From: Sipunculus nudus
Lineage: Eukaryota > Annelida > Sipuncula > Golfingiida > Sipunculidae
Length of the DNA: 64,000 bases
Direction of reading: 5' to 3'
Assembly: GCA_026874595.1 (NCBI GenBank)
Contig: CM049321.1
Location: forward strand, 45,687,797 to 45,751,796
Shown piece by piece: positions 1 to 64,000 of the stretch (its first letter is position 1; the number at the start of each line of letters is the position of its first letter). The notes beneath the pieces were generated by a model that made no database searches, was not told where the DNA came from, and was given only the letters and a program-made list of their open reading frames with translations. The translations under genes and the position numbers were made by a program.

Positions 1-854
1 CAAATAATACCATGCAGTCACCTATGGCATTTTTCAGTTCAATTTTAATGATAAAGAAGTAAATCATATTATTCATTACTAATCATTAGGGATTATATGA
101 AGGAAATTAATGATAGACAAAGATGCAGTTGATAATATTAATCTAGATTCCTACTGTGTCTAGTGTGTACATTGATGTGAAATTAGTCCAAAATGAAATT
201 TTTACAGTTATTTTTTAATATAAATAAAAGCCATAAAACCAGGTACTTATGATCATTATTTAAATGTGTGAATTTTGTATATTCTGGATTCTCAACATCA
301 TTGTTTGGTGAAAACTGAATAAATACCAGACATGGTGCGAATACTTTGTAATTGTATTTAAATACGAATATGATTATGTACTCCATTATAAAATTTCTTG
401 CATAAAGAATGGGAATTCAGGTAAAAATGAAAGTATATGAATACTCGTGCAAATACTTTCAAAATGTATTCATGGATGCATTCATGAATATATTCTTTAA
501 TATTATTTTAATAATCATATATGTTATATTTCATTTTAAAAAATCATATGATTCTCTTATTATTTTTAATAAAAATTATATTTGGGACAATATTTGTAAA
601 ATTTTTAATAAATAGTTCAACTCTTATATTATATGTTCTGCTTATAAGTTATATGGCCAAGTCAAAATCTGTGTGACAGTAGTACTCCATTTGTTAATAA
701 AATAAATGAAATCAATCCTCTTCCCTGTCTCCAAAGGTACTATCAAAATCATACATAAGCTAAACAACAACAACTCATAATACAGCTTATATTTATTACC
801 ACACAAAACCAGCATGTGCCTCATTTCTAAATAATATTTTTTTATCATATATAA
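1..854. other. AT-rich stretch without a recognised gene
   Basis: Very AT-rich sequence with only short, low-complexity reading frames in all six frames. I see no convincing exon, RNA gene or transposon terminus before the repeat terminus at 855. Confidence 0.5.
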
Positions 855-885
855 CAGCTGAGCGTCGTGACCCATAGGTCCCTTG
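855..885 (+). repeat. 3' terminus of a hairpin-ended dispersed element
   Basis: Matches the 3' module seen at nine places in the window: CAGCTGAGC, then a GACCCATAGGTC imperfect palindrome, then CTTG followed by T. The 5' part of this copy lies outside the window. It sits directly against the interior of a second element (886 onward), so one copy appears inserted into another. Confidence 0.6.
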
Positions 886-2144
886 TTTTCCTGTAAGCAC
901 CATTGATTTAATTTTCACAGCATGTAAACATAAATATTTAGTTTGTCTAAATCTGAAATTTGAAAATAAAAGCTTGAAAATTAAGCTAGTTTTAAGCTGG
1001 TCACTTGCTTTGATTACAGATGCAGGGTCCCACTCCAGGTCACTGGAAGTCAGCTATGCCAGGGTTTCTGATTTGTTACAGTCACTGGGGGAGATCCCCT
1101 GCTGTGACAGGTGTACAGTTATTCTCATATCACCAACCCAATCACCCCCCCCCCCCCGCAAACCCAACCCACCAAGTGTTATGCACTAATTGTTATTGTT
1201 TTCACTGTATCTCCTTAATTGTAATGCTGTTTCCACTCCGATATGCAAAAACTTTCCTTGAAAAAATAATTCAAGGTGTAATCAAGAAGATGCAATGTTG
1301 TGTAATGTAACATTTTTAAAGAAATCAAATTTCTTTTAAATGATTTTAACAAATATAATTGAACCCATCAGTATGCTTAAATTATTATAAAATATGAAGC
1401 ACATTATGAATAAATAAAGACACAATTAAAAATTGTGAAATCTAAATCAAGTATTATTTTTAGATATTTATTGTTTTGCAGATTTAAAAGATATATTTTT
1501 GTGGTAAAAAATAAATAAACATTTGTATGCATGATGTGGTGTTATCTGACAAGATTGAGATTTATGATGATGCAATTGAGAATTATGAATTAACTTTTAT
1601 ATTCAGATATATATGTTAAATTGGAAATGTATAGAAATATAAACTTAAATTAGAAAATAATTTATGTGATAAAAAAATGAGGATTTAATACAAACATTTG
1701 TTCATTATTTTCCTGCCTCAGCAGAATTTGAGATCAGGCTTTGTTTGCCCTGTTTTATGTTGTTTATTAGCTCTATTTAAACTGTATACATTTCATAAAA
1801 AATACATATATATTTAATAATATATATTATACAAAAAAATAGATTCGATTGAACTACTGAAATGTCAACAGTTATTCGAAAAACCAACTAATGATCATGG
1901 TAATAGTACAGATCATTTGTTCACAAACTGCTCACATGCTTTAGTTTCAACATTAGGAAACACATGGTCAGGTCACAAAATATTTCTTGCAACAATTTCC
2001 TGCTCATCAATACAAACCAATCATATAAACCAACCATGGCCTTTATTACCTCTTCCTCTTACACTTTATCTCCATTTGATATTATTTTAGATTTTTATCT
2101 TCAAGGTTAACGTCAGCTGAGCACAGTGACCCATAGGTCCCTTG
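886..2144 (+). repeat. Interior and 3' end of a second hairpin-ended element
   Basis: From about 886 the sequence (TTTTCCTGTAAGCAC, then TTTAATTTTCACAGCATG) aligns with the interiors of the elements at 43115 and 52498. Another 3' module with GACCCATAGGTCCCTTG ends at 2144. The simplest reading is an element whose 5' leader has been displaced by the insertion ending at 885. It holds a C14 tract near 1145; the proline-rich reading frames across it are not genes. Confidence 0.5.
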
Positions 2145-2656
2145 TTTTCCTATAAAATCGGTTAATGCAGATACCATAAAAGTAAGCCCAATCCGATAAA
2201 GTTTGATATGTGACTGATTCTTACTTGCTTAGTTAGGAGCTGCTATTTCTGAAAGTTTCTGAGTTAGCTTGGGTTAACGTACAGAGGACGGTGGACGGCC
2301 GACAAAGCGCCATCGCATAAACTCACAGGTTAACTAAAAATTAAGATTAAATATTAAAAAGAATAAGGGTTATTATAATGTAAGTATATTTTAATGTGGT
2401 AACATGATGTGATTAAATACTAATAACAAAAATAAGGCACGTTAGGGTGTATTAATACATTGTGCCATACAATATGTCCAAATTAAAACAAATATAAAAG
2501 TCCATACATATGAATCATGGCATTGATTATATGCCGAACATAGTCCCGTGTTTACCCAACGTCTGTCTCGATTTTAAGGTCTGTCAGTGGGGGGGGGGGG
2601 GGGGGGATGTTCACATCTGATTGTTCTTACATACAGTAGTCTAACAGGGAAAAAAA
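2145..2656. repeat. Repeat fragment with an 18-base poly-G tract
   Basis: The part at 2160-2335 ends with GCCATCGCATAAACTCACAGG and resembles 31700-31850, another member of the repeat families in this window. A run of 18 G lies at 2589-2606. No coding potential is visible. Confidence 0.4.
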
Positions 2657-4521
2657 CCGAGTCACCAATGGGTCATGACGCTCAGCCAACTGACATGTTG
2701 ACAATATGTCCTTGCACAGGCAACTAATTAAGTTAATGTTGGTGGCATCATAGTTCATGCATATTAGCACAAGTTCAACAAGACTCATAAGCACACCAAA
2801 TTTGATGACAATCCATCCAGCCGTTCCTGAGGGATCTGGCAATTTGTGTGCATTTTGCATTTTTTCTGGGGTGCTCAAACATGGACTGTAATGCAGATAA
2901 TACAGGTCACTGCGACCTAATTTCAGGTTTCTGAGGAGAACTTGTGCCCTGTTAACAGACAACTGCCTCTTTAAAAGTTTCAAAAGTATAGAAAAAAAAT
3001 TCTTAAACATTTAAAAAAAATCCAGGTGGCACCACAAGTCTGCAGAAAATGATGAAGCACCCCATGATCAATATGAATGCAAAAAATGGTGATGATCAAT
3101 GCATCAGTTGTACAGATAATTGAGCTTTTGTATCAAATTCTTAATTTTTTGGCCTCTAATTCTGAGCCCAATAGCTTTGAGAATATGAGTAACAGAGACC
3201 TAGTTTCTGGTATCTTTAGAGACTTTTCATGGGCCTCCCTTTCAAGAAAGAGGATTCTAGGTCTAGTCCTACTATTTGCTCCCTGTAAACATATTAATGC
3301 ATCTTTCAAGGTCTCAAAAATAGAGAGAAAAAACGTAAAAAAAATGAAAAATACAGGTGGCGCCACCAGTCTGCAGAAACTGATGAAACACTCCATGATC
3401 AGTATTCATGCATAGAATCATGGGGATCAATGCATTAGTTGTTCAGATACTTGAGCTTTTGCATCAAATTTTCCATTTGTCTTGTGTCATTTTGCTTGGA
3501 GACTGTTGAAGAAGATGCCTGCCAGTTCAGCCTCCCTTGAAGGGTATTTTCCAATTATGGATATATGCAACAAAAGCTATGGAACAGATTAGGCATCCAG
3601 AAGGCAGCCAAGATGGTTACCTGTTACAGATTCTTTCGAGGCAGTCATGAGAAAGATTGGCAAAGCTCCTGATTTAATATCAGTGTTATGGACATTCAAA
3701 ATAGGTAACATCAGTAAAAAATATAAGCAACTGATGTATTATTTAGCAGGTGATTACTTGATCACTTGGTGTTGTTTTGGGTGTTACAAAATTTAATATT
3801 CAATACATATCATTCAAAATACATTAAAGATATGTAGTATTATTTTTATGCATGACACAATATGTGCTTTTTGCGTTTGTCACAAACAAAAACTCAGTAA
3901 CACACCTGTTTCTTTTTTTTTTACAATTTCATAGATTTTGCCAGAAAACTCCGTATATTCCACTTGAATATTGCGGGTGAGAAAATGCCACCCAACCCTG
4001 CTAATAACTTAGAAAAATTGCAAAATTCAGATCTGATTTGGGTAAACAATTGAATCTTCATTAAATAAAGTTATATCACTGAAGAAATTCTCTCGCTTCA
4101 GCATTTCCAATAAATTTATTTGTGAGCAAAGTGCCTTATGTTTAGGCCCATAATATCAAGAATTTAAGCAAAACTGACCTAATTTCTGGTATTTAGCAAA
4201 TGTATGAAGGAATATGTTTGTAAATATTATAAAAAAACGATCAGCGGTAATGATATCATGCAGTCCTGTAGTGTAACAATGGGTTTTTAATGGAACACTG
4301 AGGGTTTTTCCTAATATAACAATGGAACGAAGATCTAGTGACCCAATATTTGATAGGATAGGGGTTTTCTTGAGACATCTAACAGTAAATTTTGGATTCG
4401 CAGATGCAGCAGTTTTAAAACGTGCCCTGTAATAGCTGGCCGGCCAGACAGACCGACAGCCGAATGAACAATGGACAAAGGGCCATGACTATAGCTGAGA
4501 TAACTTATAGTCAGCTGAGCT
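2657..4521 (-). mobile_element. Complete hairpin-ended element with satellite core (copy 1)
   Basis: Read on the minus strand, the 5' end is a 29-nt hairpin at 4521-4493 (AGCTCAG arm, TGACT/AGTT inner arm, CTCAGCT arm). It is followed by the usual CTTTGTCC and GTCTGTCTGG-type leader. The 3' end is the GACCCATTGGTGA palindrome at about 2658-2672. The core contains 1.4 units of the ~335-bp satellite (unit boundaries at about 3023 and 3355, each with a GGTGGCRCCAC box). No open reading frame exists, so the element is non-autonomous. Architecture (fixed ends, variable tandem core) resembles bivalve pearl elements and HINE/Helentron-type elements; that assignment is an inference. Confidence 0.55.
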
Positions 4522-4559
4522 AATAACCAGCCCATGAAAATTAATAATACTCTCAGCTG

Positions 4560-5065
4560 TTCCCAAGGTCCCTGACATGGATCTCTTATTTCTTATACAT
4601 TTCATCAATATCTCATTTAATTATAATTTAGCCTTTACTAGGAACCCTCCACTTAACCTCAACTACATTTTCACGAAACTCAAAATCGTTCGATTATAGG
4701 CAACATCCACTCATATTTCATAAGGTCACGGGTCACTAGGCTAATTTGTGGTGTCGCCGCGATAACTCCCAAAGAACATATCGGATTTGGATAAAACTCA
4801 ACAGAAATGTTAATCAATAAGATATCTCGCGTAAGTTTGATTTCCGGCAAATTCAATGCATATTTAATTAGGTCAGAGGTTACCGCGCTTTGGAGGCACC
4901 TTGGTCACTTACTAAAATTCCTATATGGATTTTCATGAAAGTCATACATAGTTACCAATAGAGTTTCTCACCTGAATTACAATCTCGTCGAAATTCACAT
5001 ATATTAAATGAGGTCAGAGGTCCCCAGATACACGATTGGCGTATTATGCATGTTTACGGACCTCT
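4560..5065 (+). repeat. Dispersed repeat C, copy 1
   Basis: About 430 bp align in direct orientation with 55545-55985 and, more distantly and inverted, with 36710-37040. Shared landmarks are CATCCACTCATATTTCATAAGGTCA, AACTCCCAAAGAACAT-like text and an AGGTCAGAGGT box. The copy ends in GGACCTCTTG followed by T, similar in style to the CTTG-T ends of the hairpin elements. Confidence 0.6.
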
Positions 5066-7430
5066 TGTTTATAATGGTTTATTAATGTGTAATTAAATCT
5101 CATGTTTTGTGTTATAGGAATCATAGTAACCTTAGTCTTTTCTATATACTTTAGCTAAGTAGCAATGTGAATGAGATATGAACATCTGCCAAATCACTTA
5201 GTGGGAAAACGGAATATAATTCTGCAGATGTAGATGTACGACTTTATGTAGCATTGAACGAGGATGCGGTAAGCTCCATCAAATATATTTGGAAAATCAT
5301 GCAAATGATGGAAGAACTGGAAAAACAAATCTACATAAGTGGCACTACCCGCAGCATGCACGGAGGTACAAGCTACAATATGTCATTAATCCTGATAGCC
5401 TCAGTAATCCGGAGATATTCGGTAGAGAAAAAAAAACATACACTTAAAAACATCATGCTTTTTGAAATGTGTAAATTTTAGGGTTCTGCAAGGAAACCGA
5501 TTTTAAATAATTCAACTCAATGCAGACTCAGTCAGGCAGAAGGGCTTTAAAATATTTTTAAATAATTCAACTCAATGCTGACTCAGTGAGCCAGAATAGC
5601 TTTAAAATATTCAGATTCCCACATCACCCTCTCAGGTTCTCGGATTTACGGTTATCATTTAGGTGTTACTGAAAGAAATGGCTTTCGCTAAATAACTACC
5701 CTAGAAACTATAAGTCACAGTGACCAACTTTCTGCTTTCAAAAAAAGGACCTATCCGGATAAAATTCTTGCAAAATGGAACAGTTACAGGTGGCGCAATC
5801 AGCTTTCAGGAACTATTAAAACTAGTCTTGATAAATGTTAATATGTAGTTATAATAGACTAGATGAAATCACAACTAAGAAACTGATACGATTGCTCGAC
5901 TAGAGGCAAAATGTGAGGAAATTCTGAGAAAATAAAGGTGGCACTACAAGTCTCCAGGACCTGATGAAACAATTTGTTTACTATAAGCTCATCAGATTTC
6001 AGGAAAACAGATTGAAACACGTCTGAGAAACTGATCTTGGTGTACGAGGAGATTTTTAAATGAACTCCTCAGATATTAGGTTAGTTGTTTCTAGGTGCAA
6101 TGGTTCCGAGTTTAGCCCTGTATAGGGCGGACAAAGAGAGGCTCAAGTCAACTGAGCCAAAAAGAAACTCGCAAAACATTAACATATTCAAGACCATTGC
6201 TTTTAAAAGTTTAGAATATATATTGAAGAACAAGCATAAGATGTGAGTAATCTCATAAATTGGTGAAGAGTGGTAACTTTATGTTTAACTTTTCAACTAG
6301 AAAAAAAAATCAGTAAGTTGATCATCTACATCTTTTTGATAACATTATATAACACATCAGCTGGACGCAGGCATAAACAATGGCCATCAAACTAATTATT
6401 AACGACTTTCTCCTTTTGTTTAAGTAGTGTCACAGTACAGTGAATTAAATTTAAAAGATATGAATTAAACAAATGGACCCATTCAGTTGGAGTGTGTGTG
6501 TGGGAGGGGGGGGGGGGGTGAGGAAATAACTCTTGTTACTGGATGACTTACATGCTGAACTGGACAGTGAAACGTAAACAATTATACTGTTATTTTATAT
6601 TTGTTGTCATATTTGTAAACTTCTGTACTGATCGGGAAATAGGTGGGGTCGGTAGTCCAATACAACAAATCTGTCCATTCAAAATTAGCACGATTTCAAG
6701 GGAAAAATTATTTATTATAATGAATTTAAAAGTTTAGGCCAAAAGTGATAAGATTGTAGTATTTGAAATTTGATTGGTTGCAAAAGAATTACAAATCTAT
6801 GATATTAGTGATGACCTGATTTGGGTGATGTTTATCATATTCTGCAAGATGGCTGCATAACTGAGATACGTAATTTTTTTTTCAGTTCAAAGTGGCCGGT
6901 CTCATGCTCTTTGCAATCACAAGCACCGGTGTGGATATTATATTAGATTGTTGTAGGCCTAATGGTTACGTTGGGTGCCTCTTAACTGATGAGTTGCAGG
7001 GCGGTCGGATGGATGGCGGACAAAGACCCATCTCGAAAGCCCAGCCTGATTGGAATTCAGTCAAGCGAACCTGAATTAAGGCGGTGTTATGCTTCTGTAT
7101 TTGTGGACTGGGCAAAATGTTAATTTATTTGATTTCGGCTGCTTTTAATTCAGCAGGGATCTCAGTTTGGGGATACGGTATCCCTGTTATCCTCAAATAG
7201 TAGATCTTGTGTTGTTGTGGTAATGGCGTAAGTTTCTTTATGCTGACTTAAAATACGATATTATGCATCTGCATAATTCCATTTTGGTTTTCATTTACAT
7301 AACATAGAATTCACATGGTCTTCTTTTCATTGATATCCTGGCGTTCACAAGATACGTTGCCTACCGCACATGTGTCTCCCGAGTGCGTATTCATCACCAC
7401 TGCTGGGTCATGACACCGACAAACCCCGCA
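5066..7430. other. Non-coding stretch with a small tandem duplication
   Basis: No supported gene. A 56-bp tandem duplication lies at about 5504-5612 (AATTCAACTCAATGC, GACTCAGT and GCTTTAAAATATT in both copies). A poly-G tract is near 6507. A GTTGCAGGGCGGTCGG/GGACAAAGACC segment at 6995-7075 is a degraded element leader. The reading frames at 5254 and 6892 have no recognisable domain. Confidence 0.4.
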
Positions 7431-7431
7431 A

Positions 7432-7900
7432 AAGCCAACGTTTGTGTCCTAAAAATATTTCAAGTTCTATCCTATCAAACCATACTTGTAATAACAGAGT
7501 TTTTTATTTGACAGCCAGAAGTATCTTCCGATTTTCTCCGATATATATAGGCATTTTAAACAAAACATTTTCTAGTTTCTACAATTGGTTTGTAGAAATA
7601 TATTTCCACCCACTATATACTGACCCGGCTGAGATACATTGTATTTAATGGAATTTTAAAATCTAACAGTCGGCAAGTGCACATAAAGATATATTTACCA
7701 CCCAGCGTTGTTCCTGTCTACTTGTGTCCTAAATATAAATTTAAGATCTATCTTATAAAATTAATATAAAGTTTAAACATTCTTGTAATTATCGAGTTTT
7801 TTTACTAGCGGAATATTGAATTTTTAATGGTTTTTAAACCTAAAAGTCGGTCAGTGTTCATAAAGAAATATTAACCACCCAGCATTGTACACGTTTAAAT
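7432..7900 (+). repeat. Imperfect tandem duplication
   Basis: Two diverged copies in direct orientation, about 7437-7715 and 7722-7893. Each contains TGTGTCCTAAA, an ATCTATC segment, TCTTGTAATTA/CTTGTAATAAC, a GTCGG(C/T)AAGTG-like box and CACCCAGC(G/A)TTGT. The 92-residue open frame across copy 1 is not preserved in copy 2 and is not treated as a gene. Confidence 0.5.
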
Positions 7901-9120
7901 TATATTGCAGAAAATTAAGAAAAAATCTATTCATACCCATAAATACGGGAGAATTCTTTGTCTCTTAGGGTAATAATGTTCCTCAAAATTCAACATTCCT
8001 AATTTATATATATTAAATTACTCCGATTCAGTGCAGGCTAACAACGGTGATATGTCTTAACTAATGTTGTGGCAAGTACTTATTATTATGCATTAATTAT
8101 TTCAGTCTTTACAAAATATATCATCATAAAAATGAATCTTCAAACAAATAAATAAATCTACTAGCCCACATTATAGAACCATGCACATAATGAAGAAAAT
8201 GAAACAACAGAAAAGGCCCCCCTCCCCCTAAAAAAGGAGAACAAATGAATTTTGATCTTTTTGCACTCTGGGGAATCTGACAAATTCCACCCACAAACAT
8301 TGTGACCAAACTGTTTAGATGATTATAAACACATTAACACTTACAAACCTTTCGTCCTTACAGGAGGCAGCTTAATGCTGATTTTCACTTTTTTTTCACG
8401 ACTTTCAGAGGCCATGTAGCGGAAGGTAAACTGCTAAAATAATAATAAAAAAATGTTTTCCTAAATTTCTCCTCCAGGTACATATTTTGAGGGGGTTAAC
8501 ACATGATGTTAGTATTAAAACCACCCTTAAAGAAGTGGATTTTTTATCAACTACTTTTTAACCTCGCATTATAAACGATTATAAGTTTTTGTTTTTATGG
8601 TGTAAAAATTTAATCAACCGTGCTTACTAGAATAAAAAAATTTCCAGGCTAAAGTGGTCTAAAACTTAAGGTAATAATTTTACATTTATGCTTTTAACTT
8701 TCTGAAAACTTTTCTGATTTCTGGTATACAATTAAACCTAAATTATAAATAGATATATTGTTGAAATAGGCTCCTCAGATTAAACAATTATTATGTCAAG
8801 TTAGTAAATATTTTTACTGAATTTTGACACGGCGCATTGTATTTTGACCCATAACTTCAATAATTTATGCGAATTGACCTAATTTCTTGCATGGACATAT
8901 GATATATACGTGGAAATATTTGTTCCAAATAAGGACAATACAATCCCCGTGATTTTCATGTTGGGAAGGAGAACTCGGTATCACCTAACTGCATGTAGAA
9001 TTTTGTTAACGGACGGACGACTGACAAAGGACCATTGCTATTGCTCAGATGATTTTTTGTCAGCTAAGCTTAAAGCTTGAAAAGTAAACAAACAAACAGC
9101 CATACAGACAAACTCGTACC
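7901..9120. other. Non-coding sequence with an isolated 5' hairpin module
   Basis: AT-rich sequence without a supported gene. At 9005-9070 the minus strand carries the 5' leader and hairpin of the pearl-like class (GACAAAGGACCATTGC, then TCAGATGATT, TTGTCAGCTAAGCT), but no matching 3' module lies downstream on that strand. The copy is therefore truncated. It abuts the 3' remains of the zinc-finger pseudogene. Confidence 0.4.
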
Positions 9121-10990
<1,870 letters not shown>

Positions 10991-11061
10991 AATTACACTC
11001 TTAGGGACACCTTCCGCCAAAAAAAAAAACTGCTGATATTAATTTTATAATTTGACAGAGT

Positions 11062-11124
11062 ATGAATAAACCAAATATTTGCCAGTCAAGGATGACTGGA
11101 CTGGCAAATAATTGGTTTATTCAT
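11062..11124. other. 63-nt near-perfect hairpin
   Basis: Arms of 26 nt (11062-11087 and 11099-11124) are reverse complements with one mismatch; the loop is 11 nt. The left arm begins ATGAATAAACCAAATATT. It lies just upstream of the zinc-finger pseudogene. The size and pairing fit a microRNA-like precursor, a tiny palindromic MITE, or a snap-back duplication. Nothing in the sequence decides between them. Confidence 0.6.
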
Positions 11125-12240
11125 TTTTTATGCAAATTGCAGGAATAAAAAAGGCACATGACTGCATCGATCAATTGGCAAGAGGTTTTGCTGATAATTT
11201 TTTAAATGTAAAAAGACGCTTATCGAAACTTTGATTAGCAAAATCAGTTCAAGCCATTGTATAAATATTTATTAAAGTTGCTAAAGACTTGCGCCGGCTT
11301 GTGACGTCGAACGCCAATGAATACTCCTGATTTGTAGCAATTTAATCCTTGTAAATCACCTGTTCACAAAAAAAATTTTTTTTAAACATACTGGATACAA
11401 GTAATTACTGAGTGAAGCGGCCTCAGTTCTGCTTCCAGGTCCCATCTTATTTTTAATCATCCGTCTAAACATTACCCGAACCGAGTCACACAACAGATCA
11501 ATAATCATTACTGCATTTTCACTTCTCTCTTATCTTTCATACTGTGCATTTATTTTGTTTTAAAGTTGCTTTAAAATTACTATAACCAGTAATATACATA
11601 TAAGAAAAGTTTTAATCTATTAAACATCGTAACATTATTAATATTCTCTGACCGTTACTGCATGTACAGTGTTAAAATTAGCCCTGATTGTAAAGTGTAC
11701 ATGGCCAGCAGAGTTCCTCCTTATGGTAAACATGACACCAAATGCCCGAGGCTCATATAGTTTCCTCAAACTATCATGTGAAGGCCTCCCTAAAGCTGGA
11801 ACAGAAACATGAGTATTATACTCAGGTGCAACCTCGGTTGGCAGTCACTGGTCCGGGATGGGTTGACTTTTTTGTTTGTTTAGCTCAGGACTTCCAAGTG
11901 AAGACTTGGAAGACTTATTATTTTACACGCGGTTCTAATGTTAACGACCCATGAATATGGAAAACACGTGTATGTTAAAGAGAGGACAACAAAATTCAAC
12001 CAAATGCCAATACGTTTGGTTTACGACAGACTGATATAAGAAATGACATTTATACCAGTAAAACTGGAGATTGTTCATACAGCACGGCCTGAATGGGAAA
12101 ACTGTATGTTAAACCTGGAATTTACAAGGTGATTGGTATGCGTATTTAGTGCGCAAAAATCACTCCAAGCAGCGTGCTGATACGGACTACACATACGGAG
12201 TACGCATGCGGGTAGATAGCCTTATTTAATGGGACTCAGT
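11125..12240. other. No recognised feature
   Basis: AT-rich sequence. Short frames such as 11742-11954 on the plus strand show no domain and no splice-site support. Confidence 0.4.
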
Positions 12241-12244
12241 ATTA

Positions 12245-12628
12245 TTAGGCACTGCCATGTATTGAGTCCGATAGCAATACAGTGAGAGTTTCTACAATAT
12301 AAGCCACGGAAGATACAACGGATCTTTTTACCAGAGGCATGTCAGTGGGTTTGTAGGAACCGAGAAGAACAGTCGAATGGGCGCATTTGAATACCTCACT
12401 GGAAGCCTCGCTGGCTCGAGTGATTGACAGACTTTTGTTAAATTTTGTTTCAACGGGCCCAGCTCTAAAGAGTAACGGGTAATAAACACCTCCGGTAAAA
12501 TATATAATTATTATATATAAAAGCTCAAAATCGGTCATCAAATGGATCGAAGACATTCCAGATAAGCAACTATTCCTTTTCTTTGGTGGAATTCTATCCT
12601 TCGAATAGTAAGAAGTCCCTTCCAACAA
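12245..12628 (-). CDS. Uncharacterised 127-residue open frame
   Basis: An open frame of 127 codons with mixed, non-repetitive amino-acid composition and a higher GC content than its surroundings. It includes the segments SLSITRASEASSEVFKCAH and SYKPTDMPLVKRSVVSS. There is a hydrophobic stretch near residues 35-52. I do not recognise the family. No upstream promoter, intron boundary or poly-A signal is evident. It could be a chance frame, an internal piece of an unknown mobile element, or a small gene. Confidence 0.2.
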   Translation of the reverse strand: MLEGTSYYSKDRIPPKKRNSCLSGMSSIHLMTDFELLYIIIIYFTGGVYYPLLFRAGPVETKFNKSLSITRASEASSEVFKCAHSTVLLGSYKPTDMPLVKRSVVSSVAYIVETLTVLLSDSIHGSA

Positions 12629-12696
12629 TGAATACTCATTTATATACTTAATAATTTTAAGCTATACCGATCCCGAGTTGCTCCTGTGCAGTCCTA

Positions 12697-12853
12697 AAAC
12701 TGCCACAAACAGAGCGGACTCAAGCGGACCGGACCGGACTACTCAGGACCGGTCCTGAAATATCAAAACGCCAACTGCCGCAAACTGAGCGGACCGGACC
12801 GGATAGAAGTCCGGTCCGATCTCGTCTCGTCTCGTCCGCTTTGTGTGCGGCCT
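12697..12853. mobile_element. Short GC-rich inverted-repeat element (MITE-like)
   Basis: The left end GCCACAAACAGAGCGGAC is nearly the reverse complement of the right end GTCCGCTTTGTGTGCGGC. The interior is rich in CGGACCGGAC and TCTCGTC runs, unlike the AT-rich flanks, and holds an inner copy of the terminus (GCCGCAAACTGAGCGGAC). No coding capacity. The superfamily is not determined. Confidence 0.5.
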
Positions 12854-12980
12854 ACTTAAGCCAATACATTCTGCCTTACCAAGGCCACAACGGTTGTTGA
12901 CGGACGTCCGGACCGCCGACGGAGAAAGGACCATCACTACCGTTCTTATGTCTAATAAGCAGCTAAGCTGAACACCAGAA

Positions 12981-15454
12981 CAAGTGACCCATGGGTCATG
13001 ACGCTAAGCTGACTGGAAAGAGATTCGCCAAAGGAAATTTTATCATCTGAATGGTAGAATATACCTATTCAACTGAAGCATCAAACAGATTAAACAACAG
13101 GCCAAGATTGTGACTGTATTTATATATCTCAAAAATAGAGCAAAAATGCATAAACTTAAAAAAAATTTCCACCGGTCTGCAGAAACTAATAACAATTTGC
13201 CAATTTGTTGAAATTTTCTACGATAACAGAAATATATCACCTATGTCTGGTTAAAACTCAGTGAATTGATGGTCTGAGGAAAATGTATGATTGTTAAGGT
13301 ATCCAGAACTATTCCCATAGCTTACTCGATACCTGTCAGTCTCAAAAGGAACACCACAAAGGGCAAATATATGATCAAAATATATAGCAAAAAATCAAGG
13401 AAATCCATGCAAGAATTATTGAGAAACAGGTGCTTCTGTATGAATTTTTATTCAATACAAGCCAACTGTACTGCACTTTCATATATGATGATAATATTTA
13501 TTAAGAAATATTTGACCCAATGCTTTGCAAGATTACATTAATATACGTCCGACTGCCTTCACTTCAATAGTTCTTGAGATAATATGATCAAAAGAAATTT
13601 AAAGATGGTTGCCTGGTGGCCATTTTGGACTTCTGACAGGTCTGAAATCAGACAAAAACCATTCTGTAAATCGGACCAAAAATTGAAGGAAAATTACTGA
13701 AACTGCACCGAAAAAAAAGATTTCTAAGGTGGCTAACTGGCAGACATAATGGATTTTTGACAAGTCTGACATTTGATATCACACATCCTCCAATAAGAGA
13801 CCAAACTTGGGGCAAATTCTCCAAATGATGTTACAGTAATGAATGTCCAAAACAATTCAAAAGGCATGTTCAGGCGCTCATATCAGATTTACAGATATGC
13901 AAATGTAAAAGTGTAGGTCCAATATTTTTTATTATCACTCTGCTTTTCAATGGGGTCAGCAGGGTTGGTAAACTGCAAAACCTGAAAGAAAAGAAAGCAT
14001 GACTGACAGTCTTGTAATAAAATAAAGCAATCCTAAATCAAGTACACATCCAAATATTATGAGAACAAACACTTGCTTTATATGTGGTGATTTATATAAA
14101 AATATTCAGATATCTAGGAAACTAAATTTATTGCTATGATTCCATAAAATAAACTGCAAAATGTCCCCATCATCTTATAAATCAGTAGCTAAACCTTAAT
14201 ACTATACTCTCATAGTGTTAATTCCTGGCTGAAGTATTCCAACAACAGTGTTTTGTTATGCAGTAATGAGGTACTTATCACTCAGCCTTATCACTTAATA
14301 GCCTGATTCAAAAGGGAGTCATATGTCACCAGTGTCACTCACAATTACAGCCACACGGTGAGATGTACCAGCTGGAGTGCAAGCTTATATATACAAGAAA
14401 AATAGAGATGGTCTACAAAATAAGTTGACCTGACCTATGACCTTGGCCTTTTGCCCACATATCAACTGGATTCTTTCTAAATGACGGGTAACTACTAACC
14501 AATTACATCTGGCCGGGTGTAATTACTTGGCAACCAATGAGTGAATAACTTAGACCTGCAACCTTTAACCTCCTGACCAGCTGATCTCAAAATCAATTAG
14601 TTATTTCTTCATGCAAAAAGACCCATAAATATGAAGTTTGAATCACATTGAGTGATGGATAGATGTGGCATATGTGAAAGACTGAAGGTTTGGGTTGAAC
14701 AGTTTCACTTGAAATATGTTCACAAGCATCTAGAACAATATTGTGACCTTGACCTTTTGAACTCAACTTCAATAGGCTTCTTCCCCTATTGGTAGGTAAG
14801 CCATATATGACAGATGGAAAGTATAGATTGTAGGTTTGCCTGAAAATGACTCCATGCAAGAAGAGGGTGCTGTGAACTTGACCTTTGACCTCAAAAATCA
14901 ACAGGTCTTTTCCCCTGTTGGCAGAGAAGCGATATCAGTGCTGAATGGTTTGGAATGAAAGTATCCTGTGACCCTGACCTTTGACCTTGTGACCTCAACA
15001 TCTATAGGATTCTTCTCCAACTTAGTAGGTGAGCTATATGTGAAAGATCAAAGAATTGGGATGAAAGGTTTGGCTTAAAATGCATCCACAGGCTTTTCAA
15101 AGAAGTTGGTTCTGTGACCTTGACCTTTGACCTTGAGACCTCAAAATAATTATAGTTCTTCCCCTATTGGTAGGTAAGCTGTATGTGAAAGATGGAAGGT
15201 TTGGGATGAAAATTTTGGCTAAAAGAATTATTTCTGTGGGGTGCAAACACACCCCATAACTTCGAGAACATAGGTCGCAGTGACCTAATTTCAGTTTTGC
15301 AAGGAGATCTTTTTAGAACCTCTAAGACTGCATAGGGTTCATGGCCCTAGCCCCTACGGTTACGATTTGTGCCCTGCTAACGGACGGACGGCCGGAAGGA
15401 CGACGGACAAAGACCCATCGCTATAGCCCAGCATGACTGAAAGTCAGCTGAGCT
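12981..15454 (-). mobile_element. Hairpin-ended element with nuclear-receptor-like tandem core (copy 2)
   Basis: Minus orientation. The 5' hairpin is at 15454-15425 (AGCTCAG arm; TGACT and AGTCA inner arms), followed by a GTCCTTCCGGCCGTCCG leader and GTTAGCAGGGCAC. The 3' end is a perfect TGACCCATGGGTCA palindrome, then CTTG and T at 12981. The core from about 14400 to 15240 has four or five diverged units of ~130-170 bp with TGACCTTTGACCT and CTTCCCCTATTGGTAGGT boxes. The part between 13040 and 14400 is unique-looking repeat sequence. No intact reading frame. Confidence 0.55.
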
Positions 15455-15589
15455 AAAAAGCATTGAAACAAACAGACGAACAGCCAAACAGTCAAAATCA
15501 AAAGATCAATTTTCATTAAAAATATATCTGATTTAATATTAAAATGTAGATGAACAATCACATGTATCAGTCCCCTTATTCTAACTCCC

Positions 15590-16035
15590 ACCATAAACAT
15601 TTCGCTCCTGTGTGAGATCACTGGTCTACTCACACTTACTAGATCACTGAATCATTTGCCAAAATGCTCTCATATATTCTGATCGCTCAGGTCGTTCAGC
15701 TGTGACAAACATTTACATAACATATTTATATAAAAGTTACATTTGTCTATTAAGAACGATAGTCATGAAGAATTAAGACATTTACTACACTGCCTCCAGT
15801 TATATGGCAGCATATTTTCTATATTTCTATTCATGTCTCTGAAAAGAATATAAAATATGCGCAACTCAAAAAATGTTGCATTTGAGTGTCCTTCGTGTCA
15901 TCATGTGGGTCCTCAGGTGAACTTTTTTATTTAAATATTTGCCATATTGCTCCAATTAGTTGAAACTCAAATGTGGTTCCTTTTGTGAACTCTGAGGTTA
16001 TTTTGATCAGCAATGATTTACCATAAGGCTCACGT
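15590..16035 (-). pseudogene. Decayed extra zinc fingers beyond the stop of the zinc-finger gene
   Basis: Minus-strand translation in shifting frames shows finger remnants below the present C-terminus: YKREPYGKSLL near 16030-15995, EQYGKYLNKKVHLRTHMM near 15950-15895, and EHFGK.FSD...VISHRSE near 15670-15605. The same decayed fingers occur below the pseudogene (9121-9480). The ancestral protein therefore had a longer array, and the C-terminal fingers were lost before the duplication or independently in both copies. Confidence 0.6.
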
Positions 16036-16088
16036 TTATATGGCTTGTGTATGTGTCCTGATGTGAGCCATCAATTTAACATTCACTG

Positions 16089-17546
16089 TTAAGCATTTAC
16101 CACACTGCTCACATTTGAACGGTTTTCTTCACTATGTGTTCTAATATGAGTCTTTAGGGAAGTAAGCTGGGAGAAACATTTGCCACAAAACTGACACATA
16201 TATGGTTTTTCACCAGTATGTTTCCTAATGTGACTCTTAAGTTGATACGACTTTGCAAACAAATGTCCACATTGCTCACACTTAAATGGTTTTTCTCCAG
16301 TGTGTCTCATCATGTGAATCTTCAGGTCACTAGTCCGAGAGAAATATTTACCACACTTCTCACAATGAAATGGTTTTTCCTCATTGTGTATCACTTTATG
16401 AGTCTTCAGGTTACTGTACTGAGAGAAACATTTACCACACTGCTCACATTTATATGGTTTTTCTCCAGTATGTGTCCTCATGTGAGCATTAAGGCTAAAT
16501 TGCCTAGTGAAATTTTTGCCACATTGCTCACAATAAAATGGTTTTTCTCCAGTATGTGTCCTTATGTGAACTTTCAAATCATACTCCCTAAAGAAATATT
16601 TGCCACATTGCTCACACTTGAATGGCTTTTCTCCTGTGTATTTTACCATATGTCTCTTCAGATTAATATACTGTGAGAAACATTTCCCACAGTTTTCACA
16701 CTTAAATGGTTTTTCTCCAGTGTGTGTCATCATGTGAACCCTAAGGTTACTCAGTTGATAGAAACATTTTCCACAATGCTCACAGATAATGGACCTTCCT
16801 TCAGTATGTGCCTTAGCATGAGTATTCAGGTACCTCTCTTGAGAGAAGCATTTGCCACAGACATTACACGTAAAAGGTTTTTCTCCGGTATGTGTCCTTA
16901 GGTGAGCCTCAAGTAGACACAACCTGGTGAAAAAAATGCCACACTGATAACATTCAAATGATTTTTCTTTAGCATGACTTCTGATGTGCCTATCAAGGGT
17001 AGCCTGTTTAGAAAATAGTTCGCAACAGAGCTCACATTCAAAGGGATAAGCACCTGTTTGCTTTTCCGTTTCAGTTTTTACTATCATGGTAGTTAAATTC
17101 TCTTCTGTTTTTATAAAATTACTAGGGTCGTCATCTTTTTCCTCTGATACAACTGATGAAACATGAACAATTATTGGAGCTGTGTCTTCTGGACAAGCAA
17201 TTGTTTTATCGTCTGGTATATTGTCTTCTATATCTTCCTTCTCTCTTACAGCATTCTTTACATAATTAAGGGTCCTTCTTACTTTACTTTGAACGTTAAC
17301 TCCAGCTGTATCAGTAAAATCTGGTATATTTTCCGCGTAAACATCCATAGATTCATTTATTTTTGGTTCTGTTTTCGGCACATTTGTATCCTTCTTAATG
17401 TTGTCATACAAACTTTCTTGCTCGAAGACACTGTCAACTCCATTGTCAAAAGTATCTAAATCCCCCTTAAAGCCAGTGAAGTCAGTGATGTCAGTTTCAT
17501 TCTTAACAAATATATCAGAATTTTGTGATGGTCCAGTGAGGTCCAT
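16089..17546 (-). CDS. C2H2 zinc-finger protein, 11 fingers in frame (12th out of frame)
   Basis: Predicted nuclear DNA-binding protein of 485 residues from the ATG at 17546. That start is preferred because a splice acceptor (T-run then TAG) ends at 17567, only 20 nt upstream. Residues 1-165 are acidic and disordered, with MDLTGPSQNSDIFVK at the start and CPEDT...IIVHVSS near 118-132. Eleven tandem fingers follow (about 170-475), joined by TGEKP-type linkers. Finger 5 ends HMVKY, so its last zinc ligand is lost; finger 1 has a non-canonical AKEKS linker. Specificity positions -1,2,3,6 include RCLA, QRYT, QSNV, QINR, RYDV, RFSA, QSNT, RSDI, KYQS and QTST. After HTHSEEN the frame slips where one A is missing relative to the repeated GAAAAACCG linker. 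In the next frame a twelfth finger continues to a stop at 16036 and ends HTQAI, like the HTQAYM end of the pseudogene. The product is probably a transcription factor or transposon repressor; no KRAB, BTB or SCAN domain is seen. Confidence 0.85.
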   Translation of the reverse strand: MDLTGPSQNSDIFVKNETDITDFTGFKGDLDTFDNGVDSVFEQESLYDNIKKDTNVPKTEPKINESMDVYAENIPDFTDTAGVNVQSKVRRTLNYVKNAVREKEDIEDNIPDDKTIACPEDTAPIIVHVSSVVSEEKDDDPSNFIKTEENLTTMIVKTETEKQTGAYPFECELCCELFSKQATLDRHIRSHAKEKSFECYQCGIFFTRLCLLEAHLRTHTGEKPFTCNVCGKCFSQERYLNTHAKAHTEGRSIICEHCGKCFYQLSNLRVHMMTHTGEKPFKCENCGKCFSQYINLKRHMVKYTGEKPFKCEQCGKYFFREYDLKVHIRTHTGEKPFYCEQCGKNFTRQFSLNAHMRTHTGEKPYKCEQCGKCFSQYSNLKTHKVIHNEEKPFHCEKCGKYFSRTSDLKIHMMRHTGEKPFKCEQCGHLFAKSYQLKSHIRKHTGEKPYMCQFCGKCFSQLTSLKTHIRTHSEENRSNVSSVVNA

Positions 17547-17566
17547 TGATGTCTCGGTGGACCTTT

Positions 17567-17938
17567 CTACAAAAAAAAAGATCACAATGCTCATATTAAA
17601 TCTATGATGAGTATGAATCGTATAAGTATGAATATTCTACAGAACGGTCAAAAGTTGCCCCCCCCCCCACCACACACACACACACAGCAGCTCTTCACTC
17701 TATAAGGCATTGTAAGAAATTCAGCAAATTTCCTTTTAAAATTCCTGAATCAAGACTTTGTTCCAGATTGCCCAATTTGACTAATTTGAGCACATTTAGT
17801 CATTACATATCAAATATGGTAGTTATTCTTATATAGATATCCATTTCTTCTTATTATAGAATAATAAAAATTTGAAAATAATGCGTCAAAGATAATAAAT
17901 GAAACAAGCCTTTAAAAATTCTCTAGTTGCATATTTAC
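17567..17938 (-). other. Predicted 372-nt intron of the zinc-finger gene
   Basis: On the minus strand the donor is AG|GTAAAT at 17939/17938. The acceptor is a long T run followed by GTAG at 17571-17567. The intron contains a poly-C/CA tract near 17657-17685 (plus strand). Both sites are good matches to consensus, but no transcript was available to confirm them. Confidence 0.5.
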
Positions 17939-18011
17939 CTCACCCAGGGCCCCTGCATGGCAGGGCATGCATTAGGAAACACTGTTCGAGAAGGTCGAGA
18001 AGGATGATACT
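17939..18011 (-). other. Predicted 5' untranslated exon of the zinc-finger gene
   Basis: A 73-nt exon running from an initiator-like TCAGTAT (A at 18011) to the donor at 17939. It has no ATG in frame with the downstream protein. A non-coding first exon spliced to a coding exon a few bases before the ATG also fits the plus-strand zinc-finger gene, whose acceptor is at the equivalent place. Confidence 0.45.
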
Positions 18012-18044
18012 GAAGAGGACTGTATTGGAATATTTAATTTTATA
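18011..18044 (-). promoter_or_regulatory. Core promoter: TATA box and initiator
   Basis: TATAAAA occupies 18044-18038 on the minus strand. The A of a TCAGT initiator lies 33 nt downstream of its first base, the expected TATA-to-start spacing. It is followed by the predicted 5' exon, intron and zinc-finger coding exon. This is an inference from sequence only. Confidence 0.45.
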
Positions 18045-18182
18045 TGGAACTTGCTTGAATATTTATGTACGGTATATTTTGTATATAATAAAAATATGTA
18101 TGCATGTTTGTGTCCGTATCTTAACATGTTTTTGTGTATATTAATTGTGTATATTTTATATAGCATGAATTGTTTGGATTTT

Positions 18183-19125
18183 CTTTCTTTTTTTTTTTAT
18201 TACAGAAACGTAGTACATGCATAACTAACAGTACATACATACAAACATACTTATAGAAATAAATATTTCAATAACAATTTACATTGAATCGAAAAGATTA
18301 TTCATGTAGAGGAGAGCAGGTAGGTAAGGTATTCCCATTTTGAATGATGTTGAGTTAATTTACCTTCTTTCTTAGCGATTACATCTTCTGTTGAATAAAT
18401 CTGCTTAACATAGCTTATACATCCATGATGGTTTGGCAACATTTTGAGACATCTGCAATTATAAACATACTTTTTTACAACCAGTGTTAGCATATTTAAC
18501 CATCTATGTTCGCTTTAACCTAACAAAGCTTCAGATACTGAAAACTTAACAGAGGAGTTTAATGACGAATTATTCAAAACCTCTTGTATTTTTAACCACA
18601 AGTAGCGACAAAAGAACAATTCTAAAAAATATGTGATAAAGTTTCTCTTTCTAATTTACAAAAGGTACAAGTAGGAGAATCTTTTAGCCTATACATTAAT
18701 TCAGTCTATGAAGAAATGGGTTTAACGTCACCCGATGTTGTAGTACATTTATGTTGATTATCAGAACTTAACTTCTGGTTCAGATTACGTTGGCAATGCG
18801 GCACTATTTCATTTTATGAGTGTATTGATATACATCAATGGATTCGAGTATCTTACTTCTTTGCATCTGAGCACTGCAGTTATCCGCGACTTGCAAGGTT
18901 ATAATCCAACATAATACTTTCTTGGTTAGACTTGTGTAATCTATAGTGATTCCAAAACCGTAACATCTCAATCAAATAATATCTACATGTTAAACAACCA
19001 ATGTCTCTTTTAGAGCAGCATTTACACATGCAGAACCTGTGAACACTAAAAAATTTAACGGAGAGGTCTGTTTTGAATTTTATCACATGACAGGGTTTAT
19101 GCATATCCCCATAACTCAGACGCAT
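18183..19125 (-). mobile_element. 5'-truncated LINE, C-terminal part of ORF2 (decayed)
   Basis: Minus-strand frames read as the C-terminal end of a non-LTR reverse-transcriptase protein. They show RFCMCKCCSKRDIGCL...YYLIEMLRFWNHYRLHK (19060-18910), then a zinc-ribbon-like CTFCKLERETLSHIF segment (about 18675-18630). The downstream region SYVKQIYSTEDVIAKKEGKL is at 18420-18350. Frames change and stops occur, so it is inactive. The element ends in an A-rich tail after TAATAAAA (plus-strand T run at 18181-18203). The 5' part is missing, as expected for abortive reverse transcription. It is a different LINE family from the one at 44438-49943. Confidence 0.6.
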
Positions 19126-20092
19126 AATCTATAGGACTGTTACGACCATCATAGTAATTTTAAATGTTGAACATTTGTGTCAGAGATCAAAGGACCCCAA
19201 TGGTTACACCTGATTAGTCCAAATTAAGCCACCACTTCTCCTACACAGCCCGGTAATTAAGACCTGCTATAGTAACAACAACTAGCGTTATTGACACACG
19301 GTTTCGGGTATCACGACGGGGGTGTTAGTGACACACGGTGAACGCCCTGCCATCTTGTGGGAGTGTGACAGATTTGACGCATGGGCAGTTAAACTGTGTT
19401 TCAATAAGCTGGACCTTATTGACACACCCCGTGTGTGAATAAGGGCGGCCTTAAAAATATCATGGCTGCCGTCTGGATTTGGATTCCAACAACATGCTAC
19501 TAGCGGTATTAGTCCATCTCTGGACCCTTGTGTCCTATGTTAGACCTGATGGACGGACACATAGGGTCCATGGCACATCTGCCAAATCCTAAGAGCACCA
19601 TCGTTACAAAATATGTAACGATGGGTTTGGGGTCCTCAGCTGAGATGACAGGCCTAATCGCTTACAAAAACTGAACCTGGCTTATCTAGAGAACCGTTAC
19701 TAACCGTCTACAAGTTTGATTGTACTTTCCTACTTCAAATATATAATATTTTGATTCTTTTTCCTCGTGGATCCTCTAAGACAGGCAGTCATGACCTGTT
19801 TACAATATGGAAGACCTACCGCGGTGCACTGTGGGACGGAATCGCACTCTCCATGCATATGAAAGCCTGCTGTATGTCTGCATTCACTGCAATCGGGCCG
19901 GACCCTAAGACCTTGAGATGGTATCAAGCATTCACGACCTCTTTATTGCCAAAAGGAAAAGCCTAATGATAGAAATGACTGGATCTGTTCATTATCTTAA
20001 GGAAAATACCTAGAAATTGATGCCATAAAGGTCTATTAGGCTTGCTGCTTTCCCTCATACAGATGTGGTCAATTTTATCATATTGTATGACA
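19126..20092. other. No gene recognised; contains a short hairpin
   Basis: A hairpin with 13-bp arms and one mismatch (CTTATTGACACAC, 3-nt loop, GTGTGTGAATAAG) lies at 19415-19443. A related TTATTGACACACGG string occurs at about 19289. The frame at 19751-19966 has no recognisable domain. Confidence 0.35.
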
Positions 20093-20435
20093 GTGGTGGA
20101 TCAAGAGGGGTGCCCCCCCCCCCTTGAGCTGAAACATCTCTCTTTTTACTTAACTTTCCCAGATATTTGTAATTAATTTGCATGTTTTTTTTCAGATTAT
20201 TTTATTCCCTAGCTATTAAATTATAAAATTAACCACAGTTTGTTACTTTCTAATTCATAATGTGCATATCTGTACGTGATATGCTCAATAATTAAGACAG
20301 CACCCAAAATTTCTTTACCGACGGATCGAGTCTTTCCTTTATAACACTCTGCCGGGTTATAACTTCGAGGAAACAGTTTATATTTTTTTTCAATATGGGA
20401 GGAAGACCCTCCCCATGTATACCAGTAATAAACCT

Positions 20436-20484
<49 letters not shown>

Positions 20485-20600
20485 GACAGAAAATTGTTAA
20501 AAAGAGAACAAAAGAACTTATTAATTCTTAATATACCCACTTACCGCTTACCTGTATTAGCACCCCCTTGTTCTCATATTTCTGGATCCACCACTCTATT
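20093..20600. mobile_element. Non-autonomous element with AGTGGTGGATC terminal repeats
   Basis: The left end AGTGGTGGATCAAGAGGGG (followed by poly-C) is mirrored by TGGATCCACCACTCTAT near 20584. The same terminus recurs as CCTCTGGATCCGCCACTG at 61203-61220 and, degraded, near 24530. A (TA)n tract at 20437-20484 lies inside. This kind of CAGTGGCGGATC end is frequent in hAT-like MITEs; the assignment is tentative. Confidence 0.4.
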
Positions 20601-21050
20601 TCTACATCTTGTTTGTAATATTTCTCTCTCGCGCTCACTTTGTGATTTTTTCCTTCCGTCCCCCTCCCCCAGGCAAGATATAAACATATAATAAAGGATT
20701 TATCCCGAATACATATTAAAACATGACATTAGACAAGAAAAGAATTCATGAAAAGCTTATTGTACAATCAATTTAATTTCTCAATAATTTCTTTATGGAA
20801 GCCATAACCATACATACAGCCTTTTACGATTTTCACAAACACGCTTGCATATGCAGGGAAATAAAAAAATATGGTGGACAAGATGTGTTTGCCCAACCAA
20901 GCACTGTAATGTAGATATAAGCGATCTTATTTTAGGCGTTTTGTATTAAGATTTTACTTATTTGTGTGATCAAAATAGTCAAAAACTGCTTATTGTTACA
21001 TCCAAAATTAACACAAAATTATGCACAAATGTACTTGCTATTAATGCGAA

Positions 21051-21051
<1 letters not shown>

Positions 21052-21098
<47 letters not shown>
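21052..21098. repeat. (TA)n microsatellite
   Basis: Pure TA tract of about 47 bp, just left of the foldback element. Confidence 0.95.
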
Positions 21099-21101
<3 letters not shown>

Positions 21102-21162
21102 TTAGACTAAACGTTTGCCAATTCCAAATCGAGGTAACCGAGACTTTCGGACCGTGTGTCAA

Positions 21163-21818
21163 CACAGGCGCTTGAATCGCTATTTGTGTTGATCTTGGTT
21201 TAAATAGTGTTCAATTTACCTTAACAACAATCCCCTACCGTTTAATGAGCTTTAAACCATGTTATATCGTTGGCCGATACTTGTTTATATAATAGATACA
21301 CAAGGCCGGCATCCAAGTCTGCGGACGAGTCTGTATCCATTAAGCGACGAACAGACAGATTTATCCCAGATTATTATTTCCATCATTATCAACCAATCAG
21401 GTGTTAGGTTCCAGGGGGGAATCCTTACTGCTGACCAAGATACATGGGGATTTCCTTGTTTGGGGTAACAGCTGCTTAATGGATGCAGACTAGTTACAAA
21501 TAAGAGCTCATTACACGTGGTACACTGTGTGTATTGGAATTGTTGATGCTTTTATAGAAAGAAGAACTGGCCATTTAACCACTGTAAGTTTCTTCCCCTG
21601 AAAATCTTTGAAATATTTGGGAATTTCCATTGATTTCTTGTTTCATCGCCTACCCGTCCGCAGACTTGGATGCCGGCCTTGTGTATCTATTATATAAACA
21701 AGTACCGGCAAACGATATAACATGGTTTAAAGCTCATTAAACGGTAGGGGATTGTTGTTAAGGTATATTGAACACTATTTAAACCAAGATCAACAAAAAT
21801 AGCGATTCAAGCGCCTGT
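21163..21818. mobile_element. Foldback element with ~165-bp inverted arms
   Basis: The left arm 21163-21327 (ACAGGCGCTTGAATCGC ... CAAGTCTGCGGACG) is the reverse complement of 21655-21818, with only scattered mismatches. The loop is about 327 bp and holds no recognisable gene. The arm ends are sharp. The high arm identity suggests a recent insertion or gene conversion between arms. Confidence 0.7.
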
Positions 21819-22596
21819 GGTGTCAATAAGCACTTCGTCATGGAAAAGGTCATTCGGTGCTCACGGAACAACAGGAATGTAAACTGATAACTTTCAGTCC
21901 TGGATCTCTGTATTTGTTAATCAAGAATAAGTTAATTTCCTTACCTGTTGGATAACGCCTAGCACACCACAGATTATCAACTTGTACTTGTGTGACCGAC
22001 TCGGTGAAAGAGCACGGTCGATAATGGAAGATCGATATACGAAAATCTGAAACGGATCGTGAAATCACGGATACGAACAGTAAAACTAGGAGGTTAAAGT
22101 ATTAAACACGGACCCCTCATATCCATAGCTGACCACTTTGCATATAGCACCTGCATATATATAGTTGCCTCATGACATGCCTAAGGCTTTAAGTTCGTAC
22201 AGGTGTTTAATTCTTTTCTTTACAAATTCTTGACTCTTCTTACACCTTGAAACTACAAAAAAAAACACTAATAAGGACTAAATAAGACAAATAGGAAAAA
22301 TTACATAAGAAATGGAACTGTTGATTATTTTTTACCATTTACCTTGACTGTTTGATATCATTGGCTTAACTGAGAACATTATATAAAATATACACCACTA
22401 TTGTAGACAAATAAAATATGTATGAGTGGTGATATAAACTGAGTAATACTGAGTGATGAACAGCAAATTTCACAAAGTTGAATTAAAATGATCTAATACA
22501 CAAAATTAAGATATTAGCAAACAATGAATCAATTTGTTTCTTTTTTACAATATAATTCTGTCCAGGTTATGGTCTCTAGAAATGTGCAGGCTTGTC
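21819..22596. other. No recognised feature
   Basis: No domain-bearing frame, RNA gene or complete repeat end was identified here. Confidence 0.4.
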
Positions 22597-22700
22597 CTGA
22601 CATCTGGTGGCAGACTGACTGACTAGATTTTAAATATTCATTATAGCACGTCGTTCTGACATCTGGTGTCAGACTGAATGACTAAACTAACATAAATGCT
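22597..22700 (+). repeat. Two 59-bp tandem units with palindromic heads
   Basis: CTGACATCTGGTG.CAGACTGA occurs at 22597 and 22656. The second copy is the perfect stem-loop CTGACA-TCTGG-TGTCAG. Confidence 0.5.
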
Positions 22701-22870
22701 TTATCGTGCGCTTACCGGGTAATAACTATTTTTGCCTCACGTCTAATATCAATAACAAAAATAACTAAAATACATGAATACCAAAATACATGAAAGTTTA
22801 GTGCATCGCTAGCCTTACAAGAGCTAACAAAAAATGATGAAATCCATATATATATATATATATATATATA

Positions 22871-23636
22871 CAGTAAAACCCCGCTAACGCGACCACCTGT
22901 GGGACCATGCATAGCGGGGTGGTCGTGTTAGCGGGATGCTTGTATTATTTGTCAAGTAGTATTTGTCTGCCAATATTAACGCAGGCGATAATATGGGTAT
23001 ATGTTTAATTTAAAATTTCAAATATAAAGAAAAAATAAATAATGAACATGAATATGATTCAAAAGTTTTATTCACATAGAAATAAAACACACAAATGAAA
23101 CAAACAGTTGGCGTTTAATTTATCTTACAGCGTTGGTCTTAACACGGAGATGGTCTGATATCGAACACGTAGTGAAAACAGAATGAATACATCAAACTCT
23201 AAGTGTTATTTTTATGGTTCCTGCTTGATCATTGAAATGTGATTTGTCACAGTAAGTAATCAGTGCAAGTAATCGCGGGCTATTATATAAGTCCAAGCTG
23301 GGCGATGAGCGTGTAACCTGTTCAACGGGCCGCGCTCGCCACAGGCAAGTGGTCTTGATAGGGTTAATTAATTACAGGCTATTATCTAAGTCCAAGCTGG
23401 GCGATGAACGTGTTATCTGCTCAACGGGCCGCGGTCGCCACGGGCCAGTGGTCGGGATACGGGGGCTCATCTGAAGGTCGGAACCAAAAAAGGTGGTCGT
23501 TGGTCGGGATAGCGGGGTGGTCGTGTTACCGAAGTTTTTTATATGATAATTTATATAAGACAATTCTGGGACCAAGAAAAGTGGTCGTGTTAGCGGGGTG
23601 CTCGTGTTAACGGGGTGGTCGTCATGCGGGAGTTCA

Positions 23637-23639
<3 letters not shown>
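22871..23639. mobile_element. pogo/Tc1-like MITE flanked by TA
   Basis: The element begins CAGTAAAACCCCGCTAACG and ends with the inverted form (GCGGGAGTTCACTG), with the TA dinucleotide duplicated on both sides inside (TA)n tracts. An internal direct repeat of about 75 bp (23279-23352 and 23378-23452, starting GCTATTAT.TAAGTCCAAGC) and several GGTCGTGTTAGCGGGG copies are present. No transposase is encoded. Confidence 0.65.
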
Positions 23640-23725
<86 letters not shown>

Positions 23726-23726
23726 A
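23640..23726. repeat. Long (TA)n microsatellite
   Basis: About 87 bp of TA with one CA interruption. It directly abuts the MITE end at 23639. Confidence 0.95.
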
Positions 23727-24530
23727 TTGGGCTTACTTAAAGAAAGAACAGGGAATGACAAACTCATTGTGCGCAATGGGTTTATGGACGAACAACTAAC
23801 AATAAAACAAAGTTAATAAAAGGTAACTTAATACAAATAAATTCATTTTCATCGACCATATGTAACAATGAGCATAACATAACTCGGTTCACCATGTTAA
23901 GGGGGCTAATTTTGCATTATCTGCGTTCTATTCTCTGATCTTCCACGTGTCAACTTTTTTTTCTGTGATGCCTTGTTATACTGTCAACTCGTATATAGAT
24001 GTATAAAGCCGAACTACGTGAAAAGACAACTTGTATAATATAAAAACTTATTATGATATTACCAATTGACGCTTGCAAAGCTGAGAAACTCTGAGACAGC
24101 AGATTACACAAGAATAACTTAAACCATGCATGTAAAATCAGAAATATGTCATCCTGCGAACGGATATTAATATACCATACGTGGCTTATTACCCCATCCG
24201 ATCGTATTTTAGTTTTAAAAATGGATGTTAGATGGCGGCACTAAAACAATACATCAACATCAACAAACAACAAACCGATGTATGGACAGGACATATATAA
24301 TATCTCCATGAAATTTTCAATAACAGCTTGTTAATTTACACCTAATATTAGAGCATCAGTTTTATGCATCGTCATGCTTTTCAACTAGTGGCACGATTTT
24401 TACTTTTTTTTATTTGGTGTTGTCGGGTGACCAATTAAAAAGATGCAACTATGCTTTCAAATTTCATTTAAATTGCCGATAAGATAATAAAGTAAAAATA
24501 AGTTAAGGGTATTATTGCTATGCGTGAACC
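23727..24530. other. No recognised feature
   Basis: AT-rich sequence without supported frames. Confidence 0.4.
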
Positions 24531-24570
24531 AGTACCGGTGGCCGATCAGAGCCCCCCCCCCCCCCCCCCC
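24531..24570. repeat. Degraded CAGTGGCGGATC-type end plus 19-base poly-C
   Basis: CAGTACCGGTGGCCGATCAGAG-like text is followed by C19 at 24552-24570. The arrangement parallels 20093, where the same terminus is followed by poly-C. Confidence 0.4.
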
Positions 24571-24941
24571 GCGCTTGAGTTTGTTATCTCTCATTTAATT
24601 TATTTCTTTTTCCAAGTTAAGCGTATTCAATTTTTTATATCTTTTCTTTTCCCTAGTCAAGAAATCAGTAAGTTATCCACAGTTTATTACTTACTAATTT
24701 ATAAGATGATGACATGTGGGATAAGGTCTGTAATTTGCTCCATAAATAACGATATAACCAAAATATTACTTAATAATGATAGAGGTTGTTTTTCCGCTAA
24801 TACACTCCGCTATGGCAAGACACTGGAAACCCCCTACCCGCCCTAAATCGCATTGGTCTGTGAGTGATCTGTCAGCTCAGTCCGGGTTGGGGTCGGCCAT
24901 GGAAAATATCCCGGCTCCCACAGGTGGGAACACTCGCACCA

Positions 24942-24944
<3 letters not shown>

Positions 24945-25004
<60 letters not shown>

Positions 25005-25090
25005 ATATATGCAGTCGGTCCCGTTTAATTGAATATCATATTTGTTCACCGATTATATTCATTAAAGCGGGCTGTTCAAATAAACGGGGT
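24945..25090. repeat. (TA)n tract followed by one end of a CAGT...-type MITE
   Basis: A TA/CATA tract of 67 bp is followed by CAGTCGGTCCCGTTTAATTG, which looks like a pogo-like MITE end. The opposite end was not found, so it is a fragment. Confidence 0.4.
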
Positions 25091-25570
25091 GTTAATCTTC
25101 AAGGTTGTAGCCGTAACTATATATTTTGCTATCGGATGGCTTGCGTGTGTTTCTCGTATTATTCATAGGGATCGAAATTATCTGTTTTGGAAATTTTCAT
25201 TTAATGATGTTTCAATTCATTAGCTTATATTTTTTTTGTAATTTCTACTCTTTCTACAGAAAAATACTGTATATTAACCTTTTTTGCATTTATTAAAATA
25301 TATATATAAAATATATTATATATAAAAAATGTTGTCAAAGGTTTAATACGATTCTTCAAGGAATTTAACTTATCATACAACATTTTATTTGTTTCAAACA
25401 AAGCAATAGAGAATTACTGTGCATTCACTTGTTCGTGTATGTTATCTATAAAAAGCAATGCTGCAAAATGGCTGACAGCACAACAATCACGTGTATGTGT
25501 CACGATGTTTAGCAAGATGCCTAAAAGATTTTGTTTTTATATCACGTATTGTCTTTAAAAATACTTTCAG

Positions 25571-25659
25571 CACGTTTACCTGTTCGTGTGTGGTCTGAAG
25601 AAGACGACCTTCTGGAAAACGTCATCCTTCGCCAGAGATCGTTTCTACTCAAAACCATT
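25571..25659 (+). CDS. Possible internal exon, unknown protein
   Basis: An 89-nt stretch is bounded by a plausible acceptor (TACTTTCAG) and a consensus donor (ATT|GTGAGT). One frame is open across it and reads RLPVRVWSEEDDLLENVILR and QRSFLLKTI. The W-S-E-E-D-D-L-L segment has the look of a Myb/SANT helix start, but it is too short to assign. No partner exons were identified. Confidence 0.2.
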
Positions 25660-25699
25660 GTGAGTACGATACTACGTATAGTGTGCATTGCTGGCTGCA

Positions 25700-26540
25700 T
25701 ACCGATCACGTGAATATGTCAAAGGTCAATAAGGTGAGCGGCCACATAAAGCCAGGAAAATACAGATTCATACTTCTAATTTACTATAGAAAAACGAATA
25801 GATACTGTTCTCATTATGGATTATATTATGAATTATGAAACATATTATGAAACCATTTATATTTAATACAAAGATTTTTACCTGGATGCCCAATTAGTAT
25901 AGTAAGCCGATTTTAAAAAGGTTCCTGGGTACAGTGAACATTGCAGTAGTATACACATATGATATAAAATACACATATACTATGAAAATACACAATATAA
26001 AAGGCAAATATACCATTCTCATACCAAGTGGACTCGACTCGATAAACGCACCATGGGATAGTGGCATCGCTATGTCCCTCAACACTGCACAGCAGTGAGA
26101 GGGCAACTACCTGAACAAGTCTGCCCAGCGGATCCTCGTGGTGGTGGTGGTGGTGGTGGGGGGGGGGGGGGGTTATGAGCGGGCACGTTCTTTGTATTAA
26201 ATATAAACATAAAAACAGCAACAAACCTCTTTGCCCTGTTGTGTTCCAGTATCGCACGTGTACCCCGACCAATCCTATTGTGCCCCCGAGGACAATAGGA
26301 TCAGTGTCAGTCTTTCGCATGCTCCTCCAGATACGAACAAAGCATAATCTCGAATCTCGTAAAGTCTGGGCTTTTCAAATCACGCCGTTAGCTTCATTCT
26401 AACCACATTTCTCTTATGATCGGGTCACATCCCGTTAAACAGACTGTTGTGAATTTACAGTGTTGTTTTTCTTCAGTGTTATACCGCTCTGGCTTAGTCT
26501 GTTGGCCATAGAGCACTTTACAACGGAGGGTAACTTTACC

Positions 26541-26543
<3 letters not shown>
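25700..26543. other. Non-coding; (GTG)n/poly-G tract and small hairpin
   Basis: A GTGGTG repeat running into a long G tract lies at 26138-26172. A perfect 10-bp stem (ATCCTATTGT / ACAATAGGAT) with a 10-nt loop lies at 26272-26301. The overlapping frames on both strands are low-complexity or unsupported. Confidence 0.4.

Positions 26544-26574
<31 letters not shown>
26544..26574. repeat. (TA)n microsatellite
   Basis: Pure TA tract. Confidence 0.9.
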
Positions 26575-26576
<2 letters not shown>

Positions 26577-27299
26577 CTTTCAGCCCGCACTCGAACTGCA
26601 CCGAAAATTCAGTCGCGTTCAACCATAAATACACATAAATACACAATTAATGAATTAAGATGACCACAGTTTGTATATAAATCAGAGGGATCATCATTGT
26701 TTTCTGGTACTTTTTTTCTTTTTAGCTGGTGACGGTTACGTGTGCCGAGTTAACATTTACCAAAATGCAACTATTTACTGGTAAATAATTGGGAAATATG
26801 TTTGTATTAAATAAGTGGACATGCTGGCAATTAGGCTATCTAGTAAAATTGTTTTAAAATATATTTGCAGAATTTAGGCATTTGCTTACATATAAACAAT
26901 GGCTGTTGTTTCCCAATAAATGTGCTCATTTTAACCTATGCTTATGGTAAAGGTTAACAGAGTTCCCTACATTATGTGTCAAATGAACACTGATTTTAAA
27001 CCTTGTCACAACTCAGTCGTCCATTCAAAACCATGACCAGATATCTGTATTCGGGATCATATGGCTATTTTCCCGCATCTATTTTATACGTTGAATTCGA
27101 TATATCAGAAAAAAATATTACAAATTAAAATTGATTGACATAATCTGATGACTTATGAAGTGCAGTTTTAGAAACATTTTGAATGTTTCAATTATATTTA
27201 AAAATCAAACAAATATGGGCTTTTACTGAGCAGCTAAAAGTGTGAATAAAACCAGCCCATTTCTTGTGACCTGCAAGATGCCATGCAAATGAATTAAGT
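26575..27299. other. No recognised feature
   Basis: AT-rich with no supported frame. Confidence 0.4.
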
Positions 27300-27470
27300 C
27301 GAGGTGAGGGCGGGGCTTATTAAACCAGACGCTTCGGAGGGGCACTGCCCGTGCCTAATTGGCTGGAGTATTATCCAGTGAGAGCTGGGTATGGTAGTGG
27401 AAGGGCCAGGGGCTGTTCAACACAATCACGTGCATGGAGACAGCACAGTATTGTAATGTATAAAGGTTTG
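27300..27470 (+). promoter_or_regulatory. Possible promoter-like GC-rich island
   Basis: A local rise in GC carries GGGCGGGGC (Sp1-type box) at 27308-27316, an inverted CCAAT box (ATTGG) at 27358-27362, a CACGTG E-box near 27428 and TATAAAG at 27459-27465, all in plus-strand order. No downstream coding exon was identified within the next few hundred bases, so this may be coincidental. Confidence 0.25.
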
Positions 27471-28029
27471 GTAAATTCAACGCAATACATTAGTGTCCAT
27501 TTTGCTTTATATAAACACAGTCATTACAATAACTCATGTTTCTAGATATTTATTTAAGCTTTATACTTAATCAGAGGTGAACGAGGGTTATAAATGTCCA
27601 TAAGAACTACATATGAATAAATAAGTATGTATGAAGTACTAATGTGTTATGAATAAAAAATTAGGTATTAGTTATTTGCTACAAATGAAATTAAAATATG
27701 AAATATCTATTATTTTCATACATCTATTTTTGACTGCCTCATATCTCACTCACGTTGCTACTTCGCCCGAGTATGTAAGAAAGCCTAAGGTCACTATCAT
27801 TCCTAAAACACAAAAAAATTAGATTTAATTACACATAAATTTAACTATTATAAATATGATCATAGTCAATCTGAATAAATATTCTAAGAGGTACTCTGTG
27901 TGATACTATAGATTATTTCATCAAAATGATTATTAGATAATTATCAAAATCATTCTCATAACCAGAAATTTAATAAAAAAAACCCCAAAAAAGAAGCATT
28001 GTTATGCCAGCACCGATCATAAGCATGCA
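27471..28029. other. No recognised feature
   Basis: AT-rich with no supported frame or repeat end. Confidence 0.4.
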
Positions 28030-28455
28030 CCGGTTGAAAGCGTAAAAATGTTGATTTGTGATAATGGGCAGTGCGACCTCCAAATTGCGTACGCTCTGTT
28101 TGTTAAGCGCTGCTGTGAAAAAAATATTGATTTGTAATATTTGAAAGTACGACCAACAGATGGCGTACGCTCTGGTCGTGTAGCGCTGCTGTGAAAAATA
28201 TTGATTTTAAATATTGGGCAGTACGGGCACCAGATGGCGTACGCTCTGTCTGTTAAACGCTGCTGTGAAAAATGTTGATTTTTTATACTGGACCGTACGG
28301 CCGTCAGATGGTTTTCGCTGTTCCTTAAACACTTGTGTGAAAAATGTTGATTTGTGATATAAGGCAGTACGACCACCAGTTGGCGAACGCTCTGTTTCTT
28401 TAGCGCTGCTGTGAAAAATGTTGATTTGTGACATTGGTCAGTACGACCACCAGAT
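28030..28455. repeat. Minisatellite, ~74-bp unit, nearly six copies
   Basis: GCGCTGCTGTGAAAA-like starts recur at 28107, 28183, 28257, 28329 and 28403. Each is followed by TGTTGATTT.T.ATATTGG, CAGTACG.CC.CCAGATGGCG and TACGCTCTG. The unit is not a multiple of three, so the long minus-strand frames through it are a by-product. Confidence 0.85.
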
Positions 28456-28834
28456 GGAAATGTGCATTGTTTTTGGACCCATAACTTTACAAATTAGGTT
28501 ATACTGAACTAATTTCTGGCAAGTACATAGTGACTATATAGGGGAATAAATATGGTAAATATGAAGAAAGTCAGATGAGTGGTTTTGATATTAGGCAGTC
28601 CTGAAGTGTGATAATATGTTTTCAATGAAAAACTGAGATTTTTCCTGAATGCACAAATTCCAGTGACCCAGTTTTCGGTATGGTAGGAGATCTTGGGGAT
28701 ATCTAACAGTACGCCAACCTTCGGTCTTGTAGGTCAAACGATTTCAAAACGTGCCAGTCTAACGGACGGGCGGACGGACAGACGACGGACAATGGACCAC
28801 GACTATAGCACAGATGACTTATAGTCAGCTGAGC
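28456..28834 (-). mobile_element. 5'-part of a hairpin-ended element (truncated copy)
   Basis: Minus-strand 5' hairpin at 28834-28807 (GCTCAG, TGACT, loop, AGTCA, CTGTGCT), then the GTCCATTGTCCGTCG leader. The interior is related to 4260-4490 and 38010-38215 (repeat D: GTGACCCAGTTTTCGG, GATCTTGGGGATATCTAACAG). No 3' module follows; the minisatellite replaces it. Confidence 0.5.
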
Positions 28835-28979
28835 AAATAAGCAGGTACACACACTGTGCAAAAGTTATTGTAGGTGGCAACACCGGTCTTGTGTACAGAA
28901 AAGCCATCAAAGATGCATAGACAAGTCAAAATATCAGGCCAATACATCAAATTTCTTTTGAGTCAGGTGCCCTTGGCTG

Positions 28980-29390
28980 ACCAAGCTCGGGTGAGGTAGG
29001 CAATTACCCCTGAGTGAACCGGAATAAGCGCCTGTAGCTACTGCACTGAGTGAAATCTTGCCCTGCACCTGGCTGCAATGAGTGAACTTTTGACCTGTAC
29101 CTGGTTGCACTGAGTGAACTCGTAACCTTTTGCAAAATCTGATAGATTTGGCAACCTGTCAAAGCTATAAATAGGTCTAGACTGACCTTTGAGCTGTTAC
29201 ATCAAACATCTCTTGCTTAGGTAAGAAAGGCGGTTGCCCCGAGTGAACTGTGAAAAAATTGCTGGCGCAAGCTACTGCACTGAGTGAAATCGACCTTGAC
29301 CTGCACCTTGCTGCACTGAGTGAACTCTTGACCTGTTGCCTAATCTGCAACAGTCAGCAGTCTGCCAAAGCTATAAATAGACTTAAAAAC
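28980..29390 (+). repeat. Direct duplication of ~200 bp
   Basis: Two diverged copies (about 28980-29190 and 29215-29390). Both contain GCTACTGCACTGAGTGAAAT, a CTGCACTGAGTGAACT box and AAGCTATAAATAG near the end. The TATAAATAG string resembles a TATA box in both, but no gene follows. Confidence 0.5.
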
Positions 29391-29699
29391 CAGAGACATA
29401 ATTTTGGCCCGTCGGTAAAACTGTTAACACATACTAAAAGACTTAGGCTACAATTCTTTTTTTAAGCTGACATATTCATAACATGTTTTTTCATCTAAAT
29501 GTTTAAAATAAGAAACGATGCCATTCTTTCAATGTTGATGGTCTAATTATTTTGCAAAAGGTTATTTAAGTAAACATGAACATAGGCCACCTGTGAATAA
29601 TTATTGTGCAATGTTACAGAAGCTGAAATAAGTTTTTCCAAAAAAAAAGACTATTGCAGCCCTCAGTTTCAAATAGGCTTACTTATAGCCACGAGACTT
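29391..29699. other. No recognised feature
   Basis: AT-rich spacer before the next repeat element. Confidence 0.4.
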
Positions 29700-30882
29700 A
29701 ATTAAGCCATGGGTCTCGACGTTCAGCTGAATTTGTCTAAAAGGATATTTTTTTCAGGACGACAGTCCTGTGACCTTAACTAATGACCTTGTGACCAAAA
29801 AATGAAATCTTAGCACTTATTATCCGTGCACCCACAGTGCTTCCCAGAATTTAAAAAAAATGTGACTCCAGTGACCTTCAACTTTGATCTCTGGTCCCTG
29901 AAAATCAAAATGAATTTACTTAAGTTGTGGATCATTAAAAAAATCAAGTTTGAAGCCAATCTGTAGAATTATCATCAATAAACGAAATTGTGAATGGATG
30001 GGTCCTGTGACCTTGACCTTTGACCCTATGACCTCAAATAGAATAGAATCTTCCCCTACTGGCACGATAGCAATATCTTGAAGATGGAATGTTTGTGATG
30101 AAAAGTTTGGCTTGAAATGCATACATTCTTTTTAAAGAAATGGGTCCTGTGTCCTTGACCTTTGACCATTGGACACTAAAATCGACAAGGTTCTTACATT
30201 AGTGGTGAGCCATATATAAGTCAAGTTTGAAACCAATATGTCATCTGATATCATCTGATAACTAATTTGAGAACAGATGGTCCGTGTGACCTTGATCTTT
30301 GACTTTGTGACCCAAATTCATTTATGCTCTCCCAATACTGACAAGTCAGCTAAATACGCAAGATTGAAAGTTTGGGATGAAAAGCTTGGCTTAAAATGCA
30401 GCCATAAACATTTTAAATAAGAGAGTCCTGAGACCTTGACCTTTAACCTGATGACCCAAAAATCATACGGGTTCTTGCTTAAGTGGTGGGCCATATTTAA
30501 GTCAAGGTTGAATTTGACTTGGAGTTATTATCTGGAAACATATTTGTGTTGATCGACAGATGGACAGCCAGACAGCTAGACAAACAGACAGACAGACAGG
30601 GAGATTACTATAGGGCATCAACTTGTGATAAAAAAAATCATGTTTTGAAACACTAGATGTAATAAAAGCTGAGAAACTGACATGATTGTTGACATTTTAT
30701 TGTGAAAAAAATAGAAAAAAATATTCGTTAAAAAAACAAAAGTACAGGTGGCACCACCACTTTTCGGGAACTAGTCGTGGAATTTTCTAGGACCAGCAAG
30801 TACGATTTGTGCCCTGCTAACAGACGGCCGGACGGACAAAGCACAATTCTTATACCTCAGTTGACTTACAGTCAGCTGAGCT
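29700..30882 (-). mobile_element. Hairpin-ended element with nuclear-receptor-like tandem core (copy 3)
   Basis: The 5' hairpin is at 30882-30854 on the minus strand (AGCTCAG, TGACT, loop, AGTCA, CTGAGGT), with the GTCCGGCCGTCTG leader and GTTAGCAGGGCAC. The 3' end is a worn GACCCATGG box near 29705-29715. The core (29755-30560) has about five units of ~140 bp with TGACCTTTGACC boxes. No reading frame. Confidence 0.5.
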
Positions 30883-31044
30883 AAAAAAAAAGGTCACTGT
30901 GACCATATGACCATCAGTTGCACAAAACTTGGTGATGACAGTCCTGTTGTTTCTGCGATTGTAATGTTAGTATGTTTACTTTGTCAAATGACTAAGTTAA
31001 AATTCCTGCAACTTGACAAATAATCATCAAATCCAGACCATTTG

Positions 31045-31280
31045 ATTAAACTTGAGAGAGCTCATCTTTGAGATTATTTCTGTGAAATATTGAACTTTTT
31101 GGCTGAATGATTTTAGAGATAAACATTTTCAAAGGTTTTTTTAGTTCCCCCCCCCCCCCGTAAAATGTTAGTTCATGTAGATGGCGCAACAAACATTTTT
31201 GCATAAATTGGGGGATCCTAGCTACCCCTATTCCTGAAAAAAAATTATGGGTTAATGTACTGATGATGGACAAAAAGGTT
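31045..31280 (-). repeat. Dispersed repeat F, copy 1
   Basis: The reverse complement aligns with 58690-59020 (CAGAAATAAT, GGCGCCA/GATGGCGCAAC, poly-C/G tract, ACATTAACCCATAAT). The 75-residue minus-strand frame is part of this repeat, not a gene. Confidence 0.55.
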
Positions 31281-31434
31281 GATTAAGGTGACGCAACCAA
31301 AACCTCAAGTTCATACTTGACTCTAGTGACCAACCTTGCATAAAAGTTTCTGATGATAGCTCCAGCCGTTTCTGTTTGGTAATTTTAGTGTCCTTTTTGG
31401 CCAAATGACTAAATTCAACTTCCTGTAACCAAAC

Positions 31435-32673
31435 AGATACAGCATCCTAAATCTATATATTTAAAAAGGCATGTATATGGACAAACATTCATAATTTTAT
31501 TTCAGAACCCCTTTAAACTATCACATAGAAAGAGACATAGACACGCTTCACCTTTACTTTATTGGGCTTCATGAAGCTAAAAAACTAGGCTGGAAAGTGT
31601 CAGAGAAGATTTTTATTTTTTTTTGTTGCTTTTTCTCTATAAAATCTGAGGAAATGCAGAGAGCAAAAGTAAAATATATATATTGTTTTTAGCAAAAAAT
31701 AAGCAAAATCCGATAGTTTTTTAGACGACTTTTTTTGCACAAAATTTCGTGATGCAAGCTCCTGCCTTTTTTGAGATAGTATGTAATCACGTACGGATGA
31801 CGGAGGAAGGACGACGCTGCGCCATCGTATAAGCTCACAGGTTCGCTTAAAATATCTTATTTATTATCAAAAGTGTAGATGAAGTAACCTATCTATCAGT
31901 CCGAATATTCAAACTCCAACCATAAGGAATTCTTTATATTCCTCATGAATAATTAATGAGCTAGCGATGGAGACGCTTACAGGGAGTAAGATTTAACACG
32001 TGCTCGCTTACCATGGCTGTATATAGCAATCAAGACCTGCCAGTTGTTCCATTAAATGGCTTCAAACTTGCAGAATCCTTACACAGAAAGTCTGTTAGGA
32101 TCACCTGGAAAGTAGTACAAGTCAAAAGGGATCTGCTGATATGAGCTAATTATGTAGCTGACTTGTGAAGAAGGTAATATTCAATGACTCTTACCACAAT
32201 AAAGTTAAAGGCCCTTGAACCCTCATTTACAGCCTCGAACGAAGAGTTGGCTCTGAGCTCTATGATATCTGTTAATCAAACCACAGGATGCTGGCAATTG
32301 CCCATGGTCAATTTACATATCAAGATATCTCCGTTAGGGGATAAAGGTGCTGACTGATACACATTCCAGACAATTCAGAATGATGTGGAGTGTGGTCCCT
32401 CTGACTGAAAACGTTCATATTTAAACGATTAAGTTTTTTTGTTACTGGGAGGCACAGGGTGGCACAAGCTACACTAGGGCAGTAGTGAATAACATTAACG
32501 AGGATCTTGATATCAGCAAGTCATTAACTCGACGAAGACAAATAAAGTTAAGGTGAAACAAGTCTATGTCTATTTCTATGTTCTGTGATAGTTTAAAAGG
32601 GTTCTGAAATAAAATGAATGTTTGTCCATATACATACCTTTATAAAATATATAAATGTAGGTTTGCTGTATCT
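31435..32673. mobile_element. 1.24-kb element with ~137-bp inverted termini
   Basis: The left arm 31435-31570 (AGATACAGCATCC ... TATGGACAAACATTCAT ... CACCTTTACTTTATT) matches the reverse complement of 32533-32673 with moderate divergence. The interior contains a fragment of another repeat (31720-31860, GCCATCGTATAAGCTCACAGG) and no transposase. It is a non-autonomous DNA transposon or foldback element of unknown superfamily. Confidence 0.6.
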
Positions 32674-32852
32674 ATGACCGATGAGAAAACATAGAATATA
32701 CAGCACTTTTACAGGGGATAACCAATGATTATACACAGCAAGAATAATGTTTGTCTATTAGCAGGCAGGATTAGAACTTATTGTGTGACAGGCTTTATAT
32801 AATTTGAGAGAAAATGATAATGAAGGTAAGGCTTATGGAATAACAGATCTAA

Positions 32853-33189
32853 GGCCAAAAAAAATTAAAGGTATGGTTCTCAGGCACCGCCCGCATCAAT
32901 TTTAAACCCCCACATCAAAACTTTTTATTTTGATTTTCAATAAAAACTTTCAAATTTTGAGCTGCTGCCGCTCCGACATTTCTTTCAAGAAGATAAAACA
33001 ATACAATTTCCTTTGTTTCGTAGTGCTTTTACTTATTTAGCAAAATAAAACTGTTATTTTCATGCTTTTCCCTTATCATTTGACATTTTTATCGAAACAT
33101 ACCAAAAAATTTAAAATAAAAAAAGCGCCGCCCGCATTGATTTCTGAAAAAAAAGTGCCTGAGAACCATACCTTTTTTTTATTATGGCC
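32853..33189. mobile_element. PIF/Harbinger-like MITE
   Basis: The ends are inverted repeats starting GGCC, A/T-run, AAAGGTATGGTTCTCAGGCAC, about 35 bp each. They are flanked by TAA on both sides (TAA|GGCC ... GGCC|TAA), the 3-bp target duplication typical of PIF/Harbinger elements. Inner GCCGCCCGCAT boxes are also inverted. Length 337 bp; no coding capacity. Confidence 0.65.
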
Positions 33190-33262
33190 TAATTTATTTA
33201 ATGTTCAACACATTGACTGATCCACAATTAAACTTCATAAAGCAGATACATAAACCAACGTG

Positions 33263-33503
33263 TCATGTAGTGAAACTACACATTTGTTGTAAATTAAGAG
33301 TTATACAAAAATATACAAATATACTGACAGTGTGTCCCGCAAATGTATGGCATAAATTTATTGCATTTAAAAACAAAGAATATGGAGACCCCAAGATTAC
33401 ATGAGCTAATTCCTGTGCAGTGGGTCTTGGCCATTCAGTTATATCTGTATATGTTGCATCAATGTATAATCTAAGGGCCTTAAAGCTATCCGTGAATGTC
33501 ATC
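33263..33503 (-). CDS. Possible exon, unknown protein
   Basis: A minus-strand acceptor with a pyrimidine-rich tract (ACTTATGATCCTGTAG) precedes an open frame starting MTFTDSFKALRLYIDATYTD and continuing ITEWPRPTAQELAHV. The first 40 codons look protein-like; after that the composition becomes hydrophobic and the exon probably ends near 33385-33400. No family recognised. Confidence 0.22.
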
Positions 33504-33509
33504 CTACAG

Positions 33510-34455
33510 GATCATAAGTAGCAGTAAAAAATGTAGATAATATTCAGATTTCAGGCTTTGGGAATGTAAAATGTTAGTTCTTGTAACAAAAAAAACACGA
33601 TCAATTTGATCTTTCTATGTAAATATACCAGGGTACTGATGCCTGGCTGGTAAAAACTGAAGATCTTTTTAAAATGTTACCATCAAGTTTTATTTATTTA
33701 AAGCCATATTTCAAGTTAATGTTTAATTATTTTTTAAAGTATTGTTTATTTTTATTATTATTTTTTATTATTATTTTACATTAAAATTATTTTTTATAAA
33801 GTATTGTTAATGTCACACATGCATGGAGACAAATTATGAGAAAAGCGTGCCGAATTAAAATGTATCTACCTATCTATATTTTCACATATATATGCATAAG
33901 AATGGTCAGGCAAAACCCAGTCACCGACAATGTACAAATGTTATTTTGATATGTAATTGTCACTGTTGTAATATGTAACAGTTATTATTTATATAGAACA
34001 ATACAAATTCCTTATTCTAAAATATGCTCATTTTCCGCGAACAAAAATATTAAATAGCCCACCGAACCAGAAAAATATTGAAACCATACAGTCACAATGG
34101 TTTACGAGTCAATCTTCTGGATGTATTCCTTAATATTATCCACTGTTTCTTCCTGGCTGGGTCACATGGAAAGGAATGTAAACTTAAATCCGATGCCCCA
34201 TAAGTAAATAAGTGACATTAATGAACAGAAAAGGCTGTGGCACCACCTTCCATGCTGAGCTTACCACAATAACTACTGCCCACATAGAAGAGGCTTGAAT
34301 CCCTTAGAATGCAGATTTTTAGTTGTTATTGTGAACATCAAATTAGTTTTTTTTTTTATATCATTGTTGAATTTGTGAATTAAAACTTCTTACTATGTTT
34401 CATTTTCGTAAGTAAGATTTTAATAATTGCTAATGCACATTTTTCTATTTAACAG
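33510..34455. other. AT-rich non-coding sequence, possible intron
   Basis: No frames of interest. It ends in a good acceptor (TTTTTCTATTTAACAG) at 34455, so its right part may be an intron of the plus-strand exon that follows. Confidence 0.35.
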
Positions 34456-34615
34456 ACATCACAGAAGAAAGCAATTGAATAATACTAAGAAAAGTGGCTG
34501 TATTACAAGATATATTCATCAGGAGTCTCTTAAATATGCTGGTCCAAGTGGAGAAAGATTTGTGATGGATGAACAAGGTTATATGGAATTCCACCACTAC
34601 CAGAATTCTGTGTAA
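34456..34615 (+). CDS. Possible terminal coding exon, unknown protein
   Basis: Begins right after a strong acceptor and is open to a TAA stop at 34613-34615. It encodes about 52 residues, HHRRKQLNNTKKSGCITRY then IHQESLKYAGPSGERFVMD, ending YMEFHHYQNSV. The charged, tyrosine-containing tail ending in a hydrophobic residue resembles a cytoplasmic tail. Upstream exons were not found, and the overlapping minus-strand frame is treated as a shadow. Confidence 0.3.
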
Positions 34616-34792
34616 ACAATAGCAGTAAAATCTCCAGAGTATGGCTTCTTGTTCTTGCTCAAGACAGAGCCTAATAGAGACATATGTTGGTTCAGGTTTA
34701 TACCACAGAGGACCCATGGGTTAAGGTGCTCAGCTAAATTTTGTTTAATCTTAAGTAGCAAATGCAAAATATATTTATTTTACATATATTTG

Positions 34793-34794
<2 letters not shown>

Positions 34795-34845
<51 letters not shown>

Positions 34846-35125
34846 CATTTAAAAGGCTTAGAGGAAATGACCCTGTTTTCTTATGTTAATCAAATAATTA
34901 ATATATGTTTGCGGAACTCATACTGTGCACCTTTTTGGACTATATCATATATGCAGGAGTCTCTCATGTTCAAACATTTGTATCATTATTTCAGCATTAT
35001 TATTTCAACTATGTGACCGTAATATTTATGTGCGTAAAATAACAACTCCATCGGGAATGTATGAAACCCTGTCAATTATCTAGAGGAAGAAAGTGTAGAT
35101 TAGCTGGAGTATAATAATACACGTT
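34795..35125 (+). repeat. Dispersed repeat E, copy 1, anchored on (TA)n
   Basis: A TA tract (34795-34843) is followed by about 280 bp that align with 42060-42330: AGCATTT.AAA.GCT, ATACTGTGCAC, GATGCAGGAGTCTCTCA/GCAGGAGTCTCTCATG, ATCATTATTTCAGC. The common start directly after TA suggests a family whose end lies at the microsatellite. Confidence 0.6.
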
Positions 35126-35319
35126 GGGCGCATACCAATGCTTTACATTTCTAATTGGTAAAAGGCAGCAGACAAAACAAGCGCAGGGCATATATCAAAG
35201 GCGTTCACGAATGAGAACACTAGACCAGAATGCTTGTACACTGTTTCATAACTTTTATGAGGCCTGTCATTAATAATATGCGAGATACATAGTCCCCTAG
35301 CTTCAAGAATGTATTGGAA

Positions 35320-35442
35320 ATGGCAACCACCACTAAAGACTTTTTGCGTGATTGCGGCTACCATGACTTGTGGCATGCCATGTCTGCGCTGGAGGACAAG
35401 CTGCAGCAGCAAGCTGAACACACCAAATGTCAAAGTCAGCAG
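35320..35442 (+). CDS. Possible first coding exon, unknown protein
   Basis: An ATG in a good context (GAAATGG) opens exactly 41 codons up to a potential donor (CAGCAG|GTTATT) in phase 0. The reading is MATTTKDFLRDCGYHDLWHA then MSALEDKLQQQAEHTKCQSQ. GC content is clearly above the flanks. The second half is predicted helical or coiled-coil. If not spliced, the frame runs to a stop at 35544. Family unknown. Confidence 0.3.
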
Positions 35443-35544
35443 GTTATTATGGACGGTTTCTCAGGAAATATACTTTGGCAGGACCCTAACATATTACTCT
35501 GTTTGGTCTGCATGAGGTTAATGTTTATGATTTATCAAGCATAA

Positions 35545-36700
35545 ATATCGTACAAGCACTCATTGTATATATTGTTATGATGTGAGTTACAGAAGTTGTG
35601 TTTGCCTTGAGATGTGCTTGGATATGGATTTTTCATTTTTTTCCATCTTTGAGTTTTTTTTCATTTTTTTCTGTATAAAAAATAAAATTATGCAAATTTT
35701 ATCATGTTTATTTCGTGTCTTATTTTGCACATTAAGGTAGGAAAGAAATCAGTAATCCAAGATTAAAATGAATAGCTACTTACGTTTAGAACAACATACG
35801 GACAGACAAGCTGTTGTAAGACCCTTGATAGTCAAAGCCTCACTTGGGCAATAACTTTGGAAATGCGACCAATTTATCACGGTCCCATCGGTAGTCATAG
35901 TTCCGAGGTTTTACTGTACATGTTGCACGGTGTAATACATGAAAATTTCACTCTTTGACCCAAAAATTGAAAAGAATCTTCCCCTGTCGACAGGTGAACC
36001 ACATGTGAGAGAAGGACCTTGGTAAATCAGTCTGAGGTGGTCCAATATGTACGATAAACCATCAAATTATTGACTGGCTGAAAGAAAGCTGCCCATGTGT
36101 TGGGACACTGAAACTGCTGTTCCTATGATAGTCAAGATAATCACACAACACAAAGTGAGAATTTCAAGATCACATAATTATCTCACGTCATATTTCAACT
36201 AGCCTGATAGCTCATCAAGCCCCTGTTCAGTGTTCTGGCAAATATTACCACAACGCTTTTCTAAACTTTATCAAATGTAGGAGAATATGGGGTTGTGTAT
36301 AGAAAATAAGCTGTAGTACGTGAGTATATCAGAACAGCAAAATAAGCCTTTTTCATTCTGCTTTGTCTAAATAAAACAAATGACAATAATGTTGTCCTTG
36401 TTTTTTTTCTGATAAACAGATAAATTGTATCCTGTTACAAGCATTAAATTTTATAAGCCGCTGATGACTGTGGCAGATATCACATAATGGTTGGAGAACT
36501 GTTTTCATAAAACCATCCATCATCAACTGTAAAACCTTTGACCCTCGACTCTAAGTCCAATGCCTAAATCAGAAGCTACATCCTTTAATTTCTTGAAAGA
36601 ACAAGACTACCGCAAATGTGCATAATACTCCTGTCTCCTGACCTCTGCCCTCATTAATATGCGGTAATTTTGCAGAGAATTTAAATAAGGAGATTTGTAC
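35545..36700. other. Non-coding, contains one end of a pogo-like MITE
   Basis: The segment 35820-35922 ends CGAGGTTTTACTG followed by TA, the inverted form of the CAGTAAAACC termini at 22871. The left end is not found. The remainder holds no supported feature. Confidence 0.4.
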
Positions 36701-37050
36701 TATTGGTTAACATTTACGTTGAGTTTCATGAAAGTCAATCAATTTTTTGGTAAGTCATCATGATGCAACCAAGGTATGGTGACCACTGACCTTATTAGAT
36801 ATGCACGGATTTTGCCCGGAATCGAACTTATGTGAGACAAATTGTTTAATATTTCTTCGAGTTTCATCAAAATCCATCAAATCCTGATAAGTTACCGCGG
36901 TGACACCACAAAGTAGTCCCGTGTCCTCAGACCTAATAAAATATGTGTAAAAATCGACTACAATCAAACTCGAGTGAGATAATCTATTGGTTAGAAGTTA
37001 TGGCGAGTTTCGTGAAAATCCATCAAGTTATGATGGCGATGCTAATAGTT
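36700..37050 (-). repeat. Dispersed repeat C, inverted copy
   Basis: Contains GAGTTTCATGAAAGTCAATCA, GTTACCGCGGTGACACCACAAA and ACCTTATTAGATATG-type units in repeated ~150-bp steps, related in reverse to 4560-5065. Confidence 0.4.
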
Positions 37051-37499
37051 AATGGATGGGCAACATACCGATAGTACTACATATGGACAGACTGTGGGTA
37101 TACATAATACATCCTGTCATAGACGCCATATAAAAACAAGGTCACATTGATCACAGTGTTTGGGCTAAATATAAGTGTTATATGATTTAAGCATAGTGAA
37201 AAGAGATAATGTAGAGTTTGGTTTTTATACAGTTCTTTAAAATATTCTGGTGAGTAGCTAGTTATGTCTGGCATTTATGCCTGTACTGCATACATATATG
37301 TATTGTATCCCTTCTCTTAGTTCTCCTTTTTTCCTTAACCATAATGTCTAAAAAACATTGCTTTACATGAAAGAGGGAGAACCTTGACAGTCTCCGTTGG
37401 TGTTAATGAACTCACAATAATAGTGAAAAGGGGATAAAAGATAAGCAGAGCATCCCCTCGTATGGGGGCATAAGAAAGGCTGGATGTATATAAAAATAA
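37051..37499. other. No recognised feature
   Basis: AT-rich, no supported frame. Confidence 0.4.
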
Positions 37500-38244
37500 G
37501 GAGGGCAATTCTGTGACCTTGATTTTTGACCTGTGACCTCAAAATCAACAGGGTTATTCCTCTATTACTGAGCAATATGTGAAAAACTGATTTGAAGGTT
37601 TTGGAGGAAATTTTAGGCTTAAATATCTACATGCTTTTTCAAAAAGTGTTACACCTCTGACCCCAAAATCAATAAGGTGCTTCATCCGTTGGTGGTTGAG
37701 CCATCGGTTGAAGATGAAAGGTTTTGGCTTGTTGGTTGGGAAGGATGGACAGACTCACCGATGAACAAAGACGTTACTAGGAGAGTGAGATAAGCACACA
37801 CACTGCAAAATATTGTGAATGGTGCAACAATTCTTGTGTACACACTTGTAAGCTGTACTAGGTGTATGGACAAGCAAAATTAAAGGCCTACAGGTCAAAC
37901 CACCTCTGAGATCATGGCAAAGATGTACACTACATATCAATAAATTTACCCGGCACCACCAGGCTTGTTTGATAAAGTATTCGCAAAAACAAAATCATTT
38001 GTGGTTTTTGATACAAGGCAGTCCTTTAGTTTACTGAAAGGTTTTTAATGGAAAATTGATAAAGTTTTCCCTAGCATCTAGAAAGAACGAAGTGACCCAG
38101 TTTGATAGGGGAACTATGGGAATTTTGGATTTGCAGGTCCAATGGTTTCCCAATGTGGACGTACAGATGGCCAAACGACAAGGCAGACCGATGATGGACA
38201 AAAGATCATCACTACAGCCTAGATGACTTATAGTCAGTTGTGCT
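37500..38244 (-). mobile_element. 5' part of a hairpin-ended element
   Basis: The minus-strand hairpin at 38244-38216 is worn but paired (AGCACAACTGACT, loop, AGTCATCTAGGCT). It is followed by repeat D (38010-38215) and two TGACCT-rich units at 37510-37690. A possible matching 3' end (GACCCATGGGTT inverted at 34708-34720) lies 3.5 kb away, which would make an unusually long copy. Confidence 0.4.
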
Positions 38245-38454
38245 GAGAATATAAGCCATGTTTAAAGTTAATTTTATGGTGAGAAAAAAACTCGGTTGTG
38301 TAAGAATCTAGCTGCAAACACTGTAATTTAAATTTCATCAAAATCATGTTATAGTCGTGTTATAGTTGGACAAGTTACATTTTCATTTTTTTTTTAATTG
38401 AACTGACTTAAGTTAATTTTTAGTTTATTACTTATTATGAATCCCTGTACTTAC

Positions 38455-39823
38455 TGTTTTAGATCTTTTCTGTCAAGGAAAGAGAATATGTGATGCATGC
38501 ATTCATATCCTGAATGCAGCCTTTGTAAGTAGGATGGACATTGTGATCGAATATTGGTGATTTTTATACAGATGCTGGGCTGTGCTTCTTGCGACACCAC
38601 AGGCCTCTGTGGTTCTTGCAATGCCACAGGCCTCTTTGGTTCTCGCATAATCACCGGCCTCTGTTGTTGTTGAGACATCACAGGCCTCTGTGGATGTTGA
38701 GACGCCACAGGCCTCTGTGGTTCTTGCGATACCAAAGGCCTCTGTAGTTCTTGCGATACCACAAGCCCCTGTGGTTCTTGCGATGCTACAGGCCTCTGTG
38801 ATTCTTGCGATGCCACAGACCTCTGTGGTTCTTGTGATACCACAGGCCTCCGTGGTTTTTGCGATACCACATGCCTCTGTGGTTCTTGCGATACCAAAGG
38901 CCTCTGTAGTTCTTGCGATACCACAAGCACCTGTGGTTCTTGCGATGCTACAGGCCTCGGTGGTTCTAGAGGTTCCTCTATTTCGATATATTCGGTAATT
39001 TTTTTTCAACGTTTTCTTTTTCAGTTTCCTGTTTTATGAGGGTTTTCTGAGCCAGTGCCACCAGTTTTTTTAGGGCAGAAGCCGATAATGCCATGGACAA
39101 GTCTGTCTCATCTGTATTTATGTTCTTTAGCAGGTCCTCTGCTGACAATGAGGACAGATCTAACAGATGGCGCTTCAGCAAATGACGTCGATAAAAGGTG
39201 CTGGTGATGGTGCTGCTTGTGTTAATCTAGGCCCTAGTTTGGGGGACAGTATTGGCATGGCAACATCTTCCTGAATGTTCGTACTGACGGAGATGGAATC
39301 TACTTCCGAGGAGTTTGTACCCACTGCTGGAAAAAGGGTGGTTCTTTTCAAAACCGTTTGGGCAGAGGAAGTGTGTACTGCTGTATAACGCGAGGATACT
39401 GGGAAGGCTTTCGTTTGTGGCACCCCTTTATTAGCACTCGTTTTGGCCGGAGAGTTTTCCTGTTTGGTCAAGGGGATAACTTCTAAACCATGTTGAGATG
39501 TCTTTATTAGCTGCAAAGGAACGGGCCCCGAGGATGCCTGGCTTAACGTAGGGTCTTTCTCTGTTACATTATTGACTTGTTGATTCTTCCCTGCTGAGGG
39601 CAACGGATTCTTCAGTAAAGATCGGAGATTCTTATCCCTTTGAACAGCATAGAGGCAGCTTGACTTCACTGGTGACTGGCTCTGTTTTATACTGGGTAAT
39701 TCATCATCATCGTCTGATAAAGCAATCAGATCTCGATCTCAGGAGGTTCAATATCACCATCAGCTTCAACATCAACTACATCTTTAAAAAAATACCAACA
39801 TCACTGTCATCATCATCGTCTTT
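38455..39823 (-). CDS. Candidate gene exon: acidic protein with nine-residue repeats and F-box-like end
   Basis: The minus-strand exon runs from an acceptor (CTTTGCTTTAAG) at 39824 to a consensus donor (ACA|GTAAGT) at 38455/38454. The order is an acidic start (KDDDDDSDVGIF, DVVDVEADGDIEPPEIEI), LIALSDDDDELPSIKQ, a Ser/Thr/Pro-rich part (39669-39175), a leucine-rich helix (RHLLDLSSLSAEDLLKNI, 39170-38980), and about 14 copies of EPQRPVVSQ-like repeats. The end is SGYECMHHIFSFLDRKDLK, which resembles the first half of an F-box (substrate adaptor of SCF ubiquitin ligases). Four frame changes occur, near 39789, 39735, 39180 and 39002, and each is repaired by adding one base; two lie in runs of seven or eight A/T. 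A true pseudogene or assembly deletions are both possible. The F-box call is tentative and the remaining exons were not located. Confidence 0.45.
38580..38962 (-). repeat. Coding minisatellite, 27-bp unit, ~14 copies
   Basis: The unit (plus strand TTCTTGCGATACCACAGGCC, then TCTGTGG) is 27 bp, so each copy adds nine residues without changing frame. A six-unit higher-order block is duplicated, with the variant ACCAAAGGCC at 38731 and again at 38893 (162 bp apart). It lies within the F-box-like exon. Confidence 0.9.
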
Positions 39824-39855
39824 CTTAAAGCAAAGGTTATAACAGACATTTAATA

Positions 39856-41804
39856 CTAGTGACCCATGGGTCATGACGCTCAGCCGACTGACCTATTGAC
39901 AATATGTCCTTGCACAGGCAACTGATTAAGATAATGTAGGTGGCATCATCGTTATTGCATATTAGCTTAAGTTCATCAAGAGCCATAAGCACACCGAATT
40001 TTATGACAATCCAATCAGCCTTTCCTTAGGTGCTGGCAATTTGTGTGTATTTTGCATTATTTCTGGGATGCTCAAACATACCCCAAAACTCTGAGAATAT
40101 AGGTCACAATGACTCAATTTCAGGTTTCTGGGGAGAACTTTTGAGGAACTCTCATGATGTCAAGTGAGAAGATTCTGGGTCCGATGGTTATGATTTGGTC
40201 GCTACTTTGTTATCAAATTTCAATTATTCTGGTGGGTGTCTATAAGCCCCATAGCTCGAAGAAAGGGGAAACAGAGATCTAATTTCAGGTTTTCAAGGAG
40301 ATTTTTCATAGACCTACCTGGATGACAAGTTAGAAGATTCTGGACCCAGTGCTTATGATTTGTCCCCTGTAAATGGATGACTGCATCTTTAAAAGTCTCA
40401 AAAATAGAGAAATAAACTTGCTTAAGATTCTAAAAAAAGTCCAGGTGGCGCAACCTGTCTGCAGGGACTGAAGAAACATAGAATGATGATTATGCATACA
40501 GAAAAGTTCAATGCATTAGTTGTCCTGATACAGGAGCTATTGTATAAAATTTTTAATTAGTCGGGGGGGGGGGGTACTCCTGAGCCCCATAGCTCGGAGA
40601 ATATTGGTAACAGAGACCTAATATCAGGTTTCCTTGGAGATTTTTATGGACCTCCCAGGATGTCAAGTAAGAAGATTCCAGGTCCAATGATTACAATTTG
40701 TGCCCTGTTAACAGATGACCACACCTTTTAAGGTCTCAAAAAAGATAAAAATGCGTAAAAATGAAAAAAAGTCCTGGTGGCGCCACCAGTCTACAGGAAC
40801 TGATGAAACACTCCATGATGAACAGCATGCAAAGAATCATGGCGATCGATGCACTAGTTGTTCAGATAATAGAGCTTTTGTATCAAATATTCCATTATAT
40901 TGGGGGGTAGTTCGAAGCCCAATAGCTCAGAGGTATTGGATAACAGACAACTAAGTTCAGGTTTCCAAGGAGACTTTTTATTGGCCTCCCTGCAGGTCAA
41001 GATACGAGATTCTAGGTCAAAACATTACGATTTGTGCCCTGTTAACAGATGACCGCATCTTTTAAGGTCTTGAAAATAGAAAAAAAAGTAAAAAAAATCG
41101 AAAAAATACAGGTAGCGCCACCAGTCTGCAGAAACTGATGAGACCTCCTTGATCAATATCCATGCAAAGAATCATCGGGATCAATGCATTAGTTGTTAAA
41201 ATACTTGAGCTTTTGTATCAAATTTTCCATTATTCTGTGATGTACTTCGGAGCCCCATAGCTGAAGAATATGGGTATCACAGACCTAATTTTAGGTTTTC
41301 AAACAGATCTTTCATGGACCTCCCTGCTTGTCGAGAAACAAGGTTCTAGGTCCAATGATTTAATTTGTGCTCTGTTAACAGATGACCGCATCTTTTAAGG
41401 TCTCAAAAATAGAGCGAAAAAAATCGTAACAATCGAAAAAATCCAGGTGGCGCCACCAGTCTGCAGAAAACTGTTGAAACACTCCATGATCAATATCCAT
41501 GCAAAGAACATGGGGATCAATATATTAGTTGTTCAGAAACCTGAGATTTTATATCAAATTTTCCATTATTCTGGGGGTATTTCGGAGCCCCATAGCTCAA
41601 AGAATATGGGTAACCCGAGACATAATTTCAAGTTTCCAAGGAGATCTTTCATGGACCTCTAAGGATGTCAAGTTAGAAGATTCAAGGTCCAGCTGTTACG
41701 ATTTGTGCCTGGACAAATAGACTGACAGACGGACAGCTAGGGTTAGACGGACGACGGATAAAGAGTGATTGCTTAAGCTCAGATGACTTGCAGTCAGCTG
41801 AGCT
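39856..41804 (-). mobile_element. Complete hairpin-ended element with 335-bp satellite core (copy 4)
   Basis: The best-preserved copy. On the minus strand the 5' end is a 29-nt hairpin (41804-41776): AGCTCAG, one mismatch, TGACT, 3-nt loop, AGTCA, one mismatch, CTGAGCT. It is followed by a CCGTCGTCCGTC leader. The 3' end is the perfect palindrome TGACCCATGGGTCA, then CTAG and T. The core contains about five satellite units of 330-338 bp, with the boxes GGTGGCGCAAC (near 40445) and GGTRGCGCCACC (near 40770, 41108 and 41444). No reading frame is longer than chance. It is non-autonomous and resembles pearl/HINE elements in design. Confidence 0.65.
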
Positions 41805-41837
41805 AAAAAATCTAAACCCAATCAGCACGTTTACCAG

Positions 41838-42009
41838 CAAGCTATGTATCCTCAGGGTCAGGTCACTTGGCTGAATTCTGGAACACTTTATCAAATGCAA
41901 ATTATACTTACATATTAATATATTATTATTCACAAGCTATGTATCCTCAGGGTCAGGTCACTTGGCTGAATTCTGGAACACTTTATCAAATGCAAATTAT
42001 ACTTACATA

Positions 42010-42018
<9 letters not shown>
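41838..42018 (+). repeat. Exact tandem duplication, 95-bp period
   Basis: CAAGCTATGTATCCTCAGGG and the following bases, 86 in all, are identical at 41838-41923 and 41933-42018. The duplication ends at a (TA)n tract. The identity indicates a very recent event or an assembly artefact. Confidence 0.9.
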
Positions 42019-42061
<43 letters not shown>

Positions 42062-42330
42062 CATTTGAAAAGCTACGAGGAAATGTTCCGGTAAACTTGT
42101 GGTTATCAAATATTAAACATATATTTGCCGAATTAATACTGTGCACTTTAACGACTTTATCATAGATGCAGGAGTCTCTCAAGATCAAATATTTCCAGAA
42201 ATATCATTATTTCAGCTATGTGACAGTGTTATGTGCATTCAATAACCAGGGGATGTATGAACACCTGTAAATTAAAGAATAAGTAACAAGGTGGAGACTG
42301 GCTTAAGCATAATAATATAAATTCAATTTA
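42013..42330 (+). repeat. Dispersed repeat E, copy 2, anchored on (TA)n
   Basis: A TA tract at 42013-42058 is followed by sequence homologous to 34844-35125 (GAGCATTTGAAAAGCT, ATGCAGGAGTCTCTCAAG, ATCATTATTTCAGC). Confidence 0.6.
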
Positions 42331-42573
42331 TTAACTTAATTAAAATTCTGTAAAATATATAAAATTATTAAATTTCAAATGAGCATAAGCTAAATCTGGT
42401 AAGTATATATCTTATTTTGTGATACATGAAAATTGTGGCCTGAAACCATTTAATAATACACTTAGGAACTAGAATGTCAGAAAAAGTTGACTAAATCCCT
42501 CGGTTAGAAATACAGTGATTATGGGTGGTAACAGTTACGTCTAATATATTTGTTCTCACATGGTTGTTCTCGC

Positions 42574-42770
42574 ATATATATATATATATATATAATAATA
42601 ATAAAAACCTCGTCTTACCACCACCTCAGTTTAGCGACAACCTTAAAATTAAGACCACTTGATCCGATTCGGTTTTCTCTGTACATCAGACCACGCTCAG
42701 AAGACCACCTCGAAAATACGACCACTTATCGAGGTCCCGTTGGTGGTTGTAATATTAAGGTTTTTACCGT

Positions 42771-42825
<55 letters not shown>
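42574..42825. mobile_element. Short MITE between two (TA)n tracts
   Basis: The element, about 42598-42771, has ends AAAAACCTCGTCTTACCACC and, inverted, GGTAAAAACCTTAATATTAC. It is flanked by TA tracts at 42574-42594 and 42771-42825, repeating the pattern of CAG(T)AAAACC elements inserted in TA repeats. The interior has paired AAGACCACCTC and GACCACTT boxes. Confidence 0.5.
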
Positions 42826-42826
<1 letters not shown>

Positions 42827-42829
42827 CAC

Positions 42830-43114
42830 AATTTGTAAACAAATTGACTTACACCATCTGATATATGCTAGCTAGTTATATACTAAAGTCATTATGTCAC
42901 TAAAATTTGTCCATGCGTTATTATTATGGGATAGCCGATGGATCAGATATGTTTCTCCAAGTTGCATGTCACCTCATGAGTGCATGCACAGGGTAGCAAA
43001 AACGTGATAGAGCAAAAAAATTGCTTTTGATGTATTTTCATGTATTTTAATATCAGTCTATGAAAATGTGCCCTACAGTTACTGGTTACTTATAATAGCG
43101 TACCTATTTTTTTT
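42830..43114. other. No recognised feature
   Basis: AT-rich spacer. Confidence 0.4.
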
Positions 43115-44423
43115 AGGTCAGCTGATTCTATGTCTTCTGAGCTATAGTGCATGCTGATCCGTCCGACTGGCACGTTTTCCCCTGTAAACACGATTTAATT
43201 TTCACAGCATATTCATATAAAATATTTAAATCTATTAATATATGAAATTTCAAAATGAATGATCAAAAAGAGTAGTTTTATACATGTTCTCAGACACCGT
43301 GTCAAGCATTTATTACATCATGCTAGCCCAGTACAGTGGCGTGCAATGAGTTATTCAGCCCTCACCTACATGCTTCACTCCAGGCAGCTCTCTAGGTACA
43401 AGTTAGTTATCTTCTCCCCCCCCCCCCACCCCCTCCCACCTCTCCTTTAAACCGACAAGATGCATATAAACTAGATGAATTTTATATATTTTTTCTTTTA
43501 TTAATTCATACTTGTTCCAGACTTTTGCTTCATTGTATTAAAAGGGTTGACAATGATTAAAGTGAACATCTAATTGTTTTGCAAAAATATTGTGGATGTT
43601 CATCAATAGGAATACCTTCAGAAGAATGAAAACTTTGCGTTCTTTTTCAACATGTGTGAATTTGAATAATAATTTCAGTATTATATTATATTCGAGATAA
43701 TAATTAGGATAATAATATTCTATCTCCCTCCTGAAACCATACATTGATGGTACCTGATTTAAAAAGGGATTTTTAATAAAGTTTACAGAATCTTTTTATA
43801 TTAGTTAATAAAATTAAGCCCGTACTGAAAACACAAATGTACAAAACTTTTATTTTTTGGAATAGTGATGCGACAAATAATCTTGAAGATGCCATGTTGT
43901 TGCATTATTTCCATGATATTACCCTTAAAAGATAACTTTCCTTTAATTTCAGTTTAAACATTTATATAAATAATGAAATATGTTTAAGCATAATTGGGAA
44001 CGATTTGAGCCAAATCAAGGATAAATAATGATGCAACTTACAATTCTGAATTAACATATATTTTAAGATATCTCATTGCAAATTTATAAAATTTGTAAAT
44101 TAAAAAATGAAAATGATAAAAACTATATGCCAAAAATGGAAAGGCTAAAAAATTGGGTTAAATATAAACTAAAAATCATCATTTCTTGAAAATAAATATA
44201 GGGATCAGTCCATTCTGTCCACCTGTCTGTCCATCGGTAAAAATTTCATATACATGCAACACAGTATTTCACAACTGTGTTTTTTTTTAATGCAGTTCTA
44301 TCAGAGTATTAGTTTCACAATTATACATTGAGCACTTTTCCCATATGAGGGTCCTTTCCTCTTAGCTTTCCAAAATCTAATATATATATATATATATATA
44401 TGTATATATGTTTTAATAATAAT

Positions 44424-44437
44424 AATAATAATAATTG
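44424..44437 (+). repeat. Candidate LINE target-site duplication, left copy
   Basis: AATAATAATAATTG immediately precedes the LINE 5' end and is repeated at 49944-49957 after its A-rich tail. Because it is microsatellite-like, slippage could create the match. Confidence 0.5.
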
Positions 44438-44847
44438 CAATTCCGGTTCCGGTCGGGTCGACTAGACGTACTTCACATCTGCTCTACAATTTTTCGGATA
44501 TAGGTATCTAAATATTCCGTTCATGCCACGTCAAGTATCCAGGACTTTAACATCTGATGTAACAGTATCAGGAACAGTAGTCTGTTACAGGTAAGAGCAT
44601 CCAGGAGGTCTGGATATATCGCTCTTTCTGTGAAAACTTAAATTTACAATTGACTGTTGACGTCCTTAAGCTGTTCGGTGTTCAACAGGAACTCTATAAA
44701 ATAAATTCATGAAATATATGATAAAGTGAAATACAAGAATTGCAAACTAACATTGAGCGAACATTGGCCTCCCTTTGAAGCAAAATAAATAGCCATAGAT
44801 CGAAGAATTTCCTTATCGAACTTTTCTTTGTTTTTTTTTTTTACAAA

Positions 44848-45966
44848 ATGGCGAACACTTTACGGGGTACAGGTGTGAACCACGATTTCATTGATGTAAC
44901 CGGTAACAAACGGGTTACGGTTGAACCAGTGTTCATCAAGTGTAAAGATCTACCAGGGTCCACAGAACATGAAGATTATGTAAGCATCAGGGAGTTATGT
45001 GCGGCGGCAGAACACGTAGCTGGTTACACAACCATGGAAGGTGCGCAGCGCATTCGCGGTGTTTGGCGACTATATCCCAAATCAATCGAAGCCCGCTCCC
45101 GGCTGCTTATAGAAGGCATTCAACTACGAGGCCGTTCGTTCTCGCTGCTTTCAAATAATCCTTTTATTGTCCGCCAGGAGGCGAACACCCAAGCAGGACC
45201 GCCGACCACGCGTGTCATCGTTGGGGGGATTCCCCTCTCCTACACCAGTAAGGAGATAAGCCAAACCTTAGAAAACTTAGGATGTGAACTGCGATCCAAG
45301 ATATTCGACGAATGTGATAGAGATGACAACGGAAAGCTGACCAGATGGAAGACAGGCCGCAGGTTTGTGTATATAACCAGACCACAGTCCCCATTACCAA
45401 ACAAAATACAAATGGGGCTTTTCCAGGCCAGTATTTACCATCGGGAACAGAAAGACGAAGAGAAACGCGCGAATGCGCTGTGCGGAAACTGTCTTCAGTT
45501 AAGCCACTTTAAACAAGAGTGTGAGAACCCAGTGAAATGTAGAGTCTGCCAGCAAGACGGACATATAGCGGGTGATCCTGCATGTGAGATAGAAAAACTC
45601 ACAGATGCCACTAAGCAGCTGGAAAGACAAGCAGATATGATGGCTGAAAATCTGGACCAGCCTCAATCATCACATGATCTTAACTCAAAACTTACCGACG
45701 TAGAAGTAAATTGCAAGAATGGTGAAATCTCTAATAGTGGTCGCAAGCCCAGAAAAGCTAGAAGACAGACAAAAGTCGACAGATCACGCTCATGCTCCAC
45801 CTCCCGGGCAGATAAAATGAAGGTGATAGAGATTGACAACTTCTTAAAGTCGATTAAACTGGGAGAGCAGAATAAAAGAAAAGCATCATCCCCCACAGGT
45901 GACCAGACACAGAAAAGGCAAGAGCTCCACAACTCTCCAGTATTACGAGGATGGCCATTACTTTGA
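44848..45966 (+). CDS. LINE ORF1 protein (RRM-like plus zinc knuckles)
   Basis: A 372-residue open frame starting at an ATG (ACAAAATGGCG) about 410 bp into the LINE. Residues ~110-185 (RVIVGGIPLSYTSKEISQTL ... RRFVYITRP) look like an RNA-recognition fold. A zinc-knuckle region follows at ~212-250: CGNCLQLSHFKQEC (C-X2-C-X4-H-X4-C) and CRVCQQDGHIAGDPAC (C-X2-C-X4-H-X6-C). The C-terminus is basic and charged (RRQTKVDRSRS). ORF1 proteins bind the element's RNA and chaperone it in the ribonucleoprotein used for target-primed reverse transcription. It is uninterrupted, ending at a TGA just before ORF2. Confidence 0.85.
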   Translation: MANTLRGTGVNHDFIDVTGNKRVTVEPVFIKCKDLPGSTEHEDYVSIRELCAAAEHVAGYTTMEGAQRIRGVWRLYPKSIEARSRLLIEGIQLRGRSFSLLSNNPFIVRQEANTQAGPPTTRVIVGGIPLSYTSKEISQTLENLGCELRSKIFDECDRDDNGKLTRWKTGRRFVYITRPQSPLPNKIQMGLFQASIYHREQKDEEKRANALCGNCLQLSHFKQECENPVKCRVCQQDGHIAGDPACEIEKLTDATKQLERQADMMAENLDQPQSSHDLNSKLTDVEVNCKNGEISNSGRKPRKARRQTKVDRSRSCSTSRADKMKVIEIDNFLKSIKLGEQNKRKASSPTGDQTQKRQELHNSPVLRGWPLL

Positions 45967-46053
45967 CTTCTCTGCGGATGTGACCGGACATGTCTTTGGA
46001 TTAAATGATTTTCCAAAAACGTTCTCATACTGTCTGCCGGATTCTTACTGAAT

Positions 46054-49000
46054 TTGGTTAGCCTGAATTGCCATGGTCTGAGAACCAAGTTAAGAAGAAG
46101 CACTATCTTAAATACGCTTAAATCGCAAAAAGTTGGAATAGCTTGCCTGCAAGAAACTTATATTGATCATGAACTTATTGAATTTTTTGAAAAGCAATGG
46201 AATGGTAAAGTTTTCCAAGTCGCAGGTGGCAAACACAAAAATGGTCTGGCGATATTAGTCAGTAAAGAAATAGTTTCAAAATTAGAAAATTTAAAAGAAA
46301 TTACCGAAATCACAAGTGAAAGAGTACTGGGGATTTCATTTAGGTTAAATGACATGCTATACAAGGTTTTCAATGTGTATGCACCATGCGATTCAATCGA
46401 AAAGGCTAATTTTTATCATAAATTGAAATTTATACTTGAAGAACAACAGATGAATACTGATTGTATAGCCTTACCCGGAGATTTTAACTCAGTTATGGAT
46501 AATGATTTGGACATTATTTCAGGTAATAGTCATAAGAAAATAGAAGTTGAAAGTTTCTGTAAATTGGTAAATGATGTCCTTTTAAATGATACTTGGAGAA
46601 TATTTAATAATAAGGATAAAATGTACACTTGGTGTAGAACTAACCCTTATATAGCCAGGAGAATTGATTACATATTTGTAAATGAAACACTATTAGATAT
46701 GGTGAAATGTAGTAACATCACTTACATTCCTTGCACTGATCACAAGGCAGTTTCAGTTAAAATACAAGTAAATAAAGAACCCAGGGGTTCATCTTATTGG
46801 AAATTTAATAATTCATTGCTAGAGGATAAAAAATTTATTAATATGATAAATGATCTCCTTACAGATTTTTATACAAACGACAATGAGTTTAAAAATGATG
46901 CTCAATTACAGTGGGAGCTTTGCAAAGTTAAAATAAAAGAATTTACAGTAGAATATGGTAAACAGAAATCAGCAGAATGAAAATCAAAACTATCGGAATT
47001 GACAAATATGTTGTATACGATAGAAAAACAATTAGCAAATGACTCCTCAAATGAAGAGTTACAAATTAAAGCATCACATTTAAGGTCCGATATAGATGTT
47101 ATTGCCATACACGAAACAAGGAGTGCACAAACCAGAGCGAGAATTAAATGGAATGAACAAGGCGAAAAGAACACGAGTTATTTTTTAAATCTTGAGAAGG
47201 CAAGAGCAACTCAAAAATACATACCAAGTCTTATAGATGAATCAGGTAAAATAATAACGAGCCAGACGGATATATTAAAACAGTTACATAAACATTATAG
47301 TGATCTGTACAAAGACAAACTAGAGACGAATGCGCAGAACTTCAAAGATTTTATTGGAGATATTAATTACCCAAAACTAACGGAAGAACGGAAAATGAAA
47401 TGTGAAGGTTTGGTAAATAAGGAAGAAGTTGCTAGGGCTCTACAAAAAATGAAAAATGGATCAAGTCCGGATCTGGACGGACTGACCACGGAATTTTACA
47501 AATTTTTTTGGCCAAAAATTAACACTTTGGTTGTTAACTCTTTTAATGCAGGGTTCCAACATGGAAAATTATCCGTCCCCCAAAGACGAGGGGTTATCAC
47601 CCTACTTCATAAAGGCAAAGGCTCACCAAAAAATATTTTGTCGAACTGGCGCCCTATTAGCATTACAAATACTGATTACAAGCTAATAGCAAAGGTTTTA
47701 GCTCTACGCCTTCAGCAAGTTATAAATCATATTGTAAGCCCAAATCTAGTTGGATTTATTAAAAATCGCAATATCTCGACTATTATTCGTCAGATTGATG
47801 ATATCATCACATATACAGACAGATATCAGAAAGAGGGAGCCATCGTCGCACTCGACTTTAAGGGAGCTTTTGACTCCATCTCCAAAAATTATATAGCTAA
47901 GGCTTTTGACTTGTTCGGATTCGGCCCAGATTTCTTACGCTGGATAGACGTATTGTATGAGGCAAGCGAGAACTGTATTCAGTATAACGGTTGGCTCACA
48001 CAAATGTTCCCAGTTCAAAGGGGCGTAAGGCAAGGATGCCCCCTTTCGCCTCTAGTTTTTGTAGTCGCTCTAGAATTACTTTCTCTTAAAATAAAACAAA
48101 ATAAAAACACTGAAGGTATACAGCTACCAGATGAGAACTATGATATTAAATTCACGAAAATCGCGCTATATGCAGATGATATTACTCTTTTTATGAAAAA
48201 CGAAAATGATATTACAGAATGTTTTGATATCTTAATAAACTTTAGGAGAACTTCCGGTTTAACACTTAATCTGAACAAAACCGAAGGCTTGTGGATTGGC
48301 AAGAACAAACAAGTATAAATACATATGGCAGCATTAGGATGAATGTTAACCCTCACACAAGAATAAAAATTTTAGGCATTACATTTGATAGCCACATAGC
48401 AGCTTCCGAAATAGATGTAAATTGGAAATCACAGATTGAATTTATTCAACGTGAAATTAATAAATGGGAAAAGAGAAGTATATCAATTATGGGTAAAGCC
48501 GTGGTCGCCAAAACATTTCTTATTTCAAAGCTAATTTATATTATGCAGTCTCTAGCGCTTCCTGACCATGTATTACACGAAATAAATAAGATGATATTTA
48601 AGTTCCTGTGGAAAAGCACTAGTAACAGAAAAGGCTTAGAGAAAGTAAAACGAAAAGTACTAACAGCTGAATACAAAAACGGCGGGATAAAGATGATTAA
48701 TGTTAAAGAATTGCAACAAGCCTTTTTACTAAGGTGGGTTAAAGGGCTGGAAACCGATAAAAAAGAAAGCTGGAAAAATATACCCATCTTTTATTTTAAT
48801 AAAATGGGTCGTAATCTCTCGGTTTTTACAAGCAATACCTCTGTGAAGGAGACCAAAGGTATAAATCTCATTACATCAGCATTTTATAAAACTGTCTTGA
48901 TGAACTGGTTACAGCTTAATAAGTTTTCAGATACAGACTTATTGACTAATAATGTGATATGGAATAATAAGATGATAGTATATAAAAACAATCCTCTTTT

Positions 49001-49751
49001 CTTTAAAGATTGGATCAAGGCTGGTATTATATTTATCCAGGATATGTTTATCCGGGACGTAATGATAACCTATGAACAGGCAGTGCAGTTGATAGGTGAT
49101 GGCCCAAGTAGAATCCTGGAATATAACGTGATGATGAATGCTATTCAAAGCTCAAAAAAACGCCTACAGATGGCGCCACTAAAGGTACTCTTTAGGAGCA
49201 CTCCGATCGCTGATTGGAACTTGAAAAAATTAAGATTGTCGATAACCTCCGATACTGTAGACCAGCCCCCGTCTAAGCGGTTCTGGGAAGGAAAATACTC
49301 CGGAACAGAACTCGCAAAGAGTTATTGGGAAACTGCATATCATTGTTCTGGGGAAATTAGACTCCGGGTACTACAGTGGAAGATATTGCATAATATTTTT
49401 CCGACAAAAGTTATGTTACACAAAATGGGCATAGCTGATTCAGAAAAGTGTATGTTCTGTGACGAAGTTGAATATATCGAACATTTCTTTTACCGGTGTA
49501 AAAAATTAATGCCGTTCTGGGAGTATATAGAAAATTATATTCCTAACGTTATTAACAGACGAATTATCTTAAGCGAAAGGCGTGTTATCTTAGGTTATAG
49601 TACGGAGGATAGAGTACAAGATAATTTATCAGTTCAAGACGCAAATTTCGTAAACAAAACTCTGCTTCTTGGGAAAAAGTCTATCAGTAGGTCAAGATAC
49701 GGAAATGGTACTGATGTTAGATATTTATTTGACAGCGAAGTTGTCAAATAA
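46054..49751 (+). pseudogene. LINE ORF2: endonuclease-reverse transcriptase, two lesions
   Basis: The first part (46054-46977) is an APE-like endonuclease with SLNCHGLR, the catalytic CLQETY, NVYAPC, PGDFNSV and RIDYIFVNE plus TDHKAV. After a TGA at 46978-46980 the same frame continues as the reverse transcriptase (to 48318). Its motifs are SNWRPISITNTDYKL, motif A ALDFKGAFDSI, RGVRQGCPLSP and the catalytic YADD at 48169-48180. A one-base loss near 48300-48315 moves the frame; 48291-49751 encodes the thumb and C-terminal domain with the ribbon C-X2-C...H-X4-C (CMFCDEVEYIEHFFYRC). No ATG lies between the preceding stop (46008) and the domain, so the start may be lost or non-canonical. Otherwise full-length; inactive as read. 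Confidence 0.85.
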
Positions 49752-49943
49752 TCGAGTAAAGTATTAATGCTTAGACTTATGACACATTTGTAAATCTTTG
49801 AATGCTATGTTATACATTTAACGGAGATATTATGTTTATATGGCATGTGTATATTGTGGAAAATAATGTTTGAAATGCTGCTACTCTGGATGTTATGAAA
49901 AAATGAGTGAAACTGAAATAAAGTAAACAAAAAAAAAAAAAAA

Positions 49944-49957
49944 AATAATAATAATTG
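49944..49957 (+). repeat. Candidate LINE target-site duplication, right copy
   Basis: The same 14 bases as at 44424-44437, directly after the A tail. Confidence 0.5.
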
Positions 49958-50039
49958 AAATAAGCATATTTTGCATTCGCTAATTTTTTTTCCAAAAATT
50001 CAGCTGAGCGCCGTGAGCAATGGGTTCCTTGTTAAAATT

Positions 50040-51650
50040 CTGAACTATAACAAAATCAAGTGGTAATGAATAAAAAGTTCAAAAATACATGTATACACCA
50101 TCACAAAGACCACTGTACCAGGTTTAAACGAACGGATACTTTAGGTGGTCTAATATGAACTTAAAACAGCTTTGCGACTGATTTTAGAAGGAGTTTTCGA
50201 CAATTATGATTTTTGACAATGCTTTTGCTCCAATTTCTCAAGATCCAGTGCATGAAATGCATTGCAGTTTGTCGCCTGTGTTTAGCAAGGAAAGCTTTTT
50301 CTTTTTTATTTTGCAGGAGACAATTTGCCTAAAGTGGCGTCTTTGATTGTAATCCTTTTACGTAATTTCAGGAATGATTTTGAGACTGCAAACTGAATGT
50401 CACTAGACGTTTAGCTCTGCACATATTATATATTTCAATTTGGGCCAAGAATCTAAGACAGTGTACATCTGTTTGATATATTCAATCTTCATAATTAAAA
50501 ATGTAAAAAAAATAGGTTATTCGAAAGTCGCACCAGTTAATATTAAATTAAGTGTCTCGCAAATGATCAAAAACTGTCGCTTACACTCAGTTTATTTAAT
50601 GATGGGGCCAATAAACGTTAAAATCCATATTGTTGTTGTTGTTTTTTATTAAATATTGTTAGATATTTATTACATATTTTATTACATTTTATCAAACTTT
50701 GAAAAAATCATGAGGTGCTTGCACAGTTTTAAAAATTCTTGAAACATTATTTAAACAATACGCTCGTAATATTTACCTATTTCACATATAATGAGCATAG
50801 TAATAACACTTCTAACAATGTTATTTAATTATCTAAATATAAACAATGTTTCTGTACAACTCGGGTGATAGATGACATCAGAAGACAGTTGTTGTTTCTC
50901 TGCATCTGGGCCTTCTGCATCGCTGAAATCCAAAAGTGGCCGAGTTGGTATCAGGCGAGTTGACAATGCTGATTCTTCGTCCAAGAATTCCTATTTTATT
51001 TCCAGTTTTTCATGTAATGTTTATGAAACAACCCAGTCGCATCACTTGGGCAACTGATAGATCAGCGCCCGTTTAACGGAAGCCTGGTTCGTTGGAACAG
51101 GTGAGGATTCTCTGTCGGCCCGTTTAAATAAAATAAAGCAGGTTCCTTGACAGGAAGGCCGTATATGTTAAATACAGCTCCATATGGCTGTCTGATGCGG
51201 TGATGGGTACGACCTGAACCAACAGTAAAAGACCCTTTTTAGAGAATATATATTAAAACACAGAAAAACATAGTAAATTCTCGGGGAAATTTACAATTTC
51301 TATACTAGTACATATGATACATTAAAATTAAGGAAATTAATGAGCAGTCATATGGGAAAAACCCTTTCTTTAATTGAACAAAACTTATACGTGTATCTCT
51401 GATGTATATACCCACCTCAAAGGAATAAAATCACTTGCATGCAAAGGAAACTGTTGTTTTGGGGACCTGTGACAAACACCTTGAAACACTATTTTAACTT
51501 TAATTTTGAAGCCAAAACTGATATTAAATGATAAATTGTTATCTGTTGACTGTACCAGTGTAGTAACTCTGTATAAAAACTTTGTATACAGTCCAAGGTC
51601 CTCAGCCTTGCACCAGGGCAAACCAGACAAGTGTTCAACGTGATAGCAAC
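50040..51650. other. No gene recognised
   Basis: Short frames only. GTGGCCGAGTTGGTATCAGGCG at about 50937 recalls the 5' half of a Ser/Leu tRNA or V-type SINE head, but no B box follows. Confidence 0.35.
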
Positions 51651-51654
51651 CTCT

Positions 51655-52290
51655 GTCAGTGGGCAATGAGTGGGTAGTTCCAACTTTGTTTCTGATTCAG
51701 TGGGCAGTGAGTGGTTAGCTGCAACTTTGTTTCTTATTCAGTGGGCAGTGAGTGGGTAGCTCCATCCTTGGTTCTGATGCAGCACATGGGCAGTGAATGG
51801 GTATCTCAAACTTTGTTTCTGGTATGATGGGCAGAGGGTGGGAAGCTCCAAGTTTGTTTCTGATTCAGTGGGCAGTGAATGGGCATCTCCAACTTTGTTA
51901 TTGATTCAGTGAGCAGCGAGTGGGTAGCACCTTCTTTGTTTCTAATTGAGTGGGCAGTTAGTGGGAAGCTCAAGCTTTGTTTCTGATTCAGTGGGCAGTG
52001 AGTGGGCATCTCCAACTTTGTTATTGATTCAGTGAGCAGCGAGTGGGTAGCTCCTTCTTTGTTTCTAATTGAGTGGGCAGTGAGTGGGAAGCTCCAGCTT
52101 TGTTTCTGATTCAGTGGGCAGTGAATGGGTATCTCCAGCTTTGTTATTGATTCTGTGGCAGCGAGTGGGTACCGTTGCGCCTTCCTTGTTTCTAATTGAA
52201 CGGGCAGTGAGTGGGATGCTCCAGCTTTGTTTTTTATTCTGTGGGCAGTGATTAGGTATCTCCAACTTTGTTATGGATTCAGTGGGCAGT
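51655..52290. repeat. 41-bp minisatellite with a three-unit higher-order repeat
   Basis: About 15 copies of a 41-bp unit (AGTGGGCAGTGAGTGGG, then TAGCTCC..CTTTGTTTCT-GATTC). In the middle the variants follow a fixed order, A (GGGCATCTCCAACTTTGTTATTG), B (GAGCAGCGAGTGGG..CTTC) and C (GTTTCTAATTGAGTGGG), giving a 123-bp higher-order period. Because 123 is a multiple of three, long minus-strand frames arise; they are not genes. Confidence 0.9.
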
Positions 52291-52497
52291 TTCACTTTGG
52301 TAATATATGGTATAAATATATGATATAAAAATAGCAACACTGTAATAGATGTAACTTGTTCATTGCAACCATTGGACCAGATAACACATACAAATTATTT
52401 TTACGTAATAATCTGGAATAACCCAGGGTGAAGGTAATATTTAATATTACTGCACAGTGAGTCTGAACTTACTCTCTTTTTCTCTCTCTCTCTTTTC
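52291..52497. other. Spacer between the minisatellite and the next element
   Basis: Ends in a CT-rich tract directly before the element's 5' hairpin. Confidence 0.4.
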
Positions 52498-54333
52498 AGC
52501 TCAGCTGACTATTAGTCATCTTGAGCTATAGTCCTTGTCCGTCGTCTGTCTGTCTGGCGTTCCATCTGGCTGGCCATCCAGCCGTTAACAGGGCACGTTT
52601 TGAAACCGTTGGATCTATGAAAGCAAAATTTTTTAGTACAGTTAGATGTCCCCCAAAATCTGCTACCATACTGAAAATTGGGTCACCAAGACTTTGTTCC
52701 TTCAAGATATTAAGGAAAAATCTCTGTTCTTCATAAAAAAACCATTGTTACACTTCAAGGCCGCCTAAAATTAAAACCACTGATCTGTTTTTGATCATAT
52801 TTAGTATTCATATTCTTTCATACATTTTCTAAGAACTTACCAAAAAATATGTCAGTATTGGGTATTGTTTTTTAAATTTTGGGCTTAAATATAATGCAGT
52901 TTTTACAAAAATCAAGAAATATATTTACTCACTTAATATTAGAATTGCTGAAGCCAGAGACTTTTTTTCAGAGATATAACTTTATTTAATCAAGATTCAA
53001 TTAATTACCTAAAATTAGATCTGAATTTTGCAAAATGTTCAGGTTATTAGCATAAATAAAAAATCAATACCTTAAATTTTGTCCAACTTTGGCACTTTTG
53101 ATTTTATTTTCACAGCATATATACATAAGGATTTAATCTTTAAAAATCTGAAATTTCAAAGAAATTGGTAGGAAAGAATAGCTTTTATTCATGTTTTCAT
53201 ACACCATGTCAAGTGTTGTTTACATCTAGCCCACCTAGTAGTACAGCCTTCACTTGCATTATGTAACCCACCCCAGGCAGCTTGCCTTGGGTCAGCTTGG
53301 CCACTACCAGCAGGCTTCCCCTCTGCCCTGCACTCACCCCCCCCCCCCCACCAGATGGTGCATAAACTAAATGAATGTTATTATTTTCTGTATTTGATTC
53401 ATTCTTATTCTAGGCTATGCTACATTTTAGATTTTGTATTGTACCACCAGGGTTACAATGATTAAAGTGTACATTTAATTGTGTCCACCAAGTGATGTAT
53501 TGCTATGAAAGTGTGAATGTTCATGAGATAAGTAATTCCTTACTTCAGAGGAGTAAAAACTTCACCAGGTGTGAAATTGACTATTAATTCCAGTAATAAA
53601 TTAAAACTGGGATAGTAATTAGCACAATGATATTGATTGTCCCTCATTCAACCAACAGTGTGTATACTTTATTTGAAAAGAATATTTCTACATCCACCTT
53701 CGTGCTGCCCTCACTTTTCCCTTCTCCAAACCCCATCCCAAAGTCAGCCTCAGTAAGCAAGAACAAGATGAATCAGATATATTCATACTTTAATATTTTG
53801 TATAACTATTCTTCCATAGGTACCTATGTACATGCCAGAAATTATGTCAATATTGTGTAATATTAAGACATAGTGGGCATCACAATAATGTACCTTGTCA
53901 AGACTAAAGAGATATTGTGTCATACAGTCACAAATTCATAAATCACTTCATCAGCATAGTTAATCATAACATCATATCTGTCAAATTGAAAGTTTGCAGA
54001 CTACCATACACTTTAGATCCTTCAACAAATAGCCTTATCATCATTCTACTACTGCTTATTACTGCTGTCATTGCATTCATATTTGCTCAAATATATCACA
54101 GTTTTCAACCCCTCCTAAATAAGTAAAAAATAAACCACTATATTTGACTCTATTAATCCATCAGTCAGGTAATTTCATTTATCATTTACTCACATATTAC
54201 ATTACATTCCTTTATAATAGCCCAACATGTCCATGATATTCATAAGCTTTATCGAATCGATGTAGTATCACAGTGGAGAAACATTTATAGTCCAATCACG
54301 ATCAGCTGAGCGCCGTGACCCATTGGTCCCTTG
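52498..54333 (+). mobile_element. Complete hairpin-ended element (copy 6)
   Basis: Plus orientation. The 5' hairpin is at 52498-52527 (AGCTCAG, TGACT, loop, AGTCA, TTGAGCT), with the leader TTGTCCGTCGTCTGTCTG and GTTAACAGGGCAC. Repeat D is at 52610-52990 and repeat A at 53090-53660. A 3' module (CAGCTGAGC, GACCCATTGGTC) ends in CTTG at 54333 and is followed by T. Length 1.84 kb, no protein. It shows that repeats D and A are interior segments of one element type. Confidence 0.6.
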
Positions 54334-55544
54334 TTTTGATTACAGGTAAAAACAGCAACAACAAGAAATGTGATAATTTCTAAAGTAATATTTAAAGAAT
54401 TTGTTTTTATCTAGAATTAATTCACTGTACTCAAGTTCTTCTGATAAACTGGGCAGTCCGACCAATTTTTTTCATTCTCATCATCTTTATAAATGTTGAT
54501 CAGAATCATGTCAAACTATTTTGTCTTCATCACTGTATTTGTCATTTTCAACTCAAAAGGACCTAATCATTAGCAATATTATGCCTGTTCTTTCACACTA
54601 TCAGTTAATTATTTCTATATACTAAAGTTTTCCAGCAAAACCATCCCAGCACACAGTCTCAGTACCTCTTATACGGCTGTTTATCCCCTTGTTATGGCTC
54701 TGTGTGTTTGTAAGCACAGTCCACTTGTGTTTGTTTACCATTACAAAGCCACGTGGCCAGAGGTCCAATTGTGAGCCATAACACAGTTTTTCAGCCAACG
54801 GGAACATGTATTACAATTTTTTGGGCCAAGTCAGGCCATCTCTTGATTTAAATGTGTTGTGGCTCCACATGCACAGGGCCGCAAATGCTGTGTTTATGAT
54901 TACACCACAGAACATATCAGTCTTTTGTTTTTAACACTGATTTACAGGAATAAGCAAACCGTTTCAAGGCAATATTTTGGCAGGTACAAAAGGGAAAGAA
55001 GCTATTTTTTTTTGTTAATTAATCATGCTTCATAGGTGATTAGATCCCTTTAATAATGCCACGCTCACCATTGTTACATCTCATTGTCATGTTATAGTGT
55101 ATGTTAGATACATGCTTCTGATTGTATTTACATGTGAAGGTTTAGATTGGTGCTTTGTGGGGCAGAAGGGGTTACAAATTCATAACATTTAGTACTTAGC
55201 ACCTCTACATGTTTCTCTGGTTGGAACCTTTCTAAGGTTTAATATGTAACTAGTAACATAGTCTATGGTATGGATCCACACCAATTGATATGCTCACTGC
55301 TGTACTTTTTGATTGCATGTTTTCCACTCTACCACTTGACTATGTTTGCTCATGGTTCTGATCTGCGTAGGGTTTGATCTGGTTGTCATAAGTAAACATA
55401 AAACAGTGTTTTCACTCAGATTGCCAATCATTCAAAGGTCTTTTAACCATTTTTTTAATAAGTTATGTTTACACTGCAGTCATGTGACAGGAGTATTATG
55501 GAATTGTCCCTGTCTGTCCATACATTAACTATTAGTGTAACCAC
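54334..55544. other. No recognised gene; upstream region of the third zinc-finger gene
   Basis: No supported frame. A non-coding first exon for the gene at 56142 may lie here, but I could not identify a convincing promoter or donor. Confidence 0.35.
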
Positions 55545-55985
55545 AATAACTTACCAGGGCTTTGATGGATTTTTATGAACTCACCATTTATGAGTACTTA
55601 CCAACAGTTGCCTGAGTTGAATTATGGGCAACATCCACCCATATTTAATGAGGTCACAGGTCACTCATCTACTTTATGGTGTCACCCCAATAACTTGTGA
55701 AGAATATGAAGGATTTTGATAAAACTCATCAGAAATGTTAATCAATTAAAATATCTGGCTTAAGTTCCATTTCCAGTGAAATCCATGCATATTTAATGAG
55801 GTCAGAGGTCACCACACTTTGGAGGCACCTTTGTGACTCACCAAAAATCCTATGATTTTTCATGAAACTCATACATATTTACTAATAAAGTTGCTCCATT
55901 GAATTACATTTTCATCAAAATTCATGCATTTTTAATGAGGTCAGGAGTCACCAGATACACGACGTGTATTATGCATATTTGTGGT
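55545..55985 (+). repeat. Dispersed repeat C, copy 2, just upstream of a zinc-finger exon
   Basis: Direct-orientation homologue of 4560-5065. It contains AGGTCAGAGGTCA (55799-55811), a perfect two-half-site DR1-type arrangement, about 320 bp before the coding exon. Confidence 0.65.
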
Positions 55986-56141
55986 GTTCTTTTTCTATAT
56001 TTATTTTTTATATAATGATATTTGCAAGTCTACTGAGTGTCTCTGCTGGGTATAATATTCATTTTTCTGTGGCACAGCCAGTTTTGGTTCTGTTTAGAAC
56101 TCTTCTACTGTTTTATTGCAGGAGACATCAAAACGACAGAA

Positions 56142-57212
56142 ATGGACCCTGCCGAACCATCACCATGTTTGGATATATCTATAAAGAAAGAAAATGACTC
56201 AGTTGGTCCCGAGACTGATTCAAACACATGTGGACAGGAGAGTGGATTAGAGCAGGAAACTTTGTCTGACTTCATTAAAAGTGAACAAAATCTGAAGGAA
56301 ATACAACAAAATGATTCTGCTGAAAATTGCCAAAAAGAGACATTAGATAATATTGGGGCTTCCTATATGAGCAGTCCTGGAGATGAAAAAAGTCAGCTTA
56401 ATTGCATAAAGACTAAATTGTCTGATGAGGATACACCAGGTTGTTCCACAGGCAGACAAGATGATATATCCGATGAGGAAACAATTGGTTTTCCTAATCA
56501 CATGAAGAATAATGTTTCTGATGAAGAACAACTAAATTGTCCAGAGGACACAAATGAGATTGCAGTTCATGTATCATCTGCTATATCTGAGGATACAGAT
56601 AATAATTCAGGTGACATGAAAGTGGAGCAATATATGAATCTTATGCTAGAAGATAAAAACCAGGAAGATGAGAGCAGTAATGCTGAAGAGCTAGATCCAT
56701 TACAATGTGAGCTTTGTGGCCAACGTTTCTCTTTGCGGGATAGCCTGAGAAAGCACATCAGGAGACACACTGAAGGAAAGCAGTTTAAGTGTGAGCATTG
56801 CGAGAAATGTTTTCATGCGCAAAGTGATCTTACGGTTCACATCAGGACACATACGGGAGAAAAACCGTTTAAATGTGAGCAGTGTGGGAAATCATTCTCC
56901 ACGCAGGGTAATCTGAACTCGCATATCAGGACACATACCGGGGAAAAACCATTTCATTGCCTACAGTGTGGGAAATATTTTTCAGGGAAGAGTAAATTGA
57001 CGAGACATATCAGGACTCATACTGGAGAAAAACCATTCAGTTGTGAACAGTGTGGTAAATATTTTTCCGAGAGGGGTAATCTGAATGCTCACATCAGGAT
57101 ACATACAGGAGAAAAACCATTTAAGTGCGGGCATTGTGGTAAATCATTTAATTGTAGGAGGAATCTTAACGGACACATGCTCACACACTTGAGTAATCCA
57201 AAAGCATTGTGA
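56142..57212 (+). CDS. C2H2 zinc-finger protein, six fingers
   Basis: Predicted 356-residue nuclear protein. The ATG at 56142 lies 20 nt after a splice acceptor (TGTTTTATTGCAG, exon start 56122), the same arrangement as the minus-strand gene; the 35 codons upstream in the same frame are intronic. The N-terminus (MDPAEPSPCLDISIKKEND) matches that gene's MD..PS...DI..K.E.D pattern. An acidic region holds three related steps, SDEDTPGC, SDEETIGFP and SDEEQLNCPED. The shared CPEDTNEIAVHVSSAISED motif is at about 133-151. Six fingers follow (187-352) with TGEKP linkers and all zinc ligands. Specificity positions -1,2,3,6 are LDSK, ASDV, TGNS, GSKR, EGNA and CRNG. It is probably a DNA-binding transcription factor; no other domain is recognised. 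The frame is intact. Confidence 0.85.
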   Translation: MDPAEPSPCLDISIKKENDSVGPETDSNTCGQESGLEQETLSDFIKSEQNLKEIQQNDSAENCQKETLDNIGASYMSSPGDEKSQLNCIKTKLSDEDTPGCSTGRQDDISDEETIGFPNHMKNNVSDEEQLNCPEDTNEIAVHVSSAISEDTDNNSGDMKVEQYMNLMLEDKNQEDESSNAEELDPLQCELCGQRFSLRDSLRKHIRRHTEGKQFKCEHCEKCFHAQSDLTVHIRTHTGEKPFKCEQCGKSFSTQGNLNSHIRTHTGEKPFHCLQCGKYFSGKSKLTRHIRTHTGEKPFSCEQCGKYFSERGNLNAHIRIHTGEKPFKCGHCGKSFNCRRNLNGHMLTHLSNPKAL

Positions 57213-58194
57213 GTGGTTTAGTAAATGTGTTTTTTTATGGACCCAGTGACATTAACAAAATATCTGTAATAATGCTGAATACAAAATATTTAGCTGTGAG
57301 CAATGCAAAAACTTGCCTAAGCAGGTTAAATGGGGGGGGGGGGGGTGTCCTCAAAAGGAAACTTACTTAGGGAAAATTATTTATTGTGGTCTTTATGTTT
57401 TTGGCTGATCGGTGAATCGTTTATCTGGTGTACTTAAGTAAAGCAAACAATTTTATCTGTTATTTCCAGGAAGGTCGACATACTCTAAAAATGACTATAT
57501 AGTTCAAAATACACTATCCACTAGATGGATCATTTTGAACACCTTAATGTCACTGTGAGTTTCTTTTTGTTATATGGATAAGAATTTTTTTCAGTTTTTC
57601 ATACAACCACCGTCTTACTTATCACTTTTGGATCCAGTGAATGCCAAAACCTAAGGTTGCTGTTCACCTAAGCTCCGTTTAAATTACCCCATTCAAACTT
57701 TAGATGTGACGAGGTGTGCCAAGAAAGAACGTTATATGTGTCTGGTCTAACCGGTCAACATACTTTACTACGTTATGTGTATTTTAACTTTATAATGCTG
57801 TTTGTAGCCATGAAACCAATGATATGTAGCAGAGAATATATGGCCAGGACAAGATACTTTATATTGACTGTGATGGTCAAATCTGCAGCATATTTAGCCA
57901 AGAAATCTTGCCAGCTACAAATATCATTTACCCGGTACATTGATTTTTGACTCTAGATAGTTGGACGACTTGGTGTACATACAATTTCTGTATTTATATC
58001 ATTATAATACCTGCCTGTATACACTTTTGTTGATAAATATTGTAAGTTATCTGAATATGGGGTCCATCAGTCTCAATCTTCACGTGCTGGTAGTCCATGA
58101 TGTACCATCTACCGGCGCTTAAAAAATGGGTCACTAAATTTAATGTAAAAAAAAATCAGTCATCTAAAAAAACTTTATTGGATTTTGCTTATTA
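57213..58194 (+). other. 3' flank of the zinc-finger gene
   Basis: Contains a poly-G tract near 57331-57346 and no clear AATAAA signal. The 78-residue frame at 57714-57950 has no recognisable domain. Confidence 0.4.
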
Positions 58195-58644
58195 TCCCCT
58201 TGCAACGAAGTTGCGAAGGGGATATATAGTAACGCCTCCGTTCATGTTTCCGTCCGTGTGTCCGACTGTCTGTCCAGAATTGGTTGTGGATCGATTTCAA
58301 GCCAAACTGTTTGCCTAAAACCTTTCATCTTGCACATATGGCTCACCTACCCACAGATGAAGAACCCTATCGATTTTGAGGTCATGGGGTCAAAGGTCAT
58401 GGCCAGGCGCCCACTTCTTGAAAAAACTTGTGGACCCATTTAAGGCTAAACCATTTGACCAACACCTGTCTGTGTCATCTTGCTCATATGGCTCACCCAC
58501 CCATGGATGAAGAACCCTATTTAGTTTGAGGTCACAGGAGCAAACGTCAAGGCCAGAGAGCTGCCCTTCTCATTTTCACACTGCGTAATACAACCATTCT
58601 AATTATGCCCCGTGTGAGGGATCCTCCGCTTTGCGGTGCCCTTG
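58195..58644 (+). mobile_element. Second class of hairpin-ended element (TC...CTTG)
   Basis: It begins after an A with TC inside a strong hairpin (58193-58224: TATCCCCTT, GCAAC, loop GAA, GTTGC, GAAGGGGATA). It continues with TTCCGTCCGTGTGTCCG and two ~125-bp units sharing CATATGGCTCACC.ACCCA and GATGAAGAACCCTAT, one with GGGTCAAAGGTCA. It ends with a hairpin (CCGCTTTGCGG) then CTTG and T. No coding capacity. The TC start, end hairpin, CTNG end and A/T flanks recall Helitron borders. Confidence 0.45.
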
Positions 58645-58689
58645 TTTTCTTTCTTTTTTTTTTTTGTTGCTATCTGCATTTACTTAGAT

Positions 58690-59040
58690 TTTATAGGGGA
58701 AAAAAATTCTCGAAACCGTCTAGCCAAAATGTTTTATATTTCACAGAAATAATCCCAGAAACCATCTTTCTCAAGTTTGGTGATTTTTGACCAAGTATGG
58801 GAAGCTTAACTTGGTCATTTGGCAAGTTTGGCAAGCATACAAAAATTACAATATCAGAAACAGCCAGAGCTATCATCACCAAATTTTAGGCAAATGTTGG
58901 TCACATGAGTCATATTTGAAAGTGAGGTATTCGAGGCGCCACCTGCATCGACCTTTTTTGTTGGGGGGGGGGGGGGGCTGTACAGGGGTCATCAGTCATC
59001 AGTACACTAACCCATAATTTCTAAGGTATAGCTAAAGCCA
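58690..59040 (+). repeat. Dispersed repeat F, copy 2
   Basis: Aligns with the reverse complement of 31045-31280 (AGCTATCATCACCAAATTT, GGCGCCACCTGCAT, poly-G, AGTACACTAACCCATAATTT). Confidence 0.55.
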
Positions 59041-59548
59041 GCATCCCCAAATATTATGCAAATGTTAGTCACTACAACTTTACAAAAAGATCATAGGATG
59101 ACTGCATTGTTCGCATGTCACTGCAGGTGTTTCCCCAGGATACTGATAGCTCCTAACATTCAAAGCAGAGTACAACCATGTCATTTGGTGTCTGTGTATA
59201 AGCAACTGATAGTCTGGTCAGAACACAGGCAGGCAGAACGCCAAAGGTTAATGCATGCCTGGTAAGTGTTTCCTAACCAAATGTGACTAATACTGTAACT
59301 TTTTATGCAAATATGTGCCTATTTCCATCCAAGCATAAACTGTGGATTTCTTTTGTGACCTTATTTACTGTGACTATATTTTCCTCCCCAAGACACTTTT
59401 CTTGCAATCATATTGTCACCAGTCAAAAACGAAAAACTCCATGAAAACCTGGTTTGCCTTATTTAAAAAAAAAAAATAACTCGCCTCTCAGATTAAACTG
59501 GAAGACAACAGTGACTTAACCATTATAATGCTGAAAAACTTTTGATTT

Positions 59549-59754
59549 CGAAATGAAGAATACTGGAAGATAAAGAGCCCACAAGCTCTTATCTTGCCTT
59601 GCTTGAAAACACTTTTTTTTTTGGCTTTACCAGTTACTTCAGCCCCTGTCGAACGCGTCTTTAGCATTGTGGGAACTCTTCATGCACCATTTCTTGTTTA
59701 TTTCAGTGGCCGGTTACATATTTTAGTCTTGACTGATGAGATATTTCAAGATTA
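59549..59754 (+). pseudogene. hAT transposase relic (C-terminal dimerisation region)
   Basis: After a stop, one frame reads FRNEEYWKIKSPQALILPCL then KTLFFLALPVTSAPVERVFS and IVGTLHAPF. This matches the hallmark hAT C-terminal block (EYW...P.L..LA...L..PATSAPSERVFS.AG). Only the last ~45 residues are recognisable. The rest of the transposase is absent or too decayed, and the frame then runs into unrelated sequence. Non-functional. Confidence 0.7.
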
Positions 59755-60311
59755 AATATTTTTTCATCGAACATTTTCTTGGTTTTATTGAACTAGTGAT
59801 AAATAGTAAATAGTTATAGTAACAGGATTAAAAAATAATGATAGCCACCTTTTACTTTCAGTCTAACAGTTAAAAGTAATAGGCAAACACCCAAAGTAAT
59901 AGTAATAGGCCCTATTATTGAAAACAGTAATAGGCCTCGAAATGTCCAGTGTTTAGAAACGATAGCAGCTTTTAGGACCAGTTGGTAATTTTAAATACAA
60001 GGCTCTACAACAAAAGGACCTGCAAGCAGATGCTCTTCAGAGGACACTGCTTACTATCAATTAAAATAAAAGACAACAATGTTCATAAAGTAAAGAGAGC
60101 AGGCTGACCACACTACCATGGTCTGTGCCACAGTTATTATGCGACAATCGACTTTAGTCGGACACATTCAGTAATTATAGTTTGAAACCCATTATTCAAA
60201 CAAACCAGGGTCACTGTGATTAAGGGGGGGAGCGCTAATATTTGGTGGGCGGTTTAAGGGGCATTATGAATTTTTTAACCAAGTTAAAAAATAAATATAA
60301 ATTTATATATA
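59755..60311. other. No recognised feature
   Basis: AT-rich flank of the hAT relic; no second transposase segment was found. Confidence 0.4.
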
Positions 60312-60313
60312 TA

Positions 60314-60498
60314 CAGTGAAACCTCGTTGTGTCGAAGTCGAAGGGACCCTCTAAAAACTTCGACACATCCGAGGTTCGACACAAGCGGGTTTTATTTGGT
60401 TTAAATTTAACTAGAGTTGTCCGGAATATCGAGTCAATAACTTCGACATAAGCGGGGTTATTCGACTTAAGCGAGTTCGACACAACGAGGTTTCACTG
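60314..60498. mobile_element. pogo/Tc1-like MITE, 185 bp, TA target
   Basis: The termini CAGTGAAACCTCGTTGTGTC and its inverted copy (GACACAACGAGGTTTCACTG) match exactly and are flanked by TA on both sides. The insertion lies in a (TA)n tract that continues to about 60560. Inner TTCGACA boxes repeat in both orientations. Confidence 0.75.
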
Positions 60499-60499
60499 T

Positions 60500-60547
<48 letters not shown>

Positions 60548-60991
60548 GTATATATATATATTAATGATTACTATGTTATATATTTTAGCATATGAAAATA
60601 TATTTTTTTTTTATTTCAACTATGATCCATGTTAATCACAGGTACTATACTAATATTTGGTAGGCGGTTTAATGGGTATTATGAATTATTTAAAACTTTT
60701 TTAGTTTTTGAAGCAATTTTCACCCAAAAAAAATAAGGATCGTCTGTTTCTCAGAAACTGTTATGTCTTTGCATATTTTAGTCAAACTATAGAAGGGTTC
60801 AATATTTAATATATATATTAATAGTCTATTTCTTCAAACTTAGGATATAAAATTTCCGTCTTTTTCAACATGCTATATATGTCAATGGCGAAAAGGCGCA
60901 TCTTCGTTTATACTCTTAAAATATTATCTCTTAAATGTAATGCTCGGGGTTAAATAACTGAAATGTTGTCTTATGTTAAACTTTGCATTTT

Positions 60992-61065
60992 ACCGGTGTC
61001 CGTGGTCTCGACAGCATACTGGACTCAGCAAAGCACATATCGTGAGTTCGATTACCGGTGTCAGC
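60992..61065 (+). ncRNA. tRNA-derived sequence (SINE head or tRNA pseudogene)
   Basis: ACCGGTGTC at the 5' side pairs partly with the 3' side. GTCCGTGGTCTCGACAGCAT resembles an A box, and GTGAGTTCGATTACCGGTGTC has a good B box (GTTCGATTACC). The anticodon arm is not properly paired, so this is not a working tRNA. Sequence downstream is AT-rich. Confidence 0.4.
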
Positions 61066-61192
61066 AGAGAAGCTGTGAGATTGTTAAAATACAATCTAAT
61101 TGCTAATTAATAAAAATTAAATGAATCTTGAAAAGTGGGAAAACAAATAGATAAAATGAGAGGTATTGCAGCTCAACGGGGAGGCGCGCTGA

Positions 61193-61267
61193 AGGCGCCC
61201 CCTCTGGATCCGCCACTGGTAATATACAGCAAAGGCAATTTTATGCACATATATTTATATATACATG

Positions 61268-61311
<44 letters not shown>
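61193..61311. repeat. CAGTGGCGGATCC-type transposon end and (GT)n microsatellite
   Basis: CCCCTCTGGATCCGCCACTG at 61201-61220 is the inverted form of the terminus at 20093. A pure (GT)18-type tract follows at 61276-61311. Confidence 0.55.
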
Positions 61312-61543
61312 AACACCTCACATGTTATTCAACACAACATACTTTTTTTAAATTTCAGTTAGAAACATCAGCTGCAAAAGATGAATAAATATCATATTTG
61401 CAGGATAAAAACTAATGAAATATGAAGATAAGTACAAAATCTGCGGATTCCAATGACAGGAATTTTATTATTGTTCTTTAGAACATTAAATCATAATTAC
61501 ACTAAGTGAGATTCCGAGAGGACGGCGAGCACTGGATGCGAGT

Positions 61544-61561
61544 TGGGGGGGGGGGGGGGGG
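61544..61561. repeat. 18-base poly-G tract
   Basis: Homopolymer. Confidence 0.9.
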
Positions 61562-61731
61562 CATGGCAAGATATTATTTCAACCATTTTCGAAAGTTTCG
61601 CGACAAACAAATTTATTTATTAGATCAACAGTCCACAACAAAAGTTGTGTGTATGTGACCATCCAGATAGTTAAAAATATAGCGTTTTGATCTGGCTTCC
61701 AAATCTAGTATTATTCAGAATGCGGCACCTA

Positions 61732-61732
<1 letters not shown>

Positions 61733-61764
<32 letters not shown>
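61733..61764. repeat. 32-base poly-C tract
   Basis: Longest homopolymer in the window; its true length is uncertain in any assembly. Confidence 0.9.
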
Positions 61765-61765
<1 letters not shown>

Positions 61766-61847
61766 ACACACGCATACAAATAGACCCTTGTGACGGGGAA
61801 CAAATTTACCCCCTCCCATTTTCTTAATAGAGTTCAAATTAATTGTA

Positions 61848-62802
61848 TCCGCCAAAACGAAGTTTTGCGGATACTATGTTTTTGACCGGGTTCCGCCGCC
61901 TCCGCCGCGTTTGTTTCCGGAATAGAACTCTGAGACCACTTTACAGATTTTTCCGAAACTTTACACGATTATCGGGTCACACGTGAACTGGTGCCAATAT
62001 ATTTTGCGTTGACCTCTGACCTTTCCTCTATCCAGTGCGTCCATCTATGCGTGTGTTTTGACACATTAATCCACATAACTTCGGACTCGTTTGGCCAATC
62101 AGGAAAACAGTTTTGCACAAATGTAGCCCTTGGATAGCTTTATAACATACATTTAAAATGGTGGCGCCACCTGCAACCATTTTTGCACAGTGTCCATCTG
62201 TTTATCTGCCTTGGGATAAAATCACTCATATCTCTGCAATGAATGGACTTAACCACCTGAAAGTTTGCATGAATATTCATCTCGGATAGCTTTCTGGGTT
62301 TTATGACAGGTGGCGCCAACTACATTCACGTTTACGCTGCAGACATCCAAGCTAATATCTCAAAATTTTGCATGTGTATAGATTTCACACAACTATGCAA
62401 GACTGATGGCGCCTACTGCAACCATTTTTACAGTGTCCGTCTGTTTGTCTGCCGTGGGATAAAATCACTCATATCTCGGCATTGGTTTGACTTATGTGCC
62501 CTAAATTTTGCAATTGTATATAACTTTGATAACTTTCTGGATTTTGTGGCAGGTGGCGCCACCTTCATACACATTTCTGCTGCGGACGTCCATGCTTATA
62601 TGCAACACACCTCACTCTCTTTCCCCTCGCCAGTCAATCCATGCCTCACTTCACCTGTCCCAGTCTGGTTTCGCGTCATCCATGCTTATATGCAAAACAT
62701 CCTGTCTCTTTCGCCGAGCCACTCAATCCATGCCTCACTTCACCCGTCCTACTCTGATTTTGGCTGATACACGTAGTCGCTTGTCGACTACCCGTGTTCT
62801 AG
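61848..62802 (+). mobile_element. Third class of hairpin-ended element (TC...CTAG)
   Basis: Begins A|TC within a hairpin (61845-61874: GTATCCGC, AAAAC, loop GAA, GTTTT, GCGGATAC). Units with GGTGGCGCCA boxes and GGGATAAAATCACTCATATC (62213 and 62456) follow. It ends with the hairpin ACACG..TAGTCG / CGACTACCCGTGT (62769-62797), then CTAG followed by T. The bounds (A|TC ... CTAG|T with a terminal hairpin) match the Helitron rule. The reading frames across 62303-62819 are not convincing. Confidence 0.45.
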
Positions 62803-62819
62803 TTATAAAAATGTTGTAA

Positions 62820-63342
62820 GTGAGGGATACAGATAGCTTTAATTTACATGCTATAGGGATTATGTGTTTCTTGAAGCATTGAAGCATTTCAAGAGATGCA
62901 CAGTCAGAATATTGGACTTGTGTGGTATCTTTTAATAAAGACACAGGCCCATGGAATGAAATGAAGTTTTTTCCTCCTGTTAACTGTTCTGGTTTCATTT
63001 GTATAGCAATTATAAACTGAACAGATCCCCATCATTGCTGAGGATCAACCTGATGTAACTTAAGATTTGGTGTATATGAAATTACTAGGTTTATGTTGCC
63101 TTTAACAGGAACTGGTTGTATCTAATTGTAGTGAATTTTTTACACATTACTTCAATATTACTGTGTTTCGGAATAAGGCAGTCCTTTTTTTTTTAAAGTG
63201 TGCTCAACAAGAATTTGCCTTTTTAATGTTCTGCTGAACATTCTGTGAAATATATTTTTAAATATACCGACTTTAACTGTGCTGAACATGTACATACTGA
63301 TTGAATGTTGTCCTCGTCGTCCACCTGCTAAATTGAAATAAA
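62820..63342. other. No recognised feature
   Basis: AT-rich, no supported frame. Confidence 0.4.
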
Positions 63343-63563
63343 TATTGCTGAGCTTAGCCGAAATGTACAAATAAATTGCGAGAGAATGTTCATTAATAAT
63401 ACAATATATTTATAAACTTAGTATAATGTTTTATTTAAACCAAAATTATATTATTGCTGAACTTTGCCGAAATGTACAGATGAATTGCGAGAGAATGCTT
63501 ATTAATAATAAAATATTTCAATTCGTTTAGTTTAATGTTTTATTTAAAACCAAAATTATAATA
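63343..63563 (+). repeat. 109-bp tandem duplication
   Basis: ATTGCTGA..TT.GCCGAAATGTACA begins both copies (63343 and 63452), and GTTTTATTTAAA.CCAAAATTAT ends them. The copies differ by about 10 per cent. Confidence 0.75.
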
Positions 63564-63599
63564 CAGTTTAAATAAGGAACAAACTAGTTTCACCCACAG

Positions 63600-64000
63600 G
63601 GAATGCGGATGGGTATATTATAGAGGGTCAGGTGAAGGTAGGCTAACTTTCGGTTTTTATACAGTAAGAGTAAAGTAAAAGCAGCCAATAGCTTATGACG
63701 AAAAAACTTGCTAACGTTGTCTAAATGGGAAGAACTGCAAATATAAAATGGCATCCATCTCCAAGTTTTGTCGTTTCTTTGAACGGGTTCGGCTCTCGAT
63801 TGGCATAGCTGAGTCTCTGCTGCTGGGATCGGTGGAGGGAATGCATGCTGCTTCTGCCTTTGTGGCTGTGGGTGCTGTGGCTTTCCTCAGGTCACCGGTA
63901 CTGGTAAAACGGTCTCTCGCGGCTTCTTTCTTGGCTTGGCATCACGTCTATTGGCACTCAAAAATGTGGTTAGGGAGCGCACAGGGCTGGGGTCTTGACC
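63600..64000 (-). other. GC-richer edge region, possible truncated gene
   Basis: GC content rises sharply. A minus-strand frame is open from the edge to about 63890 (QDPSPVRSLTTFLSANRRDA and KPRKKPRETVLPVPVT) and ends at a possible donor (CCG|GTGACC). After one TGA it is open again for about 90 codons. No family recognised; it may be the edge of a gene or transposon outside the window. Confidence 0.2.

Follow-up and report, generated by a model that had tools for sequence, protein, structure and literature searches.

Genes and repeats in the window

The window, i.e. the whole 64-kb stretch of Sipunculus nudus DNA that was analysed, contains two C2H2 zinc-finger genes at 16089-17594 (-) and 56037-57212 (+), which are ORFs with 11 and 6 zf-C2H2 stretches, respectively; a broken paralogue is located at about 9502-10679 (-). 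Besides, it harbours a group of repeated elements bounded by conserved termini, one of which carries a non-LTR retrotransposon, and several other repeats. Units of ~145 bp make up a repeat at 4688-5181 (+), 55515-56010 (+) and 36598-37062 (-); the first two copies are without the terminal modules described below, and the repeat is perhaps another element family, one copy of which lies within the element at 34706-38244. An inverted dispersed repeat (30900-31423 and 58722-59062, 70-79% alike) is found outside the elements. Close to the left side of the element at 52498 there is a 41-bp array (51656-52290), and an array with 27-bp units, which is open in several frames, is located at 38580-38967. 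Scans with Rfam (gathering threshold) and for tRNAs gave no matches.

As type element we chose the copy at 39856-41804 (-). It comprises 1949 bp and consists, in its own orientation, of a 5' hairpin beginning at 41804, a GTCC/GTCY stretch, a 335-bp tandem unit repeated 4.4 times (40245-41709), a 3' subTIR and a perfect palindrome; it ends with CTAG, followed by T. Beside this worn element, at 41838-42018, a 95-bp unit is present 1.9 times with 100% identity, which is either a recent duplication or an assembly artefact.

The terminal modules

Read in the orientation of the elements, an alignment of the copies in the 64-kb window gives the 5' end as AGCTCAGCTGACT nnn AGTCATCTGAGCT. In the type element, this hairpin (41776-41804, (-)) is made up of 7 bp, a C/T mismatch and 5 bp closed by a 3-nt loop, and it contains the 5' ATIR/subTIR. 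The pattern occurs four times in the window if up to three mismatches are allowed (near 4493, 28807, 30854 and 41776), versus zero occurrences in 100 shuffles. The earlier note had placed the hairpin at these and five further sites (near 9042, 15425, 38216, 43115 and 52498), which are more worn and lie beyond this pattern limit; in leave-one-out profiles, all nine reached 25.3-39.9 bits, the maximum in 20 random 64-kb sequences being 16.1 bits. A covariance model built from the nine ends recovered them and, in addition, two 5' ends that had gone unnoticed, 12969(-) with an E-value of 1.7e-6 and 7067(-) with 2e-5. Model matches to the same palindrome on the opposite strand were left out of the counts, as were the weak matches at 30583-30623 (E 0.0085), which lie in and beside a GACA microsatellite within an element, at 2290-2347 (E 0.04), and all others with E >0.05.

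Over the nine copies, 88% of the stem cells are paired, as compared with at most 40% when the stem is slid. Compensatory changes were found at none of the 12 pairs, and shuffles of the nine copies reach the observed values; selection on the structure beyond shared descent consequently lacks support. Such a lack of compensatory change is expected if the copies decay from one source.

The 3' end, again from the alignment of the copies in the window, is CAGCTGAGCGTCGTGACCCATRGGTCCCTTG. The corresponding part of the type element (39856-39886, (-)) consists of the 3' ATIR/subTIR (CGGCTGAGC), the palindrome GACCCATGGGTC and a terminal ACTAG. All nine sites listed previously for this module were confirmed by leave-one-out profiles (27.5-50.0 bits; maximum of 20 random 64-kb sequences, 18.3 bits), with their exact positions adjusted to 885, 2144, 2658, 12981, ~29699, 34706, 39856, 50031 and 54333; beyond these, a 3' covariance model detected no end with E <0.01 in the window. 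The palindrome GACCCATRGGTC, which sits downstream of the 3' ATIR, is present as an exact copy in four of the nine ends, and the 3' palindromes fold weakly on their own (0 to -3.2 kcal/mol). A terminal CTTG or CTAG, as proposed in the earlier note, is found at six ends (CTTG at five, CTAG at one), but not at 2658 (CTCG), at 34706 (TCTG) and at the eroded end 29699.

A 3' hairpin and a tetranucleotide end containing CT would also suit a canonical Helitron1 (5'-TC, 3' hairpin plus CTRR, A^T target), and one of the nine copies, the CTAG at 39856, fits CTRR. The other eight ends, among them the five with CTTG, do not. Moreover, only 5 nt separate the palindrome from the end, as compared with 10-12 nt given for Helitron1 in PMC5148889, a 5' hairpin and asymmetric terminal inverted repeats (ATIRs, see below) are present, and an A directly precedes only 1 of 10 5' ends (and a T only 6). 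We regard a Helitron1 origin as most improbable.

In a window as rich in AT and in simple repeats as this one, one might suspect that unrelated palindromes and microsatellites have clustered by chance. The leave-one-out scores of all 18 ends, however, lie beyond the random controls, and both ends newly found by the model are followed by GTCY-type sequence (four motifs at 12969, two at 7067). The random controls refute chance clustering, the probability of which is negligible. Altogether, at least three GTC[CTG] motifs are found in the 81 nt after the hairpin at 9 of the 11 5' ends, versus 3% of random stretches; 43115 has one motif.

Pairing of the ends into elements

Among the 20 ends, seven neighbouring pairs are correctly oriented, whereas shuffling of all labels gave a mean of 2.6 (P 0.0006). 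When the strand order was kept and only the end type was shuffled, the mean was 4.4 and P 0.039, which makes the order of the ends by itself modest evidence. For the 18 previously listed ends alone, the P-values were 0.0002 (all labels) and 0.013 (end type only). The paired-terminus model of the earlier note is supported. The seven proper pairs delimit elements of 1.2-3.5 kb and one of 6.9 kb, which holds a LINE.

Besides the type element, the elements on the minus strand are 2658-4521 (1864 bp), which is a mosaic; 12981-15454 (2474 bp) and 29699-30882 (~1.18 kb, with an eroded 3' terminus), whose cores have spaced repeats of ~142-146 bp in common; and 34706-38244 (3539 bp). The ends of the latter are worn; it contains the repeat 36598-37062, which may be a nested element, and its two ends, adjoining and in the right orientation, form a pair absent from the earlier note that is the weakest supported of the seven. 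On the plus strand, the element 52498-54333 (1836 bp) has a 5' module in common with 2658-4521 and with the 5' end at 28835, and the element 43115-50031 spans 6917 bp including the LINE (ORFs 44848-49751). That this element is split by a LINE, as had been suggested, was corroborated by a non-LTR retrotransposon at 44848-49751 (+), which has endonuclease/exonuclease/phosphatase, reverse transcriptase and zf-RVT domains distributed over four ORFs and an A run at 49929-49945.

Four 5' ends (7067, 9070, 12969 and 28835) and two 3' ends (885 and 2144) remained unpaired. The worn 5' end at 12911-12969 (-) belongs to a further element, which is arranged head-to-tail with the 3' end 12981 across an 11-bp spacer and whose own 3' end was not found; tandems of whole Helitrons are mentioned in PMC7492417. 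No 3' end was found for the stretch 28044-28835 (-) either, in which the 5' end is combined with a GTCC microsatellite and a 74-bp array (28044-28457, 5.6 units). The orphan 5' end at 9012-9070 (-) was identified by the 5' covariance model and the leave-one-out profile, and in a worn one at 7008-7067 (-), a stretch of 62 bp is 81% like 15386-15447 at the 5' end 15454. As to the two 3' ends, the remainder of the element to which 855-885 (+) belongs may be situated beyond the left edge of the window or may have been lost; for the other, at 2114-2144 (+), a 5' end was not found, and the sequence 885-2144 has core segments in common with 43115-44700.

Not counting the LINE, such elements add up to 14,699 bases, or 23% of the window. 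The statement that most of its dispersed repeats belong to this class holds for about half of them: 7132 of 14808 dispersed-repeat bases are inside the seven elements and 7676 are outside, 4473 of the latter in the three zinc-finger gene stretches.

Inverted repeats at the two ends

The outer arm of the 5' hairpin has its complement in the 3' module (CAGCTGAGC), a relation that the earlier note did not contain. Pairing between the 5' arm and the 3' ATIR comprises 8-13 bp in six of the seven paired elements, in two of them with one interruption, and in these six, equally stable pairing was reached by only 0 to 25 of 2000 30-mers drawn at random from the window. For the pair 38244-34706, the pairing is at chance level (3 bp; 1555 of 2000 random 30-mers as stable). 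In all seven elements, the duplex has a lower computed energy than the element's own 5' hairpin has (-3.7 to -16.8 versus -2.5 to -9.8 kcal/mol), although values for two strands can be compared only roughly with those for one strand. A distance of 22 nt remains between the end of the 3' ATIR and the 3' terminus, which is within the 20-30 bp given for Helitron2.

The mismatch of the 5' hairpin is conserved: in the nine copies, the C at position 8 is opposite a T (eight copies) or an A (one copy), and never opposite a G; the copy at 15454 has an extra G inserted beside the mismatch. The 3' ATIR has a G at the position matching this C in nine of nine cases. Read together, the conserved mismatch and the invariant G might mean that the 5' arm is designed to prefer the distant 3' end to the adjacent arm as its pairing partner. 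According to Bao & Jurka (2013, PMC3627910), pairing of both repeats is suggested to destroy the 5' hairpin and so to set the end point of replication; the mismatch pattern offers a simple test of this termination model. It is a rather speculative idea that the mismatch might constitute a strand switch sensing the completion of the displaced strand, with the termini also acting as interchangeable modules.

Cores and mosaic elements

Tandem arrays were detected in several copies, though not in all. According to the earlier note, the cores differ while the ends are conserved; this holds in part, as a small number of core classes recur among the elements. In the mosaic 2658-4521, the first ~527 bp resemble 52498-54333 (71%), whereas the last ~800 bp, i.e. 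the 335-bp repeats and the 3' end, resemble 39856-41804 (71-84%). Likewise, 28835 has a 5' module that agrees with the modules of 4521 and 52498 for ~360-410 bp and is then followed by a different array, the one with 74-bp units. Judged from these alignments, ends and cores appear to have been exchanged among elements; that 2658-4521 combines a 5' part from one subtype with a 3' part from a different one fits template switching in rolling-circle copying.

A stretch of the ~146-bp core repeat was also observed at 58285-58576, with no terminus found nearby. A common core module is present at 885-994, 43174-43280 and 53092-53160; it starts directly after the 3' terminus 885 and, within the elements at 43115 and 52498, after 59 bp and ~594 bp, respectively. 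This arrangement may reflect a nested insertion, a captured module or read-through.

Insertion sites

In the 6 nt preceding the 5' ends, the proportion of T is 73%, as compared with 32% in the window, and none of 20,000 draws was as high (10 of the 11 ends, 7067 left out). The flanks of the seven elements were joined and compared with the window in search of unoccupied paralogues, and none was obtained: what matched was the flanks' own sequence, a local duplication or a repeat next to the element, the 5' end of another element, or a stretch of at most 27 bp. A one-sided look-alike of an empty site was noted right of the 3' end 885, where homology resumes with the cores at 43174 and 53092. It was not counted, because the onset of the common module is at a similar point in each of the three cases, so that the match may reflect the module's own edge.

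Short inverted repeats near both ends could also be the terminal inverted repeats of a MITE or foldback DNA transposon that is mobilised by a DDE transposase, and pearl elements were indeed once called MITEs before being re-categorised as non-autonomous Helentrons (PMC7492417). In our elements, however, the repeats are asymmetric, being terminal at the 5' end and located 22 nt inside at the 3' end, and the two ends have different hairpins. Furthermore, the seven elements show no visible target duplication beyond one or two T, a T/TT duplication of 1-2 bp being indistinguishable from insertion into a T run. We consider a MITE or foldback transposon very unlikely.

Coding capacity

A six-frame read-through with X at stops, compared with Pfam, revealed no Rep/helicase domain; it covered the stretches 2658-15454, 28000-30882, 34706-38244, 39856-41804, 43115-44779, 49752-50031 and 52498-54332, and for the LINE (44780-49751), the scan was confined to its ORFs. 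Apart from those in the LINE ORFs and in both zinc-finger ORFs, the Pfam matches above the curated cut-offs were zinc fingers at ~9.5-10.7 kb, outside the paired elements. Matches below the curated cut-offs in the frames of the elements (E 0.004-0.4) were taken as chance.

Identity and proposed mechanism

Taken together, these elements are very probably worn copies of HINEs, i.e. non-autonomous rolling-circle transposons from the Helentron/Helitron2 group. The likeness to pearl/HINE elements suggested in the earlier note is supported, as the parts agree with the architecture of the oyster Cg_HINE elements given in PMC7492417. Two further statements need qualification. That the 5' hairpin is no standard Helitron feature is correct for Helitron1, but this hairpin, the one item that the earlier note left unexplained, is described in the literature and is a defining feature of the Helitron2/Helentron group (PMC3627910). 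In the same way, the structure is unexplained only relative to Helitron1, whereas the architecture of Helitron2 and HINEs has already been described (PMC3627910 and PMC7492417).

We envisage the following course of transposition. A Rep/helicase provided by an autonomous Helentron or Helitron2 elsewhere in the genome would nick at the 5' terminus, one strand would be displaced, and termination would occur at the 3' palindrome. The 3' ATIR, by pairing with the 5' ATIR, could displace the 5' hairpin and mark the end point, as Bao & Jurka proposed. A single-stranded or circular intermediate would then insert at a T-rich site and leave the target unduplicated. Recognition in trans would concern the ends only, which would account for conserved ends combined with exchangeable cores.

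In published paper texts, four terminal strings yielded one 11-mer, which occurred in seven papers unrelated by title. The termini had no matches in virus and prokaryote contig collections; as these collections are viral and prokaryotic, this absence says little.

Comparison with known systems

Bivalve pearl elements have a tandem-repeat core between conserved modules, as do the elements studied here, the comparison being one by description alone. The autonomous partner may be either a Helentron proper, which carries an endonuclease, or a Helitron2, which does not.

For Helitron2, Bao & Jurka (PMC3627910) describe hairpins at both ends and ATIRs of 8-15 bp, the 5' copy being terminal and part of the 5' hairpin and the 3' copy lying 20-30 bp inside the 3' end. 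Both hairpins, the ATIRs, the placement of the 5' ATIR within the 5' hairpin and the distance of the 3' ATIR from the 3' end are the same here. In contrast, coding Helitron2 elements are described there and none was seen here, and Helitron2 of C. reinhardtii inserts between TTTT and T/C. Helitron2-like ends are also reported from Fusarium, together with evidence suggesting a circular intermediate (PMC5148889).

A similar architecture is found in insect and mite Helentrons and HINEs (DINE-1), as described in a paper on mites and Drosophila (PMC4067079). SubTIRs, an inverted repeat near the 5' subTIR (in DINE-1), a 3' stem-loop and central repeats with a microsatellite are the same in our elements, and the preference for TT would agree with their T-rich 5' flanks; an autonomous partner, which is known in insects and mites, was not seen here.

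The comparison with Cg_HINE, the non-autonomous Helentrons of the Pacific oyster, is by architecture alone and relies on PMC7492417. Cg_HINE elements consist of a 5' subTIR, a complementary inverted repeat, a microsatellite (in several elements of the type GTCY, GTCC or GTCK), central tandem repeats, a 3' subTIR and a palindrome; all these kinds of part are also present here. Their target is T-rich and not duplicated, with which the T-rich 5' flanks of our elements and the lack of a visible duplication beyond T/TT would agree. In both systems, the complementary inverted repeat is a few nt from the 5' subTIR, and related flanks enclose unrelated cores in some elements. In contrast to Cg_HINE, sequence decay is heavy in our elements, and a tandem array was not detected in every copy. 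That such elements make up almost a quarter of the window fits the published view that they spread satellite-like arrays in bivalves (PMC7492417). The elements described here extend the HINE/Helitron2 architecture, a kind of system already known, to another repeat family.
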